This document shows positions 1-64,000 of a stretch of DNA of 64,000 nt, one piece after another. Source of the DNA: Hippopus hippopus (Eukaryota > Mollusca > Bivalvia > Cardiida > Cardiidae); assembly GCA_946811185.2 (NCBI GenBank), contig OX328099.1:37311299-37375298 (forward strand), written 5' to 3'. How positions within the stretch are numbered: the first letter of the stretch is position 1; every line of letters starts with the position of its first letter. The notes beneath the pieces were generated by a model, which was not told where the DNA came from, searched no databases, and saw nothing but the letters and a program-made list of their open reading frames with translations. A program made the position numbers and the translations under genes.

Positions 1-63
1 TCTCACAACCAACTGAATCATGAGGTAAAATGATCCTTGGACCATTGATATGTGTGAGCTGTT

Positions 64-314
64 ATATGGCCTGCAACACGCAAAAAGGGGCATTCGGACA
101 TTTGCGTAAAGTGTCGTCCCGGATCAGCCTGTGCGGACTGCGCAGGCTGATCCGAGACGACACTTTCCAATCGTGTGTGATTTTCTGTTTCACGCAAGTC
201 TGCTGTAGGACAAAATCTAATATTTACGTAAAGTGCCGTCTCGGATTAGCCTGATCTGAGACGACACTTTACGCAAATGTCCGAATGCCCCTTTTCACGT
301 GTTGCAAGCCATAT
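64..314. mobile_element. Foldback MITE, family D
   Basis: Long inverted repeats of about 50 bp begin ATATGGCYTGCAACACG and include GGGGCATTCGGACATTTGCG and AAAGTGTCGTC. Inside is a second palindrome near 115-155 with GATCAGCCTGTGC and GCGCAGGCTGATC. It is 251 bp and non-coding. Confidence 0.8.
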
Positions 315-1449
315 GAAAACAACAGCTCACATATTCACATATATCCTGGATTTTATCAGTACTAGGCTAAGGCTCAAAAGTGTCTTGCTCAAGGACACTC
401 CCACGAAAAACCAAGAGCATAGGGCTAGGGACTCATTAAAAATATCCAAGTTTCATTGCTACAAAAAAATGAAGAATTGGAACAACTGTATGGTGAAATG
501 AAAGAATGACAATCAAATTTCTTCAGTGACAATCAAATTTCTTCAGTCAAGGTTCCTCCACAAAACTCATCTTAAAAGCTAAATCCAATTGAACCACATG
601 ATAAAAAAAGAAAGAAATAAGTCTGAAGATTTAAACTACATTTTAAATCCACATTTTTTTTAATGCTTTCCTAGAAATCTATCCACTTTGATTTCTCCTT
701 TTTACTGTATTCTGCACTGCATAAATAAAACTTCTGCAACATTTCTATATCTATCCAGACAAAATCATCACTCAAAGTGAATTTCCAAGGCTGGTCTGTC
801 CAAGTTTATCTATCAGGCTAGGTAGTGGGAGGCTGGTAAAACCAATACTGTAAATGGACAAATCATCATTGTATTTCCTTACCACAGTTCGAATGATTGT
901 GTAACAACTGCGGCTAGACAATTCACAGTAATTGAAAGAGGAAGAAAAAAAACTTGTTTGCTTGAATTTTGCAGCAATTTTAATCAGGAAGGAGAGGATT
1001 TATCAATCTTGGTTTGGTTTTTCAACACTGCTCAACTGGGTCAACATCATAAGAGAAAACAGGGATTTTTGCAGACTGCATAGATTAAGATCAGATTGTA
1101 TGTAACAACTGTTGTCTAATCTTGGATCTTTACCTCTCCCCTGGTTTAGTCCAGCAAATAAAATGAAAATCAGTCTAAATTTCAAAAAAGGTCGTATATG
1201 TATATATATACCTATGGGAAAAAGTTAAAACATATTCCATCTGATACAGTTAAAACAATTCCTTTCGCCCAAATGTATCGTTTTCTCTGTTTAGCGTTTA
1301 ATTATATTTAAGTGAATGGAGGAAATGCACCAGACAAAATAAAGTCATATGCCATGTTATGTTGGTCTTTGTTTACCTCTTTTTCAAGGAATATAAAATA
1401 TGCTTAATTTTTTCCCATAGGTATACTTGGTGCTGAATCTATATGATCC

Positions 1450-1701
1450 ATGCTCTGTGAAAAGGAAGCTTAATGCATCTGCAAAAAGTATTGACCCATG
1501 TCAGCATGTGCAGTCCATATAGGCTGACATGTGTCAAAACTTTTTGCCATTGGTCAATTTTCTGTATGTCAAAGGGCCATTCTACCTCTAGATCCAGTTG
1601 ATTGTTAGACAAAATAGATCTTATGGATCCATAATTATTGTGATGACTTGTGTGGTGTAATGCATCACCCAAATGCATTAAGCCCCCTTTAGCCAGAGCA
1701 T
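1450..1701. mobile_element. Foldback MITE, family C-type ends ATGCTCTG, copy 1
   Basis: Inverted ends ATGCTCTGTGAAAAGG and the complement ending CAGAGCAT include CTTAATGCAT on both sides. An internal palindrome has GTCAGCATGTGC and AGGCTGACATG. It matches copies at 40794 and 53220. It is 252 bp. Confidence 0.78.
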
Positions 1702-1747
1702 GACTCATCTGTTTTTATATTTGCTTATATATTTGGTGCTGAAAGAG

Positions 1748-1915
1748 TTAACCCTATACATGTACTACACAATCCAAAGTATTCACAACCTTAATGAACC
1801 ACACTTTTGAAAACATTGTGGGAAAAGGAGAAAATGCTGGTAACCAGCATTTTCTCCTTTTCCCTCAATGTTTTGGATATTTTTAGTGACCAATCTCACC
1901 ACATAATTATGAACC
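1748..1915 (-). mobile_element. Truncated TTAA MITE (family A foldback)
   Basis: A TTAA start is followed by an almost perfect hairpin at 1809-1874 (GAGAAAATGCTGGTAACC with its complement). The part beyond the hairpin is cut short. Confidence 0.6.
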
Positions 1916-3025
1916 ATATGTCATCTTAAATGAACCCAGCGGTGACCTTGACTTTAGAACCTTGTGACTAAACCTTTGCTGTTGAAGTTCTCTCAGGTGA
2001 ATCCATGTCAGAATATTTTCAAAATCAGACCAAAGTTTCAAGAAATATAGATATAGAGATGGGATACAATTTAAGAGCATGTAAACTGTGACACCCCCCC
2101 ACCCCCATATTTCTTCCACCCTCTGTGCTGTGAGCTTGACCTTGGAGTCTGGCATCTGAAACCTGGGCTATGCATGTTGTCTAATTAGTACAGATAACTC
2201 AGTAACAGTCCCCAAAGGAGATGTTATTTTTAGACTGGTCGCCTCTGGGTACAGAGACGATCTAGACAATATCACTTAAAAGCTCCACACAGATTTTGTG
2301 CGCATGTTTGAACTCTCTTAATTTCACAAATAGAGCACAAAACTAGGATTTGAACATACCTGTTGCTTGCATATTTAACAACCCTTCGTTTGAAATACAA
2401 ATATTTTCAATTCAAATGCTGAACATGAGAGAAAACAGTGCATTTCATACGTTAGTCAAGTTGTTTACGTTCCCGAAAACACACAAAACCAGGCCGCCAC
2501 ACACGATGAATTTTGTCAGTGCCTTTTTAGAGATTTACATGTTATTAACGACTTCTACAAGTTCATTAGGTAAAGAAAGGTTTAATAATTTGTCTTTGGT
2601 CATGTTTGTTACTAGAAGTTAATTGCATTTTGCTGCAATACAGATTAAACCGATGAAAGAAAAAAGTCAGTATAGCGCTCTACCTTTGCTACAGGAAAAT
2701 ATGGTGGGCTTGAGACGGTACAGTGCACAATAAATGTCCAAATATGAAAAAAAAATCGCCGTAACATCTCATTATTGAGATTAGTTGTCTAATCAACATG
2801 CACATGTGTGTAAAAAGCTTTTCAAAAAAGTCAGATAAGGGGTTCAAGAGATATAGCGCAGAAAGGAAATGGGTGATGGAAGGACAGACAGATGATCAGG
2901 GGCATAACATAATACAACATTTGGGCATTTAAGTGGAGAACCTTCTCCTATGTATTTACCCTATTTTCAAATGTTTCATATTTGTTTTATTCATACTACA
3001 TAAAATTACTTAAACATTCTTCAAA

Positions 3026-5677
3026 CAAGAGGACCATGATGGTCCTATATCGCTCACCTGAGTACTCAGCAGTAAAGGTCTAAAATAAAGATAAATACCA
3101 AATATCGAGGTTCAAGGACAAATGATAATGAAACAAAAGCAACAAATTGTCACAAGATATGCCCGTCTCACCGCCAGTTGTGAAGGAGGTATAATAATTG
3201 CAAAGGGCAGGTAATGCAAGAGTGCCCTAAAGGTATTTCTTTAATTTGACCTAGTGACCTAGTTTACGACCTGAGTTGACCCAAATTCAGACTCATGTAA
3301 GATTTGATCAAGACAAATATTCTGACCAATTTTAAAAGTCAGTTGAGCAAAAAATGTGGCCTCTAGAGTGCCCTAAAGGTATTTTTTTAATTTGACCTGG
3401 TGACCTAGTTTATGACCTGAGTTGACCCAAACTCGGATTCATGTGAGATTTTATCAAGACAAACATTCTGACCAATTTTCAAGTCAATTGAGCAAAAAAT
3501 GTGGCTTCTAGAGTGCTCTAAAGGTAGTTCTTTTATTTGACCGAGTGACCTAGTTCATGATCCCAGGTGACCCAAATCCAAACTCATCCGAGATTTCATC
3601 AAGACAAACATTCTGACCAATTTTCAAGTCAATTGGGCAAGAAATGTGGCCTCTAGAGTGCCCTTAAGGTATTTCTTTAATTTGACCTAGTGACCTAGAA
3701 TATGACCCCATGTGACCCAATTTTGAACTCATCTTAGTTTTCATCAAGAGAAACATTTTAATCAATTTTCAAGTCAATTGAACAATAAATGTGGCCTCTA
3801 GAGTGCCCTAGAGGTATTTCTTTAATTTGACCTAGTGACCTAGTTTATGATCCCAGTTGACCCAAATTCAGACTCATGTGAGATTTTATAAAGACAAACA
3901 TTCTGACCAATTTTCAAGTCAATTGAGCAAATAATGTGGCCTCTAGAGTGCCCACATGGTATTTCTTTAATTTGACCTAGTGACCTAGTTTATGATCCCA
4001 GGTGACCCAAATCCAAACTCATCCGAGATTTCATCAAGACAACATTCTGACCAAATTTCAGGTCATTTGAGCAATAAATGTAGCCTCTAGAGAGCCCACA
4101 ATGTATTTTTTTAATTTGACCTAGTGACCTAGTTTATGACCCCAGGTGACCCAATTTTGAACTCACTGAACATGTTGTGCTCAGGTGGGCTAACAAACTT
4201 AGAACAGGTTCACTACATACCAAATATCAAAGCTCCAAGCCTTCCAGTTTCACAGAAGAAGAATTTTAAAGTTTTCCCTTTTTTGGTCTTATGTTCAAAC
4301 TTGTGACCCCTGGGGCGGGGCTAATTTTGACCCCAGGGGCATCATATGAACAAACTTGGTAGAAGTCAACTGGGAGATCCTACATACCAAATATCAAAGC
4401 TCTACACCTTCCAGTTTTAGAGAAGAAGAATTTTAAAATTTTCCTTCTTTCTTCCTTTGTTCGAACTTGTGACCCACGGGGCAGGGCCAGTTTTGACCCC
4501 AGGGGCAGCCTATGAACAAGCCTGGTAGAGGTCCACTAGGAGATGCTACATACCAAATATCAAAGCTCTATGCCTACCAGTTTCAGAGAAGAAGAATTTT
4601 AAAGTTTTCCTTCTCTGTTCCTATGTTTAAACTTGTGACCCCCAGGGCGGGGCCAGTTTTGACCCCAGGTGCATCGTATAAACGAACTTGGTAGAGGCCC
4701 ACTAGGAGATGCTACATACCAAATATCAAAGCTCTGGGCCTTCCAGTTTCAAAGAAGAAGAATTTTAAAATTTTCCCTTTTTTGTTCCCATGTTCGAATT
4801 TGTGACCCCTGGGGCCGGGCTAGTTTTGACCCCAGGGGCATCATATGAACAAACTTGGTAAAGGTCCACTAATGGAGATGCTACATACCAAATATCAAAG
4901 CTCTATGCCTTCCAGTTTCAGAGAAGAAGAATTTTAAAGTTTTCCTTCTTTGTTCCTATGTTCGAACTTGTGACCCCCGGGGCGGGGCCAGTTTTGACCC
5001 CAGGGACATCATATGAACAAACTTGGTAAAGGTCCACTAGCAGATGTTACATACCAAATATCAAAGCTCTATGCCTTCCAGTTTCAGAGAAGAAGAATTT
5101 TAAAGTTTTCCTTCTTTGTTCCTATGTTCGAACTTGTGACCCCTGGACCCCCGGGGCGGGGCCAGTTTTGACCCCAGGGGCATCATATGAACAAAATTGG
5201 TAGAGATCCACTAGGAGATGCTACATACCAAATATCAAAGCTCTATACCTTCCAGTTTCAGAGAAGAAGAATTTTAAAGTTTTCCTTCTATGTTCCTATG
5301 TTCGAACTTGTGACCCCTGGGGCGGGTACAGTTTTGACCACAGGGGCATCATATGAACAAACTTGGTAAAGGTCCACTAGGAGATGCTACAAACCAAATA
5401 TCAAAGCTCTACGCCTTCTAGTTTCATCAGAGAAGATTTTCAAAGATTTTGCTATTTTTTTCCTTTTGGTTGCCATGGCAACCAGAGTTATGGGTGGAAT
5501 TCAATCTCTTGAACAATTTTGGTAGAACTTCACCCAAGAAACATCCCTGCCAAGTTTCATCAAGATTGGCCCAGTGGTTTAGGAGGAGAAGATGTTTAAA
5601 GAAATTGTGGACGACGCACGACGGACATTGGGCAATCACAAAAGCTCACCTTGAGCACTTCGAGCTCAGGTGAGCTG
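3026..5677. mobile_element. Array-bearing Helentron/pearl-like element, family A copy 1
   Basis: The 5' side has the palindrome AGGACCATGATGGTCCT (3030-3046) followed by GCTCACCTGAG (3052-3062). The 3' side has a hairpin, GAGCACTTCGAGCTC, whose outer arm ends CTCAGGTGAGC (5665-5675), the complement of the 5' copy. Between them are two arrays: about seven units of about 145 bp with TTTGACCTAGTGACCTAG (3230-4190), then about eight units of about 165-174 bp with ACATACCAAATATCAAAGC (4200-5400). A unique tail ends in a GACGCACGACGGAC run. No protein is coded, although tandem units give spurious short frames. Confidence 0.8.
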
Positions 5678-5724
5678 AAAATCACCTGTCCTGCATGGAT
5701 TAAGGTAAGAATATCTCACAAATT

Positions 5725-6540
5725 ATTGGACAATGTAGATCAAGGATCACACTGCAGTCTGATCTTGATCTACAATGGCTGCAAAAGGAACTTAGATTGT
5801 AACAGGCATTGACTTAATGTTACAAAATACAATAAACATTAATGAATGCACATAAAATTTGTAGCTATGTCCAACTTCACTAGGGTATATAAATTATGTA
5901 AATGTAATAAAGAAAAAAATCTATGAAATGATCATTGAAACTTCTTCGCTTTCAGTTTCTGTTCTCACATATAGTTTCTTTTACACTTATGTGGACAGTG
6001 AAGATCAAGATTAGACTGCACAAAGAGTGCACACTGATCTTTGATTGTCATTCTCCAGTTTATCATGAAATAATCCTATCACGAGCAACTTTGAATTCAC
6101 TCTTTCACTACTGAATAAAGAAATTGCATTTTCTCAGTGGCTGTAAATACAGTTCCACTACAAGATCAAGAGATGGAGAGATCCTTCATAATCTAGAATA
6201 AATCAGTGGACAGTGTAGATCAGAGGTCAGACTGCATGTTCTGTGCAGTCTGATCTTGATCTACAATGTCCACAAAAGCTTCTGGTGTCGTCTATGGTAA
6301 GGAAAGAGTTCATGCAGTATTTGGTCCCTAGCCATTGACTTGAAGCATATATGATAATGAGTACTCCCTGCTTTAGGCCTTAACCTTTAAACTGCCAAAT
6401 GAAAATATCCAACCATTGGTGAAAAGTCAAAAAAGTGTGATTTTCTAGCTCTTTTCATATGAAAAATCGCTCTCTTCTGGACGATGTATATCTAAGATCA
6501 GACTGCACATGTTGTGCAGTCTGATCTTGATACACACTGT
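5725..6540. repeat. Cluster of GATCAGACTGCAC foldback cores
   Basis: Four hairpin cores lie at about 5738-5776, 6002-6050, 6213-6265 and 6488-6530, each with GATCAGACTGCA-like and TGCAGTCTGATC arms. They look like decayed family E MITEs. Further single cores occur near 11962, 18720, 21095, 25893 and 33514. Confidence 0.6.
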
Positions 6541-6581
6541 TTGCAAAATCATGCTGAGTAACCCCTTAGCAGCCTTTATCC

Positions 6582-6775
6582 TTAACAATCCCAAGTTAAA
6601 TGAGCCTGACTAAGACGGTTTTTGAAAACCTTGAGGGAAATATCCTCCTTTCCTCACAATGTTTTCTTTATTCTTTCGAAGACAAGTATCATCATTTGAG
6701 CCACATTTAATTTGTTGTCTGCAAATGATTTCAAGTTAGGCAAGTCTAAAATTTTGTTGTCTGGTAAAGAGTTAA
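6582..6775 (-). mobile_element. Degenerate TTAA MITE (family A foldback)
   Basis: It ends TTGTTGTCTGGTAAAGAGTTAA. The hairpin is badly decayed, with CTCACAATGTTTTC still visible. Confidence 0.55.
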
Positions 6776-7100
6776 ACAGCCTTTAAACAAAAGTTTTGTG
6801 ATCATGATTATACTCCATGATTCCAGCCAAAAGATATTGGACCTGTATCATGATTAATGAATCAGTATGAAACTGTACAATTCATGAGTTAATGGGTTTG
6901 ATCCATTGATGTATATAACCATAGGCCCCTGAAACTCCATTGGTCTATCAAGGGATAACGAAATCTTCATAATCGGACACTGTTACTATGAATAGCACAT
7001 CGGGGATTCCCTCTGTATCGTATATAGTAAGACAAGGTGTGCAACGAAATTGAAGAAAATTTGACCCCCCCGTCCCCTTTCAGAGATAATATTTAAACAA

Positions 7101-8740
7101 CAAGAGGACCATGATGGTCCTATATCGCTCACCTGAGTACTAAGCAGTAAAGGTCTACAATGAAGATAAATACCAAATATTGAGGTTCAAGGCCAAATGA
7201 TAATGAAACAAGAGCGGCAAATTGTAGCAAGATATGCCCATCCCACCGCCAGTTGTCGAGGAGGTATAATAATTGCAAAGGGCAGGTAATGCAACAAACA
7301 TGTTTACCAAGTCTCAAGTCAATTTGACATGAGACTTCAAAGTTCCATTCCGGACAAGCAAGAAATACTGTAAAAATGAAGATCAAAGTGGAATTACTCA
7401 AAATCCACGCTAGGTAGAGTTACTGTTCTTGTGCACAGTACTCGGTACTATTGCAACAAGCATGCATACCAAGTTTGAAGTCGTTCTGACATGAGATGAC
7501 AAAGTTATATTCCGGACAAGCACTAAATGCTGTAAAAATGACGATCAAAGGAAAATAACTCAAAGACAGCGTGAGGTAGGGTTACAATTCTTGTGCACTG
7601 CACTTCTAAATATTGCAACAAATAAGCATACCATATTTCAAGTCATTCCTACTCAAGATGACAAAGTTTTGCTCCAGACAAGCAAGAAATGCTATAAAAA
7701 TGAAGGTCAAAGGGGGAATAACTCAAAATTCATGCTAGGAACAGTTATGGTTCTTGTGCACTGCACTCCGTAATTTTTCAACAATCATGCATACCAAATT
7801 TGAAGATGTTCAGGCTAGAGATTACAAAGTTATATTCCGGACAAGCTGTAAAAATGACGAATAAAGGGAAATAACTCACAGACAGTACAAGGTAGAGTTA
7901 TAGTTCTTTCACACTGCACTCCGTATTATTGCAACAAACACAAATGCCAAGTTTCAAGTCAATCGGACCGGAGATGACAAAGTTATGCTCCGGACAAAGA
8001 ACTATTCTATAGAACTTTCTAATTCAAGGGCAAATAACTCCAATTGTTCTGGTCCGATTAGACCCATAATCAAATTCATCCGAGATCTTATGGTCATAAG
8101 TATTTTGACCAAGTTTGATGCTGATTGGTGAAAAATTGTGGATGCTAGAGTGTAAACAAAGTCAAATATAGCAATTTTTCTTATTCAAGGGCAAATAACT
8201 CCAGTTGTTCTGGTCCGATTAGACCCATAATCAAATTCATCCGAGATCTTATGGTCATATATATTTTGACCAAGTTTGGTGCTGATTGGTGAAAAACTGT
8301 AGATGCTAGAGTGTAAACAAAGTCAAATATAGCAATTTTTCTAATTCAAGGGCAAATAACTCCAGTCGTTCTTGTCTGATTAGACCCATTATCGAACTCA
8401 TCCGAGATCTTATGGTCATATATATTTTGACCAAGTTTGGTGCTGATTGGTGAAAAATTGTAGATGCTAGAGTATAAACAAAGTCAAATATAGCAATTTT
8501 TCTAATTCAAGGGCAAATAACTCCAGTTGTTCTGGTCCGATTAGACCCATAATCAAAGTCATCCAAGATCTTATGGTCATATATATTTTGACCAAGTTTG
8601 GTGCTGATTGGTTAATTTTTGTAGATGCTAGAGTGTAAACAAAAAAATGTGAACAGACGGACAACGGATGGACGACGGACGCCGACGGACGGTGAGTGAT
8701 CACAATAGCTCATCCTGAGCACTTCGTGCTCAGGTGAGCT
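7101..8740. mobile_element. Array-bearing Helentron/pearl-like element, family A copy 2
   Basis: It has the same ends as the copy at 3026: palindrome AGGACCATGATGGTCCT, then GCTCACCTGAG, and at the 3' end GAGCACTTCGTGCTC (8717-8731) with AGGTGAGCT. The inside differs. About five units carry ACAAAGTTATATTCCGGACA (7280-8000), followed by four units of about 155 bp with GGGCAAATAACTCCAGTTG (8010-8640). A run of GACGGAC-like sequence precedes the 3' hairpin. Confidence 0.8.
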
Positions 8741-9058
8741 AAAAACGGATAAATGAACCTAGTTACCGATGCACATGGGTTCATGAATGATTTTTCTTCT
8801 GTACCCTGACCTTCGAAAGTTCCAAACGGCTCTTGCCATCAAGCAATGGCTCTCATCTAAAAAGATTTCAAAAGCTTCCACATTTTCCGGATAGCCATGC
8901 AAATACTTTCACTTTGGTCAAGTTCAAAATTTTGTCCTTTGCTTGAGAGTTAACTAAAAGTAATGAAATAGACATTTAGTTTCCTGCTGGTGAAAAAGAT
9001 CAGGTGGTTGTGTGAATTTAACCTGTTTGACCTTATACCACACCATTCCAAGATTTAA

Positions 9059-10662
9059 CAAGATGTCTGTTTGTAAAACAGTCATGCCCCCCTACTGCCA
9101 CATTGATACAGGAAGTGGCACAGTTCATAAACTGATATCAAAAGAATTGATTGGGAAATATCGATGTCATCTTTTTGATTTATAGCTCACTTCAATTGTT
9201 AAACGTGATAATCTGTCAACAGTTCGCATAATTATACACACTGCTGTGTGTATACATACAAGATTGTAAACAGTCGCTGATACACAGACTGGGTTATCGA
9301 TTTTCTTTTTGGCACACGCGTTCGACTTCCGCTTTTTTCCAGTCGACTTCGATGCTTACTACGTCCCTGATAATACGCGAATAAAATGTTGGAGCCACAA
9401 GTTGAGCCACATATCATAATTTTTGAGACACTTTAATTTTTTTTGAGCAAATGGCTCAAGTGGCGAACGGCAGTGCGGGCCCTGAATCATCTGGTGGTCA
9501 CTGTGACCTTGACCTTTCACGGATTAACCTTAAAATCTATAGGAATCATTTACACTCCAAGATGAATATCTGTACAGAATTTGAAGGACCTAGGTCAATT
9601 CTGTGTGTAGTTATCATCCGGACAAGGTTTGGTCTATATATCATTAAGCTGAAGGCCACTGTGACCTTGACCTTTGATGGATTAATCTCAAAATCTATAG
9701 GGATCAGTTACACTCCGAGATGAACATCTGTACAGAATTTAAAGAACCTATGTCAATTCTGTGTCTAGTTATCATCCGGACAAGGTTTGGTCTATATATC
9801 ATTAAGTTGAAGGCCACTGTGACCTTGACCTTTAATGGATTAATCTTAAAATTGATAGCGATCATCTGCACTCCAAGACGAATGTCTGTGCCAAATTTGA
9901 CGAACCTAGGTCAATTCTGTGTCTAGTTATCATCCGGACAAGGTTTGGTCTATATATCAACATGTTGACGGTCACTGTGACCTTGACCTTTGACCGATTG
10001 ACCTCAAAATCAATAGGGATCATCTACACTCCGAGACAAATGTCTGTGCCAAATTTGATGAACCTAGGTCAATTCTGTGTCTAGTTATCATCCAGACAAG
10101 GTTTGGTCTATAAATCAACATGTTGACGGTCACTGTGACCTTGACCTTTGACCGATTGACCTCAAAATCAATAGGGATCATCTGCACTCCAAGACGCATG
10201 TCTGTGCCAAATTTGACAAAACTAGGTCAATTCTGTGTCTAGTTATCATCCGGACAAGGTTTGGTCTATATATCAACATGCTGACGGTCACTGTGACCTT
10301 GACCTTTGACCGATTGACCTCAAAATCAATAGGGATCATCTACACTCCGAGACAAATGTCTGTGCCAAATTTGAAGAACCTAGGTCAATTCTATGTCTAG
10401 TTATCATCCGGACAAGGTTTGGTCTATATATCAACATGCTGACGGTCACTGTGACCTTGACCTTTGACCGATTGACCTCAAAATCAATACGGATCATCTA
10501 CACTCCGAGACACATGTCTGTGGCAAATTTGACGAACCTAGGTCAATTCTGTGCCTAGTTATCATCCGGACAAGGTAAGGTCTACCGACGGACCGACCGA
10601 TGAAACGACCAACAGACATGTGCAAAGCAATATACCCCCACTTCGTTGAAGGGGGGCATAAT
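9059..10662. mobile_element. Array-bearing Helentron/pearl-like element, family C
   Basis: The 5' side has the palindrome CTGTTTGTAAAACAG (9067-9081) followed by ATGCCCCCC (9084-9092). The 3' side has a hairpin with CTTCGTTGAAG and the outer arm GGGGGGCAT (10651-10659). The inside is an array of seven units spaced exactly 158 bp (CACTGTGACC at 9499, 9657, 9815, 9973, 10131, 10289 and 10447). A GACGGACCGACCGATG-like run precedes the 3' hairpin. No coding capacity is evident beyond frames created by the repeat. Confidence 0.82.
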
Positions 10663-10672
10663 GAGCCTAGGG

Positions 10673-10864
10673 TTAAAGGCTTTTGAAAACATTTAGGAAA
10701 AAGCAGAAATGCTGCTAAGTAGCATTTTTGTCATTTTCCATAAAGTTTTCAGAAATCTGCTATTTCCAAGACAAATCTCAACAACTGGGTCATATTTAAT
10801 TTGTTGTCCGCAAATGCTTTCAATTTGGAGAAGTCTAAAATTTTGTCATCTAGTAAAGAGTTAT
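10673..10864 (-). mobile_element. Degenerate TTAA MITE (family A foldback)
   Basis: The foldback is AGAAATGCTGCTAAGTAGCA. The right end TTTTGTCATCTAGTAAAGAG is recognisable. Confidence 0.55.
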
Positions 10865-11055
10865 ACAAGTTATGAGACTTCTTCTTAGTCTGATCTTGAA
10901 ATTTCATTATCTGCTATGGAAGCAATAGTGCATGTATTTACCACAAATTTGCTTTCAAGCGTCCCCTGGGTTGATATTGTCTATTCTGTCTGTAATAGGA
11001 ATGCAGCCTCATTTACTCAAGTAAACCCTGAGGCAATAAGATTTTCTATTGACTC

Positions 11056-11267
11056 TTAACTGCACAATGTCGACCCTGGAAAAGAAGCCTGTTGAAAACA
11101 TTGTGGTAAAAGGAGAAAATGCTGGTAACCAGCATTTTCTCCTTTTCCCACAATGTTTTTTACCCTATAAAAGACAAATTGCACCATTTGAGCCACGCTG
11201 AAATTGTCGTCTGCTAATGCTTTCAATTTAGACAAGGCTAAAATTTTGTCGTCTGGTAAAGGGTTAA
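11056..11267 (-). mobile_element. TTAA MITE with central hairpin (family A), 212 bp
   Basis: TTAA stands at both ends and the right end reads GTCGTCTGGTAAAGGGTTAA. The hairpin at 11093-11158 is almost perfect, arms GAGAAAATGCTGGTAACC and complement. Confidence 0.78.
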
Positions 11268-12027
11268 CCCATAACCAAATATTGAATTCTCATGCATAAC
11301 AAAACAAAGTTACAAAATGGTACAAAGAAAAAACTTTCACATGTTTTCTTGGAATTTCTTTCTTTAATTCTATGGAGCAAGTTCTCCTTTTGCTACAAGG
11401 TTTATAAAAGCCTCGGTAAAGTGTTTTGTTTGCAATTTTTACCATGGTTCTGTTACAGTATTTTCAATATTTGTTGGTTGAAGATGCAATAAAATGCATT
11501 TTAAAGATACAATGTACATCTATACTCCTTTTCAGGCATTTTTTAACCAATTTTGTCTTTATTTCATCAAACTACAATCATTCTTGTATCTTCATGCCAA
11601 ATGTTACCTCTGACTGTTGCATAGATTACGGCTGATAGACAATACATTTTATCTTCTGCAGGCCATCAAAGAAATCACTGTTGTGATGTTTCCAGTTTTA
11701 ATTCAAAGATTTCTTATATATGTAGTCATCCCTTACACCATATATACCAGTAATTTATCTATAGATACACAGCTGACCATATTCTGAACCATTCCACAGT
11801 CTCAAATTTTGATAGCGTTTTCTCTCTCTGGCCATAAATATGTATCTTTAAGGATATTAAGAGGTTTGAAAAATAGATTTACCACAGAAACAAACAAGGT
11901 TCACAAACATCTTGTTTTCTTTTAACCCTTTGGCAGCCAAGCATGACTTTTGCAGACAGAGCAGATCATGACCAGACTGTACAAAATGTGCAAAATGTGC
12001 AGTCTGACTTTGCATGGATCATATCTT

Positions 12028-12221
12028 TTAACCCTCAAGGTGCCAAATAAAGCCAACAAATATTTTCAGTCTACAAATAAGTCCTAAATAATTGCATTTT
12101 CATTTTTGCTTTTCATCTATCGTGTTTCAGCAAAGTGGACAATGTAGATCATTTAATGCGGCTCGATCTTTATCTACTCTGACCACAAAGGCAACTACAG
12201 TTAAGACCCATTAAGGGTTAC
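12028..12221. mobile_element. Degenerate family E MITE
   Basis: TTAACCCTCAAGGTGCC opens it and CATTAAGGGTTA closes it. The middle has a decayed GTAGATCATTTAATG and CGATCTTTATCTAC pair. It is similar in layout to the element at 53620. Confidence 0.5.
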
Positions 12222-12521
12222 TATAGTAAGATTTTTACGGTGAAAAGAACTATAAAATAGTAATACATGTATTCCTTTTACCATTTGTTGAAAATACTCA
12301 TCTTGTCTATTAAGCAGTCTGATCTTGGATCTACACTGTCCGATAAAGAGATACTATTCCCCAAAACATAACTTTGAAATAGCAATATTTGGGTTTTTAT
12401 TATCGAATTGAAAATTTTGTTTTAGTTATTGAGCAGGATAAGGGTTAATCACTCTCAATGATTGCTTCCTGAAAATCTCAACCAGTATTTGCCCAGTGTT
12501 GTGGGTGGTTCCAATGGTTGA

Positions 12522-12600
12522 CCCGTCTCATCAGGGGATTCGAACCCGAAACCTTACATGTAAAAGGTGGACACTCTACCCCTACACCACTCTCCACTAG
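12522..12600 (-). other. tRNA-like pseudogene or SINE head
   Basis: The minus strand has GTGTAGGGGTAGAGTG and GGGTTCGAATCCC at A-box and B-box spacing, with an ACCTT/AAGGT anticodon-stem candidate. The acceptor stem does not pair, so I do not call a functional tRNA. Confidence 0.5.
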
Positions 12601-13099
12601 GATGATAGGTATGGTAATAAGGTAACTTGTTTCCCCTGGAGACAACACAGACAAATTTTATGTGTGTGCAGCAGATGGTGTGTAATAACTTTGGTACATT
12701 AACAGAAATTGCATTTTCTTTCTATTTATCAAAAGGCCTTCCAGCCTATGTCTTCACATAAAAGTCTCTAGCGGTAAACAATGTTTTTCTGCTATCAGAA
12801 TGTCACTAATATGAAATGGTCAAAATCTAGCACAGGAAGTCAAGTGTTGAAGGAAAGAAAGGATAAAAAATGAATAATAAAGAGGTAACTTTAGTCCTTT
12901 ATTATGATAATTAATCATAACTTATATAACGAACCACATTCCCTCGCATGTGTAACCTAATTATCAAAGATATTGTCCTATTTTTTCAGAGAAGCAGGAC
13001 CCCAATCTTGTTTCATTAAAGATGACTTGACATTGCATCAAAACTATAATGTACTTTCATCTCAAGTTCAGAAGCCTAACAAGTCCTGAATTATTTTCG

Positions 13100-13305
13100 T
13101 TCATATACCAACCCTTAGAGAGCTGAATAAACAGACATTTTCAGTTGTGAAATAAAACCCAAATGATAGGTTGTTTTTGTCCTGAATGTCAAAGCAATGT
13201 GGATAGTATAGATCAAAGATCAGACTAAACATTTTGTGCAGTCTAATCTTGATTTACACTGCCAGTAAAGGCAACTATAGCTGTGCAAGGTGCTTTAAGG
13301 TAATC
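13100..13305. mobile_element. Degenerate family E MITE
   Basis: It shares the landmarks CAGACATTTTCAG, the hairpin TAGATCAAAGATCAGACT with GTGCAGTCTAATCTTGAT, and AGGTGCTTTAAGG with the element at 53620. Confidence 0.5.
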
Positions 13306-14571
13306 CATAATTATTCAGAACTATTTTATAACAATAATGATATATTTGAAAATCCCATACAGATCCATCTTAATCTTGCATATTTATGGAGAATATCCTT
13401 GACAAAAGCACAGACCTATTTTGGTACTTGTATATTCATGTTATACAGCAAACTAAAATCAATGGTTTTTATTTGTGCAAGCTAATGATGATCAAGTTAC
13501 TTTTAACTTTCTACCAAACAGCAAATTTTAAAACTTGTGCAAATAATAGTTATTGCTGGCTACCAGCATTTTCTCTTTTTCCCACAATTATTTTATGAGC
13601 ATTCTTCCGCAAGGTCGTTGAAACTCGGGATTGTGTGGTAAAGGATTATAATGACCATGTTGAAAACTGGGAAACCATTACAGTCATTTCTTTCTAATTA
13701 ATTACTTAAATTTCTAGGTCAAGTTCACATTTCTAAGCATTTAGGATGAGACTGCAAAATATGCCCAAAGAGCATACCCAGCCATGTGTGCTGCCATGCA
13801 TTTGAATGTTTTTTTTTTTTAAACAAAAAAAAATAGTGAGAGAGGCCCTGATCCCTAGACTGCCAGGAGAAACCCAGAACCTTTTTCAGTTTTCATCCTA
13901 GGAACATGTGTGTGCGTTCCACTAATCTTAGATCTACACTGTCAAAATTTATCATTCATACAGTCCAAACAACTTTTAAAATTGCACTTTCCTTTCCTTT
14001 TTCCATGATAAAAAATGTAAGAGGCCATTAATTTATCAATTAAGTTAATTTAATCAGTGTTTTTCAATTCAAATGTTTTTGGACCAATAACAGCATTCAA
14101 CAGCATTCTGTGCAGTCTGATCTTCACCTACTTGGTTCATAAATTTGAGAAAAATCTGTCCAAAAAAGCTTTGGAATGACATTTACTATGATAAATTCTT
14201 TTTTTCTTGTCACTGCAAACCTCCACTTTATTTTTTTTTTGCACTCATTGGGTTATTAAGTTTTGTTGATGTTTTTTTCATTCCACTTAGATTTGATTAA
14301 TTAGATTGTCTCAAGTTATTCAGAGTAAACATAACTCTCTTGGACAGAGTAATTTCTCCATCTGTCAAGATGTTCTCTGTTATGTAAACTTTTAGTTTCT
14401 ATTTGTCTATAATCTACTGTGATTTTATATTAATGTAATTATAATAATATTATGCCCTTTCTTTTAATTTTCTCCTTTACCCTGCCAAATCATTACCAGT
14501 ATTGCTGATTTATTTCAACGTTACAATCAATGCATTTACATGGTATTTGATGAGTAACTCTACCTGTCTGA

Positions 14572-14888
14572 GCCAAGCCCCGGTAGCTCAGTCGGTAGCG
14601 TGCAGGACTTGAGAACATGGGGTCCAGGGTTTGATCCCTGGCTACGACCCCTGGCTTGGCCAATTTCTTTCCGAGGATTGATGATAGTCACTGCGACAGG
14701 ATTCATTCCTCTCCCACCGCTGACCATTGTTTCAACGATGATTATGTGGGAAAGCAGCCAGTGGCTTGGAAAGAAAATTGTACTGGTAAAAGAGACTCCA
14801 GGAAAGCATGGATAGGTGCACCGGCTGCCGCGATATAACTGAAATAATGTTGAAAACAGCATTAAATACCATACAATCAATCAATCAA
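14572..14888 (+). mobile_element. tRNA-derived SINE with perfect 13-bp target duplication
   Basis: The head is tRNA-like: A box TAGCTCAGTCGGTAGCG and B box GGTTTGATCCC. The body continues TGATGATAGTCACTGCGACA and the tail is (AATC)n. The duplication TCTACCTGTCTGA flanks it at 14559-14571 and 14889-14901 without mismatch, so insertion was recent. Reading frames across it are not genes. Confidence 0.88.
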
Positions 14889-16052
14889 TCTACCTGTCTG
14901 ACAACTTAATTTTAGATCAAGCCAAATTAAAAAGCATTTGCAGACAATAAACAACATACAGCCCAATAATGGGATCTTCCTTAGAACAGGTAGAAAACAT
15001 TGTGAAAAAAGGAGAAAATGCGGGTTTGAACACTTTTTCCTACCTGAACTACGTTTTCAAAGGCTTTTGCAGAGTTTTTACCATTTGCTGGAAATTTCCA
15101 TTTCACCTTTTTAGAAGTTTAAGTGTTAACAAGTTCCTTTCTCATTCTCTTTTCCTTCTGTTTCCGATTTACTTAAAGAGAAGTATGCTGACATACTTGC
15201 AGACATAAAATTCAAAAATCACAGTGACAAAAGACGAAGTGTTCATACAGATTAATCTAAGCTTTCATAGGACTCAATAGATATTGAAGTCGATGTAGCA
15301 TGTCTATAAAACCCATTATTTATGTCAGACCAAATACTGTCCAAATGTTTGCATGCCTGGCATAATGTTTTAATTGTCAAATGGGTAAAGCAACAGGTTT
15401 AATTCCTTGGTATTAAATGGTGAACCTTTGCTCTCAAAGAAAAAATAATGATTTCATAACATCCGCAAAAAAAAAAATAATGAAAAAACATGGAAAATTG
15501 GGAAAACAAACTGTATCAGGAGCCAGTTGTCCATGAATATCTTGTAAAAATTGGCACAAATATTCACACATCAGCACATGCAAAACTTTTTTAGAACTTT
15601 ATTGTGATATTGTTTTTTTATTCTATTTATTGCAAAATTTTCTTAGTATATTCTTGGTATATACAACTGAATAGACTTTTATTTCTTTTACCTATTATTG
15701 TTTCTCTTTGTCTTGAATACCTCCAAATATGATGAGTCCAAATCTAAACAATACAATAAAAAAAAAGTACCAATGCACTCAAAATTCTGGAAATGCTTTC
15801 TCTGCTGGTAAAATCTAAGCTCAACACATTCGTATATCTCAGGACAAAAAACTCTTTTCATGTCTGCCTCAAAGCAAGCTCCCATCACGTGTAATGGCCT
15901 ACTGCTCTCAGAGGAACAATCTTTGGGAAGCTTCTCCATTTCTTTTCAGTCTAACTTTGGAAAATTGATCATCAAACTCTGGCATTCGTTCAAAATTACT
16001 TTTGAGGATGTCACAATGCCCAGAACGTGCAACTGTGATCACATGTCTTAAT

Positions 16053-16282
16053 TAATCCTTTGCCAAGCAATCGCATGTTTTCACAACCCTGGGATCAAGA
16101 GGGCTTTTGAAAACATTGTGGGAAAAGGAGAAAATGCTTGTAACCAGCATTTTCACCTTTTCCTACAATATTTTCTAACCTCTGAATGACAAAAACAACC
16201 AAATTTTGAGTCACATATACTTTGTAATCTGCCAATGCTTTCGGTTTGGATAGGTCCAAAATTTTTTTGTCTGGTATAGGAT
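16053..16282 (-). mobile_element. TTAA MITE with central hairpin (family A)
   Basis: It starts TTAATCCTTTGCCAAGC. The hairpin lies at about 16106-16173. The right end TTGTCTGGTATAGGATT is decayed. Confidence 0.65.
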
Positions 16283-16889
16283 TTGGTCCCTCAATTCCTT
16301 CTGAGACACCTTTTTTGTCTTGCAGATCACCCTATTTGAAACACTTTCATTCATAGTGAGCAATTTCTCCTTTTGCAACAAAACTTCAAAAATGGTCACC
16401 AGCAACTGCTATTACAAGCAGGTGCTTGCACTCATCTATAGAGTTCTGGTTTTTCATTGAATGTTTAAAGTCAAAGAGGGGACACAATTATGTCAAAAAT
16501 ATTTTGAGGGTTCCATACCCATCTGGTATTAATTCCCCTTTTGATTGTAAATAACTAGTCTGAGTTTAAAGTTAACATCTTCAACATTAGATATGACAGT
16601 GATATCAGGAAATGTCAACAATTTTTGCGAGAAACAGATGCAGAAGATGACACAGCTGTGACAGTAACTCAACACTTTCTTCAAAAACAGCCAGCTGAAA
16701 AATGATGTCTGATGGCTGTAATATTTAAAGCTAGGCTGAGATTGCCTGGAATAGTTCGAATTGCCTATCACAGGCCATATAAAAACTACAACTTCAGAGC
16801 TGGATTTTACACTGTCCACTTTTATGAGAGAAAGCCATGAAATGGTAATAATTACTCTGATTTATTTGAAAATGTCATCATGACTTATT

Positions 16890-17050
16890 GACCTCCAAGA
16901 GTGGCTGAATAAACCAATCAGACATTTTCAGTGTAGAAAAAAGCCGCAAAGGATTACAATTTTTCCAGAATGTCTTCCTAAAGCACATAGTATAGATTAA
17001 AGATCTGACTGCATGTTTGCTACAGTCTGATCTTGAAAGTGGCGTAAGGT
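16890..17050. mobile_element. Degenerate family E MITE abutting a TTAA MITE
   Basis: It carries GGCTGAATAAACCAATCAG, CAGACATTTTCAG, and a hairpin AGATCTGACTGCA with ACAGTCTGATCTTGA. Its right end touches the TTAA at 17051. Confidence 0.5.
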
Positions 17051-17262
17051 TTAACCCTTTGCCACACTCTGGACTTTCAACAACACTGAGTAGGAAGGCT
17101 TTTAATAACATTGTTGGCAAGAGAGAGAATGCTGGTAACCAGCATTTTCTTCTCTTCCCACAAATTTTTTTACCCTATCATAGAACTCAAGCTTATTTTG
17201 AATTTTGGATTTTTTGTCTGTAGATGTTTCAAATCCAAAGGAGTCTATGATTTGTCATATAC
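17051..17262 (-). mobile_element. TTAA MITE with central hairpin (family A)
   Basis: It starts TTAACCCTTTGCCACAC. The hairpin is GAGAATGCTGGTAACCAGC. The right end is decayed. Confidence 0.65.
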
Positions 17263-17846
17263 AAATGGATTTAGCCATCTAAGAGGACACAAAAACTCTT
17301 ATAACAATTCGGTAAAGTAGTGTTTATATAATGTAACCTAAGCTTAAGTACAACATTGTACATGTATTTACAAAATGTGGTAATTGTGGCCTTTGTTTAC
17401 AAAACAATGGATCAGTTCAAAACATTCAAATAGAGAATACCAGGGACGTAGCAGTTACTTACTGGTAAATATGAGGTAGATGATGCAATTAGCGCTGTAG
17501 CGCAGTGGTCATAGTGACTGTGCTACCACCTGTACTGATCGAGTTACAGGAAAACTTTTTTTGTCAAGCAATTCTTTTTTAAGTTAAGTCAATGGTTACA
17601 TTATTTTCTTATGATATCAAAGTGAATATTTGTACTTGTAATTAGTATTCACATTCAACTGACATCACACGAGATTGCACACTGATTCTTTTGAAATTTC
17701 GGGAAAATGAACAAAGACATTTCTTGTAAAGGAATTGGTGCCAGAAATAGCATTGTTAAAATATTAAAGGTTTTTGAGACTTATTGTTTTAGATTTCTAA
17801 GATGATTAAAGCCACAAATTTCTGACTACTAGTTTTCTTCCTTTTA

Positions 17847-18200
17847 CAGGGCTTTGACGGGAGAGACATGTCTACTCACTTTCCCCTAGAGTTGGGAACT
17901 TAACCATCTCGAAAGCTGGACTGTGGACTAGGATTTAATTTGTAGCACCAGTTGAACAGAACGGATTGAGAACTGAAGCAATCCGAGTGGAAGAAATTGC
18001 TGCAGACGTGCAAGTAGTAGTATAAATATTTTTTAAAAGCAGACATTGCAGTTCAAGAAGCCTTTGAGCAGTGAATAATTGCAGTCAGCGACAAGGAAGC
18101 AAAAGATACTGAATGTTAGGAGGCTTGAGGTACCGCAGATATGGCCAGTTACAATGGAGAGAGTATTGGATACCGCCAGAGAACGGGATGAGAGTTGAGC
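17847..18200 (+). other. Exon-like unannotated stretch, no open frame
   Basis: It follows a good acceptor, CTTCCTTTTACAG, at 17835-17849. The sequence then becomes less AT-rich and is not recognised as any repeat seen elsewhere in the window. It has no long reading frame. It could be a non-coding transcript exon or an unfamiliar retroposon. Confidence 0.25.
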
Positions 18201-18225
18201 ACTTATCATTGTATTGTTGTATTAA

Positions 18226-18475
18226 TCATATAGAAATGTGTTTTAAAACATGAAAAAAAATAAAATGAACTAAAATAAAATGTAATAATAGCAAAAGAAT
18301 ATCAATGAAAAAAAGATATGCACGCTTAAAAAAAAGAAGAAGAAAGGAAAAGGGAAAGAAAAAAAACAAACAAACAAACAAACAAAAAACAAACACAAAA
18401 AAGAAGACAATTAAACAAGGAAGAGAAAAGAAAGGAGAAAACAAAAAAAAAAAGATATTTTTATTCCTAAAAAGA
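18226..18475. repeat. A-rich low-complexity tract with (CAAA)n
   Basis: Long adenine runs interrupted by G, including a (CAAA)n stretch at 18367-18400. The minus-strand open frame across it, rich in F and L, is an artefact. Confidence 0.8.
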
Positions 18476-18481
18476 TAAGTG

Positions 18482-18560
18482 TTACGGCTCGAACCAGGAT
18501 AGCAGGCTTGAAGCACTGCTAGAAAGGAAGGCACTTTATCCACTACACCACTGCTTGCCA
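18482..18560 (-). other. tRNA-like pseudogene or SINE head
   Basis: The minus strand has TGGTGTAGTGGATAAAG and CTGGTTCGAGCC, with a long insertion-like anticodon region. It sits beside an A-rich tract at 18240-18460 that could be the tail of a retroposed element. Confidence 0.45.
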
Positions 18561-18903
18561 ACTAGCCTTAATAGCTCATAAGACTCTTAATGCTTTTTAA
18601 CATACTTTTTAACCCAAATTATCGGTACCTGTTGTTCCCGTATACGAAGATAGAATGCTATGAATTATTGTAAACAAAGGCCACAGTTGTCGGGTTCCAT
18701 TAATACTTGCTTATACAGTCTGAGGAAATCAATGCTAGACTGTACATGATTGTACAATCTGATCTTTGATTTACCCTTACAAAGTATGCAATATTCTGAC
18801 CATACCTGCCATGAAGCTGCAATAACTGTTTTCTAAATAACCCTTTACCAAACAACAAATTTTCACACAGGTCCATATTGTAAAATAGTGTGCTTTCTAT
18901 TAA

Positions 18904-20409
18904 CAAGAGGGCCATGATGGCCCTGAAGTCGCTCACCTGAGCCTTTTGATCAAACATGACCCATTTCCAATCTCTTCAGAGATATTAAGATAAACATTCT
19001 GATAAACACTCATTAGTATTGGACTTACAAATATGGCCTCTAGAGAGCACACAAGCTTTTTCTAGAATTTGTCTCAGCGGCCTACTTGACATGTAGAAAT
19101 TATCCAGATATACATTCTGACAAACTTTCATGAGTATTTGAGAGAAAATGTGGCTTGCAGGGTGTACAAAAGGTTTTTCCGAGATTTGACCTAGTGACCT
19201 AGTTTTTTATCCAACATGACCCATATTCATACTAGTCTAAGATATTATCAAGACAAACATTCTAAGCAAATTTCAAGATTATTGGACTGAAAATGTGGCC
19301 CCTAGAGCCTACACAAGGTTTTTAAAGGATTAAACTTGGTGACCTAGTTTTTGATTCCACGTGACCCATTTCCAAACTCATGCAAGATATCATCAAGACA
19401 AACATTCTGACCAAGTTTAAAGAATATTGGACTGAAAATGTAACCTCTAGTGCGTACAAAAGGTTTTTCCGACATTTGACCTAGTGACCTAGTTTTTGAC
19501 CCGACATGGCCCATTTTCGAACAAGTCTGAGATATCATCAAGAAAAATATTCCGACCAACTTTCAAGAGTATTGGACAGAAAATGTGGCTTCTGGAGCGT
19601 ACACATGGTTTTTTTTAAGATTTGACCTAGTGACTTAGTTTTTGACCCGACATGGCCCATTTTTGAACTCAGCAGAGATATTATCAAGACAAACATTCTG
19701 ACCAACTTTCAAGAGTATTAGACAAAAATGTGGCCTCTACAGCGTACACAAGGTTTTTCTAAGATTTGACCTTGTGACCTAGTTTTTGACCTGACATGGC
19801 CCATTTTCAAACTCGTCTAAGATATCATCAAGATAAACATTCTGACCAACTTTCAAGAGTATTGGACAGAAAATGTGGCTTCTGGAGCATACACAAGGTT
19901 TTTTAAAGATTTGACCTAGTGACCTAGTTTTTGACCCAACATGGCCCATTTTCAAACAAGTCTGAGATATCATCATGACAAACATTCTATCCAAGTTTCA
20001 AGAGTATTGGACTGAAAATGTGGCCTCTAGAGCGTACACAAGGTTTTTCTAAGATTTGACCTGGTGACCTAGTTTTTGACCCGACATGACCCATTTTCAA
20101 ACTCTTCCGAGATATCATCAAGGCAAACATTCTGACCAACTTTCAGGAGTATTGGACAGAAAATGTGGCCTCTAGAGCATACACAAGATTTTTCTAAGGT
20201 TTGACCTAGTGACCTAGTTTGTGACCCAACATGACCTATTTTCACACTCGTCTGAGACATCATCAAGCCAAACATTCTGACCAAGTTTTATGAGTATTGA
20301 ACAAAAAATGTGGCCTCTAGAGGGTACACAAGGTAAAAAGTTCACGACGCACGCCGGACACAGCACGATCACAATAGCTCACCATGAGCACTTTGTGCTC
20401 AGGTGAGCT
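18904..20409. mobile_element. Array-bearing Helentron/pearl-like element, family A copy 3
   Basis: It opens with AGGGCCATGATGGCCCT and GCTCACCTGAG and closes with AGCTCACCATGAGCAC, TTT, then GTGCTCAGGTGAGCT, a 3'-terminal hairpin. Inside are about eight units of 144-146 bp, each with TTGACCTAGTGACCTAG; landmarks lie at about 19478, 19623, 19768, 19912, 20058 and 20202. It closely resembles the copy at 34179, especially in the first 550 bases. Confidence 0.82.
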
Positions 20410-20727
20410 AAAAAGGGTTTTGAAAGGGTAAAAAATATTGTGGGAGAAAAGGCGAAAATTCTGGTTGCCTGGATTTTTCTCCTTTTCCCATAATTTTTTT
20501 TTCCCCAAAGCCTTGCATTTCAAGGTCGTTAAAACCCACAATCATAAATTGAAGTGCTAAACACCAATTTACTAATGCTCCATATCACATGTTAAATGCA
20601 TGTGCAAGATGTTTAGGTCTGTAATCCAATCCTGCCATTCACAAGTGACATGATTATGCAACAATAATCCATCCTGGCTTTACTGACAAAATGCTTCCTC
20701 CCTTCGAAATTTTTTTTTTTTACTATG

Positions 20728-20945
20728 TTAACTCTTTACCACACAATAATATTGTAGACTTGCCCATATAGAAAGCATTTGTAGAGGACAAATTACATGT
20801 GGCTCAATGATTGGATCTGTTTCTGAAAAGTTGGAAAACATTGTGGGAAAAAGAGAAAAAGTTGGTTACCAGCATTTCCGCTGTGTTTTCAAACGGCTTT
20901 TCCCTCAGGACTGTTAAAACTCGGGATTGTGTGGTAAAGGGTTAA
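20728..20945 (+). mobile_element. TTAA MITE (family A), full ends
   Basis: It runs from TTAACTCTTTACCACACAA to TTGTGTGGTAAAGGGTTAA; these two ends are inverted repeats of each other. The hairpin's right arm is decayed. Confidence 0.75.
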
Positions 20946-20968
20946 TTCGTTATTTGTTTAACCCTGTC

Positions 20969-21060
20969 TTAACCCCTTACCACACAATTCAGAGTTTTAA
21001 CAACCCTGAGGAAAAAGGCCTTTGAAAACAATTTGGGAAAAGAAGAAAATGCTGGTAAAT
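20969..21060 (-). mobile_element. Left part of a TTAA MITE (family A)
   Basis: TTAACCCCTTACCACACAA leads into GAAGAAAATGCTGGTAAA and then breaks off at 21060 into unrelated sequence. A further partial foldback lies at 21185-21245. Confidence 0.6.
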
Positions 21061-21249
21061 AGGGGGTCACCAATTTGAATCCCCAGTTCCGCAAATAGTA
21101 GATCCAAGATCAGACTGCACGTTCTGTGCAAACTGACGGCATTTGCAGATGACAAAATGTCACTCAAATAATGAAATTTTACCATGAAAGAGTAGAAACT
21201 AATGTGGGAAAAGGAGAAAAAGCTGGTTACCAGCATCTTTTCCTTTCCC

Positions 21250-21420
21250 CATTTCGCCTCTCACCTCTGCTGAAGCATGTGAGAAAAGTAGTCGGTGGCT
21301 TTGGAAAGAAAGTTGTGTTAGTACTGGTGTGAGAAAGCCAGGAAACACATGTGCATCACCGACCGCCATGATATGACCTTAGCTGTTAAAGTGGCGTTAA
21401 ACCCCAATACAACCAAATCC
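21250..21420 (+). mobile_element. SINE 3' body, related family, partial
   Basis: It contains GGAAAGAAAGTTGTGTTAG and GTGGCGTTAAACCCCAATA, then a CAAC/CAAA tail. It shares the GGCTTTGGAAAGAA-type core with the SINE at 14572 but has another 3' end. Confidence 0.5.
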
Positions 21421-21584
21421 TTTCCCCACAATGTGTTTTTAAAGCTCTAACTTCTGCCATGGGTTGTTAACACTTTGGATTATGTGGTAGCTGGTTAATA
21501 GAACTAGAGAATTGCAAGTGAAAAGATTGTGGTTTCATAGTGGCAATTTCTCGTAGGACGACAATGTCAGTTGACTGTTAAGAC

Positions 21585-21897
21585 GATTGATTGATTGATT
21601 GTATGGTGTTTAACGCCTTTTTCAACATTATTTCAGTTATATCGCAGCTGCCGGTGCACCTATCCATGCTTTCCTGGAGTCTCTTTTACCAGTACTCTGC
21701 ACAATATTCTTTCCAAACCACTGGCTGCTTTCCTACATAACAATCGTCGAAACAATGGTCAGCGGTGGGAGAGGAATGAATCCTGTCACAATGACTATCA
21801 TCAATCCTCGGAAAGAAATTGGCCGAGCCAGGGATCAAACCCATGACCCCCTGTTCTCAAGTCCTGCATGCTACTGACTGAGCTACTGGGGCTCGGC
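21585..21897 (-). mobile_element. tRNA-derived SINE, minus strand, perfect 12-bp target duplication
   Basis: It is the same family as 14572 in reverse orientation, with the (GATT)n tail at low coordinates and the tRNA-like head near 21895. GACTGTTAAGAC occurs at 21573-21584 and 21898-21909. Confidence 0.88.
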
Positions 21898-21994
21898 GAC
21901 TGTTAAGACAAAAAATGTTTCCTGCGGGTTAAGTAAGGGTAAACAATATGCAATGAAAAGTACTAAACCTCAATTCTAGTTGATTATAATCTAT

Positions 21995-22223
21995 TTAACC
22001 CATTACCACACAGCAAAATTTTAGACCTATCCAAATTGAAAGCATTTGCAGACGTCAATTTCAAAGTGGCTCAAATGGTGCAATTTTGCTTTGATTGGGT
22101 AGAAAACTTTGTGAGAAAAGGAGAAAATGCTGGTTACCAGCATTTTCTCCTTTTCCCACAATGTTTTCAAAAGGCTTCTTCCTCAAGGGTGTCAAAAGTC
22201 GTCATTGTGTGCTAAAGGGTTAA
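21995..22223 (+). mobile_element. TTAA MITE with central hairpin (family A), 229 bp
   Basis: TTAA at both ends. The left end reads TTAACCCATTACCACAC. The hairpin is GAGAAAATGCTGGTTACC with its complement, arms of about 27 bases. Confidence 0.8.
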
Positions 22224-22274
22224 GGAAGATGTTTTCAGTCATCTGCTGCATATTTTGTCTCAGGCAGTAACCAA

Positions 22275-22489
22275 TTAACCCTTTACACACACAGTCCCAA
22301 GTTCTAATGCCCCTGATAAAACGGGCTTTTTGAAAACATTGTGGATAAAGAAGAAAGTGCTGGTCACCAGCATTTTCTCTTTTTTCCACAATGTTTTCTA
22401 CAGTTCTATGGACAAATCTCATCATTTGAACCACATGTAATTTGTAGTCTGCAAATGCTTTCAATTTGAATTTTCTAGTAATGGGTTAA
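22275..22489 (-). mobile_element. TTAA MITE with central hairpin (family A)
   Basis: It starts TTAACCCTTTACACAC and ends in GGGTTAA. It carries the hairpin GAAAGTGCTGGTCACCAGC, and the internal GTCTGCAAATGCTTTCAATT mark is inverted relative to the copy at 21995. Confidence 0.78.
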
Positions 22490-22627
22490 ACCCTGCTGAA
22501 ACAGTCTCCAACATCAGTGTCAGAAAACATGCTGAAGAAATTGCAAATTTTCTCTGTCATCCTGATCTGAAGAATCAGTGGTAATACAGATCTTTGTTTG
22601 AAGACCAAAACTTAGACTAGTCCAAAT

Positions 22628-22856
22628 TTAACCCTTTACCAGACTACAAAATTTTAGCCTTGTCCACATTGAAAGCATTTGCAGACGACAATTTCAGTGG
22701 GGCTCAAATGGTGCAATTTTTCTTTGATAGAGTAGAAAACATTGTGGGAAAAGGAGAAAATGCTGGTTACCAGCATTTTCTCCTTTTCTCACAATGTTTT
22801 CAAATGGCTTCTTTCCCAGGGTCGTTAAAAGTCGGCATTGTTCGGTAAAGAGTTAA
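22628..22856 (+). mobile_element. TTAA MITE with central hairpin (family A), 229 bp
   Basis: It starts TTAACCCTTTACCAGAC and ends CGGTAAAGAGTTAA. The hairpin is near-perfect. It has the same length as the copy at 21995. Confidence 0.8.
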
Positions 22857-22999
22857 AGCATTTGGCTGATAACAAACTTAATGTGACTCAAATTATTGAA
22901 TTTGTCTTTGACAGGAAGAAAATGTGGTAATGTACAGCCATGTTTTCAAAAGTCTTCTTTCTCAGATTTGTTAAAATATAGATTATTTTTAGAAAAGAA

Positions 23000-23217
23000 T
23001 TAACACTTTACCACACATTCTCGACTTTTAATAACCCTAAGAGAGAAGGCTTTTGAAAACATTGTGGGGAAAAAGGAGAAGGTGATGGTAATCGGCAATT
23101 TCTTGTTTTCCTACACTGGTTTCTTCTCTTTCCAAATTTGAGCCATTCTTCACTTTTCATGTGCAGATGTTTTGGATTCGGACAGGTTCAAAATTCTGTT
23201 GTCTTGTAAAGAGTTAA
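23000..23217 (-). mobile_element. TTAA MITE (family A), decayed hairpin
   Basis: It starts TTAACACTTTACCACAC and ends TTGTCTTGTAAAGAGTTAA. The hairpin core is reduced to GTGATGGTAATCGGCA. Confidence 0.72.
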
Positions 23218-23772
23218 AGAATAACTTGTATCAAACCAGCACAGCCATCTAAACTGAATGTACTTCATTTTATGCCCAGGTTGATGTAATGGTTTAAATA
23301 CTTAGAATAGACTCTTCCTGGAGTTGATACCTTTATACCCTGGGAGGAAACTTCCAAATTTAAAGAGGAAATTTCCAATCATTCTGGAAGAAAATATTGA
23401 TTGAAATGTGGTAATTACAGCTATCGGATTTGCATATTATGTAAATTCTAGAAGCAATCTGGGAAACAAATCTTAGGAAATTATCAAAACTCAAGGCTAT
23501 TCACATTTTAAAAAGCGGACAGTTACTTGAACTCTTGATTTTGTATGCAAAATTAAGACTTTTCTCAAATCTTTAGAAAGAACACCAGCACCCGATTGTA
23601 TAAACGTTGGTTAAATTTAACCACTGGGTTAAAAGTTTGGTAAGAAGAGAGTTTGGGTTAAATTATTGTTTAGCGATTGTATAAAGGTCTGGTTAACTTT
23701 AACCAGAATCAAATTCCGGTTAAATTTAACCCACCTCCACTATACCGGTTAACCATTTAACCAAAAAACAAC

Positions 23773-24420
23773 ATGGCCGCCCTTATTACACCGGTGGCTA
23801 GACAACCGAGGCAATCTCGACAATTACATGTGCAAACTTACCAATTTGACGACAAAAAACCTCGACGACGATGTAGATTTGGGTTTGATGCGGCGAAATT
23901 AGACAAGAGATTGTATTTGTATGATCCCTGTACAGACAGACTAGAAAACCTATCAGGGGATCGACTTCTACACGGGACGAATCGTAACTTATCATTGACA
24001 TCAAGATCTAGCCTAGCTAGGCTTAAAATTGTCCTAAGGCTTATCATGGTTTATTTTGGAGACACATTTGGGGTAGATATCTGTACTGTGTCCAGAACCA
24101 TCGCAAGGGTTAGAATCAAAAAGACATTGTTTACTTTGAGAGACGTAGATCTAGATCTACCGGTAGACCTACATAGAATTCCCGACGGCCGGGGAAAAAC
24201 GATGGACCACACGACATGGGTTTTTCGAGATCGGCAGTTTTTTCTGGTGTTGTGGGATGCGTTGATGGGACCCACATTAAAATTTAATGTCCATCTGAAG
24301 ATGGGGTGGCCTTCATTAAAAGCTAAAAGTTTGCAGGAGACTGGGACTTTCCTGGGTGATAAAACAATGTGTACAGTAGTCTCCCCTGTCGGGACTGTAC
24401 CCTGAATGTCGAAAGTGACT
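23773..24420 (+). pseudogene. Degenerate Harbinger (PIF) transposase fragment
   Basis: An open frame from ATG 23773 to a stop at 24403-24405 carries GDTFGVDICTVSRTIARV, the helix-turn-helix-like segment preceding the catalytic domain in PIF/Harbinger and HARBI1 proteins. The catalytic start is in another frame: GVVGCVDGTHIKI at 24246-24284, with the VDGTH aspartate, is followed by an in-frame TAA and then CPSED. The gene therefore has at least one frameshift and a stop. The later D and E residues were not found. The start region is basic (PRRRCRF). It reads away from the left inverted repeat. I consider it non-functional. Confidence 0.75.
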
Positions 24421-24550
24421 TAGAAATAAGAGCAAATAGTGAATTCTTATTGATTTTCCCCACAATATAACAACCTATCTTCTTTTAAAACAAAGACCAT
24501 ATCCATGCACCAGGGAATGTATGCTATATTTAATTATGATAATCTACACC

Positions 24551-24625
24551 TCTACGTGAACGTGAATTCACTAATGGATAAGGCATCTGTCTCCGGAGAA
24601 GGATTTCGGGGTTCAAATCCGATGT
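24551..24625 (+). other. tRNA-Arg-like remnant
   Basis: CTAATGGATAAGGCATCTG and GGGGTTCAAATCC resemble the A and B boxes of an arginine tRNA. The loop CTCCGGA would give anticodon CCG. The acceptor arms do not pair. Confidence 0.45.
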
Positions 24626-24836
24626 AATAACATTTTTTCACAAAGGGATGTTCCCCACTATCTTAACTTTTTTTAACATTCATGTAGTCAGAAATTTAAT
24701 TTGTATCAAGAACTTTGGCCTTTGACGTCATTAAATTTGCGTCAGTGACTTCAGAAAGGGATCTTAAGACGAAAAAAAAGGGGCTTCTTCAGTTTTTCCA
24801 ATAATTGGATACGACTACATGTCTAGAGCATAATCT

Positions 24837-25131
24837 GCCAAGCTTCGGTATCTCAGTCGGTAGTGTACAAGACTTGAGAACAGAGGTCACTAGTTTGATC
24901 CGCAGCTCAGTCAATTTCTTTCTGAGGATTGATGATAGTCATTGTGACAGGAGTCATTCCTCTCTCACTACAGATCATTGTTTTGATATGGGAAAGCAGT
25001 CATTACCTTGGAAAGAATATTGTGGGGAGAACTGGTAACAAATGTTACAGGAAAGCATGGACAGGTGCACTGGCCACCGTGATAAAACTGAAATAATAGT
25101 GATAATGATGTAAAACACCATACAACCAGAA
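24837..25131 (+). mobile_element. tRNA-derived SINE, older copy
   Basis: The head is CGGTATCTCAGTCGGTAGTG with B box AGTTTGATCCG. The body is shared with the copy at 14572. CATAATCT flanks it at 24829-24836 and 25132-25139. Confidence 0.8.
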
Positions 25132-25582
25132 CATAATCTATGTATTCCTTTCATAAACTTCTGTCTTTCTTCCACAAACAAATCAAACCTATACTTAACC
25201 AGCTATTTATAGATTTACCAACCCCATTTCACCTTACATTTAGGATATATACCTATAGCAGAGGAAAATGTACTTTTCCAGTAGCATCAAAAACTTAATG
25301 GGTTGATAAGCAAGCAACTTTTACAAGCAATTTCTCCTTTTTGAAGCTACAGCTTCATGAGCATAAAAAGCTGTTTTTATCTCCAGTTGGAGAGTGATGC
25401 CTGAATGTGGGACAGCAAAAAAAAAACAGTTTTATCATTTTAAGTCATTTATCTCTGTAACATGTCATGACTAATGTTATATCCATCTAATCTTTGTAAT
25501 GAACTGATTAAATATCCAAAATAGTCAAAAAAAAAAAACATGTACTGAAATACACAAATTCTTTTAATCCCTGGAATGCAAT

Positions 25583-25801
25583 TTAACCCTCTACCACATA
25601 ATTCAATGATTCCAAGAAAAAAAGCTTGTGAAAACATTGTTGGAAAACAAGAAAATGTTAGTAACCAGTTTTTTTACTTTTTCCTAAATGTTTCCTACCC
25701 CATCAAAGAGAAGTAATCATCACTTGATCAACAGTTTAATTCGTCGTTTGCAAATACTTTCAATTTGCAGTCTAGAATTTTGTCGTTTGGTAAAAAGTTA
25801 A
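25583..25801 (-). mobile_element. TTAA MITE (family A)
   Basis: It starts TTAACCCTCTACCACATAA and ends GTCGTTTGGTAAAAAGTTAA. The hairpin GAAAATGTTAGTAACCAG is partly decayed. Confidence 0.72.
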
Positions 25802-26282
25802 ATGGGCTTTTTCTAGTCTGGAAAAAAAAGTGAAAATAGCAATATAATTTCACAATTATCTACCACAATATTGTTAACACAAAAGAAAGGTATAGATCAA
25901 AGATCATAATGCAGATTCTTTGCAGTCTGATCTCGATCTATATTGTCTGTAAAGGGTAGTCTGATAGGAATGGTTATACATTTTTTATGTGCTAACTTAA
26001 GTGGTTCATATAGCTTTGGTTTAAAAGAAAAAGAGTGGTTGAAGAAGTGACATGCTAAAGCATATTTTGCACATTGTGACACACTGAGGACACTTAAATT
26101 ACTCAAAAGTTCGACTGATTGAATGTATGGTTCTCCATTTGAACCTCTCATAACACCAAAACACCTGCCTGGAGTAAACTTGGTACAGCATTGTCCATGC
26201 ACTATCATTCTGTACTGAATGTCTGTGTTTTTTACCTATTTAAAGTAGAAATTCAATCTTTAAAGGAGTGAAATTCATTGTG

Positions 26283-26500
26283 TTAACCCTTTACCAAACA
26301 ATTCTGTCTTAGCAACTATAGAAAGGACTTTGTAAACATTGTGAGAAAATGGAAAATGCTAATAATCAACATTTTTTTCCATTAACCACCATGTTTTATA
26401 CCTTTTCAACTATTTTATCATTTGAACTACGCTTTAATTTGTTGTCTGCAAATGTTTTAAATCCAAATCAGTGCTATTTTTTTTCGTATAGAGTTGTTAC
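26283..26500 (-). mobile_element. TTAA MITE (family A), decayed right end
   Basis: It starts TTAACCCTTTACCAAACAA. The internal TTGTTGTCTGCAAATG mark is present. The end TTAA is lost. Confidence 0.62.
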
Positions 26501-28027
26501 GTGATGGATGTCATCTCTAAATGACAATTGCAAAGATCAATCCAGCACACTTTTGTAACTTTGATGCTACCAACCATGAGTGAAATTTTACCTATGCACA
26601 CCAAAATTAGTCTACATGTTTATGCAGCCTTTCTACAAGCAGTCAAATTTCAGTCTAAAACTTTCACTCCTTTTATGAGACATTTATCACAAAACAAAAA
26701 AAATACACTGAAAATGACTGACTGAAAATGATATACATGTAATAAAATGTATAGATTTGTACTGAAATTTTCTTTCAAAGTGTATTATGACTGACACAGA
26801 TTTCTGTTTTTAACTTGACTGCTAGAACTTGTGATGTTTACTAAGTCTTATACCTACTGGATGAAAGCAAAAATAACCCTGTTTTCTGACATTATTCACC
26901 TTTCAATTTTTATGTACAAAAGAAACTATCTTTGGCAAAAAGAAAATACACCAACCTGTTAAAAGTCTCTACAATGAAGTAGATTTATGACAGTATTTTT
27001 TTCTGTTGATAGTAGATCTATTTACCACAGTGGATCTGAAAAAGATTTCACACTCTGTTTTTACAACTCATTGATGTAGCACTAGTAACTGCTTCAAAGG
27101 CAATATATTTTTTGGTGCTCATGTTTGTAAACGTATGTCAGTGTTATACAAGAGATGAGTAAGGTAGCAGTTTATTTTGTATAACCGAAAAACTGCTTGA
27201 AGTCTGTAAAACACCGGTATGTCTATCACTTCTACCATAAACTGAACTAGGTGCAAAAATATCTGCATGAAAGTTAAAGCATAATCGGAGAACACAAACA
27301 TGACGGAAAGAGTCATTTATGCATGTTATATGTGAGATTCATTAGTCCATAGATATGACAGATACTTTTCCAGTACCTAATTTCTTTTACCTCTTCCACT
27401 GCCAGTGGGGATTGAAATAGCTTTTGGAGAGCTGAGACTGTGGATCAGAAACTGCAGTCTGCTACCTGATGCTTTTTTGCTTTTTTTTTTTTAGCTAAAC
27501 CATCTTACAGTACAAGAGTAATCTACTTTCAGGCTTTAAAATAAGCTGAAGTTATTATTATTTTTCTTTTTGGTGGCAAAAAAGTCACACATAACATTCA
27601 ACCAACTAGATTGTTGAACAACACATACCTGTCATTTTCTAAGAATGCTGAACTCCAGTTCTTGAAAATCAGTAATACAGTACTGCTCTACTATGCTAAC
27701 TACACCATCCCTTTACCACTTCACCATCATCATTCAAATATGTGTTTATTTACATAGGATGAGAATGACAGTAATGAAAGTTTTTGTATTGATCAGAATA
27801 AAACTAAAATACATAATGAAAATAAGATGAAACCCATGTTGTGGGTGCTCATTGGAATGTACTGAAGGATATCTCCCATACACATTTTAAAATTCCAATA
27901 ACCATCTGATAATCAGAAATCAATCTGATCCTCTGACAAATTACTTAAGAATGATTGCTACTTTCTACATGTATATACATGTATATGCCTGTTTGCCATA
28001 GAGCTCCCAGCCTCAGTTCGTTAATTA
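26501..28027. other. AT-rich stretch between a MITE and the piggyBac element, nothing recognised
   Basis: No coding similarity or repeat landmark is seen. If the Harbinger-like ends belong together this would be part of its interior, but no second Harbinger gene is visible. Confidence 0.45.
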
Positions 28028-29223
28028 TTAACCCTATACTCCACAGAAAAAACCAATAATCAATACTTCTCATCAATAGCCAATACAGGTATAGGCTTAT
28101 CAGTACACAATAAATAATCCACCCCTTATATATACCTATCTCCATATAAGGTTTTGATGAAATTTATTGATTTTTGGGGTGTTATTTTTACGGCCTAAGT
28201 AGGGCAATTTCTTCAACTCTGATCAAAATGTTGTAAATAAATGAATTGTAGAGGAAAACATGAACTTTTAAATGATATATTTTTTTTAGAAAAATGATTA
28301 AAAATAAGACATAAAAATGAGGTTTAAAATAGAAGGAACCAACAATTTTCATTAAAATTAAACTTTTAATTTAAAACTAAGTCATAAATACAAACAGGAA
28401 TCTTTTTAAATTACTACAAACACATTATTAAATTATCATAACATTCCTGGGAGGTTTCATGGCAGTATGAATATTTGGTCCCTTTATAAAATATTTCATT
28501 TTCTTTCAAAAATTAACCTAGCAGTGGTATTGGAAGGTAGCTTTTTCATTTTGAAATTACTATTATGTATATTGAAATTTTTAAAACTTTAAACTTAGCT
28601 TAAACATTGTGATAGAAGAATTATTTGGGAAAGCAAACCTCCTTTTCCCACAAAGATTTACCCTATACATTATGACAAAATTTAAGACTGTCCTCTAGAA
28701 AATTAGGCTCTAAGCAGATCTTTATTTTGATTGAGATTAATTGATGAAACAATTATTAGAAAGAGGATAAAAACAATATGTGAAGATGAGAAAATGTATG
28801 TCACTAGCATTTTCTTCTTTTTCCTACCATTGTTTTCAAAATTTCAGTATTATTTCGGTTGTAAAACATCTGGATTGTTCGATAAAAAGATGGAGAGAAT
28901 AGAAAGAACAAAAAAGAGACAATGTCATCAATTATCAATGAATCTTACCTGTCTTCTATAGGCTCAATTTTATAATCCATTTAAAATCCACATTTAAATC
29001 ATCGAATCACAAAGAACACTGTATGTATAACAGCTTCATGAATATAAAAAGAACTTTTTTTTTTACAAAACATTATGAACACAAAAGAACAAGTAAAAAA
29101 CACGCTTTTTTTTTCTTCTATGTACACTGCCACTCCCCAACTATTCCATGCACGTTTATATCATACAATAAACACAGACCTAACACATATTTACGTTTTT
29201 CTACTTTTTTCACGTTGTTTGAA

Positions 29224-31434
29224 TCATTGGTTATGAAAATGACTGTGGCACCCCTCTTTGCACAAATGAACGTTACAGACGGAACAACCGTACACTGTTT
29301 CACGCCGCTGTTTGAGAACCTTCAGGTGGTACTGGCATCGTCGTTTGGCACCTGGTAAGCGTCTGTTGATATGTCCATTTACGTTTTCAGCCTCAATAAG
29401 TCCTGGATGGTTCATGGAAACACTGGACCTCTTTCTCCTTGAATATCCCCCGATCAGGTCACGTGCTAGTTCTAAGCGGAAGTCGACATTGCGGAAACGT
29501 TTTTTCTTATTGACACGCTGGGAACTCATCGTGAACATAATGTAGGCATTTACTATACAGCAGTTCAACAAAAACCAGAAGAGATACCGCGACCACTTTT
29601 TGGAATTACGCCCAACATCATATTTCATTCTCATCTGGTCGTGTAAGTCAACACCTCCCATGAACTTGTTGTAGGATGAAACACTGTGAGGCTGTCGAAG
29701 CTGTATGACGTTGGCACCCACTCGTCGTGATGCTGTTTGAATGTTGTCTGGCTGGCTCAGGGTAGATAAATGATGCACAAGGCGCTTGTCTTTCCAAACA
29801 GAGGCGGTAAGTGGTGTTGCACCTTTCTGACGGACTTTCATGTCGCCTCTGTCTCTTATGTCTGCTGGTTTCTTCAATTCACCTGGGAAGCCCTGTCTAT
29901 TGCACCTAACCGTTCCACATGCATAAAGTCCATTTAGAAGCAGATGTTCCAGTAGCGGTACACTGGTGAAAAAATTATCAAAAAACACGCATCTGTTTGT
30001 GTGGATTAGATGGTCAGTTAGATTCATTACCACATTGTACCCAAGTCCATGGCCATGGTTAGTTGTGTTCTTCCCTAGATAAACGTCAAAACGTGACAAG
30101 TATGCGGAGTTCGAGTCACAGCACATCCAAACCTTGATACCACGTTTGATTGGCTTGGCAGGCATGTACTGTTTGAAGGACAACTTCCCAGCAAATCTTA
30201 TCATGGCTTCGTCTACTGCTACTTCCTTCGAAAGTTCATATGACTCACAGAATGTCCTTGAAACATGGTTGATAATCGGTTGAACTTTGTACAGACGGTC
30301 AAAATCATGGCTGCCCCTTTGAGGTTCTGTTTCGCGGTCTGACACGTGGAAGTATTGGCACAGTTTCTGGAATCTGTTGCAAGTCATAATATTCTGTATG
30401 CCGATGTTGCCAAGGAAACTGTTTGAGGACCAGTACATGTCATATTCAGGTAGCTGATTAATTCCCATGAGAATATTCATACCAACAAAGGCCTGCATTT
30501 CCAGCTCATTTGTCTCTGTCCATTTGTCGTCTGTGGTGCCAGTAGTTGTCTGTTTCCACCTGGCGTAGTTGTTGGTATGTCTTGCCATATTCGCAAACAT
30601 TGCTGGGTGGAATAGTAGCCAGAAGAAATCTAAAGGTGATGCTGTGTTACGGTCAAAGTCAGTGGGTAGCTTAGGACCTGGCTGTCTTTGGAAATCACCC
30701 ATCTGAAAAATTAAAAGACGAAATATAAGTTGTGATACATTTCAAAAGCAATTTCTATGCAGTGAATTGTAAACTGTCATAAGCGCCAGTAATATCTAGC
30801 CACTTATAATACTTTCCTTTCACTGATTTTCCCTTGATATGTAAATTATCAAAATATAGTTGACCTTAGTACATCATATGAATAATTGATGTCAACAAAA
30901 TGACAGTGTATTTTTTTTTGCTGCTGTAGTTCATTCATTAATTATTGTTATTATTTATTCATATTTTAATTCAGTGGTTACTAGATCGTGCTCAACAGTT
31001 TGCTGGGCATTCTACTAACACCCCCCCCCCCCAAAAAAAAAAAAACATATCTATGCACCTATTAAAAATTCATCAGGACGCTTATTTTTGTGAAAAAAAT
31101 GACGAAAGTAATGGGAACCAACATATACTCAGTTGACTGGAATCAAAACCTACAGAAATGATGTCGGTGCGTGAAAAATTCCGACAATTTTGCGAGCGAT
31201 CGTTCTTATGATCCGGAATTAGGGCTTACCCGAAAATTGGTGAAGCAGCCCGTCCATTGATGATCTTCCGGGGCTTCCTCGTCAGAAAAATCACTCCTGT
31301 CGGCGGAGTCGACGCTGCTCACAGAAGAAACTTCGATGTCTGAGTCGGATTCAGTGTCTGGGCCTCGTAAGCAAGTCGGATTCATCAAAACCCTCGAAGA
31401 TCGAGTCATTATCGCTGTCGGAAAATTCAGCCAT
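29224..31434 (-). CDS. piggyBac transposase (DDD family), probably two exons
   Basis: Cut-and-paste transposase. The main exon (30702-29224, 492 codons) holds the whole catalytic domain. First Asp is in VDEAMIRFAGK (near residue 168 of this exon), second in FFDNFFTSVPLLEHL, third in GGVDLHDQMRMKYD, matching the piggyBac DDD triad. The C-terminus is a cysteine/histidine-rich domain (CSVCNVHLCKEGC, then HSHFHN), the usual DNA-binding ring-like module. An upstream acidic exon ends at 31230 with CGG|GTAAGC; the intron 31229-30703 ends in TTTTTCAG and joins in phase 0, so translation continues directly into MGDFQ. The N-terminal exon has two overlapping frames: ATG at 31434 opens MAEFSDSDND but stops after about 28 codons, while ATG at 31409 opens the acidic SDSDIEVSS frame that joins the catalytic exon. 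This suggests a one-base indel, or use of the second start. The catalytic region has no visible lesion. Confidence 0.9.
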
Positions 31435-31796
31435 TTTCGCTTGTTGTGATATTTATATTGAACAGGGGTTTTCTATTATAAGCTTGTATTTCGCGCGTCG
31501 TATTAGCGAATGAAAAGCCTAGAAATTATAGGTTAATCTATTTTTAACAAATAAGTCACGTTTTATGGCCCATAATTCATCGGGAAACCAATAGAATCGT
31601 GTGCAATACTGCGTGGGTGATGCGTGACATGTGGCATATACCACCTTCGATTGGACGTTATTTTTAGCAACAACTTTAGAACAAAGTATGTCATTTTACA
31701 TCCGGAATAGTTTCCCAAGATGTTTTTGTTTATGGATTTACAAGAATTGAGGTCAGTTGAATTTAAAAATGTTGTTTTATTTGCGTTTGAAAATGG

Positions 31797-31937
31797 AGGC
31801 GTCCACAAGCGCTTGCATGGAGCAAGAGGTAGAGGTGTCGTAAGGCGCTTCTATGGAGCGTGCAGTAAAAGCGTCCAGAGGCGCTTGCATGGGGCAATAG
31901 TAAAAGGCGTCCAGAGGCGCTTCTGTGGAGTATAGGG
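31797..31937. repeat. Four 36-bp subterminal repeats at the piggyBac right end
   Basis: GCGCTT recurs at 31809, 31845, 31881 and 31917, exactly 36 bases apart, within units resembling GGCGTCCAGAGGCGCTTCTA. The last unit runs into the terminal repeat, so each unit looks like a degenerate copy of the tip (GCTTCTATGGAGC against GCTTCTGTGGAGT). They are candidate transposase-binding sites. Confidence 0.85.
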
Positions 31938-33097
31938 TTAAATGGTACAAATACAAGCTAAACTGAGGCAAGATTACAAATTGGCAAATAATGATAACTT
32001 TCAACATCTAGCATATTCGTCATGTTACTCTAAATCTTTCAAATTTTAGTCAAGTTAACATGAGATGCAACATGGGATTCTGGATCAAGTTCGTTTTCGA
32101 AAGTTGGGTAGTTTTTTACCCGTGACAACCGTTATGCTGTTCTCAATCATTCATCAAAAACATTGTCTTGATATACGGTCATTTATGTAGAATAGTACAG
32201 AAGGTGGGAGAGTGGGTTTACGGGCTTATTTAACCATTTTCTGTTCAAATTTTGGCGGGTAATGTACGAAAAGGCAGTTGCTACTAACAAAACTTTTACT
32301 GGACAGTTACGGATGACACAACTTCCGGGTCTTTCAAAGTGCTGAAAATTTGTATTATCGGAAAAAAATATTGCGATAGAAAGTCTTATTGCAAATATAA
32401 AACACACGAACCTTACCTAAGACATAGTCTTGTATGTAGTCATCAATATTTGCCTTTAAAACCGACGTATAGATCGCCGCATGTGAATGAGGTTATCGCT
32501 GTTTTCAAGCAGGAAGAGATACACTGGGTACGGACAAAACCACTTCGACAGCCTTTATTTTATCAGAATACGACCGGACATCTCAGATTTTTGTCTGAAT
32601 TACATGTTTAGACTTAGGAGGCTATACAAAAACTAAAATATGTGTTTAAACCCAAAATAACAGCGGTAGTAGTATAAAAATACATCATTATAATCAGTTA
32701 TCACACTCTCATTATGTTGTATGAGCGGTAAAATGTGCGTGAGGGGATACATTTTGTGACGTATCGCGCGTGAAAACTTGGAAAGAGAACTGCATGACGG
32801 GATATATTTGTTTGGTTAAAGTTTGGTTAATTTAACCATTCTGGTTAAGTAACCAATTTGGTTATCTGTTTTATACAAGTGTTTAACCAGTTTGGTTAGT
32901 TAACCAAACTGGTTAAAAGTTAACCCAGGGTTAGAGTTTAACCCTGAGTTAATTTAACCAACGTATATACAATCGGGTGCTGATATCCAGTATTTTACAG
33001 TCTTACTGGTATCCTGGATTTTTGTAAAATACAAGTAACGGCTGAGGGATTGTTTGATTTAGTTCATATTTATTTATCATCGCCACCGGTTGCCCAT

Positions 33098-33366
33098 ATG
33101 GACGACGCCCCTTGAAGGCTGTTAGTTAACTGTTACGGGGTATAGTGCAGATACAGGACGAAACCCATCCTAAGTAACGTCTGGTTCTTTAAACCTGGTT
33201 GGTGTAAAGCACTGTCACATGGGACCTCGGTTTAACATCTCATCCAAAAGACTATTAGTAATTTTAGATGGCCAGCCGTAGGAATCGAACCCATGACCTG
33301 AAAAGACCTGAAACATCACGTTCAAGAGTCCTATGCTCTACCAACTGAGCAATGCGGGCTGGTCAT
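33098..33366 (-). mobile_element. tRNA-derived SINE of a second family, minus strand
   Basis: The minus-strand head reads GCATTGCTCAGTTGGTAGAG (A box) and GGGTTCGATTCC (B box). The body contains GATGAGATGTTAAACCGAGG, a motif I associate from memory with a widely shared SINE central domain. Confidence 0.65.
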
Positions 33367-33665
33367 GGCTAAGGGAGACCTACGCTGTACGCTAATAAGT
33401 TAGTGTCAAGCCATGTAGAGGGTCTTTCGCAATTGACCTTCCTACTGGTCTGTCAAATCCAACTTTAATCCTTAACGCTCTGGAACCGACTTAAGCTGTT
33501 TTTGCAGACAGTGTAGATCAAGATCAGACTGCACTGAACGTGCAGTCTGATCTGAAATCTACAGAGTCTGCTACTATGTTACATATTCTAATCGAAACAA
33601 CCTTGAAATAGCAGTATGTTGGGCCTTCTGCCTGATTAAATAGGTCCAAATCATTAATTCAGCTC

Positions 33666-33901
33666 TTAACCCTTTACCACATGACAAAAAATTACTACTG
33701 GTCCAAACTGAAAGCATTTGCAGACAACAATTTCAATGTACATGTAGTTCAAATGATGGAATTTGTCTTTGATAGGGTATAAAACATTGTTGGAAAAGAG
33801 GAAAATGCTGGTTATCAGTACTTTCTCCTTCTCCCACAATCTTTTGAAAAGGCGTCTTCCTCAGAGCCGTTAAAACTCAGGACTGTGTGGTAAAGGGTTA
33901 A
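33666..33901 (+). mobile_element. TTAA MITE with central hairpin (family A)
   Basis: It starts TTAACCCTTTACCACATG and ends TGTGTGGTAAAGGGTTAA. The hairpin is GGAAAATGCTGGTTATCAG. It has extra bases relative to the 229-bp copies. Confidence 0.77.
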
Positions 33902-34178
33902 GGGTTAAAGTTCTTGATAGCATTGTCATGTAGAACTATCGAAAAATACTGCATGAAAATGTACATTACAGGTATATTTATAAATTCTACCATACCAAAC
34001 ATTTGTTGTAAGCCTTTACCAATCAATTCCATCTTTTAACAACCCTGGAGTGGAGGGCTTTGTAAAATAATTGTGGAGAATTTAATAAAAAAAATTGCTT
34101 TAAAACATCATTCTCTTCTTTCCTTGCAACTTTTTCTACATCTCGACTTTTAACTACCAGAAAAAGGAAGGCTTTAAA

Positions 34179-35682
34179 CAAGGGGGCCATGATGGCCCTT
34201 AAGTCGCTCACCTGAGCCTTTTGATCAAACATGACCCATTTCCAATCTCTTCAGAGATATTAAGACAAACATTCTGACAAACACTCATTAGTATTGGACT
34301 TACAAATATGGCCTCTAGAGTGCACACAAGCTTTTTCTAGAATTTGTCTCAGCGGCCTACTTGACATGTAGAAATTATCCAGACAAACATTCTGACAAAC
34401 TTTCATGAGTGTTTGAGAGAAAATGTGGCTGTAGGGTGTACAAAAGGTTTTTCGAAGATTTGACCTAGTGACATAGTTTTTTATCCAACATTACCCATAT
34501 TCATACTAGTCTAAGATATTATCAAGACATACATTCTAAGTAAATTTCAAGATTATTAGACTGAAAATGTGGCCTCTAGAGCGTAAACAAGGTTTTTCAA
34601 GGATTAAACCTGGTGACCTAGTTTTTGATTCCACGTGACCCATTTTCAGACTCATGCAAGATATCATCAAGACAAACACTCTGACCAAGTTTAAAGAATA
34701 TTGGACTGAAAATGTAACCTCTAGTGTGTACAAAAGGTTTTTCTGAGATTTGACATAGTGACCCAGTTTTTTATCCAACATGACTCATTTTCATACTAGT
34801 TTAAGATATTATCAAGACAAACATTCTGACCAAATTTCAAGAGTATTGGACTGAAAATGTGGCCTCGAGAACGTACACAAGTTTTTTTCTAAGATTTCAC
34901 CCGGTGACCTAGTTCTTCACCTGACATGACCCATTTTCACACTTGTCCAAGCTATCATCATGACAAATATTCTGACCAACTTTCAAGAGTATTGGACTGA
35001 AAATGTGGCTTCTGGAGTGTACACAAGGTTTTTCTAAGATTTGACCTAGTGACCTAGTTTTTGACCCGACATGACCCATTTTCAAACTCGTCCAAGATAT
35101 CATCAAGACAAACATTCTGACTAACTTTCAAGAGTATTGGACTGAAAATGTGGCCTCTAGAGCATATGCAAGGTTTTTCTAAGATTTGACCTAGTGACCT
35201 AGTTTTTACGCGACATGGCCCATTTTTTAACTTGTCCGAGATATCATCAAGACAAACATTCTGACTAACTTTCAAGAGTATTGGACTGAAAATGTGACCT
35301 CGAGAGCGTACACACGGTTTTTCTAAGATTTGACCTACTGACCTAGTTTTTCACCCGACCTTACCCATTTTTTAACTCGTCTGAGATATCATTAAGACAA
35401 ACATTCTGACCAACTTTCAAGAGCATTGGATCGAAAATGTGGCCTCTGGAGTGTACACAATGTTTTTCTAAGATTTGACCTATTGACCTAGTTTTTGACC
35501 CAACCTTACCCATTTTCGAACTTGTACGAGATATTATCAAGACAAACATTTTGATCAAGTTTCATCAGTATCTGACAGAAAATGTGGTCTCTAGAGCGTA
35601 TACAAGGTAAAAGTTGATGCCGGACGCCTGACACAGCACGATCACAATAGCTCACCATGAGCACTTTGTGCTCAGGTAAGCT
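34179..35682. mobile_element. Array-bearing Helentron/pearl-like element, family A copy 4
   Basis: It starts with GGGGCCATGATGGCCC and GCTCACCTGAG and ends with the GAGCACTTTGTGCTC hairpin; the outer arm is slightly changed (CAGGTAAGCT). It holds an array of about eight 145-bp units like those at 18904. It inserted into a TTAA MITE, whose left part is visible at 34012-34178 and a foldback part at 35683-35750. Confidence 0.8.
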
Positions 35683-35887
35683 AAAAACATTGTAGGAAAG
35701 GGAGAAAATGCTGGTAACTAGCATTTTCTCCAATATCCACAATGTTTTCTATCCTATTAGAGGACTAAAGCTCATATGTACAAATTTGAAACTGTTGCCT
35801 GCAGTGACTTTCAGTGCTGAAAGGTCAACAACTTCTTGCTTGGGAAAGAATTAAAAGACAAACCCCAGTATGTACATGGGAGGTACC

Positions 35888-36119
35888 TTAACTCTTTACT
35901 TAACAGTGAAATTTTGGAATGAAAGCATTTACAGACAACAAATTATTTGTTGTGAAATTGTTGTTAAAATGATTGTTTCTGTTTTTGATAGGGTAGAAAA
36001 AAAAATTGGGAAAAGCAAGAAAATGCTGGTTACCAGCATTTTCTTCTTTTCCCACAATGTTTTCAAAAGCATTCCCATTCAGGGTCGTTAAAAGTTGGGA
36101 TTGTGTTGTAAAGGGTTAA
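35888..36119 (+). mobile_element. TTAA MITE with central hairpin (family A)
   Basis: It starts TTAACTCTTTACTTAACAG and ends TGTGTTGTAAAGGGTTAA. The hairpin is GAAAATGCTGGTTACCAGC. Confidence 0.76.
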
Positions 36120-36748
36120 ATTTATGGTTTGTGATGGCTTTTGATACTAACAAGTCTCTAACTTGTCTAGGAGAGAGTTAAATCTTGATAATCAACAAAA
36201 ATGACATAATATGATGAATATGTATAAAAACATCATGACAAAAAGTAAAATAACTCTGTCCTTAGTCTTTCCCCACAATATTATCAAAAAGTGTCTTCCA
36301 GGCTGCAGGACAGTTCCGTAACACACTTCGATATAGGTAACTGGAATTATCCAACAGTTAACCAAATGTAATTAGATTTCTGGTCATAAACCAGCGGAAA
36401 ATGAAAATGATTTAGACTTCTGGATCTGATTACTTTGATAGTGGAGCTCTAGAGTTGCTGAAAAAATCAACTTTATAATTCTATACTAGCAAACTGTACT
36501 TTATATGCAATCTGATCTTGATCAACATTGGAGGCAAGAGGCAATTATAGTTGTAAAAGGCCGCTATAGGGTTAAAAAGAGTTTGTGTGTATTTACCACA
36601 TATTTCTTCTCTTTTTCCCACATCTGTGCGTCTGCAATGGACACCAGAGGCTTTTCCTTTTCTGCACTCATACTGGATATAATTTCCTACATCACAACAG
36701 TGCCTGGAAATATGGTATATGTACACAATCATTTTCATTGTCTAGTGG

Positions 36749-36977
36749 TTAACTCTTTACCAAATGACAAAATTTAGGACTTGTCCAAACTGAAGGCATT
36801 TGCAGACAGCAAAATAAATGTGCCACAAACACTGAAATTCGTTTCAGGAAGGGTGGAAAACATTTTGGGAAAAGGAGAAAATGCCGTTTATCAGCATTTT
36901 CTCCTTTTCTCACAATGTTTTCATAAGCCTTCTCCTATATGGTTGTTAAAACTCAGGACTGTGTGGTAAAGCGTTAA
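36749..36977 (+). mobile_element. TTAA MITE with central hairpin (family A), 229 bp
   Basis: It starts TTAACTCTTTACCAAATG and ends GTGTGGTAAAGCGTTAA. Its right TTAA is also the left TTAA of the next copy. Confidence 0.78.
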
Positions 36978-37297
36978 CTCTTTACCAAATAACAAAATTT
37001 CAGACCGGTTCAAATTGAAAGCATTTGCACGCAACTACATGTACCAGTAATTGAATGTGACTCAAATGATGAAAGTTGTCTGTAATTCTTTACCATACAA
37101 GAAAAAATCAGACTGGTCAAATTTGAAAGGATTTGTATAGATAAATCAAATGTGACTCAAAAGTTAACGAGGGTAGAAAACATTGTGGGAAAAGGAGAAA
37201 AAGATGGTTACCAGCTTTTTCTCCATTTTCCACAATACCTTCTAACGGCTTTTTCAAGATTGTCATTAAAATATGGGATTGTATGGTAAACGGTTAA
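36974..37297 (+). mobile_element. Two overlapping TTAA MITE copies, adjacent to the previous one
   Basis: It starts in the shared TTAA at 36974. A second left end (TTCTTTACCATACAAG, about 37088) appears inside, so one copy is broken by another. It ends TGTATGGTAAACGGTTAA. Confidence 0.7.
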
Positions 37298-37389
37298 GTT
37301 ATCCACCTACAGAGTGGTAGGTTGGAGATTTAAGTCACAGTGAGGGCCAGAGACATTTTGATGTGACATGTTTCTTAGTCACCAGCTAG

Positions 37390-37570
37390 TTAACCCTCTC
37401 ACGAACCTGTGTTTTTACATGTCTGCAGTACAAGTCTTTTGAAAACACTGTGGGAAAAGGAGAAATTGCTCGTAACGAGCAATTCTCCTTTTCCCACAAA
37501 TTCAATATTGTCGTCTGCAAACTCTTTCAGTTTGGAAGAGTCTAAAATTTGTCCTTTTGGAAAGGCTTAA
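37390..37570 (-). mobile_element. Shortened TTAA MITE with perfect hairpin (family A)
   Basis: It starts TTAACCCTCTCACGAACC. The hairpin GAGAAATTGCTCGTAACGAG is self-complementary, with compensated changes in the loop-proximal arm (GCTCGT against GCTGGT elsewhere). Confidence 0.68.
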
Positions 37571-37830
37571 TGATTACCGAGTGCCTGCCTGCCTGTAGCC
37601 TGGGTCCAGGTGGTAATGATTTATTAATTACTTCGTATCACACTGTCCTCATCTTGGTCTGCTGTCGATCTGTCGATCTTTGGCCGCTATCCGTTATTAT
37701 TACGTCACTTTTGTCAAAGAACGTTCAAATGATAGAAAAGGAAAAAAAATAACGGACTGGAACCCAGGCTAACCTGCCTGATGCCTTGGCATTAAAATAG
37801 GATCTAGGATGTCCCGTACAAAGGCATCTG

Positions 37831-38060
37831 TTAACCCTTTACCATACAACAAATTTTTAGACTTGTCCAAAGTCAGACCATTTGCAGACGACAATTTCAA
37901 CGTTGCTCAAATGGGGCAGTTTTTATTTGACAGGGTAGAAAACATTGTGGAAAAAGGAGAAAATGCTGGTTACCAGCATTTTCTCTTTTTCCCACAATAT
38001 TTTCGAAAGGCATCTTTCCCTGGGTCGTTAAATACTTGGCATTGCGGGGTAAACGGTTAA
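37831..38060 (+). mobile_element. TTAA MITE with central hairpin (family A), 230 bp
   Basis: It starts TTAACCCTTTACCATAC and ends GGGGTAAACGGTTAA. The hairpin is near-perfect. Confidence 0.78.
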
Positions 38061-39679
38061 GTCAGTGTTTGGCTGGTCCTTTCTATAAGAAACAAACACT
38101 TTATTAATGGGTGACAGGAAATGCTTTCAAAAAACCCGAAATCTTACAATTTGAGCAATTTTAATAAAGAAAGTAAAGAAAAAGTAGCAGTTTTATGGCC
38201 TAAAAATCTAAGTAAAATCAGGAATAATCCTGAAAACTTTCAACAATGTGTACTAGATATTTTCACTAGAATATCAATGCTTCCTTGTGCGGTTACTTTT
38301 CAGCATTATTTAGGGAACTGTTCTTTTACAAAACAGATTTGAACAACTCTGCAGAAGAGGGCCATTGTTGAAAAAGAAGAAAACCCTGGCAAAAAGTTTT
38401 GCTTTTTTTTCCCCCCATACAGAATTGATTCTGTTAATTATTCGAAATTTAAATGTCTTTATTATGATCTGTACCTTTTTAAACAAAAGATCAGCTTTAC
38501 AGAAAACAATCTGATCATCTGTGGAAATATCTCAAGAGAAACGGAGCTAGTAAATTGGCATGAATAAATTAGATATTTGGCGTTGTCAGAAATATCATCT
38601 GGCAGAAAGGCACACACTTAAAAAATCTAATAATACAGATCATAATAAAGGCATTTCAATTTCGAACTGCTAACAGAAACAATTCTGTATTTCACCTGAA
38701 AGATTCGTTAACACAGTTATCAAACTTTTTATTTATTTTTACCACTTAGTTCAAATGTTTAGAGTGCAAACCTTGCATTTTGTGTGTCTTTGAATTGGGT
38801 CACTAACAAATTTATTTCAATAGTAATTGTCCAATATTTAAAATCAAACTTACCAAAGAGTTTTTGTCCTTAAACTTAGGCAATGTTCATCATTGAAAAG
38901 TCACCATCGTGCTTCCAATAAATCAAGTATAATTAAAAAAAAAAATGTTATTTCATTGTAATGGCATCATATTTGATGAGGACTGTCTTTAAAGCATACA
39001 GTTCTCATTATAAGTATGCACTGTATTGATAATCTGTTAACAAACCTTTCATAACAAACCTTTCAGTTATCCGTCTTAACACCTTTTATTGATGAGAAAC
39101 GGAGGTAAAACAGCAAGATACTCTAGCTAATCTAGTTGTACATTCCTAAAGAAGAATACTTCTTCAAATAGCCTCTACTTTGAGATTTTAAGTTACAAAC
39201 CTTTTCACTGAAAGTTATTTTAACATACTTGTGAAATGAGTCTCAAAAATTTAGATTAAATTTTTTGTACCAAGACTGAGACTTCCCATTCATTATTGAA
39301 AACCATTCCAGGGAAATGTAATCCACCATAGTATCAGTCTACTTTATATTTTATTAAATGTATATATATGCACACCATCTTGCTGGGTAGATCAAACTAA
39401 TCTTTCTCTAATTTTGAAGACAAGTGAAATCATTTGAAAAATGGGTAAAATCAGTTGAGTACATTGAAATAGCTGAATGATCAGTTCATAACTTTATATA
39501 ATGAATAGTTGCTGAATTCCTTTGTAAATATTTTATCAAGTAAGATTCTGTGTTGGAATTGAGGGATTTGAGACGATTCTGAACCTTTCATTTCACAGGT
39601 TGCAAACAGAATTTCTGAAAAAGTGCGTTATCCAGATCCCCATGAAAGGCTTAGAAATATGTTTATTTAAGTATACCAT
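38061..39679. other. AT-rich intergenic stretch, nothing recognised
   Basis: No gene, RNA gene or repeat family of this window is seen here, apart from short A/T runs. An open frame of 73 codons at 38121 shows no recognisable motif. Confidence 0.5.
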
Positions 39680-39911
39680 ACCGAGCCCCGTTTATCAGTC
39701 GGTAGTGTACAGGATTTGAGACGGGATCTCGCTGAATCGATCCCCGGCTCGGCCAACCTCTTTCCGCAGATTGACGATAGTCATTGCTACAGGATTTACA
39801 CCTCTCTCACCACTGACCATTGTTTCGACGATGGTCATGTGGGTAGGCAGCCAGTGGCTTTGAAAGAATATTGTGCAGAGTATTGGTAGAAGAAAATCCA
39901 GGAAAGCATGT
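39680..39911 (+). mobile_element. tRNA-derived SINE, 3'-truncated copy
   Basis: The head is GAGCCCCGTTTATCAGTCGG and the body runs to CAGGAAAGCATG. The (AATC)n tail is missing. Confidence 0.72.
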
Positions 39912-40384
39912 TTCTTATGATAGTCCACTGGTATACCTTTTTTACCTACTTTTCTTTATTTAGGTTTTATTTAATGCTGTGTCATGGAAAAAGGGGGCTT
40001 GATCTATTATTCCATTATGGACCAATGTCTCTTTAACCACTTGTAAACTTGAAACTTGTAAATGTATAATTTCATCCTGGACCAATAACAAAAAGGTCAT
40101 GTTTACATGCACAACACAATACTTCTTTCATGTTTATATTAAAAAAAGTCTTTTCGGCGGGGGATATCATTTCAATGAAATAACTTGTTTCTGTTAATGT
40201 TACAGGAATAATTCTCAAATAACGAACTCGACTTTCAAAAGTAAGAAACTGAGTCCTTCATCGGATTTAAGCAAAATAAGTCAAGAGTCTTAAGTTTTTT
40301 TGTAAAACCGGGCCCAGCGCATTAAATTTACAATTCCGTGTTTCAACGATCAACGTTGAGGCAAACATTCTTGCCAGCGAGTTC

Positions 40385-40546
40385 TCGCCTCTCACCTCCG
40401 TTTTGTGGGAGAAAAGTAGTCAATGGCTTGGAAAGAAAGTTGTGTCAGTACTGGCGTGAGAAAGCCAGAAAAAAAATGGGTAGGTGCACTGACACAAGCT
40501 TTTGAAGCGGCGATAAACTCCAATATTTGTCAACAAACAAACAAAC
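40385..40546 (+). mobile_element. SINE 3' body, related family, partial
   Basis: It pairs with the sequence at 21250: CTCTCACCTCCGTTTTGTG, GGAAAGAAAGTTGTGTCAG, then a (CAAA)n tail. Confidence 0.5.
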
Positions 40547-40793
40547 AAATTCCACGATCATAGACCGTGGAAATGTAGAGTTTTGAAACATTACTGGAAA
40601 ATGCTGCTAAACAGTATCTTCTTCCGCACGACGTTTCTTAGTAACCCTTCAGTAACCAAATTTCAGTATTTGAGTGGTATTAAATCTGTCATCTGCAGTA
40701 TTTGAGCAGCACTAAATCTGTCGTCTGCAAATACTTTCAGTTTTATCAAGTTTAAACTGTTGTCGTCTGGTAAAGAGTTAATTTATGTGGGCA

Positions 40794-41035
40794 ATGCTCT
40801 GTGAAAAGGGGGCTTAATGCATCTGCAAAAAGTATCGAACCAGGTCAGCCTGCACAGGCTGACCTGGGTCGAAACTTTTCGCTACAGGTCAATTTTCTGT
40901 ATGTCAAAAGACCAGTCTACCTCATGATATAGTCGGTTGTTTAAAAAATGTGGCTGTTATGGATCCATAATTATGTGATGACTTGCCTGGTATTTTATAT
41001 TACTGAGATGCATTAAGCCCCTTTTTCCAGAGAAT
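40794..41035. mobile_element. Foldback MITE with ATGCTCTG ends, copy 2
   Basis: ATGCTCTGTGAAAAGGGGG opens it and a complement ending CCAGAGAAT closes it. The internal hairpin is AGGTCAGCCTGCAC and CAGGCTGACCTGG. It abuts a TTAA MITE remnant ending at 40782. Confidence 0.78.
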
Positions 41036-41504
41036 GGCGCATTTAGAAGATAAGGGTTATAGATGTAAGGAGAACTAGATCTAGTTTCCTCATAATTTCC
41101 TTTTCAAGTGTGATACTTTAATCAAAATTATACTTTTCATGTAAGAAAATAGGTCTAGATACAACATGTAATATATCTCAGTATGACTTGTACATGTAAT
41201 TAAAAGCAACAATGTAAGAAAAAGTTTTACCGTTAGCGACATTTTAAATCCACCCACTTTGATAACCTACAACCTAACTGCTGTTATCAGCAATGCATTA
41301 TCAAACTAACCCTTTCCCATCCTCTTCCTATCCTTGATTTTTTTTTCTCCTTCCCTCATTTTCAAAAATTGTTTAGAAAGTAATTTACGAGAACAATGAC
41401 TGCAAAATAAATAAGATGGTTACTACCAGTTCTAAAGAAAAAAGAATCCAAACTTCAGAAATATGTGTCCTTGGTTGCACCATTATTAGGCTTTGGGCAC
41501 CAAG

Positions 41505-42320
41505 GTAATGAAAAAAAGGGGGAGTGGGGAAACAAGGTATCAGTTGCTCAGGTTCAACCCTGTCGACAAATGACCAAGACTAAAAAGATTTTGGGACCTG
41601 CAGTCTGGCCCACTGAGCTTGCAAAGCAGTGCAATTCAACACAGAAATTTAATCTTCTTATACAGTTCCCCTTTCTTCCAAAACATTGCAAAAGAAGAAG
41701 TAATTCCATTTGAAAATTTGATATCAAGGACGGTTGTTACTGTTTTATCAGGAAAAAAAATGGAAGGACATGTTTAAAAGGTGTTTTTGTTGTTGGTTTG
41801 ATCGTTTCTTGAAAAAGTGAGCATGGCTGTGTTATTTCTTGAGAAAAATGCCCCATGGCCTACTTCGAAGTAAATTTGTTTTACTCTGATTTTCCAAGTG
41901 TATTTGAAGGCATATGCAATTCTTTGCCGACCGGCAGACATACACAATCGATATATGCCAAAATACCTCGACATTGGGCGATCCTTTGAATAAAACAGGC
42001 TCTGATCTGACCCCTACCCGTCTGAGTTACTGTTTTTGATATGAATTTCCCATCTATTGTTCAGATCAGCTTCCGTGTCTCACATTGAAACTTTGGATTT
42101 CACCATCAATAGTCTATGTTAAAATCATGAAGAATCATAGCCTAAGTGAATAAACCAGAGATACCTCTTTTTCAGCAGCAACTGTTAGCTGTTGAAAAAA
42201 AAAAAGCAAACTTCCAAGTGCCCTTTTTTATTCACGAAGATGTTGAGAACACCAAGAAAATAATTGAGTTTTAACTGATGATTAGTTTTGACAGGAAAGA
42301 TGTGAGAGAAAATGAATCAT
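41505..42320. repeat. Diverged duplicated block, first copy
   Basis: Long collinear similarity to 43144-43990, with gaps. Shared marks are GAGCTTGCAAAGCAGTG, CTCTGATTTTCCAAGTGTAT, ACATTGGGCGAT and GATATGAATTTCC. No coding frame is conserved between the two. Confidence 0.75.
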
Positions 42321-43143
42321 ATTGCAGCGAAATGCAAATAAATTTCAGTGATACACATGAACAAGGACGAATTATAAAACTTTTCATTACCTAAAGCACT
42401 TGTAGAAATTGTTTTAAACTTGTACATCTAAAAAATATAAACTTGACAAAAAGCACTAATAATGCTTTTTCTTGATTTCTTTGTTGAAAGAAAAACATAC
42501 AAAAACCACATACTCTCCTGATGGAATTGTCTTCAAATCAGAATGACAAAATCAGTGTCATTGTTAGCATGTGTACAAACATCCGATGCAACAAAGTGAA
42601 AGCGAACTCAGATGTTGGTTTTAATCGAATGTTTTAAAATGTAAGATATCTTTGGGTCCTTATAACAATTGATTTTGGAGCCTGGTCATACTATCATCAT
42701 TTCCCTGTTTTTAGCAGTTTGAAGCATGTCATCACGGTTGCTAGCAATATCATGTCGATTAGGGACATTTTCCCAGCTAAAGCCTGGTAAGCCGTATGTG
42801 TTGGGGTGTAAAAAAAAAGACATGGAAATGAATGAAAGTAGATAAATAGAGAGAACGTGTGATGATATGGGAAATTACCCTCGCCACTCTGATTGTAGAC
42901 TACATTTTCTCTGTAGGAGTTACTGTTCTTGACTCCTTTTATACTTCATGAATTCCTCTTTGATAGCAGTCTGTATCTATTTAGCATAGATTAAACATCT
43001 GAAAGAAAACCACTACTTATGTTCATTTACCTTGCTCCAAGACCACCAAACAATATAACAGAATAAAAGTTTTTACACATTCTAAATGATTTGAATTTGT
43101 CATTTGTATAAAATGTCTATGAATAAGGGAGAGTTAATAAAAT
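42321..43143. other. Unique sequence between the two duplicated blocks
   Basis: AT-rich, without open frames above 60 codons and without repeat landmarks seen elsewhere in the window. Confidence 0.4.
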
Positions 43144-43990
43144 CAAAAAAGGGGGAAAATGGGGAAAAAGGAAGCAGTTGCTCAGGTTCGAACCCTGTCA
43201 ACCAATGACCAAGGCCAAACAAATTTTGGGATCTGTTGTCTGGTCTACTGAGCTTGCAAAGCAGTGAAATTCAACCCAGAAAATTCATCTACTTATACAG
43301 TTCCCCACTTTCTTCCAAAACATTCAAACAGAAGTCGAAAGTACATGTAGTTTCATTTGAAAATTAAATATTAAGCACATTTGTTACTCTGTTTTATTCG
43401 AATAAAAAATGAAAAGAAAGGCTTAAATAGTGTTTTTGGTGTTCATTTGATCGTATCTGTGTTATTCCTTTAGGAACTGTTTTGCTTTAATCATGCCTTT
43501 TTATGCCCCATGGTCTACTCTGAGTCAGAAAATCGTTTTACTCTGATTTTCCAAGTGTATTTGAAGGCTTACATGTAATTCTTTGCCAACTGGCAGGCAT
43601 GCATGATTGATATATACCAAAAGACAATGACATTGGGCGATTCTTTGAATAAAACGGGTGACAGAAGGTCTGATTCTGAACCAACCTCCCACTCACCTGA
43701 GTTACTCTTTTCGATATGAATTTCCTATCTATTGTTCAGATCACCTTCTGTGTCTCACAATGAAACTTTGGATATGTTGAGACCATCAATTGTCAATGTA
43801 AAAATCATGACGAATCAAAACCAGAGAGACTACTTTTTCAGAAGCTACTGTTAGCTTTTGCAAAAAAAAAAAAAAACCAAGTTAAGCAAACTTTCAAGTG
43901 CCCTTTTCTCTACATAAAGTTTTTGAGAACAAGAAAATAATTTGAGTTTTAACTGATGGTTAGTTTTCACAGGAAAGATGTGGGAGAAAA
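43144..43990. repeat. Diverged duplicated block, second copy
   Basis: Same order of landmarks as 41505-42320, shifted by about 1.65 kb. Its right edge meets an (AAAT)n run and then a family B array element. Confidence 0.75.
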
Positions 43991-44014
43991 TGAATAAATA
44001 AATAAATAAATAAA

Positions 44015-45139
44015 CAAGCATTCTGATAGTATTGCATAGCAATACCGAGTCCCCTACTGGCCGTATATATCGCTGGCAGGTATAGTTTGTGAAACTCTCT
44101 GGAGGAGAAAGAATGTATCTGACCCCCTTTCAGAACTATAAGCATCGTGTCTGTCTTTGTATGCAATGCTTTAATGAAAGCCAGATATATAAGCATTTTC
44201 CTTGTTAAAGTAAGTTCATTGAAGAAGTTTTACCAAGACAAAATGTGTTTGTGAAACACAAATGCCCCCGTAAAAGCAAATTTTCAGAAATATGACCTTT
44301 ACCTTGTGAGATGACCTTGACCTTATCATCAGCAGGTGTGTACCAATGACAGGTACCAGCTTACCATGTATAAGTGTTATAACTTAAGTACTTTGAATAT
44401 ACAGAGAAATGACTATGAAAAGTTTTGAGGATAAGTTTTCATGATAAGGGTTAAATTTTTTTACCTTGACCTTGGACATATAACCCACAGAAGATCGGTA
44501 TCAATGACAGGTACCTACATACCAAACATGAGCGTTATAAGTAAGAAAGTCGGGAAAACTGTTCTTTTTTTTCAGTGAAATTTTCTAAGTCCAAGGCCCG
44601 TAATTTTGTCAAAAAACAGTGGACCGGAATGAAACTTGAACTTGATCTGTAACTCATGGTGGTTGACTTACACATCGAAAATCAGCTCAATAACTGCCAG
44701 CGTTTTGAAAAAAGGTCCGGAAAACTGTTTTTTCGGTGAAAATTTCTAAGTTCAAGGCCCGTAATTTCGTCAAAAATCAGTGGACTGGAACGAAACTCAA
44801 ACTTGATCTGTAACTCATGGTGGTTGACTTGCACACCAAAAATCAGCTCAATATCTACTAGCGTTTAGAAAAAAAAAACGGAAAACTGATTTTTTTCAGT
44901 GAAAATTTCCAAGTCCAAGGCCTGTAATTTCGTCAAAAATCAGTGGACTGTAATGAAACTCCAACTTGATCTGTAACTCATGGTGGTTGACTTAAACACC
45001 AAAAATCAGCTCAGAATCTGCCAGCGTTTAGAAAAAAAGTCCGGAAAACTGATTTGCGTGCGGACTGACGGACAGACAGACAGACGGACGGAGTGCAAAC
45101 CTAAAGTCCCCTTTGGCTTCGCCGGTAGGGGACTAATAA
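44015..45139. mobile_element. Array-bearing Helentron/pearl-like element, family B copy 1
   Basis: The 5' palindrome TATTGCATAGCAATA (44030-44044) is followed by AGTCCCCTACTGGC (44048-44061). The 3' hairpin has arms AGTCCCCTTTGGC and GCCGGTAGGGGACT (ending 45134). The array has about three units of about 160 bp with GTGGACTGGAACGAAACT, preceded by a stretch carrying the family C-type 5' palindrome GTGTTTGTGAAACAC near 44246. It follows an (AAAT)n run and the second copy of the 41.5/43.1 kb duplication. Confidence 0.8.
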
Positions 45140-46010
45140 AACAGGGATCAGTCTTCCTCACTGCAGTCAGGGGGTAAATTTGCTCAATTGTGCTTTTTTG
45201 AATAGCCTGAATATGTTTAAAGGACTTACCAATTAATATCGCATGGGAATGATGAAAGACCAAAACGTGTTTTTCACATTGCACTTTGCCAGGCATAGCT
45301 GCTAGGATAAAGCCGACAAAATGTCACATAACATATACCTCTCTTGCCCGCAATGGCATGGTTTGAACCCTCAGTATGCATGCAACAACTAGCAGTAGAG
45401 TAGAAACCAAAATCAGTTTCGATGATGACCCTGCGATATATGGCACTTACTCGGACGTGAAAACAAAATCTTGAATTTAATGTCTGGTTTAATCATTTGT
45501 GACATTATTTTCTGGGGTTCTTACACTGTTTGTTCGTTGACCATCTAAGTAAATTCAAAGTATCAAAGTGCAGTATGAAAGCTGGCCTGAACTAAAATGG
45601 CAAATCGAATCAAGGGGAGTCAAAATGATTAGGTGCTCAAAATCACAAAAACAAGGTCCTCTTTCATCCTGTTTTCTTAAATTCGCACCTATTGTCAGTG
45701 AATTCTGGCATGTAGGGATGGGGAATGCATGCCAATTTGCCAAGGATTACATATCAACCTTCAAAGAAGACCTTAAATCCACTTTTTTGCCCCTTTTTGC
45801 ACAATGCGTAAAACTTATTTTTTTCGTGCAGCGCGTAATGGTGATGTATGTGCGGTGTAGTCACCAAAATTTATTCAATGTTTTCATAGCCCTGGTAAGA
45901 GAAAAGTGAGAGTCTTATTTATAATTTCATCAATGAAATGTGGCACTGTTGATGGTGCTATTCAATGAAATCATAGATGAACACATAAGAACAATCGGCT
46001 GGAAAGAAAA
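45140..46010. other. Intergenic stretch with an unrecognised 113-codon open frame
   Basis: A plus-strand frame at 45568-45909 lacks an ATG at its 5' edge (first ATG about 20 codons in) and shows no domain. I do not call it a gene. Confidence 0.35.
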
Positions 46011-46719
46011 CAAGAGGGCCATGATGGCCCTGGATCACTCACCTGAGTCAATAGGCGAAATTCACTCCACATGCATAATTCAATTTCTGACAAATTGTCA
46101 GGTCAACTGAGCTTAAAATGTGGCCTCTAGAGGCGTCCACAAGGGATTTCTGTAAGTTGACCTAGTGACCTAATTTATTACCCCACATGACCCGCTTTAG
46201 AAATCATCAAAAAATTTATCAAGACAAACATTCTGAACAGTTTTCAAGTTAATTGAGCAATAAATGTGGCCTCTAGAGTGCCCACAAGGTATTTCTTTAA
46301 TTTGACCAAGTGACCTAGTTTATGACCCCAGGTGACCCAATTTCAAACTCATCCAATATTTCATCAAGACAAGCATTTTAACCAATTTTCAAATCAATTG
46401 AACAACAAATGTGGCCTCTAGAGTGCCCAAAAGGTATTTCTTTAATTTGACCTATTGACCTAGTTTATGACTCCACATGACCCAATTTAGAACTCATCTG
46501 AAAATTTATAAAAACAAACAGAACAGAACAGACCAGAACAGAAACTTTATTCATAATATCGGCTTGAACACATAAGGTTCATCGCCAAACACATAAATTC
46601 TATATACATACATGGGTATGGACAAAACAAACTAACAAACAAACAAAAAACAAATGATATCAAATTGGTATCCAGAAATAAATGAGTGAATGCGGAAATA
46701 ATGAATAATAAAAATGAAA

Positions 46720-47115
46720 CATGTACATAGCACATTAGAGAATGAAAAGTATCAAGTAAGTAAGATGTCAAACTTTACCAGTGAAAATCATTACAAGGGA
46801 GATAAATTACAAGGCAGTTAAATACTATAAACATGGAAGTCGTTTTGGCAAAAGAAGTCGCTTGTTAAAAGCGAATGCTCCGTCCAAAATGACCTCCTGT
46901 AAATACGAGTAATGTTAAAACAAGTACATAGCACATTAGAGAATGAGAAGCAGTATAGTATATTTGCCAGTAATTCGTACAATCATACTTAAATTTTACT
47001 AGTGAAAATCATTACAAGGAAGATAAGTTCTATCAACGTGAAAGTCGTTTTGAGCAAAAGAATTCGCTTGTTAAAAGCGAATGCTCTCTCCAAAACGGCT
47101 TCCAGTAAATAATGA
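46720..47115 (-). repeat. Duplicated segment in the LINE 3' untranslated region
   Basis: Two copies of a segment of about 200 bp lie head to tail. Landmarks are CATAGCACATTAGAGAATGA near 46728 and 46926, and TCGCTTGTTAAAAGCGAATG near 46858 and 47065. The latter is a small hairpin. Confidence 0.65.
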
Positions 47116-47325
47116 GTACTGCAAATAGTGTATGTAGACTACACATTCCTTTAAACAAAAGAAAATAGTTCAATAAATGGCCTCGGTAAAAGAAGCAATT
47201 GCTTATCAAAGCAAGTGTTCCCTTCACCACAATGTTCTCCAGGTGTGCCATATGTAAACCTTTAGAAGTCAATACTGTGGGATGCAGACATTACATATAA
47301 TTATAGTATGGAAAATGACTAATAA

Positions 47326-48600
47326 TTAATCACTGACAATACTCAATTCAGTTTTTCTTTTCTCACTTGCCTTAATATAGAAAATTCCAACTGCATTTAA
47401 TACTTTAACATTTTCACAGTTTAGGAGCTGGATTAATTTTAACATACTCGGTTTATGATAATAATACTTTTTAAAATACAAATGCCTCAATTCATTATAA
47501 GCTGGACAAATTAACAAAAAATGATACTCATCCTCAACTTCATTCAGAGTGCACAGTGAACATGTTCTTTCATTTCTAACAATGTTTCTATGTCGACCTG
47601 TTTCAATAAAAAGGTTATGCGCGGACAGACGTAATTTGGCAACAGCGTTTCTGTATGTTGTTATTTGCATTTTACAAAGATAATTTGAAAAACTAAAATC
47701 TACTTTAAGATGTCTGTAAACAAACAGTGAAGGTCTATTATTAATATCTTGGAACCACTCACTCACATAAACGTCAATCAGTCGATTACGGAAAATAGGT
47801 ATAAATATATTTAAGTTCACTGAAGCGGGAAATAACCATATGTCGTAAAAGCCCGTCCTTTGTAATAGCTCTTTTACTTTGAATGTCCAAAGGTTAGGGT
47901 TATTTATTTTATCTAATTCTACCAGGAAAAATACAATTAGATCTTTTATCTGTGAAAAGTTTTATGAAATATTTAATTATTCTCGTTTTTATATTAATAT
48001 GTAAGGGGTATCTTCCAAATTCGCCCTAGATAGCTGAATTAGTAGTTGTGGTCTTGACATTTAACAATTTTCGAAGAAATTTTCTGTGAAGTCTTTCTGT
48101 AAGTTCACTTGTCACAAAGCCCCAGACCTCGCTAGAATAGTATAGAATCGATGTGACAAAGGAGTCAAATAAATTAATCATGATTTTTAAAGGAATTTCT
48201 TTATGTCTAGTGATTTGTAGTAAATCGCTCATTGCACGCGTCGCTTTCCCCGTTAAAGTCTTAAGGGCATTTTGAAAACTTCCATTGCTAGTAAAAACTA
48301 GGCCTAGATAATTGAAAGTGTTGACTTTTTCGATTATGTTACCTGAATATGTAAAATTAATTTCTTCAGTCAAAGTCCTACCTCTACGAAAGACAACTAT
48401 TTTGGTTTTTTGAACATTTACTTTAAGGTTCCACTTTTCACAATATTTCTCAAATTCTGTTAATAACTGCTGTAATCCTGTAGCGGTATCGGAAATAAGG
48501 ACCAAGTCGTTTGCAAATAGTAATAAATAAAATTGATAATTGTCCTAGCGTAAAGCATTCATTGGTATTCTGCTGTAAAAACAACTCGATGTCGTTAACG
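47326..48600 (-). pseudogene. Reverse transcriptase C-terminal half and zinc-knuckle tail, LINE remnant
   Basis: The frames read in order: NDIELFLQQ; a frameshift; LLLFANDLVLISDTATGLQ (the RT active-site box, where the usual FADD is FAND, AAC at 48509-48511); FNYLGLVF; the thumb region with ILYYSSEVWG; LNVKTTT; an in-frame TAG near 48026; then GEFGRYPLHINIK. A second open frame (47820-47326) carries AKLRLSAHNLFIETGRH and a C-terminal CSLC plus EDEYHFLLICP motif, the cysteine/histidine knuckle of jockey/CR1-type LINEs. One catalytic aspartate is lost and there are a stop and a frameshift, so the copy is dead. Clade assignment is tentative. Confidence 0.8.
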
Positions 48601-51324
48601 AAAAGTGAGAATAAGAACAAACATTGACCAATTTTCAAGTCAATTAAGCAAAAAATGTGGCCTCTAGAGTGCCCTAAAGGTATTTCTTTAATTTGACCTA
48701 GTGACTTAGTTTATGACCCCAGTTTACCCCATTTAGAACTTATCTGAAAGTTTATCAAGACAAACATTCTGAATAATTCTCAAATCATTTGAGCAATAAA
48801 TGTGGCCTCTAGAGTGCCCACAAGGTATTTCTTTAATTTGACCAAGTGACCTAGTTTATGACCCCAGGTGACCCAATTTCAAATGCATCGGATATTTCAT
48901 CAAGACAAACATTCTGACCAATTTTCAAGTCAATTGAGCAAGAAATGTGACCTCTAGAGTGCCCTAAAGGTGTTTCTTTTATTTGACCTAGTGACCTAGA
49001 TTATGACCCCACGTGAACCAATTTTGAACTCATCCTAGATTTCATCAAGACAAACATTTTAACCAATTTCCAAATCAAATGAACAATAAATGTGACCTCC
49101 AGAGTGCCCACAATGTATTTCTTTAATTTGACCTAGTGACCTAGTTTATGATCCCTGGTGACCCAATTTTAGACTCACCTGAGATTTCATCAAGACAAAC
49201 ATTCTGACCAATTTTCAAGTCAATTGAGCAAGAAATGTGGCCTCTAGAGTGCCCACAAGGTATTTCTTTAATTTGACCTAGTGACCTAGATTATGACCCC
49301 AGGTGACCCAATTTCGATGTCATCGAATATTTCATCAAGACAAACATTCTGACCAATTTTCAAGTCAATTGAGCATGAAATGTGACCTCTAGAGTGCCCT
49401 GAAGGTATTTCTTTCATTTGACCTAGTGACCTAGAGTATGACCCTATGTGACCCAATTTTTAAGTCGTCCTAGATTTTATCAAGACAAACATTTTAACTA
49501 ATTTTCAAATCAATTGAAAAATAAATGTCACCTCTAGAGTGCCCACAAGGTATTTCTTTAATTTGACCTAGTGACCTAGTTTATGACCCCAGGTGACCCA
49601 ATTTTTGAACTCATCCTAGATTTCATCATGACAAACATTCTGACCAATTTTCAAGTCAACTGATCAAGAAATGTGGCCTCTAGAGTGCCCTAAAGGTATT
49701 ACTTTTATTTGACCTAGTGTCCTAGATTATGATCTCACGTGACCCAATTTTAAACTCATCCTAGATTTCATCAAGACAAACATTTTAACCAATTTTCAAG
49801 TCAGCTGAGCAAGAAATGTGGCCTCTAGAGTGCCTACAAGGTATTTCTTTAATTTGACCTAGTGACCTAGTTTATGACCCCAGGTGATCCAATTTTAAAC
49901 TCATGCGAGATTTTATCCAGACAAACATTCTGACCAATTTTCAAGTCAATTGAGCAAGAAATGTAGCCTCTAGAGTGCCCATAAGGTATTTCTTTAATTT
50001 GACCTAGTGACCTAGATTATGACCCCAGGTGACCCAATTTTGAACTCATCCTAGATTTCATCAAGACAAACATTCTGACCAATTTTCAAATCAATTGAAC
50101 AATAAATGTGGCCTCTAGAGTGCCCAAAAGGTATTTCTTTAATTTGACCTAGTGACCTAGATTATGACCTCAGGTGATCAAATTTTGAATTCATCCTAGA
50201 TTTCATCAAGACAAACATTTTAACCAATTTTCAAATTAATTGAACAATAAATGTGGCCTCTGGAGTGCCCTAAAGGTATTTCTTTAATTTGACCTAGTGA
50301 CCTAGATTATGACCCCAGTTGACCCAATTTTGAACAAACTTGGTAGAGGTCCACTAGGAGATGCTACATACCAAATATCAAAGCTCTACACCTTCCAGTT
50401 TTAGAGAAGAAGAATTTTAAAGTTTTCCTTCTTTGTTCCTATGTTAGAAATTGTGACCCCAAGGGCTGGGCCAGTTTTGACCACAGGGGCATCGTATGAA
50501 CAAACTTGGTAGAGGTCCACTAAGAGATACTACATACCAAATATCAAAGCTCTACGCCTTCCAGTTTTAGAGAAGAAGAATTTCGAAGTTTTCCTTCTTT
50601 GTTCCTATGTTCAATCTTGAGACCCCTGGGGCGGGGCCAGTTTTGACCCTAAGGGCATCGTATGAACAAACTTGGTAGAGGTCCACTAGGAGATGCTACA
50701 TACCAAATATCAAAGCTGTATGCCTTCCAGTTTCAGAGAAGAAGAATTTTAAAGTTTTCCTTCTTTGTTCCTATGTTCAATCTTGAGACCCCTGGGGCGG
50801 GGCCAGTTTTGACCCTAAGGACATCGTATGAACAAACTTGGTAGAGGTCCACTAGGAGATGCTACATACCAAATATCAAAGCTCTACGCCTTCTAGTTTC
50901 AGAGAAGAAGATTTTCAAAGATTTTGCTATTTTTTCCCTTTTTGTTGCCATGACAACCAGAGTTATGGCTGGAATTCAATCTCCTGAACAACTTTGGTAG
51001 GGCTTCACCCAAGGAACATCCCTGCCAAGTTTCATCAAGATTGGCCAAGCGGTTTAGGAGGAGAAGATGTTTAAAGGAATTGTGGACAGACGGACGCCGG
51101 ACAACGACTGGTCACAATACCTCCCCTGAGCACTTCGTGCTCAGGTGAGCTAAAAAGTGGTATGGCCCATAGCATACTAGGTCAAAAAAGTGGTCCGGCA
51201 CTCACCGGACCTGCTGGACTACCAATGACGGCCTTGAAAACATGGCACCAGGAGCTCTCAATCGCAAACAGTACAAAATAGTTTTTTGAATAATCAATGA
51301 CGTGAGTCTTGTTGAGGTTTCTAT

Positions 51325-51545
51325 TGACTGATTTACTGTATAGTGTTTAACACTGTTTTCAAAATTATTTCGGTTAGATCCTGGCAGCCAGTGCACCTAT
51401 CCATGCTTTCCTGGAGTTTCTTATCCCACAATGTTCTTCCAAAGCCACTGGCTGCTTTTTCACATAGTCATCCTAAAAGCAATGATCAGGAGTGAGAGTG
51501 GAATGACTCCTGTCCAAATGACTATCATCAATCCTCAAAATAAGG
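51325..51545 (-). mobile_element. tRNA-derived SINE, copy lacking the tRNA head
   Basis: The minus-strand body is recognisable through TATCCATGCTTTCCTGGAG and ATGACTATCATCAATCCTC. The promoter head is absent. Confidence 0.68.
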
Positions 51546-51787
51546 TTTCCAAGAAGCAACCATGGAGAGTGATTAATCATAAGTTGCAACCATGGAGAAT
51601 GATAAATATAAGTTGCAAGGACTTTCTTTCACATAAATTGATATAATATAAATCTTGCAGTCTCATCTTGGTCTACACTGTCCATTCTTCTGAGATATTC
51701 TGAACAAGAGTAACCATGAAACTTCAATTATTTGGGTCTTATTTCTAGACTGAAAGTGGCTGTTTGTTTCTTTCCGTGCTCTGTGGG

Positions 51788-52015
51788 TTAACTCTTTACC
51801 AAACGACAAAATTTTAGACTTGTCCAAACTGAAAGGAGTTGCAGACAACAAAATAAATGTGACTGACAAATTGATTTTTTGAGGGGAAGGGAAGAAAACA
51901 TTGTGGGAAAAGGAGAAAATGCTGGTTACCAGCATTTTCTCCTTTTCCTACAATGTTTTCACAAGGCTTCTTTCTTAGGGTCGTTAAGAGTCGGGATTGT
52001 GTTGTAAACGGTTAA
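51788..52015 (+). mobile_element. TTAA MITE with central hairpin (family A), 228 bp
   Basis: It starts TTAACTCTTTACCAAACG and ends TGTGTTGTAAACGGTTAA. The hairpin is near-perfect. A partial second copy follows at 52045-52168. Confidence 0.78.
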
Positions 52016-52270
52016 AATGTTTATCAGAGGATGGGAAATATTTTGAAAGGGCATAAAACATAGTGTGAAAAGGAGAAAATGCTGGTTCCAAGGTATTTTC
52101 TCCTTTTCCCATTTTTATCAAAGGTTCTTGATGGTCGAAAAACCCAGGAACTGTTTGGTAAAGAGTTCACCGTAGTATCGTTTTTTACAGTAAATCTGAG
52201 AATACATGTAGCTTCACTTTTTTTTTTAATTTAATCTGTCATAAAACAAATAGCATTGACAAATAACACA

Positions 52271-52502
52271 TTAACACTTCACCAAACAATCCTGAGTTTT
52301 AACAAACATAGAGAAGAATTGAAAATACTTTAAAATATCGTGGAAAAAAACAAAATGCTGGAAACCAGCATTTTCTCCTTTTCCTCAATGTTTCCTACTC
52401 TTCTCAAAAAACAAATTAAAAATTTTGGGTCAAATTTACTTTGACGTCTGCAAATGCTTACAATTTGGACAAGCCTAAAATTTTGTTGTTTGGTAGAGTT
52501 GA
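52271..52502 (-). mobile_element. TTAA MITE (family A) downstream of TFB1M
   Basis: It starts TTAACACTTCACCAAACAA and ends TTGTTGTTTGGTAGAGTTG. The hairpin core AAAATGCTGGAAACCAGCA is preserved. Confidence 0.7.
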
Positions 52503-52583
52503 GATCTGAAGATGACTTACTAGTCTAGCAGTACATCAAAATGGAAAACACAGTTATAACAGGACATAACAGTACATGTCTTG

Positions 52584-52589
52584 TTTATT
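52584..52589 (-). terminator. Candidate poly(A) signal AATAAA for the TFB1M-like gene
   Basis: AATAAA reads on the minus strand about 170 bases beyond the TGA stop at 52760-52758. It is the first canonical hexamer I found in that direction. It lies before a MITE copy at 52271-52502. Confidence 0.45.
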
Positions 52590-52757
52590 ATAATTACATT
52601 CTCCTTTTGTCACAATGCGGAATATCCATAGCAACAAGTGCTATGGTGAACAATGTAGACTAGGATAAGATTTGTATTCCTTGTAGGTTCTTCGATGCAC
52701 TATAAAGATCAAGATCAGACTGTGCAAATTATGATTTCTGACAGGAAAGAAGAACAA

Positions 52758-55700
52758 TCATGAATTCTCTTCCAACCAGAAACTTTCTTCTTCCTCGTCT
52801 TCCTTAAGTTGTTCATCAATCCTATCACCAGAGTCAGAAAATATATCAACAAATCCCAGTTCTTTTTCCACTTTTGCTACTACGGAACTATGGTAAATAC
52901 TTTCTGCATTTCTATTGTCATATTTTAGGAGGTATGGGAAACGTTCACACATTTTACTGAACGCTAAACATATTCTTCCTATCTCCTCATTGGTCAGATT
53001 GATTGGTCTCTGTCTTGGAAAAATTTTACATTCATCTAAAAGCTGTTTAACAAGGTAATGTTTATCATGTGGAAAGAGGCCTCTGGAAAAAAAAATTATC
53101 AATTTAAACAATATCTGCAGGAAAACCCTGTTGAATTGCATGCTTAAAAAGCAATTTTTGAACTTTTCTACAAACCTGGGCTAATACATAAGGGACAAAG
53201 TATCAAAACAATTTGAGCCATGCTCTGTGAAAAGGGGGCTTAATGCATTTGCGAAAAGTATCGACTCAGGTCAGCCTGCGCAGTACGCGCAGGCTGACCT
53301 GGGCCGAAACTTTTTGCTATTGGTCGATTTTCTGTATGTACAAGGACCAGTATACCTGTAATGATACAGCCGGTGGTCAGAAAAATAGATATTATGGATC
53401 CATAATTATGTGATGGACTTGCTTGGTATCATGGATTACGGAGATGCATTAAGCCCCCTTTTACCAGAGCATGGCCCATTTATAATTACCATCTACTATA
53501 AGATAGTATCTTGCAAGATTGAACTGTTTACCTGGCTGGAAAATTTTAGACTGATGCACATTGACAGTATTTCCTAATTTCCTAGGTAAAGTTCCATTAG
53601 GAGCAAGAACAGAGTCCTGTTAATCCTTAGAGGGCCAAATAAACCCATCAGACAGAATCTGTCTAGAAATAAAACATAATTAAGTGCAGTTGTAAGTTTC
53701 CTGTTTTCTATAGCCTTTCAGCTGAGTAGAAAGTGTTGATCAGAGATCAGACTGCACATTTTGTGCAGTCAGATCTTTATCTATACAGGCAGCAAAAGCA
53801 ACTTTAGTTGTGAAAGGTGCTTTAAGGGTTAAATCCCTATCTGTATCTAAAATAAATTTACTGTGTTCCAATGGAACAAACAAACTTTACAATTCTACTG
53901 CAAATGGCATGATATATCTTACAAGCATAAGATGTGTAGATATAAAATTAGTCTGTGTGTTTCGTGTTGCATGATCTTAGATCTAAGCTGTCCAGAAAAG
54001 CTCTGTGAGTTGCCATTAGCACCAAGGATCATACATATGATCCCTGATTTGCACTAAAAGGGTTGCCAGGAAAATCAGTTGCAAAAACATGATCAGGTAG
54101 TTCCTGAGTTGAGAAGCACTAATTTCCAGAACATAGGCAATTTCTAGTGCAAGAAAATCATTTGTCAGATTCAACTCAGTTTATTTGTAAACAAATTCAC
54201 TCACAACTAGAACTGTTGCAAAGCGGACAAATAAGCCTCACCAACACCTTGCCACTGAAGCAGCACAATCAGAGAACGGAAATGGTTTTCAAACCAAAGA
54301 TCACCAGTGACGTTAAACTGACCCATGTGACCCAAAAACAATTAGGCACCTTCCTGGGTCATGAGCAACACTTGTATAAAGTTTCAGGGTCCTAGATCAA
54401 ACAGCTTTTGAGTTAGAGCACAAAAATGAAAAAGTCTACAGACAGAGAGACATTGCGTACTTCGTAGGTGAGGGGTATAAATATCAGCAGATCCCAATAT
54501 CCAAGGCACAACTTCCTTCAACAGTAATAATTTCCAGAATAATAGACTTATTCTACCTACAGTTAGCTCCCTAATTTCTATACATGAAGACTGGCAGATG
54601 ATGATTTCAGAAAAACAGATTTCTACAATGCTGATGATTTCTAAAGCAAAAAACTCTTCTCGATCTTCCTTCCTTTTTTTTTCTATTTAGTGAAAAATTG
54701 GGATTTCAGATAAATCCGAACAAGTAGATAAAGAAATACATTCAACTTAAATTTTCCATCTGTTTCAAACTAAAATGCTAGAATGAAAACTGATCCTGGT
54801 AAACCAACACCAAATTCTTCATACTGAAGCACCATACAACACAAACATAGTCAAATCCCACTTACTTTATATTTGTTGAAACAAATTTCTTCTTAAGATG
54901 AAAAAGCTCCTTTGATACTTTACATGTTAGATTAAAAGGTAAATCCACAACTGGCTTTTTCCTTGGTGTGAATGTCAAAAGGGCAACATCACACTCTGCT
55001 TTTGGTACAAAAGCACTGCCTGTAAGTAATATAACATAGACCATTATCACTTTACCAAAGGATCCAACCTTTCCTCTTTCCCAAACAAAAAAAAATTTGA
55101 CCCATCCAAATAAAAAGCATTTGCAGACGAAAAATCACAAATGGCTATTTGTCTTTGATAGAGTAAAAAACATTATGGGAAGAGGAGAAAATGCTGGTTA
55201 CCCCTTACCAGCATTTTCTCCTTTTTCCACAGTTTGTAAAAGCCTTCTCTCATAGGGTTGTTAAAACTCGGGATTGTTAGGTACAGGGTTGAAGAAAAAG
55301 GCCTTTAACTCTTTACCACCCAAGGAAAATTTGGACTTGACCAAATTGAAAGCTCTTGCAGATAACAAATTAAATATAGCTCAAAAGATTAAACCTGTAA
55401 TTAGCGGGATAGAAAACATTGTGGGAAAAGAAGAAAATGCTGGTTACCAGCATTTTCTCCTTTTCCCACAATGTTTTCAAAAGCCTTCACCTTTAGGGTT
55501 GTTAAAAGTAGGGATATTATGGTAAAGGGTTAACGACATTGCAGGAAAAAGGAGTAACGGCTTAGTTACTAGCAGTTTCTCCTCCCAAAATGCATTTTCT
55601 ATTTGTCCTGCAGCAAACTGCTTTTGAGAAAAGTGGCAAAACACCAAGATGCTTGAAATAGTATCTAACATACTGACAGATCCACAACAGACATCAGGCC

Positions 55701-58700
55701 ATGACATAAGCTTACTGGCTTTTAACTAGTGAAGTTATTTGTTTACCAAACAACCCAAATTTTTAGCTTGTCCAAATCAAAAGGTTTTTAAGACAACAAA
55801 ATAAAGGTGGCTCAAATCTTAAGAGTAATCTTTAGAAAGACAGCAAAAATTGCAGGAAAAGCAGAAAATGCTAATTTAACAGCCATCTTCTCAGGATATT
55901 TAAAACTAAGGACTGTTTGGTAAAGGGTTAAACCCCTGTAGTTACCTGCAATTTCTAAACTTGTCACTTTTCATAGTTCTTAGGACAGCCATTTCCAAAA
56001 GATGCATTAAACAGCAATCTGCATCATGGAATGCATTTAATTCATGGCTCGTTAATGGAAGATGAGCCTACCTGATATACGACGTTTCATAGTCACATGA
56101 CACAGGTTCTGTATATCAAATGCAAGTCTCCCTCGATCTCTTGATCTAGGAATAGAACAAACTTTACATCCAACAATATCACTCAAAGTTATAGTCATTG
56201 GTACTCGTCCATATCTCCATGCCCCACTCCGTTTACTTATTGCTGATAAGTACTGAATAATTAGTGGTATTGAAACTCCAAATGGTAAATTTCCAATGAT
56301 GTGAATTTTGGGCATTTTGTCCTCCCACGGCACAACATACTCCTCTGGAAACAGGTTGTCCATGGGAAATTGCAAGCAGTCTTTGTGATGAATGGTCATA
56401 CACTGTGATCGTTTCTCTAAGACCTGTAAAGACATTTTCTACACATTCATTTCATGTTAGTAATTTTCTCATTATTTCAATTTATCAACTCACTATCTTT
56501 ATAGCAACCAGATCACAGGGGAAAATATTGTGGCAATCAGCGATGATTTTTGTAACCAGAAAATTCTACTTTTGCCACAATGTTTTCACCTTTACTTATG
56601 TATCAGAACCTTCTGGAGATAAATTTCACATTTGATTTCCCATCTGCAGATGCTTTCAATTTAGAGAAGTCTTAAATTTTGATGTTTGAAAAGGAGTCAA
56701 ATGATGGGATCTTTCTTTGAAAGGGCAGAAAACATTGTTTGAAATGAAGAACAGCTTCTTTTCCCAAAATGTTTTCAAACATACTACTCATGAGGTTTTG
56801 TTGAACACTGGATTGTTTGCTAAAAGCTAAAAGTTGTGTTTTATATTAACCTTTGCCTTAACCATATACTTTTTGCAGATGCCACAAACCCCCTTTTCAC
56901 AGAACTTGACTCATTATATGATACTATGCAAGGGTCAAATTCAACTTTTTTTCAACTAGCAAAAATTTGCTAGTGACCATTTTTTCTACTAGCCAAAATC
57001 AATTTTGTAGAGCAGGTGCATGTGATTCCGAACGACGTCTTATTCCGAACAAGTTCCTATTTATGACCTTAGTTCTTTTGCACTACAAATATGACATCAC
57101 ATGTATAACGTAGCTATATTACTCTTTCCCGTTTCGCCATTTTGGAGCCAATATGTGATTATATCTCCCACAACTTCAAGTTTGTTTTGCTACTCGCAAT
57201 CAGCTGAGTAAAATTGTGACATTCGCTAATCCAACGACATTGTTACTTAAGGTTACCTTGCGCCACAAAGGCACTAGAAATCTGTTTTTGTATCGTTTTA
57301 TTAACGGTGAAACTATTATTTACCAGCATCAATAGACATTTTAAATCATTACGTGTGGTTGATGAAGATATCTGGCTGTTCGGATTTCAAACCTTATTTT
57401 CCCACACTGGTTTTAATTACGAATTATGTAAATATTGTTAGGTTCAATCACTGAAGGTGTGATTATCATGGGAAAATTGGTTCACTGATACGAGCTTGTT
57501 TCATTTGCATGTTTCATGTTATAAGAATAAATCCATTGTTTTGTTGATATCTTGAGCATTGCTGTAAAATAATGTTGAGAACATTGTGACAAGAGGAGAT
57601 ATTGCTCATCATAAGCAATAACTCCTTTGGCCACAATATTTTCAAAACTTTTCAGTGACGCAAACTATGCAACAAGATGTCAAGGGATTTTTTTCCCTTT
57701 CCGTTCTGTTCTGTTCCGTGATTTAGTAGTGACCCATAGATATTAGACTGGGGTCTTGTCAGCATATAATGCCATTATCGATACCTCGATATCTGACAGG
57801 ACCCCGGTCAAAATAGATATCTTTCCAGAGTTGTCGTTATTTGCATACACAAGGGTGTTCGCAAATAACCGTAATTTCTGGTATAGACTGCTTTTAACAC
57901 CTGTTTGAAGTGGTATTTTTTAAAAATTGCCGACGTGTTCTGATTTACAACCATATGTATTCGGATTCATAACCAGCGTTCGTAATTTCAACCCTTCGGT
58001 TACATCGTAGAAATGCCCATAACTCGATATCGGTGCACTATACTGCGTTAGTTATCAGTTACAATTGTAAGGAATACACAAAAGATGATAAAAATGACGT
58101 CGCCTGTTCAATAGGTGGTTTTATTTACGAACGGCAAATTATCATGCTTAGGTGTTCGGTAATGGGTGCACTCGCTCTACTAGCAATATTTTAACCCATT
58201 GGGGTCTGTGCATTCCTGCAATGTCACGGAATCCGGCCTTTTGCCGAATAAACTGAATATTTTCCGCTCCATACTCTCAGCGAGGCAATGCAGACGTATA
58301 AACAACGTCAGAATCGTCTACACGCTTTAAATATCGGATACATGTATTTACAATATCGCAACAAGCATCTCTACAAATACCGGTCACGTGGTCAGTGATA
58401 CTCTCAAAGGATAGTTCTACACCGCATACGGCAATTCAGTGTACACGAAAAACGACCACAATTACGGATTAATTCAGATTTTTAAGCGGTAGGTTTGCCC
58501 ATTTTCCGGCGCACTAGCAAATTATTTCGACTGTTAGAATTTGGCACTCGCATTTTTTCAATTCAGCTCACATTTTGCGAGTTTGTGACCGTTAAATTTG
58601 AACCTTGCTATGCTTGTGTAATAATACATTTTTAGAAATCTGTAAATTTGGCTTCAATTTTTTTTTTCTTTTTTTCCGCAATGTTTTCAAAACCCATCTT

Positions 58701-59085
58701 CCTAAGGATCATAAAAAACTTTTAATTGCTGGATAAAAGTTTAAGTTACTGAAGAACTTTGCTTTATTTAGAAAACCCAAATCACACAAAACCAGAAAGA
58801 CTGACCAAGAGCTACCTTCAAGCCTGGAATTAATCTTTTGTCAATCTCAACAACGTCCAAATGTTGAATATTCTGTTCAAGAATGGCTCGAGTCAGTGAA
58901 CCAAGCCCTGGTCCGATCTCCACAACATGACAACCATCTAACTTTCCTGCTTGCTTGACTATTGTAGAAGCTAAAGTCATATCCAATATGAAATTTTGTG
59001 AGAGATTTTTCATAGCTGAAATCCCGTAAATGTTCAGCACTTCTCTCAAATTTGGAAGAGGGGGCAATCTGGCTTGTCTGCTCAT
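52758..59085 (-). CDS. TFB1M: Mitochondrial 12S rRNA dimethyladenosine transferase 1, four coding exons
   Basis: The product should dimethylate two adjacent adenines in the 3' hairpin of mitochondrial small-subunit rRNA, using S-adenosylmethionine, in the matrix (family knowledge). Coding exons on the minus strand are 59085-58816, 56423-56072, 55019-54866 and 53082-52758. All introns are GT-AG and the phases agree (0, 1, 2), giving 1101 nt or about 366 residues; human TFB1M is about 346. Seen in order: an N-terminal RLPPLPNLREVL segment, LSQNFILD, SAM motif I VVEIGPGLGSLTRAIL, motif II VVEIDKRLIPGL, catalytic motif IV IGNLPFGVSIPLI, then YGR with MTITL, then AFVPKAECDVALLTFTP, and an acidic C-terminus ending FWLEENS. 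The start ATG lies just after a TTACAG acceptor-like site, so an upstream non-coding exon is likely. Odd: the segment after MTIT, which in relatives reads close to FQKEVAERL, is LSDIVGCKV here although its length is kept. Introns contain transposons. Confidence 0.88.
53220..53472. mobile_element. Foldback MITE with ATGCTCTG ends, copy 3, just upstream of the last TFB1M exon
   Basis: The ends are ATGCTCTGTGAAAAGGGGG and the complement ending CAGAGCAT. The internal hairpin is GGTCAGCCTGCGCAG with GCGCAGGCTGACC. It is 253 bp and lies in the TFB1M intron between the third and fourth coding exons, 138 bases from the fourth. Confidence 0.8.
53620..53832. mobile_element. TTAA-flanked MITE with GATCAGACTGCAC foldback (family E)
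   Basis: TTAA stands at both ends, with CCTTAGAGGGCC inside the left end and GGTGCTTTAAGGG inside the right. The central palindrome is GATCAGACTGCACA followed by TGTGCAGTCAGATC. It lies in a TFB1M intron. Confidence 0.65.
55070..55292 (+). mobile_element. TTAA MITE (family A) with disturbed hairpin loop, TFB1M intron
   Basis: The body and right end (GGGATTGTTAGGTACAGGGTT) are recognisable. The hairpin loop carries a small insertion (GGTTACCCCTTACCAGC). The left end is lost. Confidence 0.62.
55305..55533 (+). mobile_element. TTAA MITE with central hairpin (family A), 229 bp, TFB1M intron
   Basis: It starts TTAACTCTTTACCACCC and ends TATGGTAAAGGGTTAA. The hairpin is near-perfect. It lies in the TFB1M intron between the second and third coding exons, close behind another copy. 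Confidence 0.78.
55735..55935 (+). mobile_element. Decayed TTAA MITE (family A), TFB1M intron
   Basis: It has TTTACCAAACAACCC at the left and GACTGTTTGGTAAAGGGTTAA-like sequence at the right. The central hairpin is largely gone. Confidence 0.55.
56929..58607. mobile_element. Non-autonomous DNA transposon in TFB1M intron 1 with CTATG duplication
   Basis: The ends are imperfect inverted repeats, CAAGGGTCAAATTCAAC on the left and the complement of CAAGGTTCAAATTTAAC on the right (15 of 17 match). They are flanked on both sides by CTATG (56924-56928 and 58608-58612), a 5-bp target duplication. A second inverted element near each end contains a CTAGCAAA-like motif. No open frame above 60 codons lies inside, so it is non-autonomous. 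It contains a foldback remnant at about 57575-57650. I cannot assign a superfamily. Confidence 0.65.
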
Positions 59086-59702
59086 TTTCTGTAACAAACA
59101 AATGAAATTAAAATGTTGTGGCAAATAGATAAAAAAAAAAAAAAGATGCCTCTATCAATTTCTTGTGACAAGCCATGTATCATTTAAAAATTCTGTATTT
59201 TACGAGTCCTGAGACTGACAATGACAGATGAGTTTTAAGACATGTTTATTGAATGGATCAATACACGTTTAACCATCAATACTCCAAATACATGTCAAAG
59301 GTGGGAGACTGTGAGCTGTGTTTAAAGATGTGTTTCTAGACCCAGTTAATCCTTTCACTAATTACCTTCTTTTACCACAATTATTTTTACAGTCAAATTA
59401 CCTTTTTCTGTGCCTAAAATGTTTCTCCTTCCTATAACAAGCCTAAATCACCTAAATGTTTGACCTAGATCTTTCTAGATCTAGAAAAATTGCCTTTAGG
59501 AGTATAGTTATGAGTAGTACTTAATTTCAACTTTGACTTTGAACCTGTCCGTTTTGACTACCAACGCGAATACGGATAACAATTTATATACAATGATTAT
59601 TGAATTGCTTTACTCAAGTAATGACATTAAAACCTGGTAATTTAGTCCATTTTAATGGCAGAAAAAGAACAATGATTTAATGACACGACCGAGAAACTTA
59701 CC

Positions 59703-59850
59703 TATTTTTTACACAAACCAGAATTAAGACCTATCTTAGTACTCAGTTTCCTTCGTACTTGATTCGGGGACGTGTTAATTCCACGGGCCTCTTCGAGCGA
59801 ATTACGGACGTTTTGTACCATGACCATTTCGTACCAGTCACTTCGTACCA
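59703..59850 (-). promoter_or_regulatory. Candidate 5' non-coding exon and promoter side of the TFB1M-like gene
   Basis: On the minus strand a strong donor-like site, AATAG followed by GTAAGTTTC, sits at 59702/59701, about 610 bases upstream of the TTACAG acceptor next to the start codon. This is the expected layout for a short 5' untranslated exon. The exon start is not visible and no TATA box was recognised. The presumed upstream end runs into the GTACCA motif array at 59.82-59.93 kb. This is inference from splice signals only. Confidence 0.35.
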
Positions 59851-61661
59851 TAATTTAACCATTTCGTACCATAGGTTATACCATTTCGTACCATAATTTT
59901 ACCATTTCGTACCATATTTTTGGGACCTATGACAAAGTTTTGACTATGAAAAACGTCCGTTATGACGATTTGAAAGAAGAAAAACAAAATAAAAAAAACT
60001 ATTTATTTAAGTTAAATTTATATTGAAGTGAAGCAAATACGCAAAAACACTTTCTGAATATCTCCTTTTCCCATAATATTTTCAAAGTAGTTTCTTCGAA
60101 AGTCATAAAAACGAATTGCTTTTGTAAGGTGTGTAGTTTTAGCAAATGAATATTGTGGTGAATGATGTTTTTACAAGAAATAAAATTGTTACATTGACCA
60201 TGACGTTTGACCTTGTCCTTGTCTCGGCGTCATGTTTAAACAAGAGGGGTCAAGATGGCCCTTTTTTTTTGTTATTTCAAAACTTTTCCTTCAATAACTT
60301 CAATAAGAAAAAAAAAAAAAAAAAAAGAGCACTGCATGCGGGTGCCAACGATTGGCTGTTGGGTGCTGGATAGTAAGTTAAAATTCTAAGTCAAAAAAGG
60401 GGCATAATTTGGCAACAAAGGTTCATTTCTGTGAAATTATTTCAAAATCTGACCAGTGGTTTCATAGAAGAAGAATTTTTAAGAATTTCTTCATGTCCGT
60501 ATTGTGCAAATAGCCCCCCCACCACCACAGCCGTGTTCCTTGACGGATCAAAATTTCGCGAACAATTTTTCAAAAGGGGCATCCAAGGGACATTTCTGTG
60601 AAATTATTTCAAAATCTGACGAGTGGTTTAAGAGAAGAAGAATTTCAAAGAATTTCTTTAAGTCCATACAGTGCAAAGAGCCCCCCCCCCCCCCCCCCAC
60701 CACGGCTACGAACATTTCTGCCAAGTTTGGTTGACATTGGCTTAGTGGTTTAGGAGGAGATGATGTTTAAAGAATTGTTGATGACGCACGACGGACGACG
60801 CAGAACGAACGACGGACACAGGGTGATCCTAAGAGCTCCCCTTGAGCACGTTGTGCTCAGGTGAGCTAAAGAAATTAATAAACTAGATTGAAATGGAATG
60901 GATGACAGATGGGGGTATATAAGATCCCTGATCTAGGCAATCAAGGGTAATCAAATAATTATAATTCTTTGATTGAATGTTCAGTTTAATGCAATCAGTT
61001 TGATCCCAGTTCAAATAATCCGACCTGCAACAAACATTACAAACAGACCAATTACCTGTTTTCTCAGTCGCAACTGATTTAACTGATATATGATAATCCC
61101 GTAAATTTGATTACCAAAGCATTGGTTTATACTAAGTAAATATATTAAATTTATGTCTCTTTTTGACACATTTATTGATACTTTTGGTCATGGTACGAAA
61201 TGGTAGTCTATTATCATGGTACGAAGTGGTAATGCTATGATACGAAATGGTAAATTTATGGTACGAAGTCATTATCTCCTGCTAGATGGCATTCTACAAA
61301 TACACATCTAATTTGGGCATTCTGGGTACAGAACCGGACTCCTTTTCAAAACGACAACCGTTACTTTGAATTTCAAAATAAAATAAACGTTTACTCAATA
61401 AAACGGTGCCTGGTGTGATTTATTCAGTTATGATCAGCTAGCATGTAACCTATGCACCAGCCCCTACAGGCTTGGGTAATAGCTTCGGTGTTTACAAGCC
61501 CTACTTTTCCCTAGTATATGGGATCAGTGATGCATCATAGCAGACAGATCGTATCTTCAAAGAATATGGCATGCGCAGACAACGGGTACGAAGTGGTAAA
61601 TCTATGGTATGAAATGGTCATAAACGGAATGGTAGGAAATGGTTATGGTACGAAGTGACTG
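59835..61661. mobile_element. Inverted-repeat structure built of ACCATTTCGTACCAT motifs
   Basis: A 19-bp sequence, CAGTCACTTCGTACCATAA, lies at 59835-59853 and as its exact complement at 61643-61661. Next to the left end GTACCA recurs about six times (59816-59925). In the right half the complement TGGTAC or close variants recur about eight times (61190-61275 and 61585-61655). There is no coding frame beyond repeats. It contains the family A remnant at 60241. No target duplication was found, so I call it a probable non-autonomous DNA transposon. Confidence 0.55.
60241..60867. mobile_element. Short array-element remnant, family A copy 6
   Basis: A degenerate 5' end (CAAGAGGGGTCAAGATGGCC) is followed by poly(A) and poly(C) tracts, the GGTTTAGGAGGAGATGATG tail, a GACGCACGACGGACGACG run, and a 3' hairpin GAGCACGTTGTGCTC plus AGGTGAGCT. 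The array is reduced to about two irregular units (TTTCTGTGAAATTATTTCA). It lies inside the GTACCA inverted-repeat structure at 59835-61661. Confidence 0.7.
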
Positions 61662-62564
61662 CATACCCTTCGAGCCTATTTAAAGGCCAAATTTAGACAA
61701 GGGCTTGCGATATCCCATTACTTTCCAAATGTCTTTGATAGGGACTATGCTTCTTTCCATTATAATAAGTCTTTGACCTGTTACCAAACAAATTTGTCTT
61801 TTTACGCCCCCGTAGTTAAGATCTTAAGAAAACCCTGTGAGAAAAGAAGCAACGAGTAAATGCTCCTCCAACCCCGATGTTTTGAGCATTGTTAAAAAAA
61901 GAATTTTTCGATGAGATCTATCACTGGAAATATGGTGTAATCCCTCTATCAAACAATCGGGTTTTGTTTTTTTTAACGACCATGCTATTTAGAGAAAGCA
62001 TTTAAAAACATTGTGGGTACGGAAAAGAATCCTAATGTCAGGCATTTCTCTTTTTCCCACGATGTTTTCCACCCTTTCGCGAAAAAAAAAAAAAAAAAAA
62101 CTTATGTGGGCCACTATTTATTATATGCTGTCTGCAAATGCTATGAATTTGGACAAATCAGTACTTTTGTAGTTCCATAAATAGTTTAGACATTTTTGTG
62201 GCATTTGTCGATTTCAATGTTGAATTTTGAAGACCATGTATCATATTTTGTGCAAAACCAAAGGAAATAAACCCAATTAAACTCACTCAATTTTTCTGAG
62301 ACAAATAAATTTTTCGATAGCACTCAGAAATGGCGTATCAAAATAAACTGGATTAGGCCATCGATCATGGAAATAGTTCCTTTCGATTGAAAATAGCTTT
62401 ACCCGCTGATAGCCTTCTGTTGGCGCAGTGATATGCACAAAATTTGTCTACAGACCGCTTGGTTCCGGGCTTGTTCGTTTCAAAACTAGGTCGTCCCTGG
62501 GCTTGTTCGTCCCATGATTGCACGATACTCCATTTGATTGTGCATGAATATTTACAGATCAAAA

Positions 62565-63703
62565 CAAGCATTCTGATAGTATTGCATAGCAATACCCAGT
62601 CCCCTACCGGCCGTATATATCGCTGGCACGTATAGTTTGTGAAAATCTGTGGAGGAGAAAGAACGTATTTGACCCCATGTCTTTGTATGCGATGCTTTAA
62701 TAAAAGCCAGATATATAAACATTTTTCCTTGTTAATGTAAGTTCATTGAAGAAGTTTTACTAAGACAAGATGTATTTTGTGAAACGCAAATGCCCCTGTA
62801 AAAGCAAATTTTCAAGGCCTGTAATTTCGTCAAAAATCAGTGGACTGGAACGAAACTCGAACTTGATCATATATGGGTGTGCATGCCATGGTGGTAAATT
62901 CAAATACCAAAACACAGCTCAATATCTGCCGGCGTTTAGAAAAAAAGTTGGGGTAACTGTTTTTTCGGTGAAATTTCTTAGTCCAAGGCCCGTAATTTCG
63001 TCAAAAATCAGTGGACCAGAACGAAACTCGAACTTGATCTGTAACTCATGGTGGTTGACTTACACACTGAAAATCAGCTCAATATCTGCTGCACCAGCAT
63101 TTAGAAAAAAAGTCTGGAAAACTGTTTTTTCGGTGAAAAATTCTAGGTGAAAGGCCCGTAATTTCATCAAAAATCAGTGGACCGGAACGAAACTAAAACA
63201 TGATCTGTAAATCATAGTGGCTAACTTGCACACCAAGAATCAGCTCAATATCTGCCAGCGTTTAGAAAAAAGTCCGGGTAACTGTTTCTTCGGTGAAATT
63301 TTCTAAGTCCAAGGCCCATAATTTTGTAAAAAATCAGCGGACCGGAAAGAAACTCAAACTTGATCTATAACTCATGGTGGTTGACTTGCATACTAAAAAT
63401 CAGCTCAAAATCTGCCAGTGTTTAGGAAAAAGTCCGGAAAACTGTTTTTTCGGTGAAATTTTCTAGGTCCAAGGCCCCGTAATTTTGTCAGAAATCAGCG
63501 GACCGGAACGAAACTCAAACTTGATCTGTAACTCATGGTGGTTGACTTACACACCAAAAATCAGCTCAATATCTGCCAGCGTTTAGAAAAAAAAGTCCGG
63601 AAAACTGATTTGCCGGAGGACTGACAGACAGACGGACAGACAGATGGACGGACGGAGTGCAAACCTAAAGTCCCCTTCGGCTTCGCCGGTAGGGAACTAA
63701 TAA
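62565..63703. mobile_element. Array-bearing Helentron/pearl-like element, family B copy 2
   Basis: It has the same ends as the copy at 44015: CAAGCATTCTGATAG, TATTGCATAGCAATA, AGTCCCCTACCGGC, and 3' GGCTTCGCCGGTAGGGAACT. It has five units of about 160-170 bp, with GTAATTTCGTCAAAAATCAG or variants near 62821, 62991, 63158, 63320 and 63480. A (GACAGACG)n-like run precedes the 3' hairpin. The internal family C-type palindrome is degenerate here. Confidence 0.8.
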
Positions 63704-64000
63704 TTGACTGTACATAATATTGGGAATTAGATCTTGACGGCCAAAGATATCTCAAAATCATAGTTTTCAGGTATAAACGTGATGGTGGCATATTTCTGCC
63801 GCGAGATACGAGATATCTATTGCGATAATTTAAGAGAACTATCGTGATAAAACAAAGTTTCCTTGAAATATTATCTAGATAATACAAATTTTCACTATAA
63901 AAATATCACAATAATTCTAACTGTTATCATGCGGTTTTTTTGTTTGTTTTGTTTTCGTGCCCACAACTGACATTCGAGATAAAATTATCCTGATAGTTCC

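What the first reader, a model, noticed from the sequence alone, without database searches (positions are those of the whole stretch)
28032..31937. Structurally complete piggyBac element that may still be, or recently was, mobile
Seen: perfect 17-bp inverted repeats, TTAA on both sides, an uninterrupted 492-codon catalytic exon with the three aspartate motifs and the C-terminal Cys/His domain. Known: piggyBac moves by TTAA cut-and-paste. Inference: young, because terminal repeats decay quickly. The only visible lesion is near the N-terminus.
Basis: partly seen in the sequence, partly recalled or inferred. Interest (0 to 1): 0.75.

Follow-up and report, generated by a model that had tools for sequence, protein, structure and literature searches.

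The report
Young piggyBac transposon in a giant clam
A giant clam carries six nearly identical copies of a piggyBac "jumping gene" that moved within the last few million years; the copy in this window is complete at its ends but has a damaged start of its enzyme gene, and it appears to have jumped after that damage arose.

Summary
In detail: window 28032-31937 is a 3,906-bp piggyBac element with perfect 17-bp terminal repeats, TTAA on both sides and an uninterrupted 492-codon catalytic exon. The host looks like Tridacna derasa (mitochondrial ND4 100% identical). The genome holds six copies of this family, on six contigs, 0.6-1.8% apart, each between a duplicated 4-bp target (five TTAA, one CTAA). 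The window copy's flanks, joined, match sites without the element (40 of 40 listed matches, best 100%), because it landed inside a dispersed 5.5-kb transposon. So the family moved recently on an evolutionary scale.

The window copy is probably not autonomous now: exon 1 is frameshifted and four private amino-acid changes include two at conserved positions. The frameshift and six other derived changes are shared with the C8 copy, whose flanks differ. The damaged lineage therefore moved after the damage, most simply using enzyme from intact copies (two of six are uninterrupted with both exons open). An altered but active enzyme is not excluded.

The transposase-proximal end carries four 36-bp units, laid out like piggyBat's left end. 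New member of a known kind.

The parts
28028..28031 (.). TTAA target-site copy, left
   Evidence: the empty site with a single TTAA is present elsewhere
28032..28048 (+). left terminal inverted repeat (transposase-distal end), 17 bp
   Evidence: same 17 bp at this end of the other five copies except one mismatch in the C3 copy
28049..29223 (-). 3' non-coding part; no good match to the 36-bp subterminal unit within 200 bp of this end; carries a diverged stretch resembling MITE-type hairpins that are common in this genome
29224..30702 (-). exon 2: 492 codons, piggyBac catalytic core (D164, D242, D352) and C-terminal cysteine-rich domain
30703..31229 (-). GT-AG intron, phase 0 (predicted)
   Evidence: families B and C also have a separate short exon-1 reading ahead of the long one
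31230..31434 (-). exon 1: acidic N-terminal region, frameshifted here (reading from the first ATG stops after 27 codons); open for 69 codons up to the donor in copies C10, C14, C5, C3
31230..31409 (-). alternative ATG reading (60 codons) that joins exon 2 in frame with a different N-terminal tip; candidate start for a 552-aa product
31787..31930 (-). four 36-bp subterminal units (10-bp motif CYCCAYRNAA followed by a 14-bp imperfect palindrome GCG-N8-CGC; third unit degenerate); proposed transposase/CRD binding sites
   Evidence: layout compared with piggyBat left end, PMC11707139
31921..31937 (-). right terminal inverted repeat (transposase-proximal end), 17 bp
31938..31941 (.). TTAA target-site copy, right
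23586..32982 (.). host repeat interrupted by the piggyBac: 5,487 bp without it, with CAGCACCCGATTGTATA... terminal inverted repeats

Best explanation
The feature is a complete piggyBac-superfamily DNA transposon, one of six members of a young low-copy family in a giant clam (Tridacna derasa by mitochondrial ND4). It moves by cut-and-paste: the transposase cuts at the 17-bp TIRs and inserts into TTAA, duplicating it (shown by target duplications and empty sites; the chemistry is inferred from piggyBac). The transposase is made from two exons, exon 1 coding an acidic N-terminal tail and exon 2 the catalytic core and cysteine-rich domain (CRD) (frames shown, splicing inferred). At the transposase-proximal end, four 36-bp units, each a tip-like motif plus an imperfect palindrome, probably bind the transposase core and CRD dimers; the other end lacks them, so the synapse is asymmetric as in piggyBat (inferred). 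The window copy carries an exon-1 frameshift and probably does not make the normal enzyme. Because the C8 copy shares the frameshift at an unrelated site, this damaged lineage was itself moved afterwards, most likely in trans by enzyme from intact copies (inferred).
For: Perfect TIRs and TTAA. PF13843 over its full length. PDB sequence hits piggyBat 1.6e-39 and piggyBac 3.8e-38; AlphaFold model (pLDDT 89) matches 9c0f at 4.8e-28 and 6x67 at 2.4e-26. Six copies at 98-100% by left-end DNA search, pairwise 0.58-1.82%. Target duplications: TTAA at C4, C10, C8, C5 and C3, CTAA on both sides at C14. Empty-site search: 40 of 40 listed matches run unbroken across the insertion point, 26 over the full 350 nt, best 100%; the C9 copy aligns over the 5.5-kb host repeat except about 26 bp at its 3' end, at 98.0-98.6%. 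Exon 1 is open in C10, C14, C5 and C3, frameshifted only in window and C8, which share six derived substitutions and are split from the rest with 98% support; their flanks, compared over up to about 2.7 kb, share only dispersed repeats. Subterminal units keep their positions in family C, and the first three do in family B; the other end has none.
Against: No transcript, protein or transposition assay. Movement in trans is inferred from a phylogeny of six copies; the split of window and C8 from the rest also fits an N-terminally altered but active enzyme. The palindromes are imperfect: 3-4 of 7 pairs match in family A units. The right-end DNA search never ran, so solo right ends are not excluded. 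Only 40 of 145 candidate empty sites were scored.
Confidence: 0.88

Rival explanations
1. The frameshifted lineage is still self-sufficient. Translation starts at the second ATG (window 31409), giving a 552-aa transposase with a changed tip, or at the exon-2 ATG, giving a 492-aa core without the acidic tail. The enzyme is active, perhaps more so, because inhibitory casein-kinase-II-type sites are lost.
For: The alternative ATG reads in frame into the rest of exon 1 and the donor site and has A at -3. Three of eight S/TxxD/E motifs are missing in that reading, all eight if exon 2 alone is used. PMC11707139 (passages) says that removing such sites by N-terminal truncation or mutation stimulates piggyBac, and that N-terminal mutation makes piggyBat hyperactive. 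The lineage did move after the frameshift.
Against: The first ATG has A at -3 and G at +4, a stronger context by the recalled Kozak rule, and its short ORF overlaps the second ATG. In exon 2 the window and C8 copies have 6 and 4 amino-acid-changing codon differences from the majority against 2 and 3 silent ones, whereas C10 has 0 and 1: no sign of selection on the damaged lineage, though the numbers are small. Intact copies that could supply enzyme exist.
Confidence: 0.13
2. The copy is a domesticated or co-opted piggyBac-derived gene rather than a transposon.
For: NCBI names its relatives 'piggyBac transposable element-derived protein 4-like', and the 492-codon exon is open.
Against: TIRs and TSDs intact, six copies at unrelated sites, frameshift in exon 1, and changes at conserved residues.
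Confidence: 0.01
3. The copies are old and look alike only through gene conversion.
For: Three variable sites conflict with the tree: one shared by C10 and C5, one by C14 and C3, one by C10, C8 and C14.
Against: Flanks are unrelated. The derived changes shared by window and C8 lie at six positions from 576 to 3460 of the element, not in one short tract. The element lies inside a host repeat itself about 1.3% from its C9 paralogue.
Confidence: 0.04

Closest known systems
piggyBat (Myotis lucifugus), transposase structure 9c0f
   Same: Best sequence and fold match; part of the C-terminal domain aligns, weakly. One end carries repeated units of a core motif followed by a 14-bp imperfect palindrome, and the other end lacks the palindromes (PMC11707139 passages; here).
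   Different: Four units at 36-bp spacing instead of three at 44 bp. No GCGGGA motif: the repeated motif here is CYCCAYRNAA, directly followed by the palindrome (3 bp apart in piggyBat). Predicted intron here; [quoted passage not shown] 22% identity over the fold alignment.
piggyBac (Trichoplusia ni), 6x67/6x68
   Same: TTAA target, DDD core, CRD, acidic N-terminal region that corresponds to exon 1 here (query residue 12 aligns to residue 120; the structure models hold residues 117-594, PMC7351741 passages).
   Different: 19-bp internal palindrome on both ends in T. ni; here palindrome-like units on one end only. Two exons here.
Bivalve piggyBac relatives (named hits include Mercenaria mercenaria 72%, Ruditapes philippinarum 74% over 63% of the query)
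   Same: Same protein family over the catalytic exon.
   Different: Only protein models seen; their ends were not available.

Membership tests
piggyBac superfamily | TTAA target duplicated on insertion, empty site with one TTAA | tested here: met
   one of six copies has CTAA on both sides, a variant listed for other piggyBacs in PMC10813416
piggyBac superfamily | short TIRs beginning CCC | tested here: met
   17 bp CCCTATACTCCACAGAA
piggyBac superfamily | DDE_Tnp_1_7 transposase with DDD triad | tested here: met
   D164 to D242 is 78 residues, D242 to D352 is 110; the roles come from the alignment to piggyBac and recall
piggyBac superfamily | C-terminal cysteine-rich domain | tested here: met
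   zinc binding itself not tested
piggyBac superfamily | precise, footprint-free excision | not testable with these tools
   needs a cell assay
piggyBat-like ends | palindromic CRD sites repeated on one end only | tested here: inconclusive
   repeated imperfect palindromes on one end only, but binding by the CRD was not tested
piggyBat-like ends | GCGGGA core-binding motif upstream of each palindrome | tested here: not met
   the motif there is CYCCAYRNAA; so it may work like, but is not claimed as, a piggyBat-type end
autonomous element (window copy) | complete open transposase | tested here: not met
   exon 1 frameshifted
autonomous element (family) | at least one uninterrupted copy with both exons open, TIRs and TSD | tested here: met
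   copies on C10 and C14; activity not tested

The most novel reading that the evidence does not exclude
A natural lineage of piggyBac that lost the proper start of its acidic, self-inhibiting N-terminal tail by frameshift, yet spread under its own power from an alternative start, i.e. a naturally occurring counterpart of the engineered N-terminally altered, de-repressed piggyBac enzymes.
Probability: 0.1. Interest if true: 0.55.

Novelty: new member of a known kind. Interest (0 to 1): 0.35.

Why it matters
It gives a molluscan piggyBac family with intact ends, sister copies with open exons, datable insertions and empty sites, which is enough to test mobility directly. It also suggests that the PiggyBac gene-family expansion reported in another giant clam (T. 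maxima, PMC11700175, passages) may in part be real young transposons. The repeated units on one end suggest that a piggyBat-like asymmetric end layout is not limited to bats.

Tried and rejected
Considered and dropped: a domesticated gene (TIRs, copy number); truncation of the C5 copy (it first looked 371 bp short, but the missing end lies beyond about 6 kb of inserted DNA); segmental duplication as cause of the shared frameshift (flanks share only dispersed repeats); spread by a virus (in viral contigs one stretch matched a pattern but encodes no relative; no match in phage records). The CCCTTTACTCCACAGAT sites that I examined are not deletion derivatives of this element: 12 of 16 examined non-family places belong to one 230-bp MITE family, the other 4 match it only in part. 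Lists seen only in part: the TIR list shows only the first places, so the 2-mismatch class is incomplete; the left-end search lists 15 matches, 6 of the family and 9 more distant or partial.

Not achieved: right-end DNA search; separate searches with each flank (did not complete; replaced by the joined-flank search); empty sites in other individuals; transcripts. Luo et al. 2022 on N-terminal phosphorylation is not held and is cited only through PMC11707139. I saw no description of this element in these search listings: piggyBac+bivalve (41 papers, 15 listed), piggyBac+mollusc and others (59, 15 listed), Tridacna+piggyBac (1 paper), piggyBac+mussel and others (26, 8 listed); this does not show that none is in print.

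Full report
What is there. The element runs from 28032 to 31937 on chromosome-size contig C4 (C4:37339330-37343235, from the window placement). TIRs are 17 bp and perfect, TTAA lies on each side. On the minus strand, exon 2 (30702-29224) encodes 492 residues matching DDE_Tnp_1_7 over its full length. By sequence, the two solved relatives found are piggyBat and piggyBac; an AlphaFold model from 39 sequences (pLDDT 89.0, pTM 0.81) has the same two as its best PDB matches. D164, D242 and D352 are invariant among 39 sequences. That these are the piggyBac catalytic aspartates rests on the alignment and on recall of the piggyBac numbering.

Host. The last-numbered contig (C34, 23,957 bp) is mitochondrial; its ND4 is 100% identical to Tridacna derasa, next best 75-76% in other Tridacna. 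I call the host T. derasa on that basis only.

Copies. A whole-genome search with the left 419 bp gave 15 matches, six at 98-100% (C4, C10, C8, C3, C14, C5) and nine more distant or partial; no short derivative with this end appeared. The TIR search gave 9 exact TTAA+TIR places and 12 with one mismatch; 12 of these 21 are the ends of the six copies. Four copies are uninterrupted (C4, C8, C10, C14); C5 is split by about 6 kb of inserted DNA and C3 by two shorter insertions. Pairwise divergence is 0.58-1.82% (15 pairs). The C14 copy lies between CTAA and CTAA, so the enzyme can use a one-base variant of TTAA or both copies of the site changed alike; the former is simpler.

Empty site. The flanks joined at one TTAA (350 nt) matched 40 listed places, all unbroken across the junction: 26 over 1-350, one over 1-338, 13 over 28-350 (145 candidates, 40 scored). 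The best (C9, 100%) was fetched: the homology extends from window 23581 to 28031 and from 31938 to 32956, at 98.0% and 98.6%. The piggyBac thus landed in a 5,487-bp repeat with its own terminal inverted repeats (23586-32982), and is younger than that repeat's arrival here. The two host-repeat copies differ at 72 aligned positions (62+10, gaps apart), about 1.3%.

Age. The window copy has 14 private substitutions, C8 9, C10 5, C14 15, C3 28, C5 37 in about 3.86 kb; terminal branches are 0.0043, 0.0023, 0.0015, 0.0042, 0.0082, 0.0102. With 1.1e-8 per site per generation and 10 years per generation, the values used for T. maxima in PMC11700175 (passages), this is very roughly 1.4-4 million years for the four uninterrupted copies and 7-9 for the two interrupted ones. 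The rate is borrowed, and a terminal branch also holds changes made before the last move.

The lesion. In C10, C14, C5 and C3, exon 1 reads 69 codons of acidic, serine-rich sequence up to the donor site; in the window and C8 copies it is frameshifted and the first ATG's reading ends after 27 codons. Families B and C also have an open exon 1, so the frameshift is derived. Window and C8 share six further derived substitutions, at positions from 576 to 3460 of the element, and are split from the other four with 98% support (the tree is unrooted). Three variable sites conflict with this tree. The flanks of the two copies share only dispersed repeats. At least one transposition therefore followed the frameshift. 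Two readings fit: movement in trans by an intact sister's enzyme (preferred), or an active protein from another start. An ATG at 31409 reads in frame into exon 1 and on to exon 2 (60+492 codons). PMC11707139 (passages) says N-terminal CKII sites are inhibitory in piggyBac, that truncation or mutation there stimulates it, and that mutating such sites makes piggyBat hyperactive, so the second reading is not absurd. Against it, the window copy has 6 amino-acid-changing and 2 silent codon differences from the majority in exon 2, two of them at conserved positions (R141 to Q, W371 to S), against 0 and 1 in C10.

Ends. The transposase-proximal end carries four units of 36 bp starting at bp 8, 44, 80 and 116: a 10-bp motif and then a 14-bp stretch GCG-N8-CGC (exact at 18, 54 and 126; degenerate at 90). 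Three exact stretches in 160 bp were reached in 0 of 10,000 simple shuffles (base shuffles of a tandem repeat, so this shows enrichment, not independence). The best matches to the unit on the other end reach 12 of 25 positions against 19-23 here, for a consensus that I drew from these units. Units sit at the same places in family C, and the first three do in family B (its fourth is shifted). In piggyBat, three units of GCGGGA plus palindrome occupy the left end (bp 11-16, 55-60, 99-104, palindromes 3 bp downstream, the last at 107-120) and the palindrome is absent from the right end (PMC11707139 passages). The first palindrome here is at 18-31. I infer CRD binding and an asymmetric synapse; nothing here tests binding.

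Relatives in the genome. PF13843 gives 119 matches in this genome, a lower bound and not a count of elements. Family B (C2, C3, C18) has three complete copies whose pairs differ at 5, 13 and 14 of 4,561 positions, hence younger still. A further family (C8, 29.305 Mb) is 83% identical in exon-2 protein, with dN 0.106 and dS not computable by the script, as happens when silent sites are saturated; this fits past purifying selection.

Literature. PMC11700175 reports PiggyBac-derived protein families among those expanded in T. maxima and thinks this came from incomplete masking (passages). PMC10294476 finds PiggyBac in all molluscan genomes analysed and lists 27 curated consensus elements (passages). 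PMC10813416 finds 212 piggyBac types in 37 of 79 species, TIRs mostly 4-24 bp, and CTAA among rare targets (abstract; first part of section 3; passages). By these standards the element is an ordinary, well-preserved member.

Noticed in passing
window 23586-32982 (minus the piggyBac); L058: A dispersed 5.5-kb repeat with CAGCACCCGATTGTATA... terminal inverted repeats and a 210-aa ORF without Pfam match hosts the piggyBac; 40 listed places carry the part around the insertion site.
   Followed up: partly
G000:C5 56.12-56.65 Mb (outside the window): Nineteen of the 40 empty-site matches lie here, most at a regular spacing of about 24 kb: apparently a large tandem array of a unit that contains the host repeat.
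   Followed up: no
L015, L016, L017 (C18, C3, C2): piggyBac family B: three complete copies whose pairs differ at 5-14 of 4,561 positions, with open exon 1 and a 457-codon ATG reading of exon 2; looks more recently active than the window family.
   Followed up: partly
L035, L037, L041, L045-L053, genome-wide: A 230-bp MITE family with TTAA and tip CCCTTTACTCCACAGAT, the 12 copies examined about 97-99% alike to one of them; three of these and two other places (L033, L042) share the first 16 bases of the window element's TIR. Which transposase moves it is open.
   Followed up: partly
window 56055-56438 and 58771-59151 (-): Two exons of an rRNA adenine dimethylase-type gene (PF00398; the match at 56055 is just below the curated cut-off), probably the mitochondrial transcription factor TFB1M by recall.
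   Followed up: partly
window 48029-48544 (-): Remnant of a LINE-type reverse transcriptase (PF00078); an adjoining ORF at 47329-47961 has no Pfam match.
   Followed up: no
window 3219-4169, 19112-20334, 34370-35608, 46116-46520, 48617-50335: Arrays of a 145-bp tandem repeat containing GACCTAGTGACCTAG at five separate places in the window.
   Followed up: no
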